From Haliotis asinina (taxonomy: Eukaryota; Mollusca; Gastropoda; Lepetellida; Haliotidae), in the NCBI RefSeq assembly GCF_037392515.1, contig NC_090292.1, positions 45,497,747 to 45,561,746 of the forward strand: a stretch of 64,000 bases of DNA. Reading direction: 5' to 3'. The notes beneath the pieces are model-generated. The model was not told where the DNA came from and made no database searches. It worked only from the letters and a program-made list of their open reading frames with translations. Below are positions 1-64,000 of the stretch, one piece after another (position 1 is the stretch's first letter; every line of letters begins with the position of its first letter). Position numbers and translations under genes: made by a program.

Positions 1-60
1 ATATCTCGAACACGAACGTCTATTTTTTCTTGTAGTTTATATCTCGAACACGAACGTTAG
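1..60. repeat. Terminal repeat motifs of parvovirus-like copy A
   Basis: Two copies of a unit containing TCGAACACGAACG sit about 40 bp apart, separated by a T-rich spacer. The same units occur three to four times at the matching end of copy B (18990-19110), together with an inverted version. The position beyond the VP end fits a remnant of a viral terminal repeat. This is inference; no full terminal hairpin is visible because the window starts here. Confidence 0.6.
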
Positions 61-151
61 AAACGTCACTCGTTTGTGTGTGGTACGTATCTTGGTTCTT
101 TTAATCCCCATGCTGTGCTTGCGTTTTGTGTTTGCTGTAGGCCTGGTTGGT

Positions 152-2880
152 CTACTGAATTTGTCTGTCTGCTTGGAATATTGCTGGTTTGACGCTTGGT
201 TGGTCTGGCCAGTCTCCTGGTACGAATTTTAGTTGTAGGCTTTGTTGTCTGTCGTCTTCTGTTTTTTGTTCGTTTGATGTGTTGAATTGTGCGCTGTTTT
301 TGTGATTTTCTGAATACCAGAATTGTAGTGTTGGATTGAAGTTCGGGAAGAGTGGTATTCTGTTTTGTATCAGCATTTCTACCTGTGCTCTGTAGATTAT
401 TCTTGCTTGAACGAATCCCGTGGTTATTGTCATCGTTGCTCCTCCTGTGGTGTACATTGGGTATACCACCAGGCTTGCTATCGGGCAGTATTCTGGGAAC
501 TGGTAGGCTAGATTTGTTGTTGTGTGTCTGATCTTGCTTGTACTCTGTTTCTACTCGTGTCCCAGTCTGATTGTATTTCGTAGGTGACAGGTGTGTATTT
601 GGGTGCTAGTTTTTCCCAGTTTTGTTTTCTTAGTGGTATTGGGTATTCGTGTTTTTGTTTCCATCCTGCTCTTTCGTACATTGCTCCGTTCATGATCCAC
701 TGTTTGGATGGATTTTCGTGCACGTATCCTACATCCACTTCTGGTGTTACTACGGTTGTTTCGAAATCTACTTTTTTCCTGGGATACCGTGTTTTCTATG
801 AGCCATTGTTTAAGGAACGTTCCCCCTATGATCAGTTTTGGTAGTATTGTTTCTTTGGGGTCTTGAGGCATTGGTTCCGTGAATTCCACGTTGTGTGTTC
901 CTCGGTCGTATATGTTGTTTCTTCCGTTTATGTACCAGGTGTCGTTTGGATCTAATTCGCTGACTCCGTTTGAAATGTTTAAGGGTGTTAAACTGTTGTC
1001 TTGATCCAAGTTTAGTAGCAGTTGAAAGTTTTGTGGTATTCCTTGTCTGGGTTGATTCATTCTCGTTCCCGGTGCCTCGAAGTGTCCTTGGAATCCTGTC
1101 ATTTCGAATCCGTAATTTATGACTCTGTATTTTAGTGCCAAGTTTTCGAATTCTCTCATGTCGGCCGGTGTCATTGATGTGCACATTTGTTGTACGGTAT
1201 GTAGGATAGCGGACTTGCCCATTCTATTTTCACCGTGTCGTCGTTGTTTGGTTTGTATTCGTCTGGTTGTATTCCCTTCGTTGCCTGGGCGTCTGTCCAG
1301 CTTCCGTGTTGTTTCCAGGTTGTTCTGTCCTTTACGGCTTTTTGTAGGTTGTTTTTGTAGTACTCACATGTGTTTTCAGTGTATATCGGTATTGTGACTA
1401 TGTAAGCTTTTTCGTACGTTCTTGTTACTTTTTGAAATCTTTGGTGGTCTGGATTGTTGAAGGGTCTGTTTGCTGCTGCGTTGACGTTCGCTCCTGCTCC
1501 CCTGTTGATGTCGGTTGCTGTTGCACCGTGATCTTTTGCTCCTGTTCCTGCCTGTGTTTGTGTGTTGCTTCCTCTCATGTTGCCTGAGGACTGTGGTGGA
1601 TCTGGTATCTGTGGTGTTAAAGTTAAACCAGTTGGTGTTTTTGTTTCGTGGTTTTTATTTCTCAGTTTTTGTAGGTTTTTTATTTCTTTTTTTAGTTGTT
1701 TTATTTTTGTGTCTATTTGTTTGTCGTTCAGAGTTGGATTTGGATTTATTTGTTCCACTATTTTTTTTAATGGCCCTTCGCTCTTGCTACGCTGTAGTCA
1801 AAGTCTGCTGCTTTTTCTCCTGCCTTTTTTAGATTGTCTCTGATTGATCCTTCATTGTTTTTTGCCCAGTCTTTTATGTTTGATAGTTTTGTTGTTGTTG
1901 TTTTGACTACTCCTTTGCCTTGTTTTTTTGCGAATCCTTTTATGTTTCCTAGTGTTTTGTCGTATTTGTGTGCTTCTGCTTTTAGGTTTCCTTTGTAATT
2001 GAATCTTTCTTTGTGTCTTGTTAAGTATTCGTGACTCGGTGTTCCGCATCTCCTAATTTGTGCTTTTCTGTGTTTTATGACCGGTCTTTCTAACAAGTCC
2101 GTGTCTTGGTATTCTTCGTCAATGTTTTGTATGAAGAACCATTTTTTTTCATTTTCGTCAAAATTCCACATGAGGTCGTCTGTGGGTTCCATGTCTGGTA
2201 AGTGTTGGTTGAACAACTGACTTTCTATTTGTGCGTTGTATAGATTGTGTATGTATTCTGGGTTATTTGCTCTTGTTGGATTGGACCAATCTGGTTTGTT
2301 TTTGTGTAGTTGTATTCTTTCGTAATGTCTTCTTTGTTCTGTAGTACCTTTCAACCATTTTCTGAATGATGGTGTCGGTCTTTTTTCATTGTACGGGTTC
2401 GTGAATTCTGCTAATTCTATGTCTCCGTCGTTACTTATTATTTGGTATCCTGCTCTTTTGTTTTTTATGTTTTCCCATCTTTGTTTTACGTTTTGCCATG
2501 ATTTGTTTAGTCTCTGTCATATGGGCCATCTTGTCGAAGTTAATCCTGTGTACGGTGTTTGTGTTATGGGTGCGTTTGTTATCGGGTACCATGCCTCTCC
2601 TTGCGTTTTTGGTGTTACTTCTTCCCCTTTTGCATTAACTCATCTTCCAAACCTTTGTCTGTTCCAGTTCCCGTGCGAGCTGAAGTGTTTTAATGGTCTT
2701 TTTTTTCTTATACGTAGTACTATACTAGGTCTCCTACTTCTAACGTTGAGTCTGCCTCTCCTTCTACCTATAAATTTTATACTCATTTTTCAAACCTGTG
2801 ACCGTTACCTGTTCGTCCAATATGGCTGCCGGAAGTCCTCTGCTAAATTGAAAACGAGGTTTGAAGGGGAGATAACTATT
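152..2880 (-). pseudogene. Parvovirus-like capsid (VP) region, copy A
   Basis: This is a fossil capsid region. On the minus strand it starts with a basic, Arg/Lys-rich N-terminal segment, followed by a Gly/Ala/Asn-rich linker and then the jelly-roll part with SPLSYIPYN, the MTPADM segment and the FQGHFEAPG segment. The C-terminal end holds the GDWPDQPSVKP stretch. The IPYN...MTP arrangement is characteristic of parvovirus VP proteins. I could not see the HDxxY phospholipase A2 signature of many VP1 proteins. The region is broken and no product is expected. It is almost identical by eye to 19226-21750. Confidence 0.8.
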
Positions 2881-2923
2881 TATTTTTTTAACAATCAATC
2901 ACCTCAAACTTCAAGGTTACAAG

Positions 2924-2946
2924 TGTTCGAGACACGAATGTTCGAG
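2924..2946. repeat. TTCGAG/ACACGAA motif pair at the VP-NS junction, copy A
   Basis: A short cluster of GTTCGAG and ACACGAA words lies between the VP and NS regions. It resembles the TCGAACACGAACG words at the element end, and a matching cluster occurs in copy B at 21778-21803. The location would suit a viral promoter or a binding site for the viral initiator, but this is inference. Confidence 0.4.
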
Positions 2947-2958
2947 AATGCGAAGAGT

Positions 2959-4721
2959 TCAATGTAATACCAACATGTGTTCGATCCCGAACTTGTCGGT
3001 GACATAGTCTATGTCCGGATCTTCTTGGCACTTGACATGGTCATGGTCCATGATGGTCCAGTCGCATCTGCAACACTTGATCTGGCCGGAGTGGCATCCT
3101 CTCGTCATTATCGTGTCGTTATAGTCACAACTTCTGCGACGTTTGGTGTAGATTTCAGCGATAGTGTCTTGTTCGTTGACGTGAAGGGATGTAACTTCTC
3201 CTTTTGTTCTGTCTTCGTGTTGTCGTAGTAGGTTTAGCACATGTTTATAAAAGTTCTTTTCTTCGTCATTGAAGTCTTCCCATAGTCTGCCTTTTGCTGG
3301 AGCGTTGGTGTTTCTGCCGAATTTCCACTGCTCGTCGAATAGCTTCAACGTTGTTACGAGCTCTACGTCTTTTACCATAGTACTCTGTCCGTGGTTTTCT
3401 GTTTCTTGGTTGGTGGTGCTGCTGCTATCTGGAGTCGGACTTTTTCCTGTTCTTTCACCATTTCTGCCGCTTCCTTCAGGGCTTGATTGATATTCTCGAC
3501 TTCTTCCAGGTACTGTCTGAACTTCCACGCTATGTGTTTCTTGAAGGTGGTTGTCTTGAAATGTCCTTGGTCGCTTGGCTTGCTGTACTGCATGAGCAGA
3601 GGACGAGTAGAACACGTCGGCAACAGAATAGTCGCTTTGTCCAGGATCAGTATCTCGTATATCCCGCTTTCTTCTAATTCGTCTCTCGTCATTTTGCTCG
3701 TTTTCATGATCCAGAATTCTTCTTCGCAGTTGTCGTGGTTTTGTTGACACCACCTTTCTGGGAGCTTGAGGTGTGTTGTTCGGCACGATGGGAGTCCGAC
3801 TGGTGTCCGACTGGCGGCTCGTCTCGCACCTGGAAACGGGAGTACAGATAGGAGCATTGCTTTCTCGATTCCATACTGTTTCTGGCGATTCGTCGCTCAG
3901 TTCGTCCAAGTCAACTATCGTCTCGTCTTGTGTGTATTGTGGTAATTGTAATAGTTCTTGGTCAAAACTGTCATCGAGTATAATGCAGAGCTCTTGTTTT
4001 TTTTGTTTGTTCCATTTCATGAAAGAGTGTTTGCCACATTCCTGGATTGAGTTGTTTTGTGACATGTTTCAGGAATGGGGCCTGTTTGGCTTTGTATTGG
4101 TAAGTTCTGGCGTCTATGGCTGTTTTGGCTATGGGAAAATATTTCGTGATGCTGTTGTTGGTTGTGATAAGTACGGGCGTTCGTTTTAGTAGGGTGTCTC
4201 CCTGATTTTTTTTGTGAACCATAGTTTCTGCGCCCTCGAAGATGAGTTTGCATTCCTCCATTAGAGCGTCATCGGCTATGTATGGTTCCTCTATGAGTAT
4301 CAGATTTTTATCGACGCAGTCCTGCCAGACAAAATTGTAGCAGCTTCCCATTTTGACCTCCGCGTAGAAGCGTGTTATCGGAATGAGACTGCGCACTAGC
4401 AGCGATTTACCGCTATTGGGTTGGCCTAATAGAACAAACGTGTTTTTCTTGTTTTTTTGTTTAGCACTGAACTCAGTTCTTCTAAGAACTGGTCTTTGTC
4501 CCATCCGTTGTGTTTGGCTATTTTGTTGAAAATTTGCGTACTGGTTTCAACAGTTTCGTATTTGTTGGTGTCTGTCGTGTTGTTGTTTTCGTATTCGTTC
4601 ATGAGCTCGTCGAAGCTCAGTGTTTGCGTTCTCTGGCATTCTAAGGCCATGGCCTTCAGTGTTGTAGTTTGCGCCTGCTATTATCGAAAATAGTTGAGTG
4701 CTTTCTTTCTTGGATAATTTG
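2959..4721 (-). pseudogene. Parvovirus-like NS region (helicase and C-terminal part), copy A
   Basis: This is the fossil of the replication protein NS1. The minus strand encodes an SF3 helicase with Walker A GQPNSGKS, Walker B LILIEEP and a C motif ending ITTNN, with the QDCVDK and FEGAETMVHKK segments typical of parvoviral NS1. Downstream follow a charged low-complexity stretch and a C-terminal Cys/His cluster (CHSGQIKCCRCDW, then HDHVKC) that may have bound zinc. Over about 3370-3860 a second frame with a coiled-coil-like segment overlaps the charged stretch. The N-terminal nickase part lies beyond LINE-1 at 10722-11348. It is broken. Confidence 0.85.
4708..4721. repeat. Left target site duplication of LINE-1
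   Basis: The 14 bases TCTTGGATAATTTG are repeated exactly at 10708-10721, directly after the LINE-1 tail. The duplication shows that LINE-1 inserted by target-primed reverse transcription into the viral fossil. Up to three bases may instead belong to the tail. Confidence 0.95.
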
Positions 4722-4778
4722 GCACCCGTGGCGAGCCACCTCCTCGTGGTGGGTGCTGGGTAATGCCAAGAGCTCGCC
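4722..4778 (+). ncRNA. HDV-like self-cleaving ribozyme at the LINE-1 5' end
   Basis: The first 57 nt fit the HDV-like nested double pseudoknot. P1 pairs GCACCCG with TGGGTGC, the last pair being G-U. P2 pairs GGCGAGC with GCTCGCC. P3 pairs CCAC with GTGG around a CTCCTC loop, like the HDV L3 loop. The segment before P2' reads CCAAGA, giving a C-N-A-A match to HDV C75. P4 is very short or absent. The predicted cleavage site is directly before the first base, which is also the element end defined by the target duplication. Such ribozymes are known to free LINE RNAs from read-through transcripts. Confidence 0.8.
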
Positions 4779-5306
4779 GACACCCCCGTAGTGGACCCGG
4801 GGGGATATTTGGTCCACCAACTCGTTTGCCGTGGGTTGCGGCCTGTCTCGGCGGAGGAGGGGATCCTGGTGGTTGAGGGCAATAGGGGCCTGCAATCGTG
4901 TTCCTGTTGCTCAATACACCACTTTGGCCCTGACTTCGCCTAGACGGGTGGTCGAATGGGCCCGGTTCGACCAATCGGCTGGTCATGCCAAGCCCTTTGC
5001 GTGGATTATGTAATTGTACAAATTTGATTTTATATTGTTTCAATTTAGGTCTTGGCTTTTCACTCATATAGCACTTGTAAATTTGAAAAGTGATGTTATC
5101 AACTTTGCCTAGAGTCTAATGCCCAGAAGGCGGTGGCTCATGGGCCAATCTGGTAGATCGATTAATTTTCTATTAATCTTCTGCTGGAGTATACCGTTTC
5201 AGTATCCTTGGTGCTACCAGTCGGAGACCCACTGGTGTATAGCATTGTCCATGTGATACTCGGTGGAGGGTGGGGAGCTGGAATGGTGAACTTTCTATTA
5301 TTAACC

Positions 5307-6511
5307 ATGGCTCAACCAAAAAAACAAACGAGCACTAGATGAGTGTTTGTCCTCTGATGATGAAAATATCACAAACAGATATCCAGATACATGGAGTAGA
5401 TTCTTGGTTGTATCTTCGACTGATGGTGAACCACTCAAGCTAAATCCGTTTGCCACATCAAAAGCAATTTATGGACTTGTTGGTGATGTCCAAGCTGTCA
5501 GAAAAATTAGATCAGGGTTTCTCCTCATAGAGTGTAAAACAGCAAAACAATCAGCTACCCTCATAGCCACAAAACAGCTTGCAAATACTCAAGTTTCAGT
5601 TTCTCCTCACAAGTCTTTGAACAGTAGCAAAGGCATCTTGAGGGACAGAGACCGCTGGCTTGCCCACATGAGTGAAAAGGAAATAGTTACTGAACTGCAA
5701 CACCAAGAAGTCACTCATGTTAAACGATTCACGTTTAAGAAAAATGGAGAAACTTTGAATACCAACACCTACTTAATTTCTTTTTCTCAACCCCAACACC
5801 CAAAGTACATAAAAGCTGGATATTGTAACATCGAAGTGGAACAGTATATTCCAAACCCACTTCGTTGTTACAAGTGTCAAAAGTTTGGTCACGGTGCCCA
5901 ATCCTGCAGAAATCGTGCAACATGCTATAGATGTGGTAAAGATGATCATGAAGGTTCTGACTGTTTGTCTTCTCCAAAATGTGTCAATTGTCTTGGAGAT
6001 CATATGTCTTCGTCAAAGTCATGTCTGGAAACGTGGATATGAAATTGTCAAAATCAAAATCCAAAAGAATGTCACATATCATGAGGCAAAACGTTTAGTT
6101 AATGTAGCCTCCCCTCAGTCATCGGGTGTACCATATTCTACAGTTGTTGCTCGCCCCAATACTAAGTCTGTTCTGTCAGTTGCATGTCAGACTGATCTCA
6201 CCTGGGTTGAAGCTGACAAACACACTTTAATTGCATCAGATTCTACTGTTGATAAACACCATGCAACATCAGCTTGCCAGACTGAATCACAGACAGTATC
6301 TCCTGTTGTGAAAAATCCTTGTCAAAAAGTGGATTACAGACAAAAAACTGATCGAGTACAAAAGGGATCACGTGATCCTGTACAAATCTATAACAAGTTT
6401 CAACTGTTAGAAGACATGGACGTCTCTCCTCATCCCCGTGCGCGAAATAGAAGCAGTTCGCCTCGGAAGGGGAAAAGTCGGTCCCCAGTACTACCACCTG
6501 CTATAAAATGA
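5307..6511 (+). pseudogene. LINE-1 ORF1 (gag-like RNA-binding protein)
   Basis: The product coats element RNA. The visible order is an acidic N terminus, an RRM-like region (WSRFLVVSS to VKRFTF), three CCHC knuckles (first CYKCQKFGHGAQSC), an ACQTDLTWV motif and a basic, Ser/Arg-rich tail. The ATG at 5307 matches the start used in sister copies. A frameshift just after the start and another near 6030 separate N-terminal, central and C-terminal parts. The stop overlaps the ORF2 ATG as ATGA at 6508-6511. Confidence 0.85.
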
Positions 6512-9500
6512 ACAGTAACTCCTTAATCCAATGGAATTGCAGAGGACTTAGGACAAATTTTAATGAAGTACAGTTATTAGCACAGGATTTTAAACCATCA
6601 GCATTTAGTTTTCAAGAAACATACTTGAAACAAAATGATAAGTTCGAATTGCGTAAATACCATTCTTATCATTCTTTTTCACCCCCTGGTGACAAAGCCA
6701 CTGGTGGATCTTCCATATTGGTGAGACATGGTATAATTCATAGCCCTGTTCCTCTTCGTCTTACTTTACATATAACCCTTACTCTTTGTTCCTTGTATAT
6801 CTCCCTTTCTTCCATTCTCCATCAGAATGATCTTCAAGATTTGTATAACCAATTACCAAAACCCTGTATCATAATGGGTGATCTCAATGGTCATAACCCA
6901 TTATGGGGAAGTCCTGATGCCAACAGTAAAGGGAAAGTTCTTGAAGAGTTTATATCTGATAATAATTTATGTATACTCAATGATGGCTCTGACACATATT
7001 TACATCCTGGAACGGGAACATATTCTTCCTTAGACCTGTCACTCACTGATTCAAACGTTTATAATGAGTTTGAATGGTCAGTCCATAATGATCTTTGTGG
7101 TAGTGACCATTTTCCTACAGTACTTACAGCAATTAACCCTTCCGATGATCCGCCTGTAACAAGATGGAATTTTTCAAAGGCCAATTGGCCATTATTTCAG
7201 GCCATCTGCCTTAAGGAACTTAAATCAGACCTTTTCATGGATGTACCTGATCCAATTAAAATGTTCTCTGACAAACTGAAACATATAGCTGATGAAACTA
7301 TTCATAAGTCCTCTGTAAATCCGCACATCCGTAAACCATGGTTTAATGATGAATGCAAACAGGCTAGGAAAAAGAGGAAGAAAGCAGAGAAATATTTTCG
7401 TCTTCATCCCACTGTTCATAACTTAAATAATGTAAAAATCAGTTACGCTAAAGCTCGACGAACGTTTAAACACATTAAACGTCATACTTGGAAAAATTTC
7501 GTTTCCAAAATAAATTCCCGTACTCCTATGTCAAGGGTATGGAATATGATCCAAAAAATTAAAGGCAAGGGTTCCAAATCCAGTAGTATTCAGCATCTCA
7601 AAAATGATAATAACATACTAACTGAAAAAAATGATATTGCAAACAAGTTGGGTGAAACTTTGGCTAAACATTCGTCCTCCTCAAATTATCATCCAAAATT
7701 CCAGACTTATCAAACACACCAAGAGAAGAAACCAGTGAATTTTAAATCTGATAATGGTGAAGATTATAATGAGGTATTTTCATTACATGAACTTCATACT
7801 GCGCTATCACAGGCTCACGACACTGCAACAGGACCTGATGATATCCATTACCAACTCTTAAAACACTTGCCTGAATCATGTCTCGAAACGTTACTTGGCA
7901 TTTTTGACCATATTTGGATAACACAACATTTTCCCCCTTCATGGCGGAACGCCGTAGTTGTTCCTATTCCAAAGCCTGGGAGGGATCATACAGATCCATC
8001 AAATTACCGACCTATTTCCTTAACTAGCTGTGTTTGCAAAACCATGGAGCGAATGGTAAATAATCGCTTAGTTTGGTTTTTGGAAACCAACAATCTGATT
8101 ACTGATATACAATGTGGTTTTCGTAAAAACCGAAGCACAATTGACCACTTGGTTCGTTTGGAATCATTTGTAAAAAATTCTTTCATTAAAAAACAACATG
8201 CAGTATCAATCTTTTTTGATCTCGAAAAAGCATATGATACTACTTGGAAGCATGGTATTTTGAAAGATTTATATTCTTTTGGGTTGAGAGGTCGCTTGCC
8301 TCAGTGTATATCCAATTTTTTAAATGACAGACAGTTTCAAGTACGTGTGGGATCAACCCTCTCAGATTATTTTCATCAAGATCAGGGTGTTCCACAAGGC
8401 AGTATTTTGTCTGTGACTTTGTTTAGTATTAAAATCAATAGTCTTTCTAAGGTTTTAAGTGATTCAGTAGATGGATCACTATTTGTGGATGATTTTAATG
8501 TTTCTTGTAGAGGTAGAATATGCATACAATAGAGAGGCAATTACAAATTTGTCTCAATAAAATTGAAAAATGGTCACTTGAAAACGGGTTTAAATTCTCT
8601 ATGACAAAAACTAATTGTTTGCATTTCTACAGAAAGTATAAACCGCATAAAGATCCAGAACTATTTTTAGATGGCACCCCCATCAAAGTAGTAAAGGAGG
8701 CCAAGTTCTTGGGTCTTATTTTCGACTCACATCTACCCCACATTAAATCCCTTAAAACTAAATGCCTGAAGGCACTTGATCTGTTAAAAGTTGTTTCCAA
8801 TTCAAAGTGGGGAGGAGACCAAACTACCCTACTCCACTTATACAGATCGCTCATCCGTTCGAAACTTGATTACGGCTCCATCGTTTATGGCGGAGCCTGT
8901 AAAAGCAACCTCAAACTACTTGATTCTATCCACCATCAAGGTTTAAAACTATGTCTTGGGTCATTTAGAACTTCTCCCATTGACAGTCTTTACGTTGAGG
9001 CCGATGAGCCATCTCTTACTCAACGACGTATAAAACTCTCCTTACAGTATATAACAAAATTATATTCTAATGAAGCCAACCCTGCATTTGATTGTGTTTT
9101 TAATCCTCTTTATGAGGATCAGTACTATAAAAAATCTTCTCTTGTTCCGCCTCTGGGACTTAGAGTGAAACCTTTTCTGTCTGCTTGCGGCATTGAGCTA
9201 GCCAATATATCTCCTTCCCGTCTACTTTCGTCTCCACCTTGGCAGTTAGTTAGACCCGAAGTTGACCTAACACTGACAAGTTTTAAAAAATCAGAAACAA
9301 ATGAATTACAATATAAACAAGAATATAATCAATTAAAAAGTAAGTATAATACATACAAATCTTTATTTACAGATGGGTCCAAGGATGGTGGCGCAGTGGC
9401 TTGTGCCACTGTCATTGCATCCAGAACAATATCTTTCAGATTACCAGATAATAGTTCTATTTTCACAGCAGAAGCAAACGCAATATTAACTGCTCTTAAA

Positions 9501-10160
9501 TATATTGAAAGGCATCCCAGACATAAACAGTATATTATCTATTCTGATTCTCTTTCTTGCCTCCAGGCAATTAAAAACATGTCATGTAAACATCCACTTT
9601 TAATAGAAATAATTGAATTGTATAATAATCTTGCTACTGGCCAATACGACATCGTCTTTTGTTGGTTACCCAGCCATGTAGGCATTTCTGGCAACACAAT
9701 GGCCGATCTTGCTGCCAAGGCAGCACTCAAAAAATCCGTGACTCCACTTCTTGTCCCGTACTCTAATTATAAAGCTACCATTAGATCGTATATTCGAGAT
9801 CTGATGCAAAAGAGGTGGGACACCCAAGTGGGTGTAAATAAATGACATGCAATAAAACCTTATATTGGTTATACCCACTTGGGTTGTCAGTCCAGATTTC
9901 AGGAGGTCATTATGCGGCGATGTCGTATTGGCCATACGAGATATACTCATGAATATCTTTTGAAAGGTGAGGATCCTCCGTTCTGCATCCCTTGTGATGA
10001 AAGAATCACAGTCAAGCATGTCTTGCTTGACTGTGTTGAATATTCCATCACAAGGGATCAGTATTTTAATTCACAAACAATGAAGGATCTTTTTAGCAAT
10101 GTTAGCCCTCATTTAATTATTGCATTTTTAAAGGAATTAGATTTATTAACTGAACTGTAA
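6508..10160 (+). pseudogene. LINE-1 ORF2 (endonuclease, reverse transcriptase, RNase H)
   Basis: An AP-like endonuclease begins with IQWNCRGLRTN and continues through QETYLK, GDLNGHNPLWG and GSDHFP. The reverse transcriptase has KPGRDHTDPSNYRPISLTS, FFDLEKAYDTTW, QGVPQGSILS and the catalytic FVDDF. RNase H has FTDGSKDGG, TAEANA, YSDSLS and LPSHVGISGNTMADLAAK. A Cys/His tail (GHTRYTHEY, then CIPCDERITVKHVLLDC) ends the protein. A frameshift lies near 8520, a TGA replaces a leucine codon at 9843, and a few residues are missing between endonuclease motifs near 6750. Family length is about 1,210 residues. Confidence 0.92.
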
Positions 10161-10707
10161 ATAGATAAATATTTTATAATTGGAAGATTTAATTAGTGAC
10201 TCAAACCGTTAGTGGCTGTACCCTTGAAGGGGGTTGAAGTACCGTAAAATAATTGTCCTCCTGAGAGGGTACATAAGTCCAAAAACATTTGAAGTAAATT
10301 TAAGTTTTCCAGCTTTTTAATCGTGAAATGTTTTTAGTTTATGGCTAGATTTGTCTAAATTGCTAACAGCTGAAGGGATGATGTAAATCCAACTAGGGTC
10401 CATGCAGGAAGCAAATGTACTGTAAGTCCCCATGGCCCTTAGTATGGTGATCTACCTTCAGTTGTTGGCAACCTATAGCTCATTTTTATATTGTATTGTC
10501 CTGTATAGATACATTGTTTTAGGTCTATTCACTAGTTTTACATTCTACTCTGTGATATCCTAGTTAATTTTACTGTCCTTTGTCGACAGGGTTTTACAAC
10601 GTATGTGCTATTAATTCATTTGTACTTTCATAATTACTCGTTCTCGTCACGATATGGCTGCAATATTGCCGATGTGACGTTAAATATTAACTCACTCACT
10701 CACTCAC
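10161..10707 (+). other. LINE-1 3' UTR and (ACTC)n tail
   Basis: This 3' UTR is the most abundant sequence in the window. Blocks recur in every copy: GAAGGGGGTTGAAGTA, TCCTCCTGAGAGGGTAC, AGGGTCCATGCAGG, a stretch around GTAAGTCCCCATGG, and a terminal block (CGATATGGCTGCAATATTGC, GATGTGACGTTAAATATTAA) followed by ACTC repeats. Insertions made of only the terminal block occur at 42739-42800, so this end probably suffices for recognition by the reverse transcriptase. Confidence 0.85.
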
Positions 10708-11350
10708 TCTTGGATAATTTGTTTTGATTGTAAACCGTGAGTATTTCTCCCTGTTGTTTTATATTGTGGGTTTGAATCAGTCTGATGAGAAATTGCAGGT
10801 TTTGGGCATTTTTTGTTTCTTTTTCGTTTTTTGGCGATTTTTCCTGCCCTCTTTCTGTTTGTTGTTGTTGTGTTTTTTCTCTGAGTGTTTGCCAGTGTTC
10901 CGTTTCGTGTCTCACCGTTCATGGTGACATATCTCAGCCATCCTTCTACGTTGCGCATTTTTTATGCGCGTTGGGAAGTCTGTTTGGGGCATAGTTTCGT
11001 TTGCAATGCATGTTGAATTTCGCGTACGCAGTTTTTAGTGATGTGATAGAGGAAGGTTGTTTTGATACCGACATGGAGGTGGTGTACGCCGCCCCACGGT
11101 TTTTGTCTATTCTCGCGACCTACGGTGTTTGTAGTGCATGTTTTTGTTTCAGCTGGGTGATCTACGATGATGTAGTCTTTGTTGATGCTTTTTAACATGT
11201 CATTGACTTTAGTACTAAGGTCAGATTTGTCGTACTTTTCGTAAGGTACTAACGTTTGAATCACCATACTCCAATAAGAAGAATCTTGTTGGCAATGCTC
11301 CTTAACTTGTTGTTGATTTCCTCTTCCCTGTTCCATATTGTCCTCCATCT
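10708..11350 (-). pseudogene. Parvovirus-like copy A, NS N-terminal block (HUH nickase)
   Basis: The fossil resumes here after LINE-1. The minus strand encodes the start of an NS1-like protein. The segment VHHLHVGIK is a clear HUH motif, the metal-binding His pair of rolling-circle initiators. It lies about 85 residues after the likely start at 11348. The matching part of copy B lies at about 23500-24135. This block confirms that copy A once continued across 4721. It is broken; no repair is implied. Confidence 0.82.
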
Positions 11351-11584
11351 ACGACCCGGTAGTTGACTGACACTGCTTGTATTGTGTGGCATGAAGCCAG
11401 CACTGCGTCGCTCAACCTGGCTGTGAAGACGGCAGGCCGCCTCAGTGCAAGATTGTGACATCGACAGCAGTGAGACGTCACTGTCACTGTACAAAATAGC
11501 GCCACGTCAGCTGAGTGAAACTGTGCTCAGTTTGAGGTCACTGAGTACAGCGACATGTAAAGAAACAGTTTGGTGTTGTATGTT
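11351..11584. other. Flank between copy A and LINE-2
   Basis: No gene is supported. The stretch is rich in CACTG/CAGTG words, such as GTGAGACGTCACTGTCACTG. It could be host DNA or the outer, decayed terminus of the viral fossil. It is continuous with 17706 onward once LINE-2 is set aside. Confidence 0.4.
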
Positions 11585-11598
11585 TCAGAATTCGAGAG
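11585..11598. repeat. Left target site duplication of LINE-2
   Basis: The bases TCAGAATTCGAGAG recur at 17692-17705, directly after the LINE-2 tail. The first two or three bases can also be read as tail. Confidence 0.95.
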
Positions 11599-11655
11599 GC
11601 ACCCGTGGCGAGCCACCTCCTCGTGGTGGGTGCTGGGTAACGCGAAGAGCTCGCC
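11599..11655 (+). ncRNA. HDV-like self-cleaving ribozyme at the LINE-2 5' end
   Basis: The same 57-nt fold as in LINE-1: P1 GCACCCG/TGGGTGC, P2 GGCGAGC/GCTCGCC and P3 CCAC/GTGG with loop CTCCTC. Here the segment before P2' is CGAAGA, matching HDV C75-G-A-A even more closely than the CCAAGA of the other copies. The start coincides with the end of the target duplication. Confidence 0.8.
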
Positions 11656-12183
11656 GACACCCCCGTAGTGGACCCGGGGGGATATTTGGTCCACCAACCC
11701 GTTTGCCGTGGGTTGCGGCCCTGTGTCGGTGGAGGAGGGGATCCTGGTGGTTGAGGGCATGGGAGCAGGACTAGTGTTCCTATTGCCCAATACACCACTT
11801 TGGCCCTGACTTCACCTAGACGGGTGGTTGAATGGGCCCGGTTCAACCAATCGGCTGGTCATGCCAAGCCCTGTGCATAGATAATATGTAATTGCACAAA
11901 ATTTGATTTGGAATTGTTTAAACTTTAGTCTTGGCACCCTTTGTTCAGAATATTATCTGACTTGAATTTTGTTTACATGAATTCTGCCTAGAGTCTTATG
12001 CCCAGAAGGCGGTGGCTCATGGGCCAATCTGGTGGAAGAATTAATCTTTTGGTTTTTCTGCTGGAGTATATCGACTGAGTATCCTTGGTGCTGCAAGTTG
12101 GAGACCCGCTTGTGTTTAGCATTGTCCTTTGTGATACTCCGTGGTGGGTGGGGAGCTCGGATGATGAAACATATGTACTACCT

Positions 12184-13489
12184 ATGGAATACCAAACCCC
12201 CCAAAAACGCAATAAACGTCAACTTGACAACGATGATGACGACCAACGACCTTCCAACTCAATCGACTATTGGCCACGATTTTTAGTTCTAGAAACTGTA
12301 GACAAGACGCCACTGAAACTTAACCCTTTCGCCATTTCCAAGGGTATACATGGCATTGCAGGTGAGGTTAAAAACGTTAGACAGCTTGCGTTCAGGCTCT
12401 CTGCTGGTTGAATGCAACAGAAAACAGCAAGCAAAGAACCTCATGTCAACAGAAGTATTTGTTGGAATTCCCGTCTCTATCACTGCCCACAGGACTCTGA
12501 ATACCAGTAAAGGCATAATCAGAGACAGAGATGGATTGTTTGCTGATATGTCAGAGTTAGATATTGCTTCTGAGATGAAAGATCAGGGAGTGATTTATGT
12601 TAAAAGATTCACGATCCGCAGAAACAATGAAACGGTCCAAACAAATACTTATCTGTTCTCCTTCTCATCGCCAAATCCTCCGAAGTCTGTTAAAGCAGGT
12701 TATTGTAATCTTTCAGTTGACGTGTACATCCCAAATCCTTTGAGATGTTTTAGATGTCAAAGATATGGGCACGGTGTTAACACTTGTACCAAGCCCATTA
12801 CATGCGCCCACTGTAGTGAGAATACTCATGTCACAGAAGACTGTAACAGTGACCATAAAAAGTGTACAAATTGTTCGGGAAACCATTCGTCTTTCGCCAA
12901 AGAGTGTCCAGTATGGAAAAAACAAATGGAAATCAATAAAATTAAATTCACCCAGAACGTCAGCTTTTCTGACGCAAAGAAACTTGTGGAATCTGCAGCA
13001 CATACTGAATCATTTGCATCAGTTGTAAGAACTCCTGAATATACCTCAAAAGTAACTACCTCGTCGATACATTGCCAGACAGATTTGACGTGGGTTAAAA
13101 CAAATAATGCTCAGTTCGTTGCACCCGAACAGTCTACTCAAACCTTGACATCTTCTGTCAACACTCAGGTGGTATCTAAAGCCGGGTCACAGTCCTGTAG
13201 TCAGACTTCATCTCTATCTGGAGAACAATCTTTGTCTCAGCCAACTCACAAATCACGATCAAAAACAAGCTCGAAGAATTTTGTTCAAAGTAAAACTGAC
13301 TCAAGAACAGAATCTTCAAAAAAGAGTGGCAGACCCCAGAAGGGTTCAGAAAATCCTGTAAAATTATTTAATAAATACGGATCGCTTGAGGCCATGGAAG
13401 TGTCAGAAAACTTCCATCCCAGGGCACATAGCCCGTCGCCCTCCAAAAAGGTGCGGGGTAGATCCCAAAGAAATCCCCCCAAAAGATAG
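12184..13489 (+). pseudogene. LINE-2 ORF1 (gag-like RNA-binding protein)
   Basis: It starts MEYQTPQKRNKRQ, then an RRM-like region (YWPRFLVLETVDKTPLKLNPF), CCHC knuckles (CFRCQRYGHGVNTC, CAHCSENTHVTEDC, CTNCSGNHSSFAKEC), a HCQTDLTWV motif, a long Ser/Gln/Thr-rich linker and a basic tail. One frameshift near 12390 separates the first 70 or so residues from the rest. The TAG stop at 13487-13489 overlaps an ATA codon in the ORF2 frame, where other copies have ATGA. Confidence 0.85.
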
Positions 13490-16400
13490 TTTCTTCTTAT
13501 AACATCATACAGTGGAACTGCAGAGGGCTAAAAAATAATTTCAATGATTTACAGCTATTGATCCAGGACTTTATTCCATCAGCAGTCTGTCTGCAGGAGA
13601 CCTATTTAAAGCAGACGGATACTTTTTACCTACTCCATTTCAATGCTTACCATTCTTTTTCACCCCCGGGCGAGAGGGCCACTGGAGGAGCTTCTATCCT
13701 TATAAACCAGAATATTATTCAGAGCCCTATTATTCTTAGTACTGGTCTCCAAGCTGTTGTCGTGAGACTTACTTTACACGTTGCACTCACACTATGCTCT
13801 TTATATATCTCACCGTCTTCAACACTTCAGAAGACCGAACTTCAAAATTTGTATAACCAACTCCCGAAACCCTGTGTTATTATGGGAGACGTAAATGGCC
13901 ACAACCCACTCTGGGGTGGTATAACTACAAATGCTAAAGGTAAAATACTAGAGGAGTTCTGTTCCGAAAATGATTTATGTATTTTCAATGATGGGTCGAA
14001 CACATATCTACATCCTGGCACAGGAACATATTCTGCCCTTGATTTATCAGTTTGTGATTCAAGCCTTCTAAATGAATTTGAATGGTCAGTTCATGATGAC
14101 CTCTGTGGGAGTGACCATTTCCCAACATTACTAAAACCTGTGAATCCATCTGATGTTCCTCCATCATCAAGATGGAACTTCAAAAAGGCTAACTGGCGTT
14201 TATATGAAACTCTGTGTGTTGACAGGCTTAAACCTGAACTTTTTGATAATGTTCCTGATGCTATTCAACGTTTTTGTGATGAAATGAATGTTATTGCTCA
14301 TGAGTGTATGCCAAAGTCCTCTGCAGTTCCACATATTCACAATCCATGGTTCAATGATCAATGTAAACAAGCTAGAAAGGAACGGAAAAAGGCAGAACAC
14401 TATTTCCGTCGACACCCCATGGTGCATAATTTGAATAAATTTAAGATTGTAAATGCTAAAGCACGGCGTACTTTTAAACAAAGCAAACGCCAATCTTGGC
14501 AACGATATGTATCAAACATTAATTCACGTACACCAATATCTGGAATATGATCCAAAAAATCAAAGGTAAGGGCTCCAAATCTAGTATTCACCACCTTAAA
14601 GATGGAAACCAGTTATTAACTAATGAAACCGATATTGCTAATAAACTTGGTGAAACTTTGGCAAAACATTCTTCCTCGTCAAATTATGAACCTAAGTTCC
14701 AAACACATCAAAAACAGCAAGAAAAGAAAACTATTAACTTTAATTCAGATAATGGGGAAGACTATAATGAAACGTTTTCGTTACATGAGCTTCATACTGC
14801 TCTTGATCAGGCTCATGATACTGCTTCAGGAGCTGATAACATACATTATCAACTCCTGAAGCACTTGCCAGATACATGCTTAGAGACGCTGTTACATATT
14901 TTTGATAATATTTGGACATCTGGACAATTTCCTTCGTCGTGGCGTGATGCTATCGTTGTTCCCCTTCCTAAACCTGGACGTGATAATACGGATCCTTCCA
15001 ATTATAGGCCAATTTCACTTACTAGCTGTTTGCAAGACCATGGAACGCATGATAAATAATCGACTTGTCTGGTACTTGGAAACAAATAACCTAATAACAG
15101 ATATTCAGTGTGGTTTCCGCAAAAACAGAAGTACAGTCGATCACTTAGTGCGTTTAGAATCTTTTGTTAAGGATGCCATAATTAATAAACAACATGCAGT
15201 GTCGATCTTTTTTGATCTAGAAAAAGCATATGACACCACTTGGAAACATGGGATTTTAAAAGATTTACATGACTTCGGATTGCGAGGCCGATTGCCTCAA
15301 TTTATAGCCAACTTTTTAAATGATAGACAAAGTCCGTGTGGGTTCTACCCTGTCTGATCATTACAGTCAGGATCAGGGTGTACCACAAGGCAGTATTTTG
15401 TCTGTTACACTTTTTAGCATCAAGATAAACAGTTTATCAAAGGTTTTAAACGATTCAATTGATGGATCACTTTTTGTGGATGATTTTAACATTTCATGTC
15501 GAGGTAAAAACATGCATACTATTGAACGGCAAATGCAGTTGTGTCTGAACAAGATAAATAAATGGTGTTTGGAAAACGGCTTTAAATTTTCTAAGTCAAA
15601 AACTAACTGTATACATTTCTGCCGTAAATACAAACCACATAAGGACCCTGAACTGTATCTAAACGGCACACTTATTAAAGTTGTTAAAGAGGCCAAGTTT
15701 CTGGGTCTTATATTTGACTCCCACTTGGCGTTCTTGCCACATATTAAATCCCTTAAAGTTAAATGTTTGAAGGCACTCGACTTGTTAAAAGTGGTTTCAA
15801 ATTCAAAATTGGGAGGCGATCAAACCACCCTACTTCACTTATACAGATCACTCATTCGCTCCAAACTTGACTATGGTTCCATTGTATATGGTGGAGCCTG
15901 TAAAAGCAGTCTATCCATCATCAAGGTCTAAGATTATGTCTTGGATCTTTTCGAACTTCTCCCGTTGACAGTCTCTATGTCGAGGCAGATGAGCCATCCC
16001 TCACTCAGCGACGTATAAAATTATCTTTACAATATGCTACAAAACTATACTCTAACAAATCTAACCCGGCATATAACTGTGTTTTCAATCCTCTCTACGA
16101 GGATATATACAACAAAAAGTGTTCTCTTGTTCCACCTCTCGGACACAGAATTAAACCCTTTCTTTCTTCGGCCGGCATTGAGCTGGAAAACATAGCTCCT
16201 TCCCGTCTTCTTTCTTCTCCTCCTTGGCAATTGGTTAGGCCACAAGTTGACCTAACATTAAGTACATTTAAAAAATCAGAAACTAATGAACTACAATACA
16301 AACAAGAATATAATCAGTTGAAACATAAATATTGCGGTTATAAATCCTTATTTACAGATGGGTCTAAGGGCGGTGGCGCAGTGGCTTGTGCTACTGTCAT

Positions 16401-17145
16401 TGGATCCAGAACAATATCTTCTAGATTACCAGACAATAGTTCTATTTTTACAGCTGAAGCTAACGCCATATTAACAGCCCTTAAATATATCCAAAGACAT
16501 CCTAAACATAAACAGTACATAATCTATTCAGACTCTCTTTCTTGCCTTCAGGCTATTAAAAACCTAGCATGTAAACATCCACTTTTAATAGAAATTATTG
16601 AACTTTATAACTATCTTGCAACTGGCCAATACGACATCGTCTTCTGTTGGTTACCCAGCCATGTTGGAATCTCTGGTAACACATTGGCTGACCTTGCTGC
16701 TAAAGCAGCGCTTAACAAATCTGTATCACCACTTCTTATTCCTTACAATGATTATAAAGCCACCATTAGATCTTACATTCGTGATCTCATGCAGAAGAAG
16801 TGGGACACCCAAGTAGGTATCAATAAATTACATGCAATAAAACCATTTGTTGGTTACACCTACTTGGGATGTCGGTCCAGATTTGAAGAGGTCATTATAC
16901 GACGATGTCGTATTGGCCACACTAGGTATACGCATGAATATCTTTTGAAAGGTGAGGATCCTCCGTTCTGCGTCCCTTGTGATGAAATAATCACGGTCAA
17001 GCATGTCTTGCTTGACTGTGTTGAATATTCCATCACAAGGGACAATTATTTTAAATCAAGAACTATGAAGGACCTTTTTAGTAACGTACGTTCTCATTTA
17101 ATTATTGCATTTTTGAAAGAATTGAATTTATTGACTGACATGTAA
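13486..17145 (+). pseudogene. LINE-2 ORF2 (endonuclease, reverse transcriptase, RNase H)
   Basis: The ORF2 frame opens at an ATA overlapping the ORF1 stop and reads into IIQWNCRGL. All domains are present: endonuclease (QETYLKQ, GDVNGHNPLWG, GSDHFP), reverse transcriptase (FFDLEKAYDTTW, FVDDFN), RNase H (FTDGSKGGG, TAEANA, YSDSLS) and the Cys/His tail. There is a junction defect near 14545, a frameshift near 15040, another near 15330, and a disrupted stretch at about 15915-16230. RNase H and the tail (16231-17145) are open. Confidence 0.9.
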
Positions 17146-17705
17146 ATAAATAAGTATTTTATGATTGGAAGTTGAATTAGCAACTGAGATTGTTAGTGGC
17201 TGTATCCTCGAAGGGGGTTGAAGTACCGTAAAATTATTGTCCTCCTGAGAGGGTACGTAAGTCCCAAAACGATTTAAGTCAGATTCAATCTTTCACTTTT
17301 TTAATCGTAGAATATGTGTCATTTTAATTTGTGGCTAATCTAGCATACAGTCGCCAACAGCTGAGGGGATGGTGTAAATCCAGCCAGGGACAATGCAGGT
17401 AGCAGAGGTACTGTAAGTCCCCATGGTCCCTGGTATGGTGATCTACCCTCTGTTGTTGGCGATCCATGGCCTGTTTTTATATTTTATTGTCCAAATAATG
17501 ATACTGTTATATTTTTATTTAAGTTTCCACACTAGTTTTAATATTAACTGTGATAGTCTAGTGGTTTTACTGTCCTTCGTAGACAGGGTGTTCATAATAT
17601 GCCTATATATTCTTTTTTGTCATGCATGTTCTCGTCACGATATGGCTGCAATATTGCCGATGTGACGTTAAATATTAACTCACTCACTCACTCAGAATTC
17701 GAGAG

Positions 17706-17978
17706 ATTCTCAGAACAAAATTGTCACAGAATTGTTTCAAGACAGACGACGTTTACGTCCAATCACTCATGTTTACACTCATTTCACAATTTACTTACCT
17801 GATCATGCGAGGTTCGAAACACAAAACATGACAAAGGGTCTGAATTCAACAAATTTAATTTATGATCACCAAGAAGAAAAAAAAGACATCACATGAATCG
17901 TGACAGACATGAACGGCACACACCACGCCAGCGACTGTAACGACATCTGCTCCGTCTCTGTCTATACCAACGCTGACT
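17706..17978 (-). other. Downstream flank of the ankyrin gene, with a splice-donor-like site
   Basis: On the minus strand this follows the ankyrin stop codon. It contains a near-perfect donor, CAG|GTAAGTAA, with the last exon base at 17799. This may mark a spliced 3' UTR or an alternative transcript. No polyadenylation signal was found by eye. Confidence 0.35.
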
Positions 17979-18376
17979 TCAGTGTGCACCATGTGACACC
18001 AGAAGTTTCACCACTCGCTGACGTCCATAGATTCTCGCTGTGTCGGTCACTGTCTTCCCGTTGTTGTTCCTGACGTTGACGTCCACCACGGACAGGATCA
18101 GCTTTACAATCATCAGGTCTCCATTATAATAACAGCCCACGTGAAGGGTGTTGTTACCGCCACTGATCACCAGTGGCACATCAGCCCCTCTACCCACCAG
18201 GAACTTTACCAAGTCCCTGTGTCCATGCAGTGTTGCCACAATTACCGGTGTCCAGCTGTTCCTTCCTCTACAGTTGATGTTCACGTGACCTGCTTCCAGG
18301 ATCCGCTTCACTCTCTCCAGGACACCGTCCCCGATGGCAGAGAAGATGTCGCTGCCTGCTGCTGGTGATGGAGTCG
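17979..18376 (-). CDS. Ankyrin-repeat exon (3' coding exon of a host gene)
   Basis: The exon starts after a good acceptor (TTTATGTTACAG) with its first base at 18376 and ends at a TGA at 17979-17981. It encodes about 132 residues: ATPSPAAGSDIFSAIGDG, then about three ankyrin repeats with the usual TPVIVATLHGHRDLVKFLV and GADV consensus. Ankyrin repeats bind other proteins; no catalytic domain is seen. The phase-1 start matches the donor of the linker exon at 18684-18747. An ATG at 18422 lies in the intron and is unlikely to be the true start. It is shorter than the related exon at 37706-38934. The gene's other exons are not found in this window. Confidence 0.7.
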
Positions 18377-18683
18377 CTGTAACATAAAGTAAACTATGTA
18401 CACCAGGCATCTTGTCAAGCATCTACAATGTTTACATCATGTTGATACGTGACTCGGACATTGCTACGTCAATTCAACAATTCCATCATGGCTGACAACA
18501 ATCCAACATGACGTAAAAGTCTACATGTAACTTTTGGAATTACCGATTGCGTGTTTAACACATAACTGTTTGTTAGAGCCAGAATTGACATTATTTTGTG
18601 TACGACTTGAGAGTGTTGATGCTTGATGAACTTTACAAGTTCATAATGTCAGTAAAACTGTTGCTGCTAGGTTTTCCACCTAC

Positions 18684-18747
18684 CGTGGTGATCAGAGTCA
18701 TGTGTCGTCATTGGAGCCGGTAGAACCGTCGTGCTGGGTGTCAGGTC
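18684..18747 (-). CDS. Linker exon upstream of the ankyrin exon (copy 1)
   Basis: A short Pro/Thr-rich frame, DLTPSTTVLPAPMTTHDSDHH, ends at a donor CACG|GTAGG and splices in phase 1 to the ankyrin exon. The donor side is convincing. The acceptor side (AAGTCAG) lacks a long pyrimidine tract and gives a different entry phase from the sister exon at 24549-24620, so the 5' boundary may be wrong or the exon decayed. Confidence 0.45.
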
Positions 18748-18835
18748 CTGACTTAATTGTTGTTGAATTCTAAATACACATCTTATGGAAGAAGTATCAA
18801 AATTTACCGGTGGGATATACGAGATATACGTATCA

Positions 18836-19107
18836 ACGTTCGTGTTCGAGGGAGGGAATGTTATTATAAATAGATAATGAGTACAGTAACGAACCCGGAT
18901 CGAATCCGGGGGTCCCCCCCGTGTCGAAAGTTTTGTTTTGTTTTGTGTAGTTTTATATCTAGTATATAGAACACGAATGCTTTTTTTGTTAGTTCGTGTT
19001 CGTTATCTCGAACACGAACGTTTATTTTTTTTCTGTGTAGTTTACATCTCGAACACGAACGTTTATTTTTTCTGTGTAGTTTACATCTCGAATACGAACG
19101 TTAGAAA
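18836..19107. repeat. Terminal tandem and inverted motifs of copy B
   Basis: Three direct units carry the word TCGAACACGAACG (the third with one change), each followed by a T-rich run and TGTGTAGTTTACA, spaced about 45-50 bp apart. Inverted words CGTTCGTGTTCGA occur at 18836-18850 and about 18991-19003; the latter forms a small palindrome with the first direct unit. A separate GC-rich hairpin, CCCGGAT...ATCCGGG, lies at about 18895-18912. The set resembles a decayed viral terminus. Confidence 0.6.
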
Positions 19108-19225
19108 ATTTTTTGAACTTGTGAAGGTCAAGGTCACTCATTTGTGTTTGTTTGTGGCACCTATCTTGGTTCTTTTAATCCCCATGCTGTGCTTGCTTGT
19201 TGTGCTTGCTGTAGGCCTGGCTGGT

Positions 19226-21750
19226 CTACTGATATTTGTGTGCTTGGAAGATTGTTGGTTTGACGCTTGGTTGGTCTGGCCAGTCTCCTGGTACGAATTT
19301 TAGATGTAGGCTTTGTTGTCTGTCGTCTTCTGTTTTTTGTTCGTTTGATGTGTTGAATTGTGCGCTGTTTTTGTGATTTTCTGAATACCAGAATTGTAGT
19401 GTTGGATTGAAGTTCGGGAAGAGTGGTATTCTGTTTTGTATCAGCCTTTCTACCTGTGCTCTGTAGATTATTCTTGCTTGAACGAATCCCGTGGTACTTG
19501 TCATTGTTGCTCCTGCTGTGGTGTACATTGGGTACACCATCATGCTTGCTATCGGGCAGTATTCTGGGAACTGCTAGGATAGATTTGTTGTTGTGTGTTG
19601 TGTGTCTGATCTTACTTGTACTCTCTTTCTACTCGTGTCCCAGTCTGATTGTATTTCGTAGCTGGCAGGCGTGTTTTTGGGTGCTAGTTTTTCCGAGTTT
19701 TGTTTTCTTAGTGGTATTGGGTATTCGTGTTTTTGTTTCCATCCTGCCCTTTCGTACATTGCTCCGTTCATGATCCACTGTTTGGATGGATTTTCGTGCA
19801 CGTATCCTACATCCACTTCTGGTGTTACTACGGTTGTTTCGTGGTCGTTGTATAAGTCGTATGGTATGTTCGGATCCATTTCCGTTCTTGTTGTTTTCTC
19901 GAAATCTACCTTTTCCTGGGATACCGTGTTTGAGCCACTGCTTAGGGAACGTTCCCCCTATGATCAGTCTTGGTAGTTTTGGTTATTTTTGGTCTTGAGG
20001 CATTGGTTCCGTGAATTCCTTGTTGTGTGTTCCTCGGTCGTATATGTTCTTTCTTTCGTTTTTGTACCAGGTGTCGTTTGGATCTAATTCGCCCATTCCG
20101 TTTGATATGTTTAACGGTGTTAAACTGTTGTCTTGATCCAAGTTTAGTAGCAGTTGAAAGTTTTGTGGTATTCCTTGTCTGGGTTGATTCATTCTCGTTC
20201 CCGGTGCCACGAAGTGTCCTTGGAATCCTGTCATTTTGAATCCCTAATTTAGCACTCTGTATTTTAGTGCCAAGTTTTCGAATTCTCTCATGTCGGCCGG
20301 TGTCATTGATGCTGCACATTTGTTGTACGGTATGTAGGATAGCGGACTTGCCCATTCTATTTTGACCGTGTCGTCGTTGTTTGGTTTGTATTGGTCTGGT
20401 TTTGTACCCCATGTTGCCTCCGCGTCTGTCCAGCTTTCTACTTGTTTCCAGGTCTTTCCATTGGTTACGCTTTTTGGTAGGTTGTTTTTGTAGTACTCAC
20501 AGGTGCTTTCAGTGTATATCGGTATTGTCACTATGTAAGCTTTTTCGTACGTTCTTGTTACTTTTTGGAATCTTTGGTCTGGATTGTTGAAGGGTCTGTT
20601 TGCTGCTGCGTTGACGTTCGCTCCTGCCCCCCGTTCGATGTCGGTTGCTGTTGCACCGTGATCTTTTGCTCCTGTTCCTGCCTGTGTTTGTGTGTTGCTT
20701 CCTCTCATGTTGCCTGACGAATGTGGTGGATCTGGTATCTGTGGTGTCAAAGTTAAACCAGTTGGTGTTTTTGTTTCGTGGTTTTTATTTCTCAGTTTTT
20801 GTAGTTTTTTTATTTCTTTTTGTAGTTTTATTTTTGTGTCTATTTGTTTGTCGTCCAGTGTGGGATTTGGGTTTATTTGGTCGTGTATTTCTTTTAATGG
20901 CCCTTCCGCTCTTGCTACGCTGTAGTCAAAGTCTGCTGCTTTTTTTAGATTGTCTCTTATTGTACCTTCATTGTTTTTTGCCCATTTTTGTATGTTTGAT
21001 ACTTTTTTGTTGTTTTTATTACTCCTTTGCCTTGTTTTTTATGAGTCGTTTTATGTTTCCTAGTTGTATAGATTGTGTAAGTATTCTGGGTTATCTACTC
21101 TTGTTGGATTGGACCAATCTGGTTTGTCTTTGTGTAATTGTATTCTTTCGTAATATCTTCTTTGTTCTTTAGTACCCTTCAACCATTTTCTGAATGATGG
21201 TGTCGGCTGTCTTTTTTCATCGTACGGGTTCGTGAATTCTGCTAATTCTATGTCTCCGTCGTTACTTATTCTTTTGGTATCCTGCTCTTTTGTTTTTTTA
21301 TGTTTTCACATCTTTGTTTTACGTTTAGCCATGATTTGTTTAGTCTCTGTCTTATGGGCCATCTTGTCGAAGTTAATCCCGTGTACGGTGTTTGTGTTAT
21401 GGGTGCGTTTGTTATTGGGTACCATGCTTCTCCATGCGTTTTTGGTGTTAATTCTTCCCCTTTGGCATTCCCCTCTTCTAAACCCTTGTCTGCTCCAGTT
21501 CCCGTGCGAGCTGAAGTTTTTTAACGGTTTTTTTTCTTATATTTAGTCCTATGCTCGGTCTTCTAGTTCTAACGTTTAGTCTCCCTCTCCCTCCCATCCT
21601 TCTGCCTCCTATCCTTCTACCTGTAACTTTTTTAAACTCATTTTTCAAACCTGTGACCGTTACCTGTTCGTCCAATATGGCTGCCGGAAGTCCTCTGCTA
21701 AATTGACAACGAGGTTTTAAATGGAAACAACTTTTTAATTTTTTAACAAG
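19226..21750 (-). pseudogene. Parvovirus-like capsid (VP) region, copy B
   Basis: The same VP architecture as copy A. The N-terminal part has a basic segment (VRTRRPSIGLNIRKKTVKK), followed by the Gly/Asn-rich linker, then SPLSYIPYN, MTPADM, the QGHF segment and the GDWPDQPSVKP end. By eye it is about 95% identical to copy A over most of its length, far above the identity of the neighbouring NS regions. It is broken. Confidence 0.8.
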
Positions 21751-21839
21751 TAATTACCTCAATCTTTGATGTTACAATTCGTGTTCGAGACACGTTCGCG
21801 AACAAATGCGAAAAGTTCATTTTTAAAGTTCAATGTAAC

Positions 21840-24135
21840 ACGAAGGTATGTTTAATGCCGAACTTGTCCATCACATCGGTGGGCTCTTCCTGTTCGAGGC
21901 ACTTTACGTGGTCGTGGTCCATCAGTGTTATGTAGCAGCGACAGCATTTAATCTGTCCTGAGTGGCAGCCTGTTGTTATGATCTCGTTGTTGTAGGTACA
22001 GGTTCTACATCCTTTCGTGTAGATTTCCGGTATGGTGAGCTCTTCATTTTGGTTTATTGTTGTCTCGTGTCCGGTTGTTCTTTGTTAGTGTTCGAGGAGT
22101 TGTTTTATTACCTTCGTAAAAAAGTTCTTTTCACTGTCATCGTAATCTTCCCATATTCTGTTCTTTGCTGGGCCATGATCGTCTCTGCCAAATGTCCATT
22201 GTTCGTCGAACAACTTGAGGTTTGTTATAACTTCATCTTCTTCTTGTCCGGCGGATTGGTATTCGGAACTTTCTTCATTGCCGCTTCCGCTATCTGCTGC
22301 TTCACTTCTTCCTGTTTCTGCATCATCTGGTCTGCTTCCTTGAGTGCCGTGTTGATGTTGTCTACCTCTTCCAGGTAGCATCTGAGTTTCCATAGGATGT
22401 GTTTTCTGATCGTTGTCGTTTTGTGATGTCCTTGGTCGTTTGGGTTGTTGTATTGCATCAGTATCGGGCGCGTTGAAGATATCGGCAGGAGTAAGGTCAC
22501 TTTGTCTATCATTAAGATATCGTATTTCCCGCTTTCTTCTATTTCGTCCCGAGTCTGCCTGCTGGTCTTCAGTACCCAATATTCTTCGTCGAAAGCGTCG
22601 TGGTGCTGTGCCCATCTTTCTGGGAGCTTAAGTGAGCTGATCTTCCATGGGACTGGTCTCGAACCTGGAAAAAGGTGTACAGACAGGAGTATTGTGTTTC
22701 TGGTGACCCGTCGCTCAGTTCGTCGAGGTCAACAATAGTACTGTCTAGTGTATATTGAGGTATGTGTATCAATTCATTGTCAAAGCTGTCGTCCAGTATT
22801 ATATCTAATTCTTGTTTTTTGTTTCTGTCCGAGTTCGTGGAACAGTTGTATCCACATTCCCGGATGTAGTTGTTTGGTGACATGTTTTAGAAATGGTGCT
22901 TGTTTAGTTTTGTACTGGTACGTTCGTGCGTCTATGGCTGTTTTGGCTGCCGGAAAGTACTTGCTCACACTGTTGTTCGTTGTGATCAGTACTGGTGTTC
23001 GTTTAAGGAGCGCGTCACCTTGGGGGTTTTTTTATGTACCATTGTTTCAGCCCCTTCAAATATTAGTTTGCTTTCTTCCATGAGGGCGTCGTCAGCTATG
23101 CAGGGTTCCTCAATGATAATGAGGTTTTTGTCTATACAGTCCTGCCATACAAAATTGTATGAACTGCCCATCTTTACTTCCGCGTAGAAACGTGTAATGG
23201 GGATCGGACTAATAGGGACTTGCTACTGTTCGGCTGCCCTAACAGCACGAATGTGTTTTTTTTGTTGTGCCGCTTATTCAGCACTGCACTTATTTCTGTT
23301 AGGAATTTGTCCCTGTCCCACCCGTTGTGCTTGGCTATCTTGTTGAATATTTGTACACTTGTTTCTACTGTCTCATACTTGTTCCCGTTTTGTTGCAGTG
23401 TTCTTCCATTAACTCATCGAATGTTAAGGTTTGTGTTTGTTGACACTCTAGTGCCATCGCTTTTTGTAGCAGTGTGTTGTAGTTAGCCCCTGCGATATTC
23501 GCGACCAGTTGCGTGCTTTTCCGTTTTGATTGCATACTGTCAATATCTCTCCCTGCTGTTTTATGTTGTGGTTTTGTATGAGTTTTATCAGGAACTGCAA
23601 GTTTTGGGCATTTTTGGTTTCTTTGTCGTTTTTGGGACTTCGTGTTTTTGGTTGTTGCTCATCGGGTTGTTGTTTTTGCGCTTTTTCTCTTAATTGCCGA
23701 AACCATTCCGATTCGTGCCTGACCTTTCGGGGTGGCGTGGTGACGTACCTGAGCTACCCTTCCGGGCTTCACATTTTTTGTGCATTCGGCATTCTGTTTG
23801 GGGCGAAGTTCTTTTTGCAATAATTGTTGAACTTCGTGTAAGCGTAGTTTTTTGTGATGTGGTAATTAAACTTTGTTTTTATCCCCACGTGTAAGTGGTG
23901 AACTCCGTCCCATGGTTTTGCATCGTTGCCACTTGTGGCCGTACAATTTCTTATCTCTGCCGGATGGTCTACAATTATGTAGTCCTTGCTCATAGCTGTC
24001 AACATGTCATTTATTTTTGTACTTAAGTCAGATTGTATGTATTTGTCATAAGGTACAAGTGTCTGGACCACCATACTCTACATAGAATCATTGCAATACT
24101 CCTTACCTTCGTGATTGTCCGTTGTATCCATGTTT
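21840..24135 (-). pseudogene. Parvovirus-like NS region, copy B
   Basis: The fossil replication protein region. The HUH nickase motif VHHLHVGIK lies about 80 residues from the likely start near 24133. The SF3 helicase part retains LIIIEEP and the QDCIDK and FEGAETMVHKK segments. Downstream are a charged, low-complexity segment and an overlapping frame with the coiled-coil-like YLEEVDNINTALKEADQMM stretch. Compared with copy A it is only about 65-80% identical by eye. It is broken. Confidence 0.82.
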
Positions 24136-24548
24136 TGGTTCCCCGAATATCCTTAGAATTGTTCACAGCACAAGCACAATCCTTTAGAAGATAGTCCACC
24201 GTAAATCCAAAGTCCGTTATTCCGATTAGTGTCAATAAGCTCACTGCGAGCACCACAGCCAACGTCTTTACTTTACGAGAGATCGAATTCCACTGAACCG
24301 TTGGTTCTAGTGATGTCATTTTGTGACGTCACGTATATCCATGGTAACGGTCAAAGGTGACAGGTCACCTCAGACCACGCGTGATGTTTTTTTTTACGTT
24401 CGAGATTCTAGCATAGCACTTTAACACAGGGGGACCCTCCTTTTCGAGACTCATCCCTCAAGTCAGAATCTCCACGAGTATATACATCAGCATGCTAAAT
24501 GCTGGGAGACATGAACTGAACTTCCTCACTGCTGGGTTTTCCTCCTAC

Positions 24549-24620
24549 CTTGTGGATCAGAGTCTTGTGTCGTTACTGGCGCTGGTGGAACCGTGTTGCT
24601 TGGGCTCTGGTCAGTCGAGG
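24549..24620 (-). CDS. Linker exon related to 18684-18747 (copy 2)
   Basis: The minus strand shows a good acceptor (TTCCCTGTCTCAG), a 72-nt open exon reading STDQSPSNTVPPAPVTTQDSDPQ, and a donor CAAG|GTAGGAG. It enters and leaves in phase 1. The sequence and donor context are clearly related to 18684-18747. It probably belongs to the same or a tandemly related ankyrin gene, with viral copy B lying in the intron between the two exons. Confidence 0.5.
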
Positions 24621-26511
24621 CTGAGACAGGGAATATATAAATAGCACCCAGGTATTGGTCTAAGTTTTCCCTTTGCGTAAATGTTTGGCGTGTCTCTGCA
24701 GTGGAAAAGGAACACTTCCTAAATTCGTTTTTCTAATTTGAAACAGTAATAAGCTGTACATTGTTAACTGCTGAGCTGTCCCTCTTGGTCGAACCATTGT
24801 AACTGATTAGATTGTTATTTTGTGTTGAAATATGATTATCCAAGGTATAACTAAAATTCCGTTCGTCCACAGGGCATTGTTAGGGGCGAACATACTCTAC
24901 GGGCACTTCATATGCAAGCATACATGATTATTCACATCATTACACTGAAAAACAACACAAGAAAAGCAGACACCTGCACTTATACGTAAACTCATAATTA
25001 CTCTTTATGGAGTGTTTAGTTGGAATTCATTAGTCCACCTTCCATGTTTAGTGTACGTGGTACTTTGGGCAATTCTGTGAATTATAATGTGTAGCGGATT
25101 ATACTTTCGTCTTTATCAGGTAGGCGATTTGACTCTGTGTTTGAGCTATACTGCTATATACTGTACTGTTGTAATTTGTGTCTGACAAAGTCTGTTGAGC
25201 ACTTAAGGAACCCGCAGCTGGAACGAACGTGTTTGTCGATGGAAGCAATGTGCACGACAAGTGCAGAAACACATGGCAGTGTGTGGTGTTTAAAATAGAA
25301 ATGTTGGCTTAACATTCGCCCTGTTTTAATCTTAGAAATAACCAGAATTGAGCACATTTACAGTTTCATAATCTACCTTCTACCCATTTTTTAAAAATGT
25401 TGCAGAAATACATGTCTGCCATATAATGCTTTCAGTGTTAGAAGACAAAAGCTGTGTCTTCAATGTAAACTTTAGGCTGATACTTTGATTGTATGTTAAT
25501 GTGGAAGTGTACATGTATTTCAGGCAATACCTTTCAGAGTGTATTTACTGAGGCAGAACAAAAGGCGAAACAACTGTTACTTGACCAGGCATTTTTGAAA
25601 TATGTCCAGTCTCACAAGATCTGTCATCCGTGACAGATGTACAAGTTCAAAGGATGAGACTTACATGCAGATGATTTGATGAGATAGAAGTCCATCAGGT
25701 GAAACCCAGACATTCCATCATCGTCCCGCATGTAAACATCATTCATATTACTTTACAACAGTCGTATAATATACATTTACACTGTTTCATCAAATTTCCT
25801 AAATCAGTTTAAAATCAGAAAACTAAGATCTTACCACCAATAACGCCATAACACGACCGATACGTCCCACTGCTTGCTATTTAATGGCTTGACTAGCGAC
25901 ACCACGACTGCAAAGCTGCCAGCTATGACGCCATTATGACGTCATTGTTACGTGTCAGTTTAGCGGAATGGCGCTCGCTTGTACCGATCAAATATCTATG
26001 TACAAAACCAAGTCTGGCCTCTGGTTTCATGCGGCGAAAGGATCATATTGCAACACATTTCGTATTAACTGTGGCATGACATGGAAACAAGTTCACTGTA
26101 GAGGAATATCAGGTACTTCCCAAATGCACCGATTGTTTGTACATCGAAAACGTCAAATATGTGTTTACAAAAATTTAAATAAATTCAACTTTCAATACAT
26201 TTAGGGTATCATTAAACCTACAGGCTTAGGTGTCAAAAGCTGTGATCGCTCTAGAAAGCTGACGGATTAACATTGCGCTTGTAGCACTAATATAACATTG
26301 AAAGACAAACTGGATTTTATGAATTTAATTGTTGTGTTCAGTGTACACAGGTGTCCCCAACTCAGTCTAGGTGTGAAATAGAGATACAGAGATACAGTGC
26401 ACCCTGCATATAATATACCTTGAGCAGCGTGTAGACAAACATTCCCAAGCTCAGTCTGGTCTCCTGCATTCCACAGGGACATTTATGTCCTTCCACTTCA
26501 ACCCTCACTTG
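24621..26511. other. Intergenic or intronic stretch without a supported gene
   Basis: AT-rich DNA with only short, unsupported open frames. A small open frame at 25968-26204 has no recognisable domain. No repeat family or RNA gene was recognised. Confidence 0.5.
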
Positions 26512-26568
26512 GCACCCATGAACGGCCACCTCCTCGTGGTGGGTGCTGGGTAACGCCAAGAGCCGTTC
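26512..26568 (+). ncRNA. HDV-like ribozyme at the LINE-3 5' end (alternative P2)
   Basis: 57 nt with P1 GCACCC/GGGTGC, P3 CCAC/GTGG around CTCCTC, and the CCAAGA junction unchanged. P2 is GAACGGC/GCCGTTC instead of GGCGAGC/GCTCGCC. Both strands of the stem differ, yet pairing is kept, which is strong support for the fold. Confidence 0.82.
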
Positions 26569-27110
26569 ACCCCCGTTGTGGACCCGGGGGATATTTGGTC
26601 CACCAACCCGTTTGCCGTGGGTTGCGGCCCTGTGTCGGTGGAGGAGGGGATCCTGGTGGTTGAGGACAATAGGGGCCTGCATCTGTGTTCCTGTTGCCTA
26701 ATACACCACTCTGGCCCTGACTTCACCTAGAGGGGTGGTTGAATGGGCCCGGTTCAACCAATCGGCTGGTCATGCCAAGCCCTGAGCATTCTCATTGCTT
26801 TTGCTAAAATTTTACTTTTTCAAATGTTTGTCAATGGGGTGTAGTTATATACTTGTGAACCTGTAATATCTATTGATATATTAATGCAGCATTAATCAAA
26901 CTGTCATTACCTAGAGTCATAATGCCCAGAAGGCGATGGCTCATGGGTCAATCTGGTGGATTTATTGATCTGGAATTAATACTTCTGCTGGAGTATATCA
27001 TCCAAGTATCCTTGGTGCTGTCAGTCGGAAAACCACTGGCATATAGCATTGTCTTTATGATACTCCGTGGTGGGTGGGGAGCTGGGATGATGAAGTTCTA
27101 TGACTTTACC

Positions 27111-28030
27111 ATGATACCTCCAAAACAACTCAAACGTACCTTAGAGGATAATTTATCTTCTGATGAAGACACCGTCTCAAAAGGCAAATCTGACCATTGG
27201 CCTCGTTATTTAGTGATTTCTTCTTCGGATGATGGTCCGTTGAAACTGAATCCGTCTGCTCTGTCAAAACCGATTTATGGCATTGCTGTTGACGTTGTGT
27301 CAATGAAAACTTTGCCATCTGGTTTTATATTACTTGAGTGCAAATCAGCATTTCAATCATCTACACCCTTAGCTGTTAAGCACCTCGTGTCCGTACCTGT
27401 TACTGTGTCCCCACACAAAACTCGCAACAGTTCTAAGGGCATTGTCAGAGACCGAGATCGTTGTCTGTTAGACATGTCTGAAGATGAGATAGCTTTTGAG
27501 CTAAAAGACCAGGGTGTAACAGGTGTAAAACGTTTTACAATTCGACAAAATGGTCAGATTGTAAATTGTAAAACACATATCTGCTCAACTTTACTGTTCC
27601 TGTTCCACCGTCATCCATCAAAGCAGGCTACTGAAATATCAGTGTGGACAAGTACATACCGAACCCACTTCGGTGTTACTCATGTCAGAAGTTTGGTCAT
27701 GGTGCTAAATCTTGTACCAACAGCAAGAAATGTCATCGCTGTGGAGAGCTTGCACATGACACGTTAGATTGTCCAAACAACCCAAAATGCGTTAATTGCT
27801 CTGGCGATCACGCTGCCTCAGCAAAACCTTGCCCTGTCTGGCAACAGCAACATCAGATTGTGAAACTGAAACATGAAAAAAATATTTCTTTTGCGGAAGC
27901 TAAACGTTTGGTTGCACATGATAACACTCCAACTGCAACTGTGTCATACTCTGCAGCTGTTACCCGTCAACCTAGTAAGACTGTTAAATCAGTTGAATGA
28001 CAGACTGAAATCACTTGGGTGACTACTGAG
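27111..28030 (+). pseudogene. LINE-3 ORF1, N-terminal and central part
   Basis: It starts MIPPKQLKRTLEDNLSSDED and continues through the RRM-like region and CCHC knuckles (CYSCQKFGHGAKSC, CHRCGELAHDTLDC, CVNCSGDHAASAKPC). A frameshift lies near 27570. A TGA replaces the Cys codon of the conserved ECQTEITW motif at 27998. The C-terminal part continues at 34041. Confidence 0.85.
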
Positions 28031-28538
28031 TGAGTCAGTGAGTTAATACTTAACGTCACATTGGCAGTATTTCAGCCATATCGTGACGAGAACATTTTGA
28101 TACTGAAATGAAATATGTATACATTATAAAATCCTGTCGTCAAAAGACAGTAAAACCACTAGAGCATCACATTTATAATTAAAACTAGTGTGGAGAGTTA
28201 AAACAATTACCACTATTCGGTAATAACATAAAATACGGGCTGTAGATCGCCAACAACTGAAGGTAGATCACCATACTAGGGACCATGGGGACTTACAGTA
28301 CTTCTGCTACCTGCATGGACCCCAGATGGATTTACACCATCCCCTCAGCCGTTGGCGATTATACTGAAAATTAGCCATTATTAAAAACAACAAATATACT
28401 ACGATTAAAAGTTTGGTCGTACTAAATTTACATAGAACGTTTTGGACTTACGTACCCTCTCAGGAGGACACTAATTTTACAATACTTCAACCCCCCTCGT
28501 TATTAATCTAGACTACCAATAATAAAATATTTATCTAT

Positions 28539-31500
28539 TTACAATTCTGATAACAAATTTAAATCTTTTAAGAAGGCAATAATTAAATGAGAGCTGGTAT
28601 GAGTAAAAAGATCAACCATAGTTCGTGAATTAAAATACTGATCCCTTGTGATGGAATACTCTACACAGTCAAGCAGGATATGCTTGACTGTGATTCTTTC
28701 ATCACAAGGGATGCAGAACGGAGGATCCTCACCTTTCAAAAGGTATTCATGAGTATATCGTGTATGGCCAATACGACATCGCCGCAAAATGACCTCTTCA
28801 AATCTGGACTGACAACAGAGGTGGGTATACCCAATATATGGTTTAATTCCATGTAATTTATTTACACCCACTTGACTGTCCCACTTCTTCTGCATCAGAT
28901 CACGGATATAAGATCTAATGGTAGCTTTGAAATCACTGTAGGGAATAAGAAGTGGTGTCACAGATTTGTTGAGTGCTGCCTTAGCAGCAAGATCGGCCAT
29001 TGCGTTACCAGAAATGCCTACGTGACTGGGTAACCAACAAAAGACGATGTCGCATTGGCCAGTAGCAAGATTATTATACAATGCAATAATTTCTATTAAA
29101 AGTGGATGTTTACAAGATATATTTTTAATAGCCTGAAGGCAAGAAAGAGAATCTGAATAAATTATATATTGTTTATGTTTAGTGTGTCTTTGAATATATT
29201 TGAGAGCCGATAATATGGCGTTAGCTTCTGCAGTAAAAATAGAGCTGTTATATGGTAATCTAAAAGATATTGTTCTGGATCCAATGACAGTGGCGCAAGC
29301 CACTGCACCACCGTCCTTGGACCCATCTGTAAGTAAAGCTTTATAATTGCTATATTTATGTTTTAATTGATTATATTCTTGTTTGTATTGTAATTCATTA
29401 GTTTCTGATTTTTTAAATGTGGCTAGTGTTAGGTCGACTTGTGGCCTAACCAACTGCCAAGGAGGAGTAGAAAGAAGACGGGAAGGTGCTTTATTGTCCA
29501 GCCCAATGCCGGCAGCAGAAATAAAAGATTTAATTCTGTGGCCTAAAGGCGGAAGTTTTTTCTGTTGTACCGTTCCTCAAAAAGGGGATTAAAGATGCAG
29601 TTATAGGCAGGGTTTGACTGACTGGAATGTAGTTTTGTCACGTACTGTAAGGCTAATTTTATACGGCGTTGATCAAGGGATGGCTCATCAGCCTCGACGA
29701 AGAGGCTCTCAATGGGTGACGTTCGAAAGGAGCCAAGACGAAGTCTTAGACCTTGATGATGGACAGAATCTAAAAGTTTAAGGTTACTTTTGCAGGCTCC
29801 ACCATATACAATTGAGCCATAGTCAAGTTTAGAGCGGACAAGTGATCTATATAAGTGAAGGAGAGTAGTCTGATCCCCTCCCCACTTTGAATTGGATACA
29901 ACTTTTAACAAATTGAGCGCCTTCAGGCATTTACCTTTAAGAGATTTAATATGTGGCAGAAATGTTAAATGGGAATCAAAAATTAAGCCCAAGAACTTGA
30001 CCTCCTTTACCACCTTGATGGGAGAGCCATTTAAGGTTAGCTCTGGGTCCTTATGAGGTTTATATTTTCTACAGAAGTGTATACAATTAGTTTTGGATTT
30101 AGAAAATTTAAATCCGTTTTCAAGACACCATTTATTTATTTTATTTAAACACAACTGTAATTGCCGTTCAATGGTGCGCATATTTTTACCACGACAAGAG
30201 ATAGTAAAATCATCCACGAATAATGATCCATCAATTGAATCATTTAAAACCTTTGATAAACTGTTGATCTTAATACTAAATAATGTGACAGACAAAATAC
30301 TGCCTTGAGGGACACCCTGAGGGACACCCTGATCCTGATTGTAATGATCAGACAGGGTAGAACCCACTCGGACTGTAAAAACTGCGATATAAAAAGAGTT
30401 AAACGACATCTCAAACCAAAATCATGTAAATCCTTTAAAATGCCATGCTTCCACGTGGTATCATAAGCTTTCTTGAGATCAAAGAAAATGGATACAGCAT
30501 GTTGTTTATTTACTCTAGCATTTTTCACAAAGGATTCTAAACGTACCAAATGATCAATGGTACTGCGATTTTTTCCTGAAACCCCATTGAATATTTGTAA
30601 CAAGGTTGTTGGTTTCAAGATACCATGTTAATCTATTATTTACCATTCGCTCCATGGTTTTACATACACAACTCGTTAAGGAGATTGGTAATTAGATGGA
30701 TCAGTATGATCTCGACCAGGCTTTGGTATTGGGACTACACTGGCATTACGCCAGGAAGTTGGAAAATTGCCTGTAGTCTAGATATTATCAAATATATTAA
30801 GCAGCGTTTCCAAACATGTTTTGGGCAAATGCTTCAGTAGCTGATAATGGATACCATCAGCCCCTGCAGCTGTATCATGAGCCTGTTCAAGGGCGGTATA
30901 GAGCTCATGCAGTGAAAATAATTCATTATAATCTTCACCATTGTCCGAGGTAAAATTGATTGTTTTCTTCTCCTGTTGTTTCTGGTGCTTTTGAAATTCA
31001 GGGACATAATTGGATAAAGATGAGTGCCTGGCGAGAGTTTCACCAAACTTATTGGCAATGTCAGCCTTATCCGTTAATAAATTATCACCATCCTTTAAAT
31101 GTTGAACGGTAGATTTGGAACCTTTGCCCTTTATTCTTTGTATCATATTCCACACCTTTGAAATAGGTGTGCGTGAATTGATCTTGGAAACATATTTTCT
31201 CCAAGACTGACGTTTATTCTGCTTAAATGTGCGTCGAGCCTTGGCATTTAAAATTTTAACTTTTTCTAAATTGTGAACAGTAGGGTGTCGGCGAAAATAG
31301 TCTTCTGCTTTCTTCCTACTTTTCCTGGCCTGTTCACATTCGTTATCAAACCATGGCTTACGAATGTGTGGATTTACAGAGGACTTAGGAATAGTATCAT
31401 CAGCAATTTGTTTCAGTGTCTCCGAAAATGATTGGATTGCATCATGAGCGTCCATGAAAAATTCTGGTTTTAAGTTTTTAGTACAACTAGTCTGAAATAA

Positions 31501-32214
31501 AGGCCAATTAGCTTTAGAAAAATTCCATCTTGACGTCGACAGATCATTAGTTGGAATTATAGCAGTGATTACTGTCGGAAAATGGTCACTACCGCACAGG
31601 TCACCGTGGACTGACCATGAAAATTCATTAAGTATGGTAGGATCTGTGATTGACAAATCTAGTACTGAATATGTACCCGTTGCTGGATGTAGATATGTGT
31701 TCGAACCGTCGTTAAATATGCACAAGTCATTATTAGAAACAAAATCTTCAAGAATTTTACCTTTATTGTTCGTATCGTTGCTTCCTCACAGAGGATTATG
31801 GCCGTTGAGATCTCCCGTTATAACACAGGGTCCAGGCAATTGGGAATATAAATCCTGAAGTTCTGATAGCTGAAGAGTCGAGGATGGTGGTATGTACAAG
31901 GAACAGAGTGTGATCGTGACGTGTAAGGTTAGTCGGACAGCAACAGCCTGAAGTTTAGTTTTAAGAGGAACAGGGCTGTGAATGATACCTTGTCTCACCA
32001 AAATCGAAGCACCCCCGGTTGCTTTATCCCCCGGAGGTGAAAAACAGTGATACGAATTGTACTGACGCATTTCAAACTTATCATCACGTTTAAGAAATGT
32101 TTCCTGTAGACTAAGTGCTGATGGGTTTAAATCTTGAGCTAATAATTGGACTTCGTGAAAATTATTCCTAAGCCCTCTGCAATTCCACTGTACTACATTT
32201 GTAGCGTTACTCAT
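28539..32214 (-). pseudogene. LINE-4 ORF2
   Basis: It starts at the ATG at 32214 with MSNATNVVQWNCRGLRNN. The endonuclease (QETFLK, GDLNGHNPL), reverse transcriptase (FFDLKKAYDTTW, FVDDF), RNase H (TDGSKDGG, TAEANA, SDSLS, LPSHVGISGNAMADLAAK) and Cys/His tail are all recognisable. Breaks occur near 31786, 30780-30620, 30400 (with a duplicated GVPQ segment at the reverse transcriptase motif) and 29540. The last 304 residues (28539-29453) are open. Confidence 0.9.
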
Positions 32215-33421
32215 GGCGGTTCTATTGGAGACCTCTCACGTGTACGAGAGGAGGGTGTACCGTTATTTCGGTTTTGTGAAGATGGCGTATCATCTCCAAA
32301 GGCTCAAACAAATTGTGAACCTCTACAGGAGTATCAGCAGGAGATTTCTTTGATCTACAATTTAGACGTTTTCTTTGCGATTTTGACATTTCACCTTTTG
32401 ACGTTTCAACATCTATAGCTGTTTGAACAACTTCACCTGACTGATAGTCTGAGAGGCAGACGCTGTAAAAAAAAGCCCTGACTGCCAGAAGTACTATTCA
32501 CATGAACAGGTTTCTCAGAAACCATCCAGGTCAAATCCGTTTGACACGAATTAGAGATTGTTTCTGGTCGTCGTGAGACTGCAGCAGAGTATGTCACAGT
32601 GGGAGATGGATTATCTTGATTCTATGATATTTGTTTCATACTTTAATTTAAGTATCTTAGATTGCATTTGCCATTCAGGACAACATTTAGAAGAGGAAAG
32701 ATGTCTGCGTCCACAATTGGCACATTTAATATCATTGCTGCAGTCAGAGTCCCGATGATGTTCACTACAACAATGACAACGAGGAGTGTTTCGACAGGAC
32801 TTAGACCCGTGTCCAAACTTCTGACAGGAATAGCAGCGGAGTGGAGTGGGGATATACACCTCCACTCCGATATTGAAATAGCCGGCTTTGATTGACTTTG
32901 GCAGAGTGCACGATGAAAAGGTAAACATGTAAATGTGGCCAGGTACAATGCTACCATCCTGCTTCTTAACAGGAAAGCGTTTGACGGAAGTTACATTCTG
33001 ATCCTTAAGTTCAGCCACTATTTCATCCTCGGACATGTCCGCCAGACAATGGGCTCTATCCCTAACAATGCCTCTTCTTGAGTTCAGAGTTCTATGAGCT
33101 GAGACAGCAACATTGACGTTGGCAAATTGATGTTGTTGCAATAAATTTATGGATTGCTGTCGTCGCGCACACTCAACAAGAACTGTACCTCCTCTGAGAT
33201 GTGAAACGTTCTTAACCTCTCCACAAATAGATTGTATTGTCTTTGATACTAGAAATGGATTGATCTTGAGTGGTTCACCGTTGGTAGATTCAATAACTAT
33301 GAATTTTGGCCAAGGTTCTTGGTGTGTTGGACCTGAAACATCTTCATTGCAAGAAAGGTGATCAGCCTCTAAACGTCTTTTTTTGTCGTTTCTCGTGGAA
33401 CCAGAAAGGGTGATTGACATG
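32211..33421 (-). pseudogene. LINE-4 ORF1
   Basis: The start MSITLSGSTRNDKKRR matches the family pattern. The RRM-like region (WPKFIVIESTNGEPLKINPF) and CCHC knuckles (CYSCQKFGHGSKSC, CHCCSEHHRDSDC, CANCGRRHLSSSKCC) are open down to about 32611. The Ser/Thr-rich C-terminal third (32600-32220) is scrambled by frameshifts. Confidence 0.85.
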
Positions 33422-34040
33422 GTGATGATAATAGATTCAGCACCCCCGCTCCCCACCCGCCACCGAGTGTCAACGAGGACAGTGTTGCACTGCAGTGGAA
33501 CTCCAGCCTGCAAACACTAAGGATACATTAGTGGTATACTCCAGTAAATACGACATGAGTAGCTACATTTGTCTACCAATTCAAATGCTAGGCTGGTTCG
33601 GCTATTAGCAAGAATTTGGAGACATATAGAACACAGAGGTCGACATCACCAGATTGGCCCATGAGCCACCGCCTTCTGGCATAGGACTCTAGGCAAGTAG
33701 ATATAGCAAAAAGGTATTACACACTAGACGTCAAAAATGACCAATGCTCAATAAATCAAATGTGAAAATACTTTCTATGCACAGGGCATGGCGTGACCAG
33801 CCGATTGATAGAATCGGGCCGATTCTACCACCCGTCTAGGTGAAGAAAGGGCCGAAGTGGTGTGTTGAGCAATAGGAGCAAAATGGTTCAGTCTCCTACT
33901 GCCCTCAACCACCAGGATCCCGTCCTCCACCGACACGGTACGCAACCCACGGCAAACAGGTTGCCCAATTTAGTCGCCTCTTACAACAAGCAATGGGGTG
34001 CTGTGGACACATTTTGTCCCGGGTCCACACGGGAGTTACA

Positions 34041-34870
34041 ACTGAGACGTATTCTAGGTGTGAAATGCAAACTGTTGCTTCCACGCAAACAGCATCACAA
34101 TCCCGTCCACAATCTCGTTCACCATCACCTGTTATAAGGAACGCTAGCAAGACAGTGAACTATTAAAAAATGTCAGATCGGGTTCCAAAGAGTTCAACGG
34201 AATCCCCATCACAAGGGATAAGTATTTTACAGTTAAAACAATGAAGGATCTTTTTACCAGCATTTATTCTCATTTTGTTATAGGTTTTTTTAAAAGAAAT
34301 TAATTTTTTGGTTGAATTTTGAATAGTATGTTTCTGTATATAGATGCATTTTAATGATTGGTAGTTTGAATTAGTAACTTGAATTGTTGGTGTGTACCCC
34401 CAAAGGGGGTTGAAGTATTGTAAAATTATTGTCCTCCTGAGAGGGTACGTAAGTCCACAAACATTCACAGTAAATTTAAATCTACCAGGTTTTTAATCGT
34501 GGTATTCATGTTCTTTTAATTTTGGCTAACTTTTCGTAAAATCGCCGGCAGCTGAAAGGATGGTGTAAATCCAACTAGGGTCCATGTAGGTAACAAAAAG
34601 GTACGGTAAGTCCCCATGGTCCCCAGTGTGGTGATCTACCTTCTGTTGTTGGCGACCTATAGTCTGTTTTTATATTGTATTGTCATAATAGTGCTATTAG
34701 TTTTAACTTTCCATGCTAGTTTTAATTGAAATTGTGACATTCTAGTTGTTTTACTGTCCTTCGTTGACAGGTTTTTATGATGTATATATGCTCTTTTTCA
34801 TTGTTGAATGTCCTCGTCACTATATGGCTGAGATATTGCCGATGTGACGTTAAATATTAACTCACTCACT
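34041..34870 (+). mobile_element. LINE-3, 3' part with a large internal deletion
   Basis: This resumes the ORF1 C-terminal region of LINE-3 (a CEMQTVAST-like stretch). Near 34190 it jumps directly into the last residues of ORF2, at the CATCACAAGGGATAAGTA block, so about 4 kb of ORF1 end and ORF2 is absent. A short ATCC/ATTCC match at the joint suggests microhomology. The 3' UTR and ACTC tail then end at about 34870. Confidence 0.85.
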
Positions 34871-35155
34871 ATAATATAATTAAATTTATACGATACTGAT
34901 TTATTGTGATGTATACACTTGCAGTTCAATCTCCCCAAATATTTATGAAGACGGGCATACTTATATTTGTTTTGAAAGCAAACGAGGTTCAGAAGATTGA
35001 CAATGGACGTGACTCCACAAAACAGGCTGTCCAATGATATAACAGCGCATTAGTTTGTTTTACACTAGTTTGTTTTACACTTGTCACGGGACAAAACTTT
35101 ACCTGTACATGCATTCGGCCAGAGGTTGTTATGTTGAGGTTGAAAGAGGTGTTCA

Positions 35156-35856
35156 AGATTCAAGATTCAAGATTCAAGATTTTATTACAGTATTATAGGC
35201 CTCCAGCCCAGAGTACATGTTATTCATACATAAGCATTTTTTCCAAAAATACATATCCATCAATAAATAGTCAAGTCAAACATTAACAATAATATATACA
35301 ATGATAGCGAGTGAAGTGCTCCTAGTATATGGTTACGCCATCAAGTAATACAGATCAAACCATATTGGCAGTACAGTTTACAGTGATCATTGAGATCTGA
35401 TGATAGTAAATGAAGCGCTCAGAAATTCCCTTTAAATAATTTTGTCTTTACACACTGAGATAGGCTTGTCTTTTCAGGAGACATTTCATGATGCACAAGG
35501 ATAAATGTTCACACACAGAGCTATCTTTCATTACTTTTACAAATTTGTCAACATTGCAAAGGCTACTTGTGCTAATGCTTGGCAAAAACTTATTTCTCAA
35601 ATTATTATACAAGTGACATGAAGTTATAAAGTGAACTTCGTCCTCAACGACCATAACATTCAGATTATCATAACAATATTTACAAACTCTCTCTTCTCTC
35701 GAAATTCCTCCCCATCGCCCTGTCTCAACTGCTCGTTTGTGATTACCACATCTAAATCTGCTAAGAGCAATTCGTAAACTTCTACTTTTAATATCATACA
35801 AATACCTTTCAGGCTCTAACAGCGATTTTATGAGGGAGTAATTTGTGAGTTTACTG
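35156..35856 (-). mobile_element. 5'-truncated LINE of a different family, with 14-bp target duplication
   Basis: The element is flanked by GAAAGAGGTGTTCA at 35142-35155 and 35857-35870. On the minus strand the 3' end carries a tandem heptamer tail (about four units of TTGAATC-type) at 35156-35180. It encodes only the last part of a reverse transcriptase protein. It is unrelated to the ACTC-tailed LINE; it may belong to a CR1/L2-like group, which is a guess. Confidence 0.85.
35448..35856 (-). pseudogene. Reverse-transcriptase C-terminal zinc region (fragment)
   Basis: About 135 residues are open. LRIALSRFRCGNHKRAVETGRWGG is followed by ERVCKYCYDN, EDEVHFITSCHLY and a helical end. This Cys-x2-Cys...His...Cys module is typical of the very C terminus of LINE polyproteins in molluscs and other animals. 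The frame enters directly from the truncation point near 35856, so the endonuclease and reverse transcriptase core are missing. Confidence 0.75.
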
Positions 35857-35870
35857 GAAAGAGGTGTTCA

Positions 35871-37705
35871 TATATTTAGTGTTGTCTGATTGAATGATTA
35901 TACATATCAATTCCGTAACTGATATATTCTCCTCCTTTTATTGACGATGGATCTGATACACGTGATCATTACACAGGATAAGATAATTACAGAGATCACT
36001 TACAAACATTTCTACACAATGCTTATGTAAATTGCATTGAAAAATCACATTTCAATCAACATGAAACAGCTTGAACAAAATGCAGTTACCTTTGTATGGT
36101 TTATGTACACTACATATGTATATTATGAGTAGAGGCAAGAGTTATCACTTCATATTCGATTATGTATTATTGTCAACTGTTAGAATCAATAGTCGCAAAT
36201 GAGTTAGGTCTAAATTAGTAACTTGGTTTATTTCAAATCTATACGAACATCTATACGATTTAATACAGTATTGCTATTCATGTCTACGATTCATTATGCG
36301 AACTATTACAACGAATGAATGATTTAATTTAGAAGAAGGTTTTGTAACCTTGTCACCGTTAATTCAATCAAGGCGCAAACATAGTATCGTAGTATTCACT
36401 CCCAATGACGAGTAACAAACACTTACCTCCTGTAACAACATGTAATACTCGGATTTCTCGCAGACATGTGTTCATTTGCCTGTATATGCCCCCACCATTG
36501 CAAGCAATTGTTTTCTAAACACATTGATAATTCTTCTGATGAACACAGAAAGTAATCTCTCTGGTAAGAAAAGCTAATCTTTGATCATTACTACTAAATT
36601 GTTTGAAATAATTGGTACAGTACGAATTTAAAATGGAAAAAGCATATGTGAGTCTCTCGCTGAATGAGAGCTGCTTTCTGCTGACGACCATACGCGGCTC
36701 TCGCTGTCAGAAGCTAATTAATTTGCCCCACATACGCATCTCTCGGCCTAAATGAGTTAAGATATTGTGTGTCAAGAACAAGACTACCCGAAAATGCTTA
36801 TAACATGTTTGTTCACTTGGAGAACATTGGAAACGTGACGTGGACATTTTATGTAAGAAATCCTCTGTCAGTTTGTTCTTAACTCGTTTTCGAGAAAGAG
36901 GTCCAAGCATGTTTACTCAAGAATGACATTCAGCAATAGATAATGGTTCACGGTATGAGTTCTATAAAATATACAAATAGGTAGTACAGCCGGAGAGATA
37001 TCTGTCGTTTTTAACATCAAAGAAATGAATTTATAGGTTAGGTGTGATCAACATAATGGTACAAGAAGGAAGACGTTTTCATATTGAACAATAGAAGAGA
37101 ATGTGCCTTCTGTGTAAAACGAAATCCATGTTTTACGTGTGTGCCCTTCTCATACACATCAGCATACGAGATACGTTGCTGAATATTATCTATGTAAGTC
37201 ATTAGCTCTTAAACTACTTCTTTCATCAACTGATATAAACTTTTGTATATCCATCGCATTTAACTGCTTCTGCATAAGTTACTGCCTCTACCATGATTTG
37301 CTGTTTAAATCACTAATTACTACATATTGTACCATATGTATAATGTTTCATATCTGTAACTCCGTTGTATATGGGCCGGAGGCTTTTTGTACAATAAGCG
37401 TCTTTTGACACAAACATACTCTTATACACATAATGCTACATAATGCAAACATTTACAAAGAATGCACATGTCACACTTAAAGTCCTGCTAACCCAACAAG
37501 GTCCAAAGGGTGTCGTAGTTACCGACGTTTGAATTTACTTGTTTGCTCTCTCTCCTTCCCGCCAGTCACGGTATATAATTCCTAGCGACGTGACATGTTG
37601 CACCAACTCAAAAACGTTATCTTTGAAGGCGTTTTTACCATCGAGGTCAAGTAAAACCCTTCATCCCTCTTTGTTGCAAAAACTCCAAAAGTCATCAATG
37701 AGGGG
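35871..37705. other. AT-rich stretch without a supported gene
   Basis: No domain, splice pair or repeat family was recognised. Short open frames (for example 36707-36910 and 37139-37408) have no visible motifs. This is the downstream side of the ankyrin exon at 37706. Confidence 0.5.
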
Positions 37706-38934
37706 TTACGTCAACAACGTTTTACCATCGTTATCTTTGATTGAGCGTCTAGCTCCATTATTTACGAGTAGTTCCACCACATTCTCATATCCCTTATCTG
37801 CTGCTACCATTACCGGTGTCATTTGCTTGTTTCCCCTGCTGTTTATGTCCAGCAGGTTCAGCGAGAGGAGGTATTTAACTACATCAAAATTTCCCTGACT
37901 ACATGCGAGGTGAAGGATGTTGTTTCCCGTTCCACTAATGAGTGACAGATCAGCTCCATGTTTTACGAGTAATTCTACCACTTTTCCACGTCCTTTGAAG
38001 GCTGCCACCATCACTGGTGTCCTCTGATTCCACCCTCTACTGTTAATGTCCACACACTTCAGTGAGAGGAGATATTTAACTATATCAGGATATCCCTGCT
38101 CACAGGCAATGTAAAGGATGTTACTTCCAAATCTTGTAGTCAGTGACATATCAGCTCCATGTTTTACGAGTAATTCCACCACGTCTTTATGTCCCTCGTA
38201 GGCTGCTACCATCACTGGTGTCCTCTGATTCCACCCTCTGCTGTTTATGTCCACCGAATTCAACGAGAGCAGATAATTAACAACATCAATTTGTCCCCCA
38301 TCACAGGCAGTGTGAAGGATGTTTCCATCTCGTGTACGACGTGAGAGATCGGCTCCACGTTTAACAAGTAATTCCACCACTTCTTTATGTCCCTGGTAGG
38401 CTGCCACCATGATTGGCGTCATCTTCTCCCATCCCCTTATGTTTATGTTGATGAAGCTCAGTGAGAGGAGATATTTCACTACATCCAATTGTCCCCCGTA
38501 ACAGGCAAGGTGCAGGACGTTGCCACCTGTTTTAACATTGAGTGATACGTCAGCGCCTTTGTCCACGAGCAATTCCACCACATCTTTGTGTCCCTTCTCT
38601 GCCGCCAGCATGAGAGGTGTTTTCCAGCATGGCATTCTAATATTGATACCCATGTTGTTCTGTGAAAGGACATACTTCACTAACTCTACGTTTCCTCCAA
38701 GACAGGCTGCTTGAAGGATATTCATGCCAAATCTATCTACAAGTGACACGTCAGCTCCTTTACTTACAAGTAACTCAAACACTTCTCTGTGCCCACCAAT
38801 CGCTGCCCACATCATCGGTGTTCTACGAAGCCACTCTTTACAATTCACGTCCACGTGTTTCTGTGACAACAAGAATCTAACCCTTGACAGGTTCCCATTC
38901 TTTGAGGCGATATGAAGGGCACACAATGGTGGAG
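37706..38934 (-). CDS. Ankyrin-repeat exon with twelve repeats (host gene)
   Basis: The exon starts after an acceptor TTTTCTGTTACAG (first base 38934, phase 1) and ends with a TAA at 37706-37708. It encodes about 409 residues with 12 ankyrin repeats and a short GKTLLT end. The repeats alternate between two types: one with NILHLAC..G..DVVKYLLSLN and DINSRGWN, and one with TPVMVAA..GHK.VVELLVKHGADLS. The period is therefore about 67 residues, or 201 bp. No other domain is present. The acceptor phase and family match the exon at 17979-18376. The upstream exons are not visible; a LINE fragment lies at 38983. Confidence 0.8.
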
Positions 38935-38982
38935 CTGTAACAGAAAATTAAACTCTATACATTTGTAAACGATAGTTTGGAA

Positions 38983-39135
38983 TGAGTGAGTGAGTTAGTA
39001 CTTAACATCACGTCGGCAATATCGTGGTGAGAACATTTAACCTGTTATAAACAATAAAGGACAATAAAACTAGAGTGCAAAGTTAAACTAATATCACTAT
39101 TTAGACAATACAACAGGCTAGATCACCAACAACTG
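38983..39135 (-). mobile_element. Short 3' UTR fragment of the ACTC-tailed LINE
   Basis: The minus strand shows the family 3' UTR from the GTTGTTGGTGATCTA block to the terminal ACTC repeats. It is severely 5'-truncated (about 150 bp) and abuts the plus-strand LINE-5 fragment. Both have their own tails, so they are separate insertions. Confidence 0.8.
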
Positions 39136-39758
39136 AATATAACAAAATTATATTCCAACGAATCAAACCCTGCATATAACTGTGTATTTAATCCTTTGTA
39201 TGAGGATTTGTACAGCAGGAAGTCTTCTCTTGTTCCATCTCTTGGTATCAGAGTGAAACCTTTCCTTTCTGCTGCTGGCATTCAGCTAGAAGATATAGCT
39301 CCTTTCCGTTTATTTTCTTCTCCTCCTTGGCAATTGGTTAGGCCACAAGTTGACCTTACACTGACAACATTTCAAATATCAGACACTAATGAGTTACACT
39401 ATAAACAAGAATACCATCAATTAAAAACACAATCTCTTCCAGATTACCGGCTGACAGCTCTATTTTCACAGCAGAAGCAAACACTATATTAATGTCTCTT
39501 AAATACATTGAAAAACACTCCAAACATAAACACAATATAACCTATTCAGACTCCCTTTCTTGCCTTCAGGCGATTAAAAACATTTCTTGCAAACATCCAC
39601 TTTTAATAGAAATAATTGAATTGTATAATGATCTTGCTACTGGCCAATACGACATCGTCTTTTGTTGGTTACCCAGCCATGTAGGGATTTCTGTGAACAC
39701 AATGACCGATCGATCAACAAATCTGTGACACCACTTCTTATTCCTTATTCTGAGTCTA

Positions 39759-40315
39759 CAAGGTTTGTAATCGTAGTATTCGTGTTATTTTAGTTTTGAC
39801 TAGCATTTCATACACCCTCCAGCGGCTGAAGGAATGATGTAAATCCAAATAGGGTCCATGCAGGTAGCCAAGGTACCGTAAGTCTCCATGGTCCCTAAGG
39901 GGCGGTGGGGTAGCCTAATGGTTAAGGCGTTCGCTCGTCACGCCGAAGTCCCCACATGGGTACAATGTGTGAAGCCCATTTTCTGGTGTCCCCCGCCGTG
40001 ATATTGCTGGAACATTGCTAAAAAGCGGCGTAAAACTAAACTCACTCACTCACTCACTCCATGGTCCCTAGTATGGTGATCTACTTCCAGTCGTTGGAGA
40101 TCTGTAGTCTGTTTTCATATTGTTTTGTCCAGATAGTGCTATTATGTTCCACACTAGTTTTAAATTGAAACTGTGATATTCTAGTTGTTTTACTGTCCTT
40201 TGGCGACAGGTTTATTTATGAAATACATATCTTCCGTTTCAGTATTAAATGTTCTCGCCACGATAGGGCTGAAATATTGCCGATGTGACGTTAAATATTA
40301 ACTCACTCACTTACT
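39759..40315 (+). mobile_element. LINE 3' UTR fragment nested in LINE-5
   Basis: Only the 3' UTR and tail of the ACTC-tailed LINE are present. The flanks share a diverged target duplication: CCTTATTCTGAGTCTACA at 39741-39758 and CCTTACTCTGACTACA at 40316-40331. A tRNA-derived SINE is inserted within it at 39898-40056. Confidence 0.8.
39898..40056 (+). mobile_element. tRNA-derived SINE with a LINE-like tail
   Basis: A 159-bp element framed by CTCCATGGTCCCTA at 39884-39897 and 40057-40070. The head has a clear polymerase III A box (TAGCCTAATGG). The expected B box (GGTTCGANNCC) is not found, probably lost. The 3' end, from CGTGATATTGCTGG to ACTCACTCACTC, resembles the terminal block of the resident LINE, suggesting the SINE is mobilised by that LINE. 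Confidence 0.85.
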
Positions 40316-41252
40316 CCTTACTCTGACTACAAAGCTAGTATTAGATCTTACATCTGTGACCTTATGCAAAAGAAGTGGGACACCCAAGTAGGTATAAATA
40401 AATTACATGAAATAAAAAACCTATATTGGTTACACCTACTTGGGCTGTCAGTCCAGATTTGAAGAGGTTATTTTCAGACGATGTCGCATTGGCCATACCA
40501 GATATACTCATGCATACCTGTTAAAACGTGAAGATCCTCCGTTGTGTATCCCTTGTGATGAGAGAGTCACGGTCAAGCATATCCTGCTTGACTGTTTTGA
40601 ATTTTCCATCACAAGGGATAAATATTTCAATGTCAAAACTGTTAAGGATCTTTTTACCAGTGTCAGATCAAATTTACTTATTGGTTGTTTAAAAGAAATT
40701 GATTTCATGAATGAATTTTGATTAATAAATGTTGAAGATAGATATATTTTAATGATTGGTAGTGTAAATTAGCAACTGGTATTGTTAGTGGCTGTATCCT
40801 CAAAGGGGGTTAAACTATCGTAAAATTACGTAAGTCCCAAAACTTTCACAGCTTAATTTTTGCTTACCCGATTTTAAACGTAGTGTATTTCTTCTTTTAA
40901 AATTTGGCTAACCATTCGTACAATCGCCAGCGGCTGAAGGAATGGTAAATACAACTAGGGTCCATGCAGGTAGCAAAGGTACTGTAAGACCCCACAGTCC
41001 CTGGTATGGTGATCTATCTTCAGTTGTCGGCGGTCTATAGCCTGTTTTTATATTGTATCGTCGTCTGTAGTTGAATTGTTTTAGATTTCATTACTAATTA
41101 TAAATATTTGCCTGTGATTAGTCTCATTGCTTTACTGTCCTTCGTTGACAGATTTTTTACCATTCTCTATTATGTATGACATTAATTGTTCTCGTCAATA
41201 TATGGCTGAAATATTGCCGATGTGACGTTAAATGTTAACTCACTCACTCACT

Positions 41253-41345
41253 TTGCTACCTACACGGACCCTAGTTGGATATATACCATCCCTTCAGCTG
41301 CTTGCGAGTGTAAGAAATGTTAGCCAAAACTGAAACGAGAATATT
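41253..41345 (-). mobile_element. LINE 3' UTR scrap, minus strand
   Basis: About 90 bp match the reverse complement of the family 3' UTR (the GGGTCCATGCAGG region and neighbours). No tail is seen, so this is a remnant broken at both ends. Confidence 0.65.
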
Positions 41346-41395
41346 GCCTTTAATGAGCTAGTTTACACTGATTTGAAGGAAATGTCGTGGAAGAC

Positions 41396-42000
41396 CTAGG
41401 CCATGATCGAGGTTTCCCCGGATGACCAGAAGTCGGGACCAGAACAGAAAACACCCCACACCCTACAACTTCCGCCCCCGAATCTATCGACTTCCTGTAC
41501 ACAACGTTGGGCATACCAGACTCTATGCCTGTCATCCGCTAAACTGAGGGTAAAACTGGATTCATAGCTGAAGACGTCTTGATTCCAGTCTCTCAGGGTC
41601 CATAGGAGGTGACATTGGACCCACAACAGACGTTGACGTTGATGAAACGGCGTCAGTATTGGCCCACGATATGGACGATGAGAATTGAGATTGGCACCCC
41701 GCAACCGACTTCGAATGGTCTGCGAGGACAGTCGACCTCTAAACTTCCCAGCCCTGGTTCGGGTAGCTGGCAGCCTGCAGAAATCTGTCACGTAGGTGAC
41801 GTAGAACGATTTGACTGTCTTCTGCTTGTGACGTCAAACGCAGACGACCCGATCTTGGACGATCAGGAGTGGTTGCAGTTTGTTGTAGAACACCTCGCAA
41901 GTCATACACAGTGCGACGGCTGCATCCCACTGTTCATGTGACGTCAATAACTGATCTTTCCGCTGGCAACATGCTAAGGGCATTACTCGTTTGAGTGGCA
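41396..42000 (-). pseudogene. Tc1-like transposase relic
   Basis: The minus strand shows a Tc1/mariner-type transposase. An N-terminal helix-turn-helix part (GCSRRTVYDLRGVLQQT and DRPRSGRLR) lies in one frame. The segment SSQTIRSRLRGANLNSHRPYRGPILT and the catalytic-core-like DVFSYESSF and RVWYAQR lie in another. At least two frameshifts and a missing C terminus make it inactive. Terminal inverted repeats were not identified. The family length would be about 340 residues. Confidence 0.75.
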
Positions 42001-42010
42001 TTTTAAAAGT

Positions 42011-42188
42011 TGAGGTGTACAAATAGGACAATTTGTTATGGACGTTTCGATACAGATTCTTGTACCGTTGTCAAGCAGTTGTCAGTCATTCCTGCTTAAC
42101 AACGGTACAAGAATCTCTATCGAAACGTCGCAATCATGCAATAAAGAAATTGTTATCCATAACAGCTTGTCCTATTTGTATACTGTGG
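42011..42188. mobile_element. Foldback (MITE-like) element
   Basis: The arms are long inverted repeats. The left arm reads GTGTACAAATAGGACAA, then GTTATGGA and ACGTTTCGATA to GTACCGTTGT; the right arm carries their complements in reverse order, with an extra 26 bp or so. The direct repeat TTTAAAAGT at 42002-42010 and 42189-42197 may be a 9-bp target duplication. No coding capacity is present. The transposase family is unknown. Confidence 0.7.
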
Positions 42189-42394
42189 TTTAAAAGTGTT
42201 GTTTCTCTCGATTCTTGAGGCCAATGGAAATACGTGCAAATGAAGAAACCCCCGATGCGAAGATCACGTGATCGACTGCACGTGCAAAACCGAATGGAAA
42301 ACCTATCGAAAGATAGTGATCCCATTTCGGATACATAGATGTATCATCAGAGAATAAATATTCATTTGTTTTTAAAAATTACATTTTGTGAAGT

Positions 42395-43477
42395 TTCTTT
42401 TTTGATTCAGTATAATTACCAATCTGAACAACCAATCATTAAAATACATCTGTCCACAGAAAATATTACTCAAAATTCAACAATTACATAGATTTCCTTT
42501 GAAAAAAGTATATTTAAATAAGCACTAACAGTGTTACAGAGATCCTTAACTGTTTTTACAGTAAAACACTCATCCCTTATTATGGAGAGTTCAACACCGT
42601 CAAGCAGGATATGCTTGGCCGTGACTCTCCCATCATAAGGGATACAAAACGGAGGATCCGCAACATTTAACAGGTATGCATGAGTATATCGTGTATGTCC
42701 AATACGACATCGTCTTAAAATAACCTCTTCAAATCTGGTATGGCTGCAGTATTGCCGATGTGACGTTGAATATTAACTCACTCACTCACTCACTCACTCA
42801 CTCTTCAAATCTGGACTGACAACCCAAGCAGGTGTAACCAATGTACGCAGGTGTAAGTTCTAAACAACACAGGACGATGTCGTACTCTCCACTAACAAGA
42901 TCATTATGTAATTCAATAATTTCTATTAAAAGTGGATGTTTACAAGAAAGATGTCAAAAAGACGTCAAATCGCCAGAAGACAAGAAGGAGAGTCTGAATA
43001 GATTATGTATTGTTTATGGTTAGTATGTCTTTGAATATATTTAAGAGACGTAAATGTATGTAAAAAGTATTGATCTAGAAGATATTGTTCTGTATCCAAT
43101 GACCGTAGCACAAGCTACTGAGCCACCGTCCATGGACCTGTCGGAAATTATTTGTAATTATAGATTTGTTATATTTGCTTTTCAATTGATGATGTTCCTT
43201 TTTATATTGCTTCTGATTTGCTTCTGATTTGTAGAAGCAGTTAATGTTAGGTCAACTTGTGGCTTAACCAGGTGCCAAGGAGGGGAAGAAAGAAGTCGTG
43301 AAGGAGCTATATTTTCCAGCTCATTGCCGACAGCAGTAATAAATGGCTTAATTTTGAGCCCAAGAAGCGGAACAAGGGAAGGTTGTTTAGTGTAGAAATC
43401 TTCAAAAAGAATGGAATGCAGGATTAGACTGGTTAGAATATAGTTTTGGGATATATTGTAAAACTAATTTAATACGG
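42395..43477 (-). mobile_element. LINE-6: old ORF2 fragment of the ACTC-tailed LINE
   Basis: The minus strand carries a decayed ORF2 C terminus: Cys/His tail (around 42540-42840), RNase H remnants (42840-43150) and connection region (to 43477), with part of the 3' UTR down to about 42395. The tail itself is lost. Many small changes suggest one of the oldest copies here. It hosts a 62-bp insertion at 42739-42800 and ends at a microsatellite. Confidence 0.75.
42739..42800 (+). mobile_element. 62-bp insertion made only of the LINE 3' end
   Basis: The insert holds TATGGCTGCAGTATTGCCGA, the GATGTGACGTTGAATATTAA block and ACTC repeats, nothing else. It is flanked by a perfect 14-bp target duplication, CTCTTCAAATCTGG, at 42725-42738 and 42801-42814. 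It is the shortest retrotransposition product in the window. Confidence 0.92.
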
Positions 43478-43478
43478 C

Positions 43479-43480
<2 letters not shown>

Positions 43481-43550
<70 letters not shown>

Positions 43551-43562
43551 TGTATGTATGTA
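43481..43562. repeat. Compound microsatellite (TG)n(TATG)n
   Basis: About 16 TG units, a short GCGTGTATA interruption, then about 10-11 TATG units. It marks the end of the LINE-6 fragment. An open frame across it is an artefact of the repeat. Confidence 0.95.
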
Positions 43563-44242
43563 TAATTTATACTGAAATTAATAAGATTCGAAATTCTGAC
43601 GAAGAGTGTCAATATACATTATTTCCCCCTTTGAATGTACCAGATGATCCTGGGAACAGTAAAACCATTAACAAGCAAACTGTAGTTTTCCATACTTCAG
43701 CCCCAAGTTTGAGTTTTCTTCACAGTCGGCGTTTGACTCCCGAATCTGAATATTCAACCGGCAGATACGCAGGCAGGTAGGTACTTAAAAACTGTGAAAA
43801 ATATTACAGGAGCTCAGTCAGAAACAAACCGAATGCCCTTTTGTCCAACGTGTATCTTCAGAGAGATTGTAGCAGTTACAGTTTGATGCCATTACACATA
43901 AATTATGACGTCACAGTAGGGACAAAGTTTTAGAGTGAGAAGTTCACAGTTTAATTTGGCTTCAATGTATCTATGAAGTAATGAAGAAATGTTGTGAATT
44001 TAATATCATTTCCTTTGGCACAGACATCTAGATGCTCACTCAGTGGGATACATCGGATTTCAGATCACTTTGTTTGTTATTTATGGACACGAACTCGGGT
44101 TCTCAACTTTTCGGATTGAGTAATATACTACCTTTCCATGTTATGGCATATGTACTCTCACCTACAATGCCATGTAGCAATTAATTAAACGTGATTTAGT
44201 TTACAAAAGGATTTCCTCTGTTTGTGAGTCCTGTGGTGTTTA
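43563..44242. other. Stretch without a supported gene
   Basis: No domain, repeat family or RNA gene was recognised. It ends at the target duplication CTGTGGTGTTTA (44231-44242). Confidence 0.45.
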
Positions 44243-44480
44243 GTGGTGATCTATCTTCAGTTGTTGGCAATCTATAGCATGATTTTATATTCTATTGTCC
44301 GAATAGTGATATTATTTTTAACTTTCCATGCTAGTTTAATTGTGATATTCTAGTTGTTTTACTGTCCTTCGTTGACGGGTCTATATACTATACATATATT
44401 TCATTTCAGAATTAAATGTTCTCGTCACGATATGGCTGAGATATTGCCGATGTGACGTTAAACATTAACTCACTCACTCA
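44243..44480 (+). mobile_element. 5'-truncated LINE insertion (3' UTR only)
   Basis: It begins at the GTGGTGATCTATCTTCAG block of the family 3' UTR and ends in ACTC repeats. CTGTGGTGTTTA at 44231-44242 is repeated at 44481-44492 as a 12-bp target duplication. Confidence 0.92.
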
Positions 44481-44712
44481 CTGTGGTGTTTATGTCTTGA
44501 AACATCACAACAAAACGCACCATCTGTAAAATACCCGCATTTTACAACATGGTTTTCAATAATGTAGTGTCACAGAAGACACAACTCACATATAATGCAC
44601 GTGCAAGCTGGGTACGAAATAGTCTCTTTACTGAGATGAGGTATAAAAGGTTGATTGCTGTCTGTGGATTAATATTATTCATTGTATTTGGAATATTGTT
44701 GACGAAATCAAC

Positions 44713-45331
44713 ATGCCACGTCTAAGTGAAGCCAACCGTCATATCGCCATTGGTCTCCTTGTCCCTGGCCAGTCTCGACACATGGATGTTCACCATAGCA
44801 CGATTTCACAGCTCTGGGAGAAACATCGCTCTCAGAATTCCGTAGCAGATGCCCCTCGTTTTGGGCAACCTCAAGCGACCACTGCGGACAGGATCGCTAC
44901 ATTCCGGAGACACCATGTGCGCCATCAAACTGCATCGGCGACAAGTGCCGCTTGAAAACTACCCGGATTGAGGAGGCTTTTGCACAAACGGTCAGAAACA
45001 GATTGAGAGAGGCTTGTTTACGTGCCAGAAGACCTCATTTTGGCCCTATGGTTCGACAAAAACATTCAGGCGTTCTATCGAATTGGCTTAGAATCTGGTC
45101 AAGATTCTGCAACTCGCACAGACACTTCACAGGCAGAGTGGGCTGCGATTGGCGGGATTCTATGACATACTCGTCCGATGCCGTGCAATTCTGGATGCCC
45201 ACGGTGGTCACAGTAGGTATTGACTTCAGCGCCACCACACGTCTCCATGTAACACTCAAACTGACTTTCCTCGACTTGGTGGAAAAGACGGATAGGTGTG
45301 TAATTTCGCTAAATTTCATTGACTCATAAAG
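44713..45331 (+). pseudogene. Tc1-like transposase relic, plus strand
   Basis: It starts MPRLSEANRHIAIGLLVPGQS, then VHHSTISQLWEKHRS (helix-turn-helix) and GQPQATTADRIATFRRHH. After a stop at about 44953 the frame changes to VRNRLREACLRARRPHFGP, and the catalytic part is reduced to short pieces such as DAVQFWMP. The ATG and N terminus fit Tc1-family proteins; the DDE catalytic residues cannot all be traced. No terminal inverted repeats were identified. It is not the same copy or orientation as 41396-42000. Confidence 0.75.
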
Positions 45332-45724
45332 CATACAAGATGTTTCAAAATAGACATAAGAATACAGATGAAATACCTATATGCGTTTCTTTTTGGGAGA
45401 GTATATTATATTTTTGTACAAACCGTCTGAGTTCTGTTATACATAGGAATTTCCGTGTATCGTGAAAGTTGCCGTGCTCTGCAACAATATGTTGACTTGT
45501 TCCACAGTAATTTCTGTTACATCTGGATACAGTAGTATTTAATACATTCAGCGTCAGTTACTCTAAAGTAAATTTTGCTTTGGTTAAGATTCTTATAAGA
45601 TTCTGATTTTGTCTTTTTTCACTTATCGTTGTTCTTTTTCCTGTTTATTTCTAGGTTTCCAAAGAAGTGTTGAAATCTAGATATGTACATTACACAATGC
45701 CATTTTAGAAAGTGGTCAAATGTA

Positions 45725-45867
45725 ACATATGTCATATTTGGGATTTAGCGGCTAACTTTGTGTGCTGCTGATTAGGTGCCTGACTCGAATCCCAGGTGGG
45801 ATTCAGCAAAAACTAAGCTTGAATTTGTGCTTTAATGAGAAAGTGTAATCCCAAATATGACATATGT
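45725..45867. repeat. Palindromic element with 21-bp inverted repeats
   Basis: The 21-bp arm spans 45725-45745 (core GTCATATTTGGGATT) and is repeated perfectly inverted at 45847-45867. The interior of about 100 bp is non-coding. The size and perfect arms fit a small MITE; no target duplication longer than a few bases is obvious. Confidence 0.65.
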
Positions 45868-46451
45868 GAAAACTAAAAAGTTACATTGCATATTTTAGAA
45901 AAATATATGTTGACTGTGACGAGACTTCTCTATCCAAGACAAAACTCATGTATGTTTTATTGACGCCTATGTGTCTGGCTGCTATGCAGTATGCAGTGCA
46001 CAACATCACTCAAGTGATCCCATGTAATTTTAAATTAACACCTATACGCCATAAACAAAATATACTGCTTTCTGTCTCTGTCGCATCATGGGACAGGCAT
46101 CCTAACATGACATGTTATGATGTCGTTGGAAAACGAACTGCATCCAGTTTAATCGGATGACTGGATCAAGCCGAAAACGGTGCAAACTCAGATTGTTCGT
46201 TTCAAGTCCTGTTTTTGGACCTGGACGAACTAAAGTTTCCACCCACGGAGCAGTTCACCAGCTCAGTATTTGTTGACTGGTTTGAACGCAAATGCAGAGA
46301 GCATACATTTACAAACCCTAACATAAGAACGGTATAAGAATCCAAATTGAAAAGTCGAATTGTAAACAATAAATGAATTTGTTAAAGAATCATACTATCT
46401 CATAACACCATAATTCTAAAATGCCAATCCAACAGATCGTCTCTACACACA

Positions 46452-46487
<36 letters not shown>

Positions 46488-46849
46488 ATGAGCCGTCAGT
46501 GTATCGGCAAAGGAACCAGGCAATGAAACGACTTCGATGCACTAGAGTACACACCCGTCCACTCTGACTGGACTCGGTCTCATGGATGTTTTGTTTCCAG
46601 GGAAGTAAACCCAAGTACAAGAAATTGCACATTTGATTCGCGATTCGCTCCATTCATTACTCGACAGAGCAAATTCCTGCAGAAGTAAATCTCATTTCAG
46701 TGATCACTGACCTCTTTCACCGATCTCACACCATCGTGTGGAATACCCCAACTGTAAGATTGACCAGACAAACCCCTATGCATCTTCGGGTCCAGTTTGA
46801 ATTCATTACAAATCCTTTCGTAAGCCTTCGTGTTAGATTCCTCAGACGA
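45868..46849. other. Stretch without a supported gene, containing an (AC)n microsatellite
   Basis: An (AC)n run lies at about 46446-46485. Small open frames have no recognisable motif. The last 100 bp or so may already be a diverged 5' part of LINE-8. Confidence 0.5.
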
Positions 46850-46907
46850 TGAACGTTTCACAAAACGTTTCTATTGTGAAAGAGATACTCCTCCTTGATA
46901 CCTTGTC

Positions 46908-48165
46908 ATGGAAGCTAGAGGTGAACGTGCTTTAGCTTCATATTCACCATTTCCTTTAGGAAAAGGACTTAAAGGGAAGGCTGGTGAGTTACAAAATGTT
47001 AAAAAAAATGCATTCTGGAGCTCTTCTGGTAGAATGTGCTCGAAAAAAACAAGCTGTAAATTTGATAACATCAACAAAGTTACCAGATATCCCGTAACCT
47101 GCTCGACACACGAAACACTTCAGCAAAGGTATCATAAGAGACCGTGATCGCAGTCTTGCTGATGAATCGATTGAGGATATTGTGTCAGAACTCTGAAGTC
47201 AAGGTGTGATGACTGAAGCCACACGATTTACATACCGCAAAGATGGACGTGTGTATCCATCCAATACATATCTCCTGACTTTTGATACAACATCTCTACT
47301 CAGTTCTATCAACGTTGGCTGCTTTTCCATGCCTGTACACCTCGACAACCCACGACCTACTCGTTTTTTTAAGTGTCAGAAATTCGGACATGGTCAGAAT
47401 TCATGTAAAGGTAGAATCACTTGTTTCCGATGTGGTGAAATTGATCATGACGGAAATATGTGCGATCGTCCTTAAAAATGCTCTATTTGTAAACCATATG
47501 TCCTCCTCCACTGACTGTAGTGAATTCAAATATCAGTCCCTTGTACTAAAAAATTAAATGTGAGCAGAAAATGAGTTACTTGGATGCAATAAAACAGGCA
47601 AAATCAGTTACTTCTGCCAACATAGCAGGGCAATCGTATGCGTCAGTCAGTAAAACCGTAAGACCTGTCAGCACGACATCTGTACAGTGTCAAATGGATC
47701 TTACATGGACAAATGGTGAAACACCAAAGTCAGCTTCTAAATCAGAAAACACAGTTCCGGTTCAAAAATCACGTTCAGTATCTACCTCAACACCTGAAAC
47801 CTCTGCGAAAGTCGAAAAACATAAAAATGAAAACTTCTTAAAAGACAACTCAAACTGATCGAGTGTCCAAGGCACTCAAAAACCTAGTGCAACAATACAA
47901 GTCATCATCACAGCCACCTGCAAGGTCTCAATCTTTGTCAAATGTCCAACAAATTCCTAAAGGAAAAACTAAACCTATGCCTGATACTTCAAAAAAGCAA
48001 AGTGGCAGAGCCCCAAAAGGGTCTGAAAACAGAATTAAACTGTATAACAAATACGGATCACTTGAGGACATGGACGTGTCCGAAAACGTCCAATCAAGGG
48101 CGCACAGCTTGTCGCCCTCAAAAGAAGTGCGGGGTAGATCCCCAGTCGACCCGCCCAAACGATAA
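46908..48165 (+). pseudogene. LINE-8 ORF1
   Basis: A decayed N-terminal RRM-like part, one CCHC region (CQKFGHGQNSC, CFRCGEIDHDGNMC), a QCQMDLTW motif and an intact-looking basic tail (GRAPKGSENRIKLYNKYGSLEDMDVSENVQSRAHS). At least five frame changes or stops are visible, for example near 47150, 47475 and 47858. The third knuckle is damaged. Confidence 0.78.
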
Positions 48166-51100
48166 TCCATTCCAAAAATATTGTACAGTGGAACTGTAGA
48201 GGCCTAAGGACCAATTTCAGCGAGTTACAGCTACTTGTCCAGGATTTTGCACCATCGGCTTTCTGTCTCCAGGAAACCTATCTGAAGCAGACAGACACTT
48301 TTGATTTACGTCAGTTCATTGCATATAACTGTTTTTCACCTCAAGGTGATAGGGCCACTGGAGGATCTTAAATTCTTGTAAAGCAGGATGTTATCCATAG
48401 TCCTGTAACACTCACAACTAGTCTCCAAGCTGTTGCAGTGAGACTAACTCTTCACGTTACCTTTACACTATGCTCTTTATATATTTCACCGTCTTCAGCA
48501 CTCCAGCACTCTGATCTTCAAGCTCTCCATGACCAGCTTCCTAAACCTTGTATTATAATGGGTGATCTCAATGGCCATAACCCGATTCGGGGTGGTAAAA
48601 ACACAAACTCTAAAGGTAAAATACTGGAAGATTTTATAGCCAATAATGATTTGTGTATGTACAATGACGATTCAAGCACTTATCTGCACCCTGCAACTGG
48701 CACCTACTCTTCACTGGATCTGTCTCTTGCAGGCAGACCCTTCTCTACTAAATGAATTTGAGAGGTCAGTCCACAATGACCTCTGTGGAAGTGACCACTT
48801 TCCAACCATCTTATCAGCAACTAATCCATCTGATTCTCCATCTTATACAAGATGGAATTTTTCCAAGGCAGACTGGTCGTTATATAAAACCTTATGCACA
48901 TCTAAACTACGGCTGCAGTGTTTCAGTGATGTAACTGATCCTATTTGGCTTTTTCTGACACTTTAAATGAAATAGCTGATGAGTGTATACCAAGGTCTTC
49001 TAATGCTCCACATGTACGGAAACCATGGTTCAATTCCGATTGTAGGCAAGCCAGAAAAGCGAGGGAAAGGCGGAAAAGTATTTCCGTCATCATCCAACTG
49101 TCCACAACTTGAATAAGTTTAAAATCCTCAATGCGAAAGCCCGTCGTACCTTCAAACAAAACAAACGACAATCTTGGAGGAGCTACGTTTCCAGGATTAA
49201 TTCAAAGAATTAAAGGTAAAGTTTCAAAATCTTCAGTACACCATCTCGAAGATGGTTATAATTTAATCACTGACAAGTCTCATATTGCAAATAAACTTGG
49301 CGAAACACTTGCCAAAAATTCTTCATCAGCAAATTATATCACAGAGTTTCAGAAATATCAGAAACAACAGGAAAAGAAAAAAGCTTAATGGTGAAGATTA
49401 TAATGAAGTTTTCTCATTACATGAGTTATATGCAGCTCTTGACCAAGCTCATGACACTGCAGCAGGTGATGACAATATTCATTATCAGCTACTGAAACAT
49501 TTGCCTGAACCATGTCTGGTCACACTTTTAGATATATTTGACAAAATATGGACGTCTGGAAAATTTCCTCCTTCGTGGCGTAATGCCATTGTAGTTCCAA
49601 TACCAAAACCTGGCAGGGATCATACATATCCGTCGAATTACAGACCGATATCTCTCACTAGCTGTGTCTGTAAAACCATGGAACGTATGGTGAATAATAG
49701 ATTAGTTTGGTATCTTGAAATCAATAATCTTATCACAAATATTCAGTGTGGTTTCAGGAAAAATCGCAGTACCATTGATCATTCGGTACGCTTAGAATCC
49801 TTCGTTAAAAAACGCAATAGTAAATAAACAACATGCTGTATCAATTTTCTTTGATCTTGAGAAAGCTTATGATACGACCTGCAAGCATGGTATTTTGAAG
49901 GATTTACATGACCTTGGATTGAGAGACTGTTTGCCTCTTTTTATATCAGAGTTTTTAAAAGACAGGCAGTTTCAAGTCCGCGTAGGTTCTACCCTGTCTG
50001 ATCATTACAATCAGGATCAGGGTGTCACTCAAGGTAGTATTTTGTCTGTCACTTTGTTTAGTATTCAGATCAACAGTTTATCCAAGGTTTTAAATGATTC
50101 AATTGATGGATCATTATTTGTGGATGATTTTAATATTTCTTGTCGTGGTAAAAATATGCACACTATTGAAAGACAACTGCAGTTATGTTTAACCAAAATA
50201 AATAAATGGTGTCTTGAAAATGGCTTCAAATTTTCTAAATCCAAAACTATTTGCATACATTTTTGTAGGAAATATAAGCCGCATAAGGACCCTGAACTAT
50301 CTTTAAATGGCTCTCCCATCAAGGTTGTAAAGGAGGCCAAGTTCCTGGGTTTAATTTTCGATTCTCATTTAACATTCTTACCTCACATTAAATCCCTTAA
50401 AGCTAAATGTCGGAAGGCATTAGATTTGTTACAGGTTGTTTCAAATTCCAAGTGGGGAGGGGATCAAGTTACCCTCCTTCACTTATACAGGTCATTGGTG
50501 CGATCTAAACTTGACTATGGCTCCATTGTATATGGTGGAGCTTGTCAAAGCAACCTTAAACTGTTAGATTCTGTCCATCATCAAGGTCTAAGACTTTGTC
50601 TTGGATCTTTTAGAACCTCAACCTGTTGCCAGTCTCTATGTTGAGGCTAATGAACCATCTCTTGCACAACGCAACGTATAAAATTGTCTTTACAATACAT
50701 TACTAAATTATATTCTAATAGATCTAACCCTGCCTATAACTGTGTGTTCAGTCCGCTTTATGAAAATTTGTACGACAAGAGGTCTTCTCTTGTTCCACCT
50801 CTAGGACACAAAATTAAATCCTTTCTTTCCTCGGCCGGCATTGAGCTGGAAAACATAGCTCCCTCCCGTCTTCTTGCTTCTCCTCCTTGGCAACTGGTTA
50901 GACCACAAGTTGACCTAACATTAACTTCATTTAAAAATCAGAAATTAATGAATTGCAATATAAACAAGAATATAATCAATTAAAAACTAAATATAGCAAT
51001 TATAAATCCTTATTTACAGATGGTTCCAAGGACGGTGGTGCAGTAGCTTGTGCCACTGTCATTGTATCGAGAACAATATCATCTAGAATTTCAGATAACA

Positions 51101-51750
51101 GCTCTCTTTTTACTGCAAAAGCAAACGCCATATTAACTGCTCTTAAATATATTCAAAGACATCCTAAACATCAACAGTATATAATCTATTCAGACTCTCG
51201 TGCCTTCAGGCTATTAAAAACCTAGCATGTAAACATCCACTTTTAATAGAAATTATTGAACTTTATAACTATCTTGCGACTGGCCAATACGACATCGTCT
51301 TCTGTTGGTTACCCAGCCATGTTCCCCATTGGATGTCTCTATATTCCCTATACTGATTATAAAGCTACCATTAGATCCTACATCCGTGATCTGATGCAGA
51401 AGAAGTGGGACATCCAAGTAGGTATCAATAAATTACATGCATTAAAACCATTTGTTGGTTACACCTACTTGGGTTGTCAATCCAGATTTGAAGAGGTCAT
51501 TATACGACGGTGTCGTATTGGCCACACTAGGTACACGCATGAATATCTTTTGAAAGGTGAGGATCCTCCGTTCTGCATCCCTTGTGATGAAATCATCACG
51601 GTCAAGCATGTCTTGCTTGACTGTGTTGAATATTCCATCACAAGGGACAATTATTTTAAATCAAGAACTATGAAGGACCTTTTTAGTAACGTACGTTCTC
51701 ATTTAATTATTGCATTTTTAAAAGAATTGAATTTGTTGACTGACATGTAG
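48162..51750 (+). pseudogene. LINE-8 ORF2
   Basis: The frame opens at an ATA overlapping the ORF1 TAA and reads to IVQWNCRGLRTN. The endonuclease, reverse transcriptase (SIFFDLEKAYDTT over a frame change, then FVDDFN), RNase H and Cys/His tail are recognisable. There is a stop near 48370, frameshifts near 48740, 48950 and 49820, a deletion near 49390, frame changes near 50630 and 50935, and damage in the RNase H near 51200-51330. Confidence 0.88.
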
Positions 51751-52358
51751 ATAAATAAGTATTTTATGATTGGAAGTTGAATTAGCAACTGAGATTGTTA
51801 GTGGTTGTATCCTCGAAGGGGGTTGTAGTACCGTAAAGTTATTGTCCTCCTGAGAGGGTACGGAAGTCCCAAAACGGTTTAAGTCAGATTTAATCTTCCA
51901 CTTTTGTATTCGTAGAATATGTGTCATTTTAATTTGTGGCTAATCTTGCATACAGTCGCCGACAGCTGAGGGGATGGTGTAAATCCAGCCAGGGACCATG
52001 CAGGTAGCAGAGGTACAGTAAGTCCCCATGGTCCCTGGTATGGTGATCTGCCCTCTGTTGTTTGCGATCTATGGCCTGTTTTTATATTGTACTGTCCACA
52101 TAGTGATACTATCATTGTTTAAGTTTCTACGCTAATTCTAATACTAACTGTGATAGTCTAGTGGTTTTACTGTCCTCCGTAGACAGGGTGTTCATAATAT
52201 GCATATATATTCTATATTCTTTTTTGTCATGTATGTTCTCGCTCGTCACGATATGGCTGCAATATTGCCGATGTGACGTTAAATATTAACTCACTCACTC
52301 ACTTAAGTAGTATACTGTCTCCTATACTTCATAGAAACTTGCTGTTATTTTTTACAGG

Positions 52359-52694
52359 CATCACTTGCTTGGTATGCCCCAAATTATCTCGGTATTTTTG
52401 CGATTATGCTCAGGAACTTCTTTGTTTATTTGTCCACAATTTTGCCGATTTGTATGGGCGTGATATGCTAGTAAATAATGTCCACGCCCTGGTGAACTTG
52501 TCTGATGATGTGAAAAACATTGGACCATTAGATACCTTTTCGGCATTTGCATTTGAAAGTTATTTAGGGGAGATTACAAAATGCTCCGTACACCAAATCA
52601 GCCACTTCAGCAAGTGATTAGAACATTTTCTGAAAAGCAGTCTGCTGGTCATCCGCAGAGAAGAAAAACTACCAGGACAGAAACGAAACTCTAA
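52359..52694 (+). pseudogene. DUF4218-like transposase fragment
   Basis: After an acceptor-like TTTTTTACAG (to 52358), a frame reads about 85 residues with LFVHNFADLYGRDMLVNNVH, a DDVKNIGPLDTFSAFAFESY stretch and LGEI. This is the hallmark of the DUF4218 domain found in CACTA-like and related DNA transposon proteins and their domesticated relatives. Near 52590 the homologous end (PNQPLQQVIRTFSEKQ) continues in a different frame to a TAA at 52694. It is probably a relic, but a spliced gene cannot be fully excluded. It lies between LINE-8 and LINE-9. Confidence 0.6.
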
Positions 52695-52828
52695 GATGTA
52701 AACACACATTCTACTTCGTAGAATGGATGCCGTTGCACAGTATAAGGAAATTCAAACACCCGACATTTTTATCTCAAGGACAATGACAATTTATAAATGA
52801 TGAGGTTTGCATTATCCTCAACTTGATG

Positions 52829-52885
52829 GCACCCGTGAACGGCCACCTACTCGTGGTGGGAGCTGGGTCACGCCAAGAGCCGTTC
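52829..52885 (+). ncRNA. HDV-like ribozyme at the LINE-9 5' end (alternative P2, decayed P1)
   Basis: 57 nt with P2 GAACGGC/GCCGTTC as in LINE-3, P3 CCAC/GTGG with loop CTACTC, and the CCAAGA junction. P1 is GCACCC against GGGAGC, with one mismatch. That mismatch and the altered L3 suggest post-insertion decay, and activity may be lost. Confidence 0.72.
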
Positions 52886-53455
52886 AAAGCCCCGTGTGAA
52901 CCCGGGTCAACTAGGTCCATAGCACCCCATTGCTGGTTGCAAGGAGCAACCGAATTGGGCAACCTGTTTGCCGTGGGTTGCGTCCCGTGTCGGCGGAGGA
53001 CGGTAGTCTGGTGGTTGAGGGCAGCAGGAGACTGAACCGTGTTCCTGTTGCCCAACACACCACTTCGGCCCTTACTTCACCTAGACGGGTGGTAGAATCG
53101 GCCCGATTCTATCAATCGGCTGGTCACGCCAAGCCCTGTGTGTATGGACTATACTTATTTGTCATCACACAATTTGGATTTGTTCATGTTAACCATTGGG
53201 TCTTGTTGAAATTGTTCATAACAGATGTTTAAACTTTCGAACAATGATGTTTTGCACTTTGCCTAGAGTCCTAAGCCAGAAGGCGGTGGCTCATGGACCA
53301 ATCTGGTGGATTTGTTATTTGTAACTCTTCTGCAGGAGTATATCATCCGAGTATCCTTGGTGCTGCAAGCTGGAGACCCGCTTGCTCTAGCATTGTCCCT
53401 GTGATACTCCATGGTGGGTGGGGAGCTCGGATGATGAATTGAAAAAACAATAACC

Positions 53456-54710
53456 ATGGCGTATGAAACCCCCTACAAAAAAACAAAACGTCTCCTTGAA
53501 GAAGATCATACTGATACTGACCTTAGACTGTCCAATCCTACTGAATACTGGCCACGTTTTCTAGTTGTTGAGACTGAAGATAGAACACCCTTGAAATTAA
53601 ACCCTTTTGCTGTGTCGAAGGGTATCCAAGGCATTGCCGGGGACGTAAAAAATATCATCAGAGTACGTTCTGGTGCACTCTTGATTGAGTGTACCAAAAA
53701 GCAACAGTCAACAAACCTGTTGAACACTAAGACATTTGTCGGCATTCCCGTCACCATCACGGCACACAAAACGCTCAACACGAGTAAGGGAATTGTACGG
53801 GACCGCGATAGATTACTCGCTGACATGTCAGAATTAGATATTGCCTCTGAAATGAAAGATCAGGGTGTTCTTTATGTGAAACGATTCTCAACTCGTAAAA
53901 ATAATGAAACTGTCACAACCAACACTTATCTGTTTTCCTTTTCCCTACCTTCTGCTCCAAGATCACTCAATGCCGGCTTTTGCAATCTAAATGTTGACAT
54001 TCCGAATCCTCTCAGATGCTTCAAATGCCAAAAATTCGGATATGGTGTAAATTCTTGTACATTATCCGTTGTGTGTGCTCGCTGTGGTGAAAAGACACAC
54101 ATAACAGAGGACTGTGACAGTTCTGTTACAAAATGCGCCAACTGCTCAGGGAATCATCCGTCTTATTCTAAAGAGTGTCCTGTTTGGAAACAGCAAATGG
54201 CATTAAATAAATTAAAACTTACACAAAACATCAGCTTTGCTGAAGCAAAGAGACAAGTATTAAGCTTAGAACAAACAGAAAGCTATGCTTCCATTGCCAG
54301 AAGAGCGCCAGAAACAGCATCTAGAGTACCTACAGTATCCACTAGCTGTCAGACAAACTTGACTTGGGTCAAAACGGATTCCCCAAACCTTTTCTCACCC
54401 GCTACATCTACTCAAACACGAGAATCGCTTACGGGTACGTCCCAAATACAATTAGAAACATCCCCTGATCTAGAACCATCTTCTCTGTCATCGACAAAGT
54501 CTCAGTAAAATTAAAGGTAAACAGCAAGATTCTTCAAAGAAACTGAGTGGGAGAGCCCCGAAAGGGTCACAAAATAAAATTAAGTTATTCAATAAATACG
54601 GATCGCTTGAGGATATGGACGTGTGTGAAAACGTCCATTCTAGGGCTCACAGCTTGTCGCCCACCAAAAAGGTGCGGGGTAGATCCCCAATAAACCCCCC
54701 AAAAAGATAG
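53456..54710 (+). pseudogene. LINE-9 ORF1
   Basis: MAYETPYKKTKRLLEEDH begins an open frame through the RRM-like region (YWPRFLVVETEDRTPLKLNPF), CCHC knuckles (CFKCQKFGYGVNSC, CARCGEKTHITEDC, CANCSGNHPSYSKEC), a SCQTNLTWV motif and STQT. One frameshift near 54500 separates it from the basic tail, which ends with TAG at 54708-54710 overlapping the ORF2 frame at an ATA. Confidence 0.85.
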
Positions 54711-57046
54711 GTTATCAGAATAATCTTTTACAGTGGAATTGTAGAGGTCTAAGGACTAATTTTAATGAGTTGCAGCTCTTAGTCCAGGATTTAATACCAT
54801 CAGCTTTCTGTCTGCAGGAGACCTATTTAAAACAGACAAATACTTTTGACCTGCGTCATTACAAGGCATATCATTGTTTTTCACCTCCCGGTGACAGGGC
54901 CACGGGAGGGTCTTCCATCCTAGTCAAACAGAATATTATCCATAGCCCTGTTTCACTTACTACTGATCTTCAGGCCGTCGCAGTGCGAATAACTTTGCAT
55001 GTTGCGTTTACATTATGTTCTCTCTATATTTCTCCGTAATCAACGTTTCACAAAACCGATCTTCAAGTGCTGTATCATCAAGTCCCGAAGCCCTGTATCA
55101 TAATGGGAGATCTGAATGGACACAACCCACTCTGGGGTAGTGTAACTACAGACGCTAAAGGTAAATTACTAGAAGAGTTTTGTTCTGATAATGATTTATG
55201 TATTTATAATGATGGTTCCAACACATATTTACACCCTGCTACAGGGACTTATTCTTCTCTCGACCTGTCAATCACAAATTCAGAATTACTAAATGAATTT
55301 GAATGGTCAGTGCACGATGACCTGTGTGGAAGTGACCATTTTCCTACTATTCTAAAGCCTGTAACTCCATCAGATGTACCTCCATCATCAAGGCGGAATT
55401 TTAAAAAGGCTAACTGAGCTTTGTTTGAAACACTGTGTGCTGAAAAACTTAAACCCGAACGTTTTATTGACACTCCCGATGCTATTAAATGTTTTTCGGA
55501 TGAACTAAATTCCATAGCTGATGAGTGTATACCAAATTCTTCTGCGGTTCCACACATTCGAAAACCATGGTTTAACGATGAGTGCAAACAAGCTAGGAAG
55601 GACAGGAAAAAGCAGAACATTATTTACGTCGCCATCCTATGGTGTATAATTTAAATAAGTTTAAAATTTTAAATGCTAAAGCACGGCGTACTTTTAAGCA
55701 GAACAAACGCCAATCTTGGCAAAATTATGTGTCCAAAATAAATTCGAGGACACCCATGTCCAAGGTATGGAACATGGTCCAGAAAATCAAAGGTAAAGGT
55801 ACTAAATCTGCTGTCCATCATCTTTAACATGGAGATCAATTACTTACTGATAAATCAGACATTGCAAATAAACTGGGTGAAACCCTTGCTAAACACTCTT
55901 CCTCTTCTAATTATGTACCTAAATTCCAGCAGTATCAAAAACAACAAGAAAAGAAAACTATTAATTTCAATTCTGATAATGGGGAAGATTATAATGAACC
56001 TTTTTCTGTTCATGAACTCCATACTGCTCTTGATCAAGCTCATGACACTGCTACTGGAGCTGATAACATCCATTATCAATTCCTGAAGCACTTACCAGAA
56101 TCCTGTTTAGAGACGCTCTTATATATAGTTGATGATATTTGGACTTCCGGTAAATTTCCTTCTTCATGACGTGATGCTATAGTAGTACCCATACCTAAAC
56201 CTGGACGTGATCATACTGATCCATCAAATTATCGTCCGATTTCATTAACTAGCTGTGTTTGCAAGACCATGGAACGAATGATAAATAATCGACTTGTTTG
56301 GTACTTGGAAACAAATAATCTCATAACAGATATACAATGTGGTTTCCGTAAAAACAGAAGTACTGTCGAGCACCTAGTGCGTTTAGAATCATTTGTGAAA
56401 AACGCGCTGATTAATAAACAACATGCTGTGTCTATCTTTTTTGATCCTGAGAAGGCATATGACACAACCTGGAAATATGGGATTTTGAGAGATTTACATA
56501 ATTTCGGTTTCCGAGGTCGCTTGCCTGAATTCATAGCCAACTGTTTAAACAACAGACAATTTCAAGTCCGCGTGGTTTCTACCCTGTCTGATCATTACAG
56601 TCAGGATCAGGGTGTTCCACAAGGCAGTATTTTGTCAGTCACACTTTTTAGTATAAAGATAAATAGTTTATCAAAAGTTTTAAACGATTCAATTGATGGA
56701 TCGTTATTTGTGGATGATTTTAATATTTCTTGTCGTGGGAAAAATATGCATACTATTGAACGGCAACTGCAGCTGTGTTTGAACAAAATAGATAAATGGT
56801 GTCTTGAAAACGGCTTTAAATTTTCTAAATCGAAAACTAATTGCATACATTTTAGTCCTAAATACAAACCGCATGAAGACCCTGAACTATCTCTAGATGG
56901 CACTCCCATTAAAGTTGTCAAGGAGGCCAAGTTTCTGGGCCTAGTTTTCGACTCCCATTTAACTTTTTTGCCGCATATTAAATCCCTCAAAGCCAAATGC
57001 CTGAAAGCACTCGATCTGTTGAAAGTTGTTTCCAACTCAAAGTGTG
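54707..57046 (+). pseudogene. LINE-9 ORF2 (endonuclease and reverse transcriptase, cut by LINE-10)
   Basis: From ATAG at 54707 it reads NNLLQWNCRGLRTN, QETYLKQ, GDLNGHNPLWG and GSDHFP, then the reverse transcriptase with FFDPEKAYDTTW and FVDDFN. Stops occur near 55037, 55415, 55825 and 56167, and frameshifts near 55610. The last 250 residues before the LINE-10 junction are open. RNase H is displaced beyond the window. Confidence 0.88.
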
Positions 57047-57103
57047 GCACCCGTGGCGAGCCACCTCCTCGTGGTGGGTGCTGGGTAACGCCAAGAGCTC
57101 GCC
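57047..57103 (+). ncRNA. HDV-like self-cleaving ribozyme at the LINE-10 5' end
   Basis: 57 nt identical in fold to LINE-1: P1 GCACCCG/TGGGTGC, P2 GGCGAGC/GCTCGCC, P3 CCAC/GTGG with loop CTCCTC, and the CCAAGA junction. It belongs to the least decayed 5' end and is the best copy to test. The body of LINE-10 resembles LINE-3, yet the two use different P2 stems. Confidence 0.83.
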
Positions 57104-57649
57104 GACACCCCCGTAGTGGACCCGGGGGGGATATTTGGTCCACCAACCCGTTTGCCGTGGGTTGCGGCCCGTGTCGGTGGAGGAAGGGATCCTGGTGGTT
57201 GAGGGCAATAGGTCCCTGCAACCGTGTTCCTGTTGCCTAATACACCACTTTGGCCCTGACTTCACCTAGACGGGAGGTTGAATGGGCCCGGTTCAACCAA
57301 TCGGCTGGTCATGCCAAGCCCTGAGCATTGTCATTGTTTTTGCTCAAATTTGACTTTTTCAAATGTTTGTAAATGGGCCTTTGTCATATAGCTTGTAGAC
57401 CAGTAATATCTATTGATATATTGATGCCACATTAACCAAACTGTTATTACCTAGAGTCTAATGCCCAGAAGGCGATGGCTCATGGGTCAATCTGGTGGAT
57501 TTATTGATCTGGAATTGATACTTCTGCTGGAGTATATCATCCCAGTATCCTTGGTGCTGTCAGTAGGAAACCAACTGGCATATAGCATTGTCTTTATGAT
57601 ACTCCGTGGTGGGTGGGGAGCTGGGATGATGAAGTTCTATGACTTTACC

Positions 57650-58855
57650 ATGATACCCCCAAAACAACTCAAACGTACTTTAGAGGATAGTTCATCTTCT
57701 GATGATGACACAGTCTCCAAAGGCAAATCTGACCATTGGTCTCGTTATTTAGTGATTTCTTCTTCAGATGATGGTCCGTTGAAACTGAATCCGTTTGCCC
57801 TGTCAAAAGCGATTTATGGCATTGCTGGTGACGTTGTGTCAATGAAAAAGATGCGATCTGGTCTTATATTACTTGAATGCAAATCAGCGTTTCAGTCATC
57901 TACACTCTTAGCTGTTAAGCATCTCGTGTCCGTACCTGTTACTGTGTCTCCACACAAAACTCTCAACAGTTCTAAAGGCATTGTCAGAGACCGAGAACGT
58001 TGTCTGCTAGACATGTCTGAAGATGAGATAGCGTTTGAACTAAAAGACCAGGGTGTAACAGGTGTAAAACGTTTTACAAGTCGGCAAAATGGTCAGATTG
58101 TAAACTTAAACACGTATCTGCTCAACTTTTCTGTTCCTGTTCCACCGTCATCCATCAAAGCAGGGTACTGCAATATCAATGTTGATAAGTACATACCGAA
58201 CCCGCTTCGGTGTTACTCATGTCAAAAGTTTGGTCATGGTGCTAAATCTTGTACCAACAGCAACAAATGTCATCGCTGTGGAGAACTTGCTCATGACACG
58301 TTAGATTGTCCAAACAACCCTAAATGCGTTAATTGCTCTGGCGATCATGCTGCCTCATCAAAATCTTGCCCTGTCTGGCAACAACAACATCAGATAGTGA
58401 AACTTAAACATGAAAGAAACATTACTTTCGCAGAGGCTAAACGTTTGGTTGCACATGACAACACTCCAGTTGCAACTGTGTCATACTCTGCAGCTGTTAC
58501 CCGTCAACGTACTAAGACTGTTAAATCAGTTGAATGCCAGACTGAAATCACTTGGGTGAATACTGAGACTTATTCTACGTGTGAAATGCAAACTGTTGCT
58601 TCCACGCAAACAGCATCACAATCCTGTCCACAATCTCGTTCACCATCACCTGTTATCGTGGATGCTAGCAAGACAGTGAACTATTCAAAAAAGTCAGATC
58701 GGGTTCCAAAGAGTCAACGGAATCCGGTACAAATATTTAATAAATATCAACTTCTGGAAGATATGGATGTCACTCCTCACCACCGTGTGCGCCAAAAAAG
58801 TCATTCGCCACGGTCCAGGAACAGATCGCCCGTGTTACCACCTAATGTAACATGA
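57650..58855 (+). CDS. LINE-10 ORF1 (intact gag-like RNA-binding protein)
   Basis: The only ORF1 here without visible breaks: 401 residues from MIPPKQLKRTLED. The order is an acidic Ser/Asp stretch, an RRM-like domain at about residues 25-150 (RYLVISSSDDGPLKLNPF to GVKRFT), three CCHC knuckles at about 185-240 (CYSCQKFGHGAKSC, CHRCGELAHDTLDC, CVNCSGDHAASSKSC), an ECQTEITWV motif near 305, a STQT motif near 325, and a basic tail with an FNKYQLLEDMDVTPHHR block. The frame is open upstream to 57461, but the ATG at 57650 matches LINE-3. The stop overlaps the ORF2 start as ATGA. It likely formed RNA-protein particles. Confidence 0.88.
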   Translation: MIPPKQLKRTLEDSSSSDDDTVSKGKSDHWSRYLVISSSDDGPLKLNPFALSKAIYGIAGDVVSMKKMRSGLILLECKSAFQSSTLLAVKHLVSVPVTVSPHKTLNSSKGIVRDRERCLLDMSEDEIAFELKDQGVTGVKRFTSRQNGQIVNLNTYLLNFSVPVPPSSIKAGYCNINVDKYIPNPLRCYSCQKFGHGAKSCTNSNKCHRCGELAHDTLDCPNNPKCVNCSGDHAASSKSCPVWQQQHQIVKLKHERNITFAEAKRLVAHDNTPVATVSYSAAVTRQRTKTVKSVECQTEITWVNTETYSTCEMQTVASTQTASQSCPQSRSPSPVIVDASKTVNYSKKSDRVPKSQRNPVQIFNKYQLLEDMDVTPHHRVRQKSHSPRSRNRSPVLPPNVT

Positions 58856-60491
58856 ATAATACACTTATCCAGTGGAACTGCAGAGGCCTTAGGACCAACT
58901 TAAATGAAATACAATTATTAGTACAAGATTTTCAACCATCAGTTTTCTGTCTCCAGGAAACATATCTTAAGCAGACTGATAAATTTGACTTACGTCAGTA
59001 CAGCTCTCACCATTCCTTTTCTCCTCCGGGTGACAAAGCCACTGGAGGCTCCTCTATCTTGGTGAGGCAGGGTATAATACACAGCCCTGTTGATCTCACT
59101 ACTAACCTTCAAGCTGTTGCAGTTCGGATTTCGTTACACATTGCGTTTACTTTATGCTCTTTGTATATCCCTCCATCTTCAAACCTCCAGAAATCTGACC
59201 TTCAAGCTCTGTATGATCAGCTTCCTCATCCCTGCATACTCATGGGTGATTTGAATGGACATAATCCTTTATGGGGGAGTAATGTTATCAATACCAAGGG
59301 GAAAATAATAGAAGATTTTATTTCTGACAACAGTCTCTGCATATTTAATGATGGTACACACACATATTTACACCCTGCTACAGGTAGCTATTCTGCCTTG
59401 GACGTTACACTCACAGATGCAGATCTTCTGAATGAATTTTCATGGTCAGTTCATGATGATTTATGTGGAAGTGACCATTTCTCAACACTTCTCTCAGTCA
59501 ATAACCCGTCTGATGTTCCACCCCACCAAGGTGGAATTTTTCAAAGGCTAACTGGTCTAAATTCACATCATTGTGTACTGAGAAACTCAAACATGAAACG
59601 TTCCAAAATATTGCTGACCCCATTCAATTGTTTTCAGATACACTGCATACTATAGCTACCGAAACAATTCCTAAGTCCTCTGTACATCCACACATTCGTA
59701 AGCCATGGTTTGATGGCGATTGCAAACAGGTTAGGAAAAACAGGAAGAAGGCGGAAAAATATTTTCGCAAACATCCAACTGTACATAATTTGAACAATGT
59801 TAAAGTAATGGAGAGCCTATGTCTCCAAGATTAACTCCCGCACACCTATATCAAAGGTGTGGAATATGGTACAAAGGATCAAGGGCAAGGGTTCCAAAAC
59901 AAGCGTTAAACACCTTAAAGACGGAGATCACATTTTGGAAGATGCTTCAGATATTGCAAACAAACTTGGTGAAACATTAGCTACACATTCGTCTTCATCA
60001 AACTATCTTCCTGAATTCCAGAGGTACCAGAAGTTAGAAGAAAAGAAAATCATTAATTTCACCTCTGACAATGGTGAAGACTACAACGAAGTATTTTCCT
60101 TACATGAACTACAAACTGCTCTAGTGCAAGCTCATGATACAGCAACAGGGGCTGATAATATTCACTATCAGCTCTTGAAGCATTTGCCTGATTCATGTCT
60201 TGAGGTACTTTTAGACATATTTGATGAAATTTGGACTTCAGGAACATTCCCTCCCTCTTGGCGGAATGCTATTGTGGTTCCTATACCTAAGCCTGGTAAA
60301 GACCATTCAGATGCATCTAATTATCGACCTATATCACTAACTAGCTGCGTTTGCAAGACTATGGAACGAATGGTAAATAATCGTTTAGTGTGGTATTTGG
60401 AGACCAATAATCTGATTTCTAACATTCAGTGTGGTTTCCGTAAAAACAGAAGCACTATTGACCATTTGGTTCGATTGGAATCTTTCATTAA
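58852..60491 (+). pseudogene. LINE-10 ORF2 (5' half, cut by LINE-11)
   Basis: It starts MNNTLIQWNCRGLRTN, with the endonuclease open to about 59520 (QETYLKQ, GDLNGHNPLWGS, GSDHFS). A frameshift there and a small deletion near 59815 break the frame. It resumes in the reverse transcriptase (KPGKDHSDASNYRPISLTS, CGFRKNRSTIDHLVRLESF) and stops at the LINE-11 junction. Confidence 0.88.
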
Positions 60492-63400
60492 GTGAGTGAG
60501 TGAGTTATCATTTAACGTCACGTCGGCAATATTGCAGCCATATTGTGACGAGAATATACGTGACATAAAAAGGAATATATAGGCATAGTATGAAGAACCT
60601 GTCGACGAAGGACAGTAAAACTACTAGACTATCACAGTTAGTATTTAAAACTAGCGTAGAAACTTAAAAGCTAATATTATCACTATTTGGACAGTACATT
60701 ATAAAAACAGGCCATAGATCGCCAACAACCGAAGGTAAATCACCATACTAGGGACCACGGGGACTTACAGTACCTCAGCTACCTGCATGGTCCCTAGCTG
60801 GATTTACACCATCCCCTCAGCTGCTGGCGACTGTATGCAAGATTAGCCACAATTTAAAATTACACATACTCTACCACTAAAAAAGTGGAAGATTAAATCT
60901 GACTTCAACTGTTTTTCTGGACTTACGTACCCTCTCAGGAGGACAATAATTTTACGGTACTTCAACCCCCTTCGAGGATACAGCCACTAACAATCTTAGT
61001 TGCTAATTTAACTTCCAATCATAAAACATTTATCTATTTACAAGTCATGTAACAGGTCTAATTCCTTTAAAAACGCAATGATTAAACGATAACTAACATT
61101 ACTAAAAAGATCCTTCATAGTTCTTGATTTAAAAAAGTTATCCCTTGTGATGGAATATTCAACACAGTCAAGCAAGACATGCTTAACTGTGATTCTTTCA
61201 TCACAAGGGATACAAAACGGAGGATCTTCACCTTTAAGCAAATATTCATGCGTATATCGTGTGTGGCCAATACGACACCGTCGCATGATGACCTCCTCAA
61301 ATCTGGACTGACAACCCAAGTAGGTGTAACCAATGTAGGGTTTTATTTCACGTAATTTGTTGATACCTACTTGAGTGTCCCACCTCTTCTGCATCAGATC
61401 ACGGATGTAAGACCTAATGATAGCTTTATAGTCAGTGTATGGAATAAGAAGTGGTGTCACAGATTTGTTGAGTGCTGCTTTAGCAGCAAGATCGGCCATT
61501 GTGTTACCAGAAATGCCAACGTGACTAGGTAACCAACAAAGGACAATGTCGCACTGGCCAGTAGCAAGATTATTGTACAATTCAATAATTTCAATTAAAA
61601 GTGGATGTTTACAAGAAATATTTTTAATAGCCTGAAGGCAAGAAAGAGAGTCTGAATAGATTATATACTGTTTATGTTTAGGGTGTCTTTGAACATATTT
61701 AAGAGCAGTTAATATGGCGTTTGCTTCTGCTGTAAAAATAGAGCTGTTATCAGGTAATCTAGAAGAGATTGTTCTGGATCCAATGACAGTGGCACAAGCT
61801 ACTGCGCCACCGTCCTTGGACCCATCTGTAAATAAGGATTTGTAATTGTTATATTTACTTTTTAATTGGCGATATTCTTGCTTATATTGTAAGTCATTAG
61901 TTTCTGATTTTTTAAATGATGTTAATGTTAGATCGATCTGTGGTCTAACCAGTTGCCAAGGTGGTGAAGAAAGAAAACGAAAAGGAGCTATATTTTCCAG
62001 CGCAATGCCAGCAGCAGTAATAAACGGCTTAATTCTGAGTCCAAGTGGCGGAACAAGAGAAGATTTGTTGTTGTAAGCATCCTCATAAAGAGGATTGAAG
62101 ACACAGTTATATGCAGGGTTTGACTGATTGGAATACAGTTTTGTGATGTACTGTAAAGTTAATTTTATACGGCGTTGGTCAAGAGATGGCTCATCAGCCT
62201 CGACGTAGAGACTGTCAACAGGTGAAGTTCTAAAGGAACCAAGACAAAGTCTTAAACCTTGGTGATGGACAGAATCAAGAAGTTTCAGGTTGCTTTTGCA
62301 TGCTCCACCATATACGATGGAGCCATAATCAAGTTTCGAACGGACTAATGATCGATATAGGTGTAAGAGGGTCGCCTGATCCCCTCCCCACTTTGAGTTG
62401 GAAACAACTTTCAACAAATCGAGAGCCTTCAGGCATTTGGCTTTAAGAGATTTAATGTGCGGCAGAAAAGTTAAATGGGAGTCAAAGATTAGGCCCAAGA
62501 ACTTGGCCTCCTTTACAACTTTGATGAGAGTGCCATTTAAGGATAGTTCTGGGTCCTTATGAGGCTTGTATTTTCTACAAAAATGTATGCAGTTTGTTTT
62601 GGATTTAGAGAATTTAAAGCCGTTTTCAAGACACCATTTATTTATTTTGTTTAAACACAACTGCAGTTGTCGTTCAATAGCATGCATATTTCTGCCACAA
62701 CAAGAAATATTAAAATCATCCACAAATAATGATCCATCAATTGAATCATTTAAAACTTTGGATAAACTGTTGATCTTAATACTAAATAAAGTGACAGACA
62801 AAATACTACCTTGAGGAACACCCTGATCCTGATTGTAATGATCAGACAGGGTAGAACCCACTCGGACTTGAAATTGCCGGTCTTTTAAAAACTGTGATAT
62901 AAAAAGAGGCATACGGCCCCTCAAACCAAAATCATGTAAATCCTTCAAAATGCCATGCTTCCAGGTCGTATCATAAGCTTTCTCAAGATCAAAGAAAATT
63001 GATACAGCATGTTTTTTATTCACCATTGCATTTTTAACAAAGGATTCTAACCGTACCAAATGGTCAATGGTACTACGATTTTTCCTGAAACCGCATTGAA
63101 TATTTGTTATAAGGTTATTGGTTTCAAGATACCAAACTAATCTATTATTCACCATACGTTCCATGGTTTTACAGACGCAGCTAGTGAGAGATATTGGCCT
63201 GTAATTTGACGGATCTGTATGATCCCTGCCAGGTTTAGGTACTGGTATTACGATGGCATTACGCCATGAAGGAGGAAATTCTCCAGATGTCCATATTTGA
63301 TCAAAGATATCTAAAAGTGTTATCAAGCAAGGTTCGGGTAAGTGTTTCAGTAGCTGGTAATGTATATTATCATCGCCAGTTGCAGTGTCATGAGCTTGCT

Positions 63401-64000
63401 CAAGTGCAGTATGCAGCTCATGTAATGAAAACACTTCATTATAATCTTCACCATTATTTGAGTCAAAATTAAGTTTTGCCTTTTCCTGTTGTTTTTGATA
63501 TTGCTGAAACTCAGGGACATAATTTGCCGATGAAGAATTTTTGGCGAGAGTTTCGCCAATTTTATTGGCTATCTCAGATTTGTCTGTAAGTACATTATCA
63601 CCCTCCCTAAGATGGTGAACAGCAGCTTTTGAACCTTTGCCCTTAATTCTTTGAACCATGTTCCATACTTTGGACACTGGCGTACGTGAATTAATCTTGG
63701 AGACATAGTCCCTCCAAGATTGTCGTTTATTTTGTTTGAAGGTACGACGTGCCTTTGCATTGAGCATTTTAAATTTGTTTAAGTTGTGGACAGTTGGGTG
63801 ATGGCGGAAATATTTCTCAGCCTTTTTCCTCGCTTTTCTGGCCTGTCGGCAATCCGAGTTAAACCATGGTTTTCTTATATGTGGACTGACAGAGGACTTT
63901 GGAATACATCCATCAGCTATTTCATTCAAAACATCAGAGAATATCTGAATGGGGTCTACAACACCACTAAACAATTCAGGTTTTAGTTTGCTTGTGCATA
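60492..64000 (-). mobile_element. LINE-11: youngest LINE, continues beyond the window
   Basis: Minus strand, with its ACTC tail at 60492-60505, 3' UTR to 61037 and ORF2 open to the window edge. It is inserted in LINE-10, which is inserted in LINE-9, so it is the latest of the three events. The open ORF2 suggests recent activity. ORF1 and the 5' end lie outside the window. Confidence 0.93.
61038..64000 (-). CDS. LINE-11 ORF2 (open from window edge; reverse transcriptase and RNase H)
   Basis: About 987 residues are open, lacking only the endonuclease part beyond the edge (the family start is about 235 residues further upstream). Counting from the LFSGVVD segment (63974): reverse transcriptase at about 230-480 with PKPGRDHTDPSNYRPISLTS, FFDLEKAYDTTW, QGVPQGSILS and FVDDFN; RNase H at about 705-840 with FTDGSKDGG, TAEANA, YSDSLS and LPSHVGISGNTMADLAAK, giving the expected D-E-D-D set; Cys/His tail at about 895-940 (RRCRIGHTRYTHEY, CIPCDERITVKHVLLDC). 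No stop or frameshift is seen. FVDD replaces the usual YADD. The enzyme would nick target DNA and copy its RNA there. Confidence 0.93.
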   Translation of the reverse strand, partial: CTSKLKPELFSGVVDPIQIFSDVLNEIADGCIPKSSVSPHIRKPWFNSDCRQARKARKKAEKYFRHHPTVHNLNKFKMLNAKARRTFKQNKRQSWRDYVSKINSRTPVSKVWNMVQRIKGKGSKAAVHHLREGDNVLTDKSEIANKIGETLAKNSSSANYVPEFQQYQKQQEKAKLNFDSNNGEDYNEVFSLHELHTALEQAHDTATGDDNIHYQLLKHLPEPCLITLLDIFDQIWTSGEFPPSWRNAIVIPVPKPGRDHTDPSNYRPISLTSCVCKTMERMVNNRLVWYLETNNLITNIQCGFRKNRSTIDHLVRLESFVKNAMVNKKHAVSIFFDLEKAYDTTWKHGILKDLHDFGLRGRMPLFISQFLKDRQFQVRVGSTLSDHYNQDQGVPQGSILSVTLFSIKINSLSKVLNDSIDGSLFVDDFNISCCGRNMHAIERQLQLCLNKINKWCLENGFKFSKSKTNCIHFCRKYKPHKDPELSLNGTLIKVVKEAKFLGLIFDSHLTFLPHIKSLKAKCLKALDLLKVVSNSKWGGDQATLLHLYRSLVRSKLDYGSIVYGGACKSNLKLLDSVHHQGLRLCLGSFRTSPVDSLYVEADEPSLDQRRIKLTLQYITKLYSNQSNPAYNCVFNPLYEDAYNNKSSLVPPLGLRIKPFITAAGIALENIAPFRFLSSPPWQLVRPQIDLTLTSFKKSETNDLQYKQEYRQLKSKYNNYKSLFTDGSKDGGAVACATVIGSRTISSRLPDNSSIFTAEANAILTALKYVQRHPKHKQYIIYSDSLSCLQAIKNISCKHPLLIEIIELYNNLATGQCDIVLCWLPSHVGISGNTMADLAAKAALNKSVTPLLIPYTDYKAIIRSYIRDLMQKRWDTQVGINKLREIKPYIGYTYLGCQSRFEEVIMRRCRIGHTRYTHEYLLKGEDPPFCIPCDERITVKHVLLDCVEYSITRDNFFKSRTMKDLFSNVSYRLIIAFLKELDLLHDL

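What the first reader, a model, noticed from the sequence alone, without database searches (positions are those of the whole stretch)
57047..57103. LINE 5' ends carry an HDV-like ribozyme, supported by covariation of a whole stem
All five complete 5' ends (4722, 11599, 26512, 52829, 57047) start with a 57-nt segment that can form P1, P2 and P3 of the HDV-like double pseudoknot, with an HDV-like L3 (CTCCTC) and a C-N-A-A junction before P2'. P2 is GGCGAGC/GCTCGCC in three copies and GAACGGC/GCCGTTC in two. Both strands change and pairing is kept, which is hard to explain without the fold. The predicted cleavage point is exactly the element end fixed by two 14-bp target duplications. HDV-like ribozymes are known at the 5' ends of R2, RTE and other LINEs; their presence in this I/Nimb-like molluscan family, with almost no P4, may be undescribed.
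Basis: partly seen in the sequence, partly recalled or inferred. Interest (0 to 1): 0.88.

Follow-up and report, generated by a model that had tools for sequence, protein, structure and literature searches.

The report
Delta-like ribozyme heading mollusc-type LINEs
Jumping genes in this animal-type DNA begin with a short stretch that very probably encodes a self-cutting ribozyme of the hepatitis delta type, likely used to trim the element's RNA at its exact start; such ribozymes are known from other jumping genes, so this is a good new member of a known kind.

Summary
Five LINE copies start with a 58-nt segment that fits the HDV-like double pseudoknot without P4. The three best Rfam hits for copies 57046 and 26511 are HDV-like ribozymes, all below gathering scores. 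P2 exists in two fully paired versions differing in 4 of 7 pairs on both strands. A strict descriptor accepts 4 of 5 copies, nothing else in the window, and 13 of 785,445 shuffles. The predicted cleavage site agrees, to one shared G, with the element end set by two target duplications.
Corrections: the segment starts at 57046, not 57047; copy 52828 has a broken P1; the P2 types do not follow the copy tree, so cassette exchange may explain them and independent events cannot be counted; absence of P4 is already described for some R2 and for phage/metagenomic ribozymes. My library searches showed no such ribozyme in an animal I-superfamily LINE, but key papers were not available. Directly downstream lies a structured leader, 69-73% identical to that of a LINE on a Solemya-symbiont contig. 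Cleavage was not tested.

The parts
57046..57103 (+). HDV-like ribozyme of the copy named in the finding: P1 57046-57052/57076-57082, P2 57055-57061/57097-57103, P3 57063-57065/57073-57075, L3 57066-57072, P1.1 G57083-G57084 with L3 C57067-C57068 (placement partly recalled), predicted catalytic C57091, no P4; predicted cleavage 5' of G57046
4721..4778 (+). ribozyme, P2 type GGCGAGC/GCTCGCC
11598..11655 (+). ribozyme, same P2 type; junction C-G-A-A
26511..26568 (+). ribozyme, P2 type GAACGGC/GCCGTTC; highest Rfam scores of the three copies scanned singly (27.2 and 27.0 bits)
52828..52885 (+). degenerate ribozyme, P2 type GAACGGC/GCCGTTC, P1 A-A mismatch
4708..4721 (+). 5' target-site duplication of the 4721 element (3' copy 10708-10721); last G shared with the ribozyme
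11585..11598 (+). 5' target-site duplication of the 11598 element (3' copy 17692-17705); last G shared with the ribozyme
4721..10707 (+). full-length but decayed LINE: EN-RT frame 6451-8532, RNase H frame 8517-9845, CTCA-repeat tail
57138..57312 (+). structured 5' UTR block downstream of the ribozyme, related to a LINE leader in L002
28027..34033 (-). LINE copy without the ribozyme, 5' end just after P2', nested in the 26511 element

Best explanation
The first 58 nt of this LINE family encode an HDV-like self-cleaving ribozyme of the compact, P4-less type. The element is transcribed as part of a longer upstream RNA. The nascent RNA folds into the double pseudoknot, and the predicted general acid C57091 helps cut the chain immediately 5' of G57046. 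This frees an RNA whose 5' end is the element's exact start, with a 5'-hydroxyl. The LINE protein copies that RNA to its end by target-primed reverse transcription, and the new copy joins the target through a short microhomology (G). So each full-length insertion carries the ribozyme again and needs no promoter of its own upstream. Shown here: the sequence, its fit to the fold, the two P2 versions, the position at the element end and the shared G. Inferred: transcription from upstream, cleavage, chemistry and use in retrotransposition.
For: HDV-like Rfam models are the only hits (E up to 10) in copy 57046 (E 0.014, 0.053, 0.51) and the three best of five in copy 26511 (E 0.0014, 0.017, 1.1), with P1, L3, P1' and the GGGTAA stretch aligned in both printed models, and the C-N-A-A-G junction aligned in the F. 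prausnitzii model. Strict descriptor: 4 of 5 copies, no other hit on either strand, 4 loci in 100 simulated 64-kb strands; 13 of 785,445 local shuffles. P2: 4 pairs changed on both sides with 35 of 35 cells paired; slid controls give 0 such pairs. Copies 26511 and 57046 are 93.1% identical over nt 59-1400, yet 8 of 14 P2 bases differ and every pair is kept. The ribozyme without P2 is 91-98% identical among copies that are 63-72% identical over nt 59-1400 (26511/57046: 93%) and 74-94% over nt 59-330. Two target duplications put the element end at the predicted cut, to 1 nt; in 4 of 5 other copies aligned to the target of 57046 the pre-insertion site has GG at that place, the fifth alignment stopping short of it. 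R2 elements that cut at their own 5' end are proposed to join by such microhomologies (PMC3774820, abstract and discussion).
Against: No Rfam match reaches its gathering score (0 hits in the window). Nested folding energy is ordinary (z -0.24 to -0.30 in three copies) and a plain hairpin is predicted for 57046. Only five copies: 118 of 500 shuffles reach the number of doubly changed pairs and 441 of 500 the number of further pair types, although 0 of 500 reach the doubly changed cells, the covariation score or the percentage paired. Copy 52828 scores weakly and an unrelated family leads its list by bits. The Solemya-contig relative showed no convincing ribozyme among the hits printed. Base 57045 is T where the aligned copies have G, so the junction of 57046 is not clean.
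Confidence: 0.88

Rival explanations
1. The fold is real but inactive or vestigial; the 5' end is fixed by an internal promoter or by the reverse transcriptase. The Pr77 hallmark of L1Tc, for comparison, is both promoter and ribozyme.
For: Promoter and ribozyme functions share the 77-nt Pr77 in trypanosomatids (abstracts in search listings; passages of PMC4035085). The ORFs of the 4721 copy are split. Rfam scores are below gathering.
Against: The junction C is kept in 5 of 5 copies and L3 and P1' in 4 of 5; P2 is kept by paired changes, which a DNA promoter would not need.
Confidence: 0.08
2. The P2 pairing differences come from copying one strand of an inverted repeat onto the other, or from exchange of the whole 5' cassette, and not from repeated selection for the stem. 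This concerns how the stem changed; it is compatible with the ribozyme reading.
For: P2 types do not follow the tree of nt 59-1400 (26511 with 57046, 11598 with 52828). Copy 11598 has a leader closest to 4721 and 57046 (85.5% each) but is closest to 52828 over nt 59-1400 (71.8%), which suggests exchange. Both copies of the second type carry exactly the same stem.
Against: It does not explain why P1, L3, P1.1 and the junction also fit HDV-like models, nor the position at the element end.
Confidence: 0.3
3. Chance resemblance or a simple GC-rich hairpin.
For: The segment is GC-rich and a nested hairpin is stable.
Against: 13 of 785,445 shuffles; HDV-like models lead; the hairpin predicted for 57046 uses CGAG with CTCG, and the other P2 type lacks CGAG there.
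Confidence: 0.03

Closest known systems
R2 retrotransposon HDV-like ribozymes (PMC3774820; abstract, sections 12, 16, 19 and part 1 of 2 of section 17 read)
   Same: HDV-like fold at or near the 5' end of a LINE; P1 of 6-7 bp; P4 sometimes too short to form; cleavage at the element 5' end in some species, with microhomology joining proposed
   Different: R2 inserts in 28S rDNA and many R2 ribozymes use rDNA for P1; here flanks differ from copy to copy and the whole ribozyme lies in the element
L1Tc/ingi Pr77 HDV-like ribozymes of trypanosomatids (PMC4035085; abstract and passages seen)
   Same: 5'-terminal HDV-like ribozyme in a LINE with endonuclease, reverse transcriptase and RNase H; wider I group (grouping recalled)
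   Different: Protist hosts, promoter in the same segment; no sequence comparison was made here
Minimal (P4-less) HDV-like and theta ribozymes (PMC10879173; passages seen)
   Same: No P4, catalytic C in J4/2, cleavage at G1; the Rfam F. prausnitzii model gives the lowest E-value in each of the three copies scanned singly
   Different: Found nearly all in phages, often next to tRNAs; the eukaryotes surveyed there were human, mouse and protists
drz-agam-1 (RF01787; mosquito, organism recalled)
   Same: P3/L3 stretch ACC-TCCTCGT-GGT is the same in the alignment
   Different: The model has a 10-bp helix after P1', absent here; the match covers only positions 22-71 of 82

Membership tests
HDV-like self-cleaving ribozymes | Double pseudoknot with strands in the order P1-P2-P3-P3'-P1'-P2' | tested here: met
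   4 of 5 copies fully, 52828 with one P1 mismatch
HDV-like self-cleaving ribozymes | L3 with UCCUCG-like core and P1.1 pairs with GG after P1' | tested here: met
   one P1.1 pair lost in 52828; P1.1 placement recalled
HDV-like self-cleaving ribozymes | Catalytic C in J4/2 followed by N-A-A or similar | tested here: met
   GC[C/G]AAG in 5 of 5
HDV-like self-cleaving ribozymes | Match to a curated covariance model at gathering score | tested here: not met
   best 27.2 bits against 50, and 27.0 against 44. The models are of single subfamilies and their structure lines leave out P2, so this is no defining feature of the wider class
HDV-like self-cleaving ribozymes | P4 helix | tested here: not met
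   6 nt between P1.1 and the C. P4 is absent from accepted minimal members (PMC10879173) and can be too short to form in R2 (PMC3774820), so it is not required
HDV-like self-cleaving ribozymes | Self-cleavage 5' of G1 | not testable with these tools
   needs an assay
I-superfamily LINE | Endonuclease, RT and RNase H in this order | tested here: met
   (frames 6451-8532 and 8517-9845 of one copy); that this order marks the I superfamily is recalled
I-superfamily LINE, Nimb clade | RT phylogeny with reference Nimb and Ingi elements | not tested
   no named reference elements at hand; Nimb and Ingi are reported as the only I clades across molluscs besides an unknown clade in one cephalopod (PMC10294476, passages)

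The most novel reading that the evidence does not exclude
Animal I-superfamily LINEs carry an exchangeable 5' cassette: a P4-less HDV-like ribozyme whose P2 stem type passes between families, followed by a deeply conserved structured leader (shared with the LINE on the Solemya-symbiont contig) that takes over translation of the uncapped, self-cleaved RNA.
Probability: 0.3. Interest if true: 0.65.

Novelty: new member of a known kind. Interest (0 to 1): 0.5.

Why it matters
If active, it adds a dispersed animal LINE of the EN-RT-RNase H kind to the elements that define their own 5' end by self-cleavage, and it brings the P4-less form, described mainly in phages and in some R2, into such a LINE. 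Two P2 versions within 93%-identical copies make exchange of ribozyme cassettes between LINE families testable, and the conserved structured leader is a defined candidate for cap-independent translation.

Tried and rejected
Rfam gathering scan of the whole window: 0 hits. A first fuzzy scan timed out and printed nothing. Exact patterns in viral contigs: 0 matches in three scans, two of the ribozyme core and one of the leader. An RT profile (A2) in viral contigs: 12 stretches matched, none a relative. The same profile in genome contigs: 78 stretches matched, 8 relatives, all on records filed as bacterial, several of them bivalve gill symbionts; host DNA is my guess. A relaxed descriptor on the 8 loci printed at most the best three loci per strand; those on the + strand of L002 do not lie just upstream of its leader, and lower hits were not viewed. 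Rfam on the 8 loci: 4 weak hits, none a ribozyme. No target duplication was found for the L002 element, so its 5' end is unknown. No match of the 5' end in plasmids or phages or of the leader in plasmids. The window's own genome could not be searched. Rejected as evidence: single-strand folding energy, since the method cannot see pseudoknots.

Literature searches: 15 papers, all listed; 25 of 39,189 listed; 15 of 2,074 listed; 3; 10; 10 of 12 listed; 10 of 11 listed; 5. Searches were too wide to say anything about absence. I did not open most listed papers. Ruminski 2011 is not held; Webb 2009 and Riccitelli 2014 were not looked up and are known to me from reference lists and recall.

Full report
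What is there. Five LINE copies in the window start with the same 58-nt segment, at 4721, 11598, 26511, 52828 and 57046 on the + strand. The 4721 copy encodes an endonuclease, reverse transcriptase and RNase H (Pfam) and ends in a CTCA repeat; its frames are split. Copies are nested: 57046 sits in the 52828 element, and a minus-strand copy ending near 34033 sits in the 26511 element. The 3'-tail sequence reminded me of abalone genomes; that is recall, and no call identified the species.

Fold. In copy 57046: P1 57046-57052 with 57076-57082, P2 57055-57061 with 57097-57103, P3 57063-57065 with 57073-57075, L3 TCCTCGT, GG after P1' for P1.1, and GCCAAG before P2', with C57091 in the place of the C of GCUAAG in the F. 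prausnitzii model. That this is the catalytic C is recalled. Six bases separate P1.1 from it, so there is no P4. In copy 57046 (141 nt scanned, E up to 10) the only Rfam hits are HDV_ribozyme (24.7 bits), HDV-F-prausnitzii (22.7) and drz-agam-1 (15.8), all below gathering scores. Copy 26511 gives 27.2, 27.0 and 14.5 bits, followed by two unrelated families at 11.7 and 11.5. Copy 52828 gives 17.2, 16.4 and 11.7; an unrelated family has 18.2 bits, though the lowest E-value (0.4) is again F. prausnitzii. The HDV_ribozyme alignments place the 3' part of the model some 30 nt further downstream, past P2', so only the F. prausnitzii alignment supports the short, P4-less junction. Copies 4721 and 11598 were not scanned singly.

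Chance. A strict descriptor, written from general knowledge of the HDV fold after seeing these sequences, finds 4 of the 5 copies and nothing else on either strand; 100 simulated 64-kb strands held 4 loci. Dinucleotide shuffles of 57 nt fit in 13 of 785,445 cases, and of the first 150 nt in 84 of 134,398. Copy 52828 fails because P1 has an A-A mismatch; P1 mismatches have been linked to missing or weak cleavage in other HDV-like ribozymes (PMC3774820, section 12).

Covariation. Across five copies 97.9% of 95 cells pair; four P2 pairs change on both sides, P3 never varies, and P1 departs only by the one mismatch. Slid controls give 34-44% paired and no doubly changed pair. In shuffles 0 of 500 reach the covariation score, the doubly changed cells or the percentage paired, but 118 of 500 reach the number of doubly changed pairs and 441 of 500 the number of further pair types, so five sequences set a limit. 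Copies 26511 and 57046 are 93.1% identical over nt 59-1400 yet carry different P2 types. In the tree of that stretch 26511 groups with 57046 (support 1.00) and 11598 with 52828 (0.98), each pair with one of each type. So the stem switched as a block at least twice, or one type passed between families by exchange of the 5' end. Copy 11598, whose leader and longer downstream stretch have different nearest relatives, suggests that exchange occurs. Either way both strands travel together.

The end of the element. The 4721 and 11598 copies have 14-bp target duplications whose last base is the G that opens the ribozyme. For 57046 the target was read from other copies: in 4 of 5 alignments it has GG at that place, and the fifth (11599 copy) stops before it; base 57045 is T where those four have G. 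So in the three insertions that could be judged the first G can belong to target and element alike, and it is G in 5 of 5 copies. The simplest reading is that the RNA begins at G57046 and that joining used this G. Microhomology joining is proposed for R2 elements that cut at their own 5' end (PMC3774820). The 26512 copy shows no duplication. The minus-strand copy starts just after P2' and lacks the ribozyme, which fits reverse transcriptase stopping at the folded ribozyme, but it is one case.

The leader behind it. The next block (57138-57312) and its counterparts in six window copies are 69-73% identical to the leader of a LINE in locus L002, a contig filed under the Solemya velum gill symbiont and perhaps host DNA, although the proteins share about 50%. 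RNAalifold predicts 57 pairs, 8 with changes on both sides in at least one sequence, with a small covariation term of -0.66 kcal/mol; one hairpin pairs in 55 of 56 cells of eight pairs. The folding energy of 57104-57235 alone is ordinary (z 0.65). An RNA cut by the ribozyme has no cap, so this leader is a candidate for starting translation; that is inference.

What is known. HDV-like ribozymes are established at LINE 5' ends: R2 and, as cited there, R4, L1 and RTE clades (PMC3774820, section 17 part 1), and L1Tc/ingi (PMC4035085, passages); a review speaks of R2 and other LINEs (PMC7761336, passages). Ribozymes without P4 are known in some R2 elements (PMC3774820, section 16) and as minimal or theta ribozymes, nearly all in phages (PMC10879173, passages). 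My searches (two searches were too wide) listed no report for an animal I-superfamily or mollusc element, but most listed papers were not opened, Ruminski 2011 is not held and Webb 2009 and Riccitelli 2014 were not read. I therefore file this as a new member of a known kind, with the P4-less form and the two P2 types as its points of interest.

What could not be done. The window's own genome could not be searched (10 of 10 requests unanswered), so genome-wide covariation is open. No activity data exist here.

Noticed in passing
57138-57312 and L002:6025-6235: Structured LINE leader, 69-73% identical between this family and a LINE on a Solemya-symbiont contig; an exact 22-nt stretch is shared by L002, window copy 52828 and the minus-strand copy, and the other four copies differ from it at 1-2 bases.
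   Followed up: partly
28027-34033 (-): LINE copy of the same family that begins just after the ribozyme's P2', with a 6-bp repeat ACTGAG on both sides; may reflect reverse transcriptase stopping at the folded ribozyme.
   Followed up: partly
11598-13000 against 52828-54250: Mosaic relationships: the 11598 leader (nt 59-330) is closest to 4721 and 57046, but over nt 59-1400 the copy groups with 52828, which suggests 5' exchange between families.
   Followed up: partly
L001-L008: Animal-type LINE genes on contigs filed as bacterial genomes (gill symbionts, MAGs); L002 has ORFs of 517 and 1236 aa. Perhaps host contamination or chimeric assembly.
   Followed up: no
72-1953 and 19146-21064; 2235-3767 and 21063-22629: Another long repeat pair in the window, 77-94% identical in its pieces, apart from the LINE copies studied here.
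   Followed up: no
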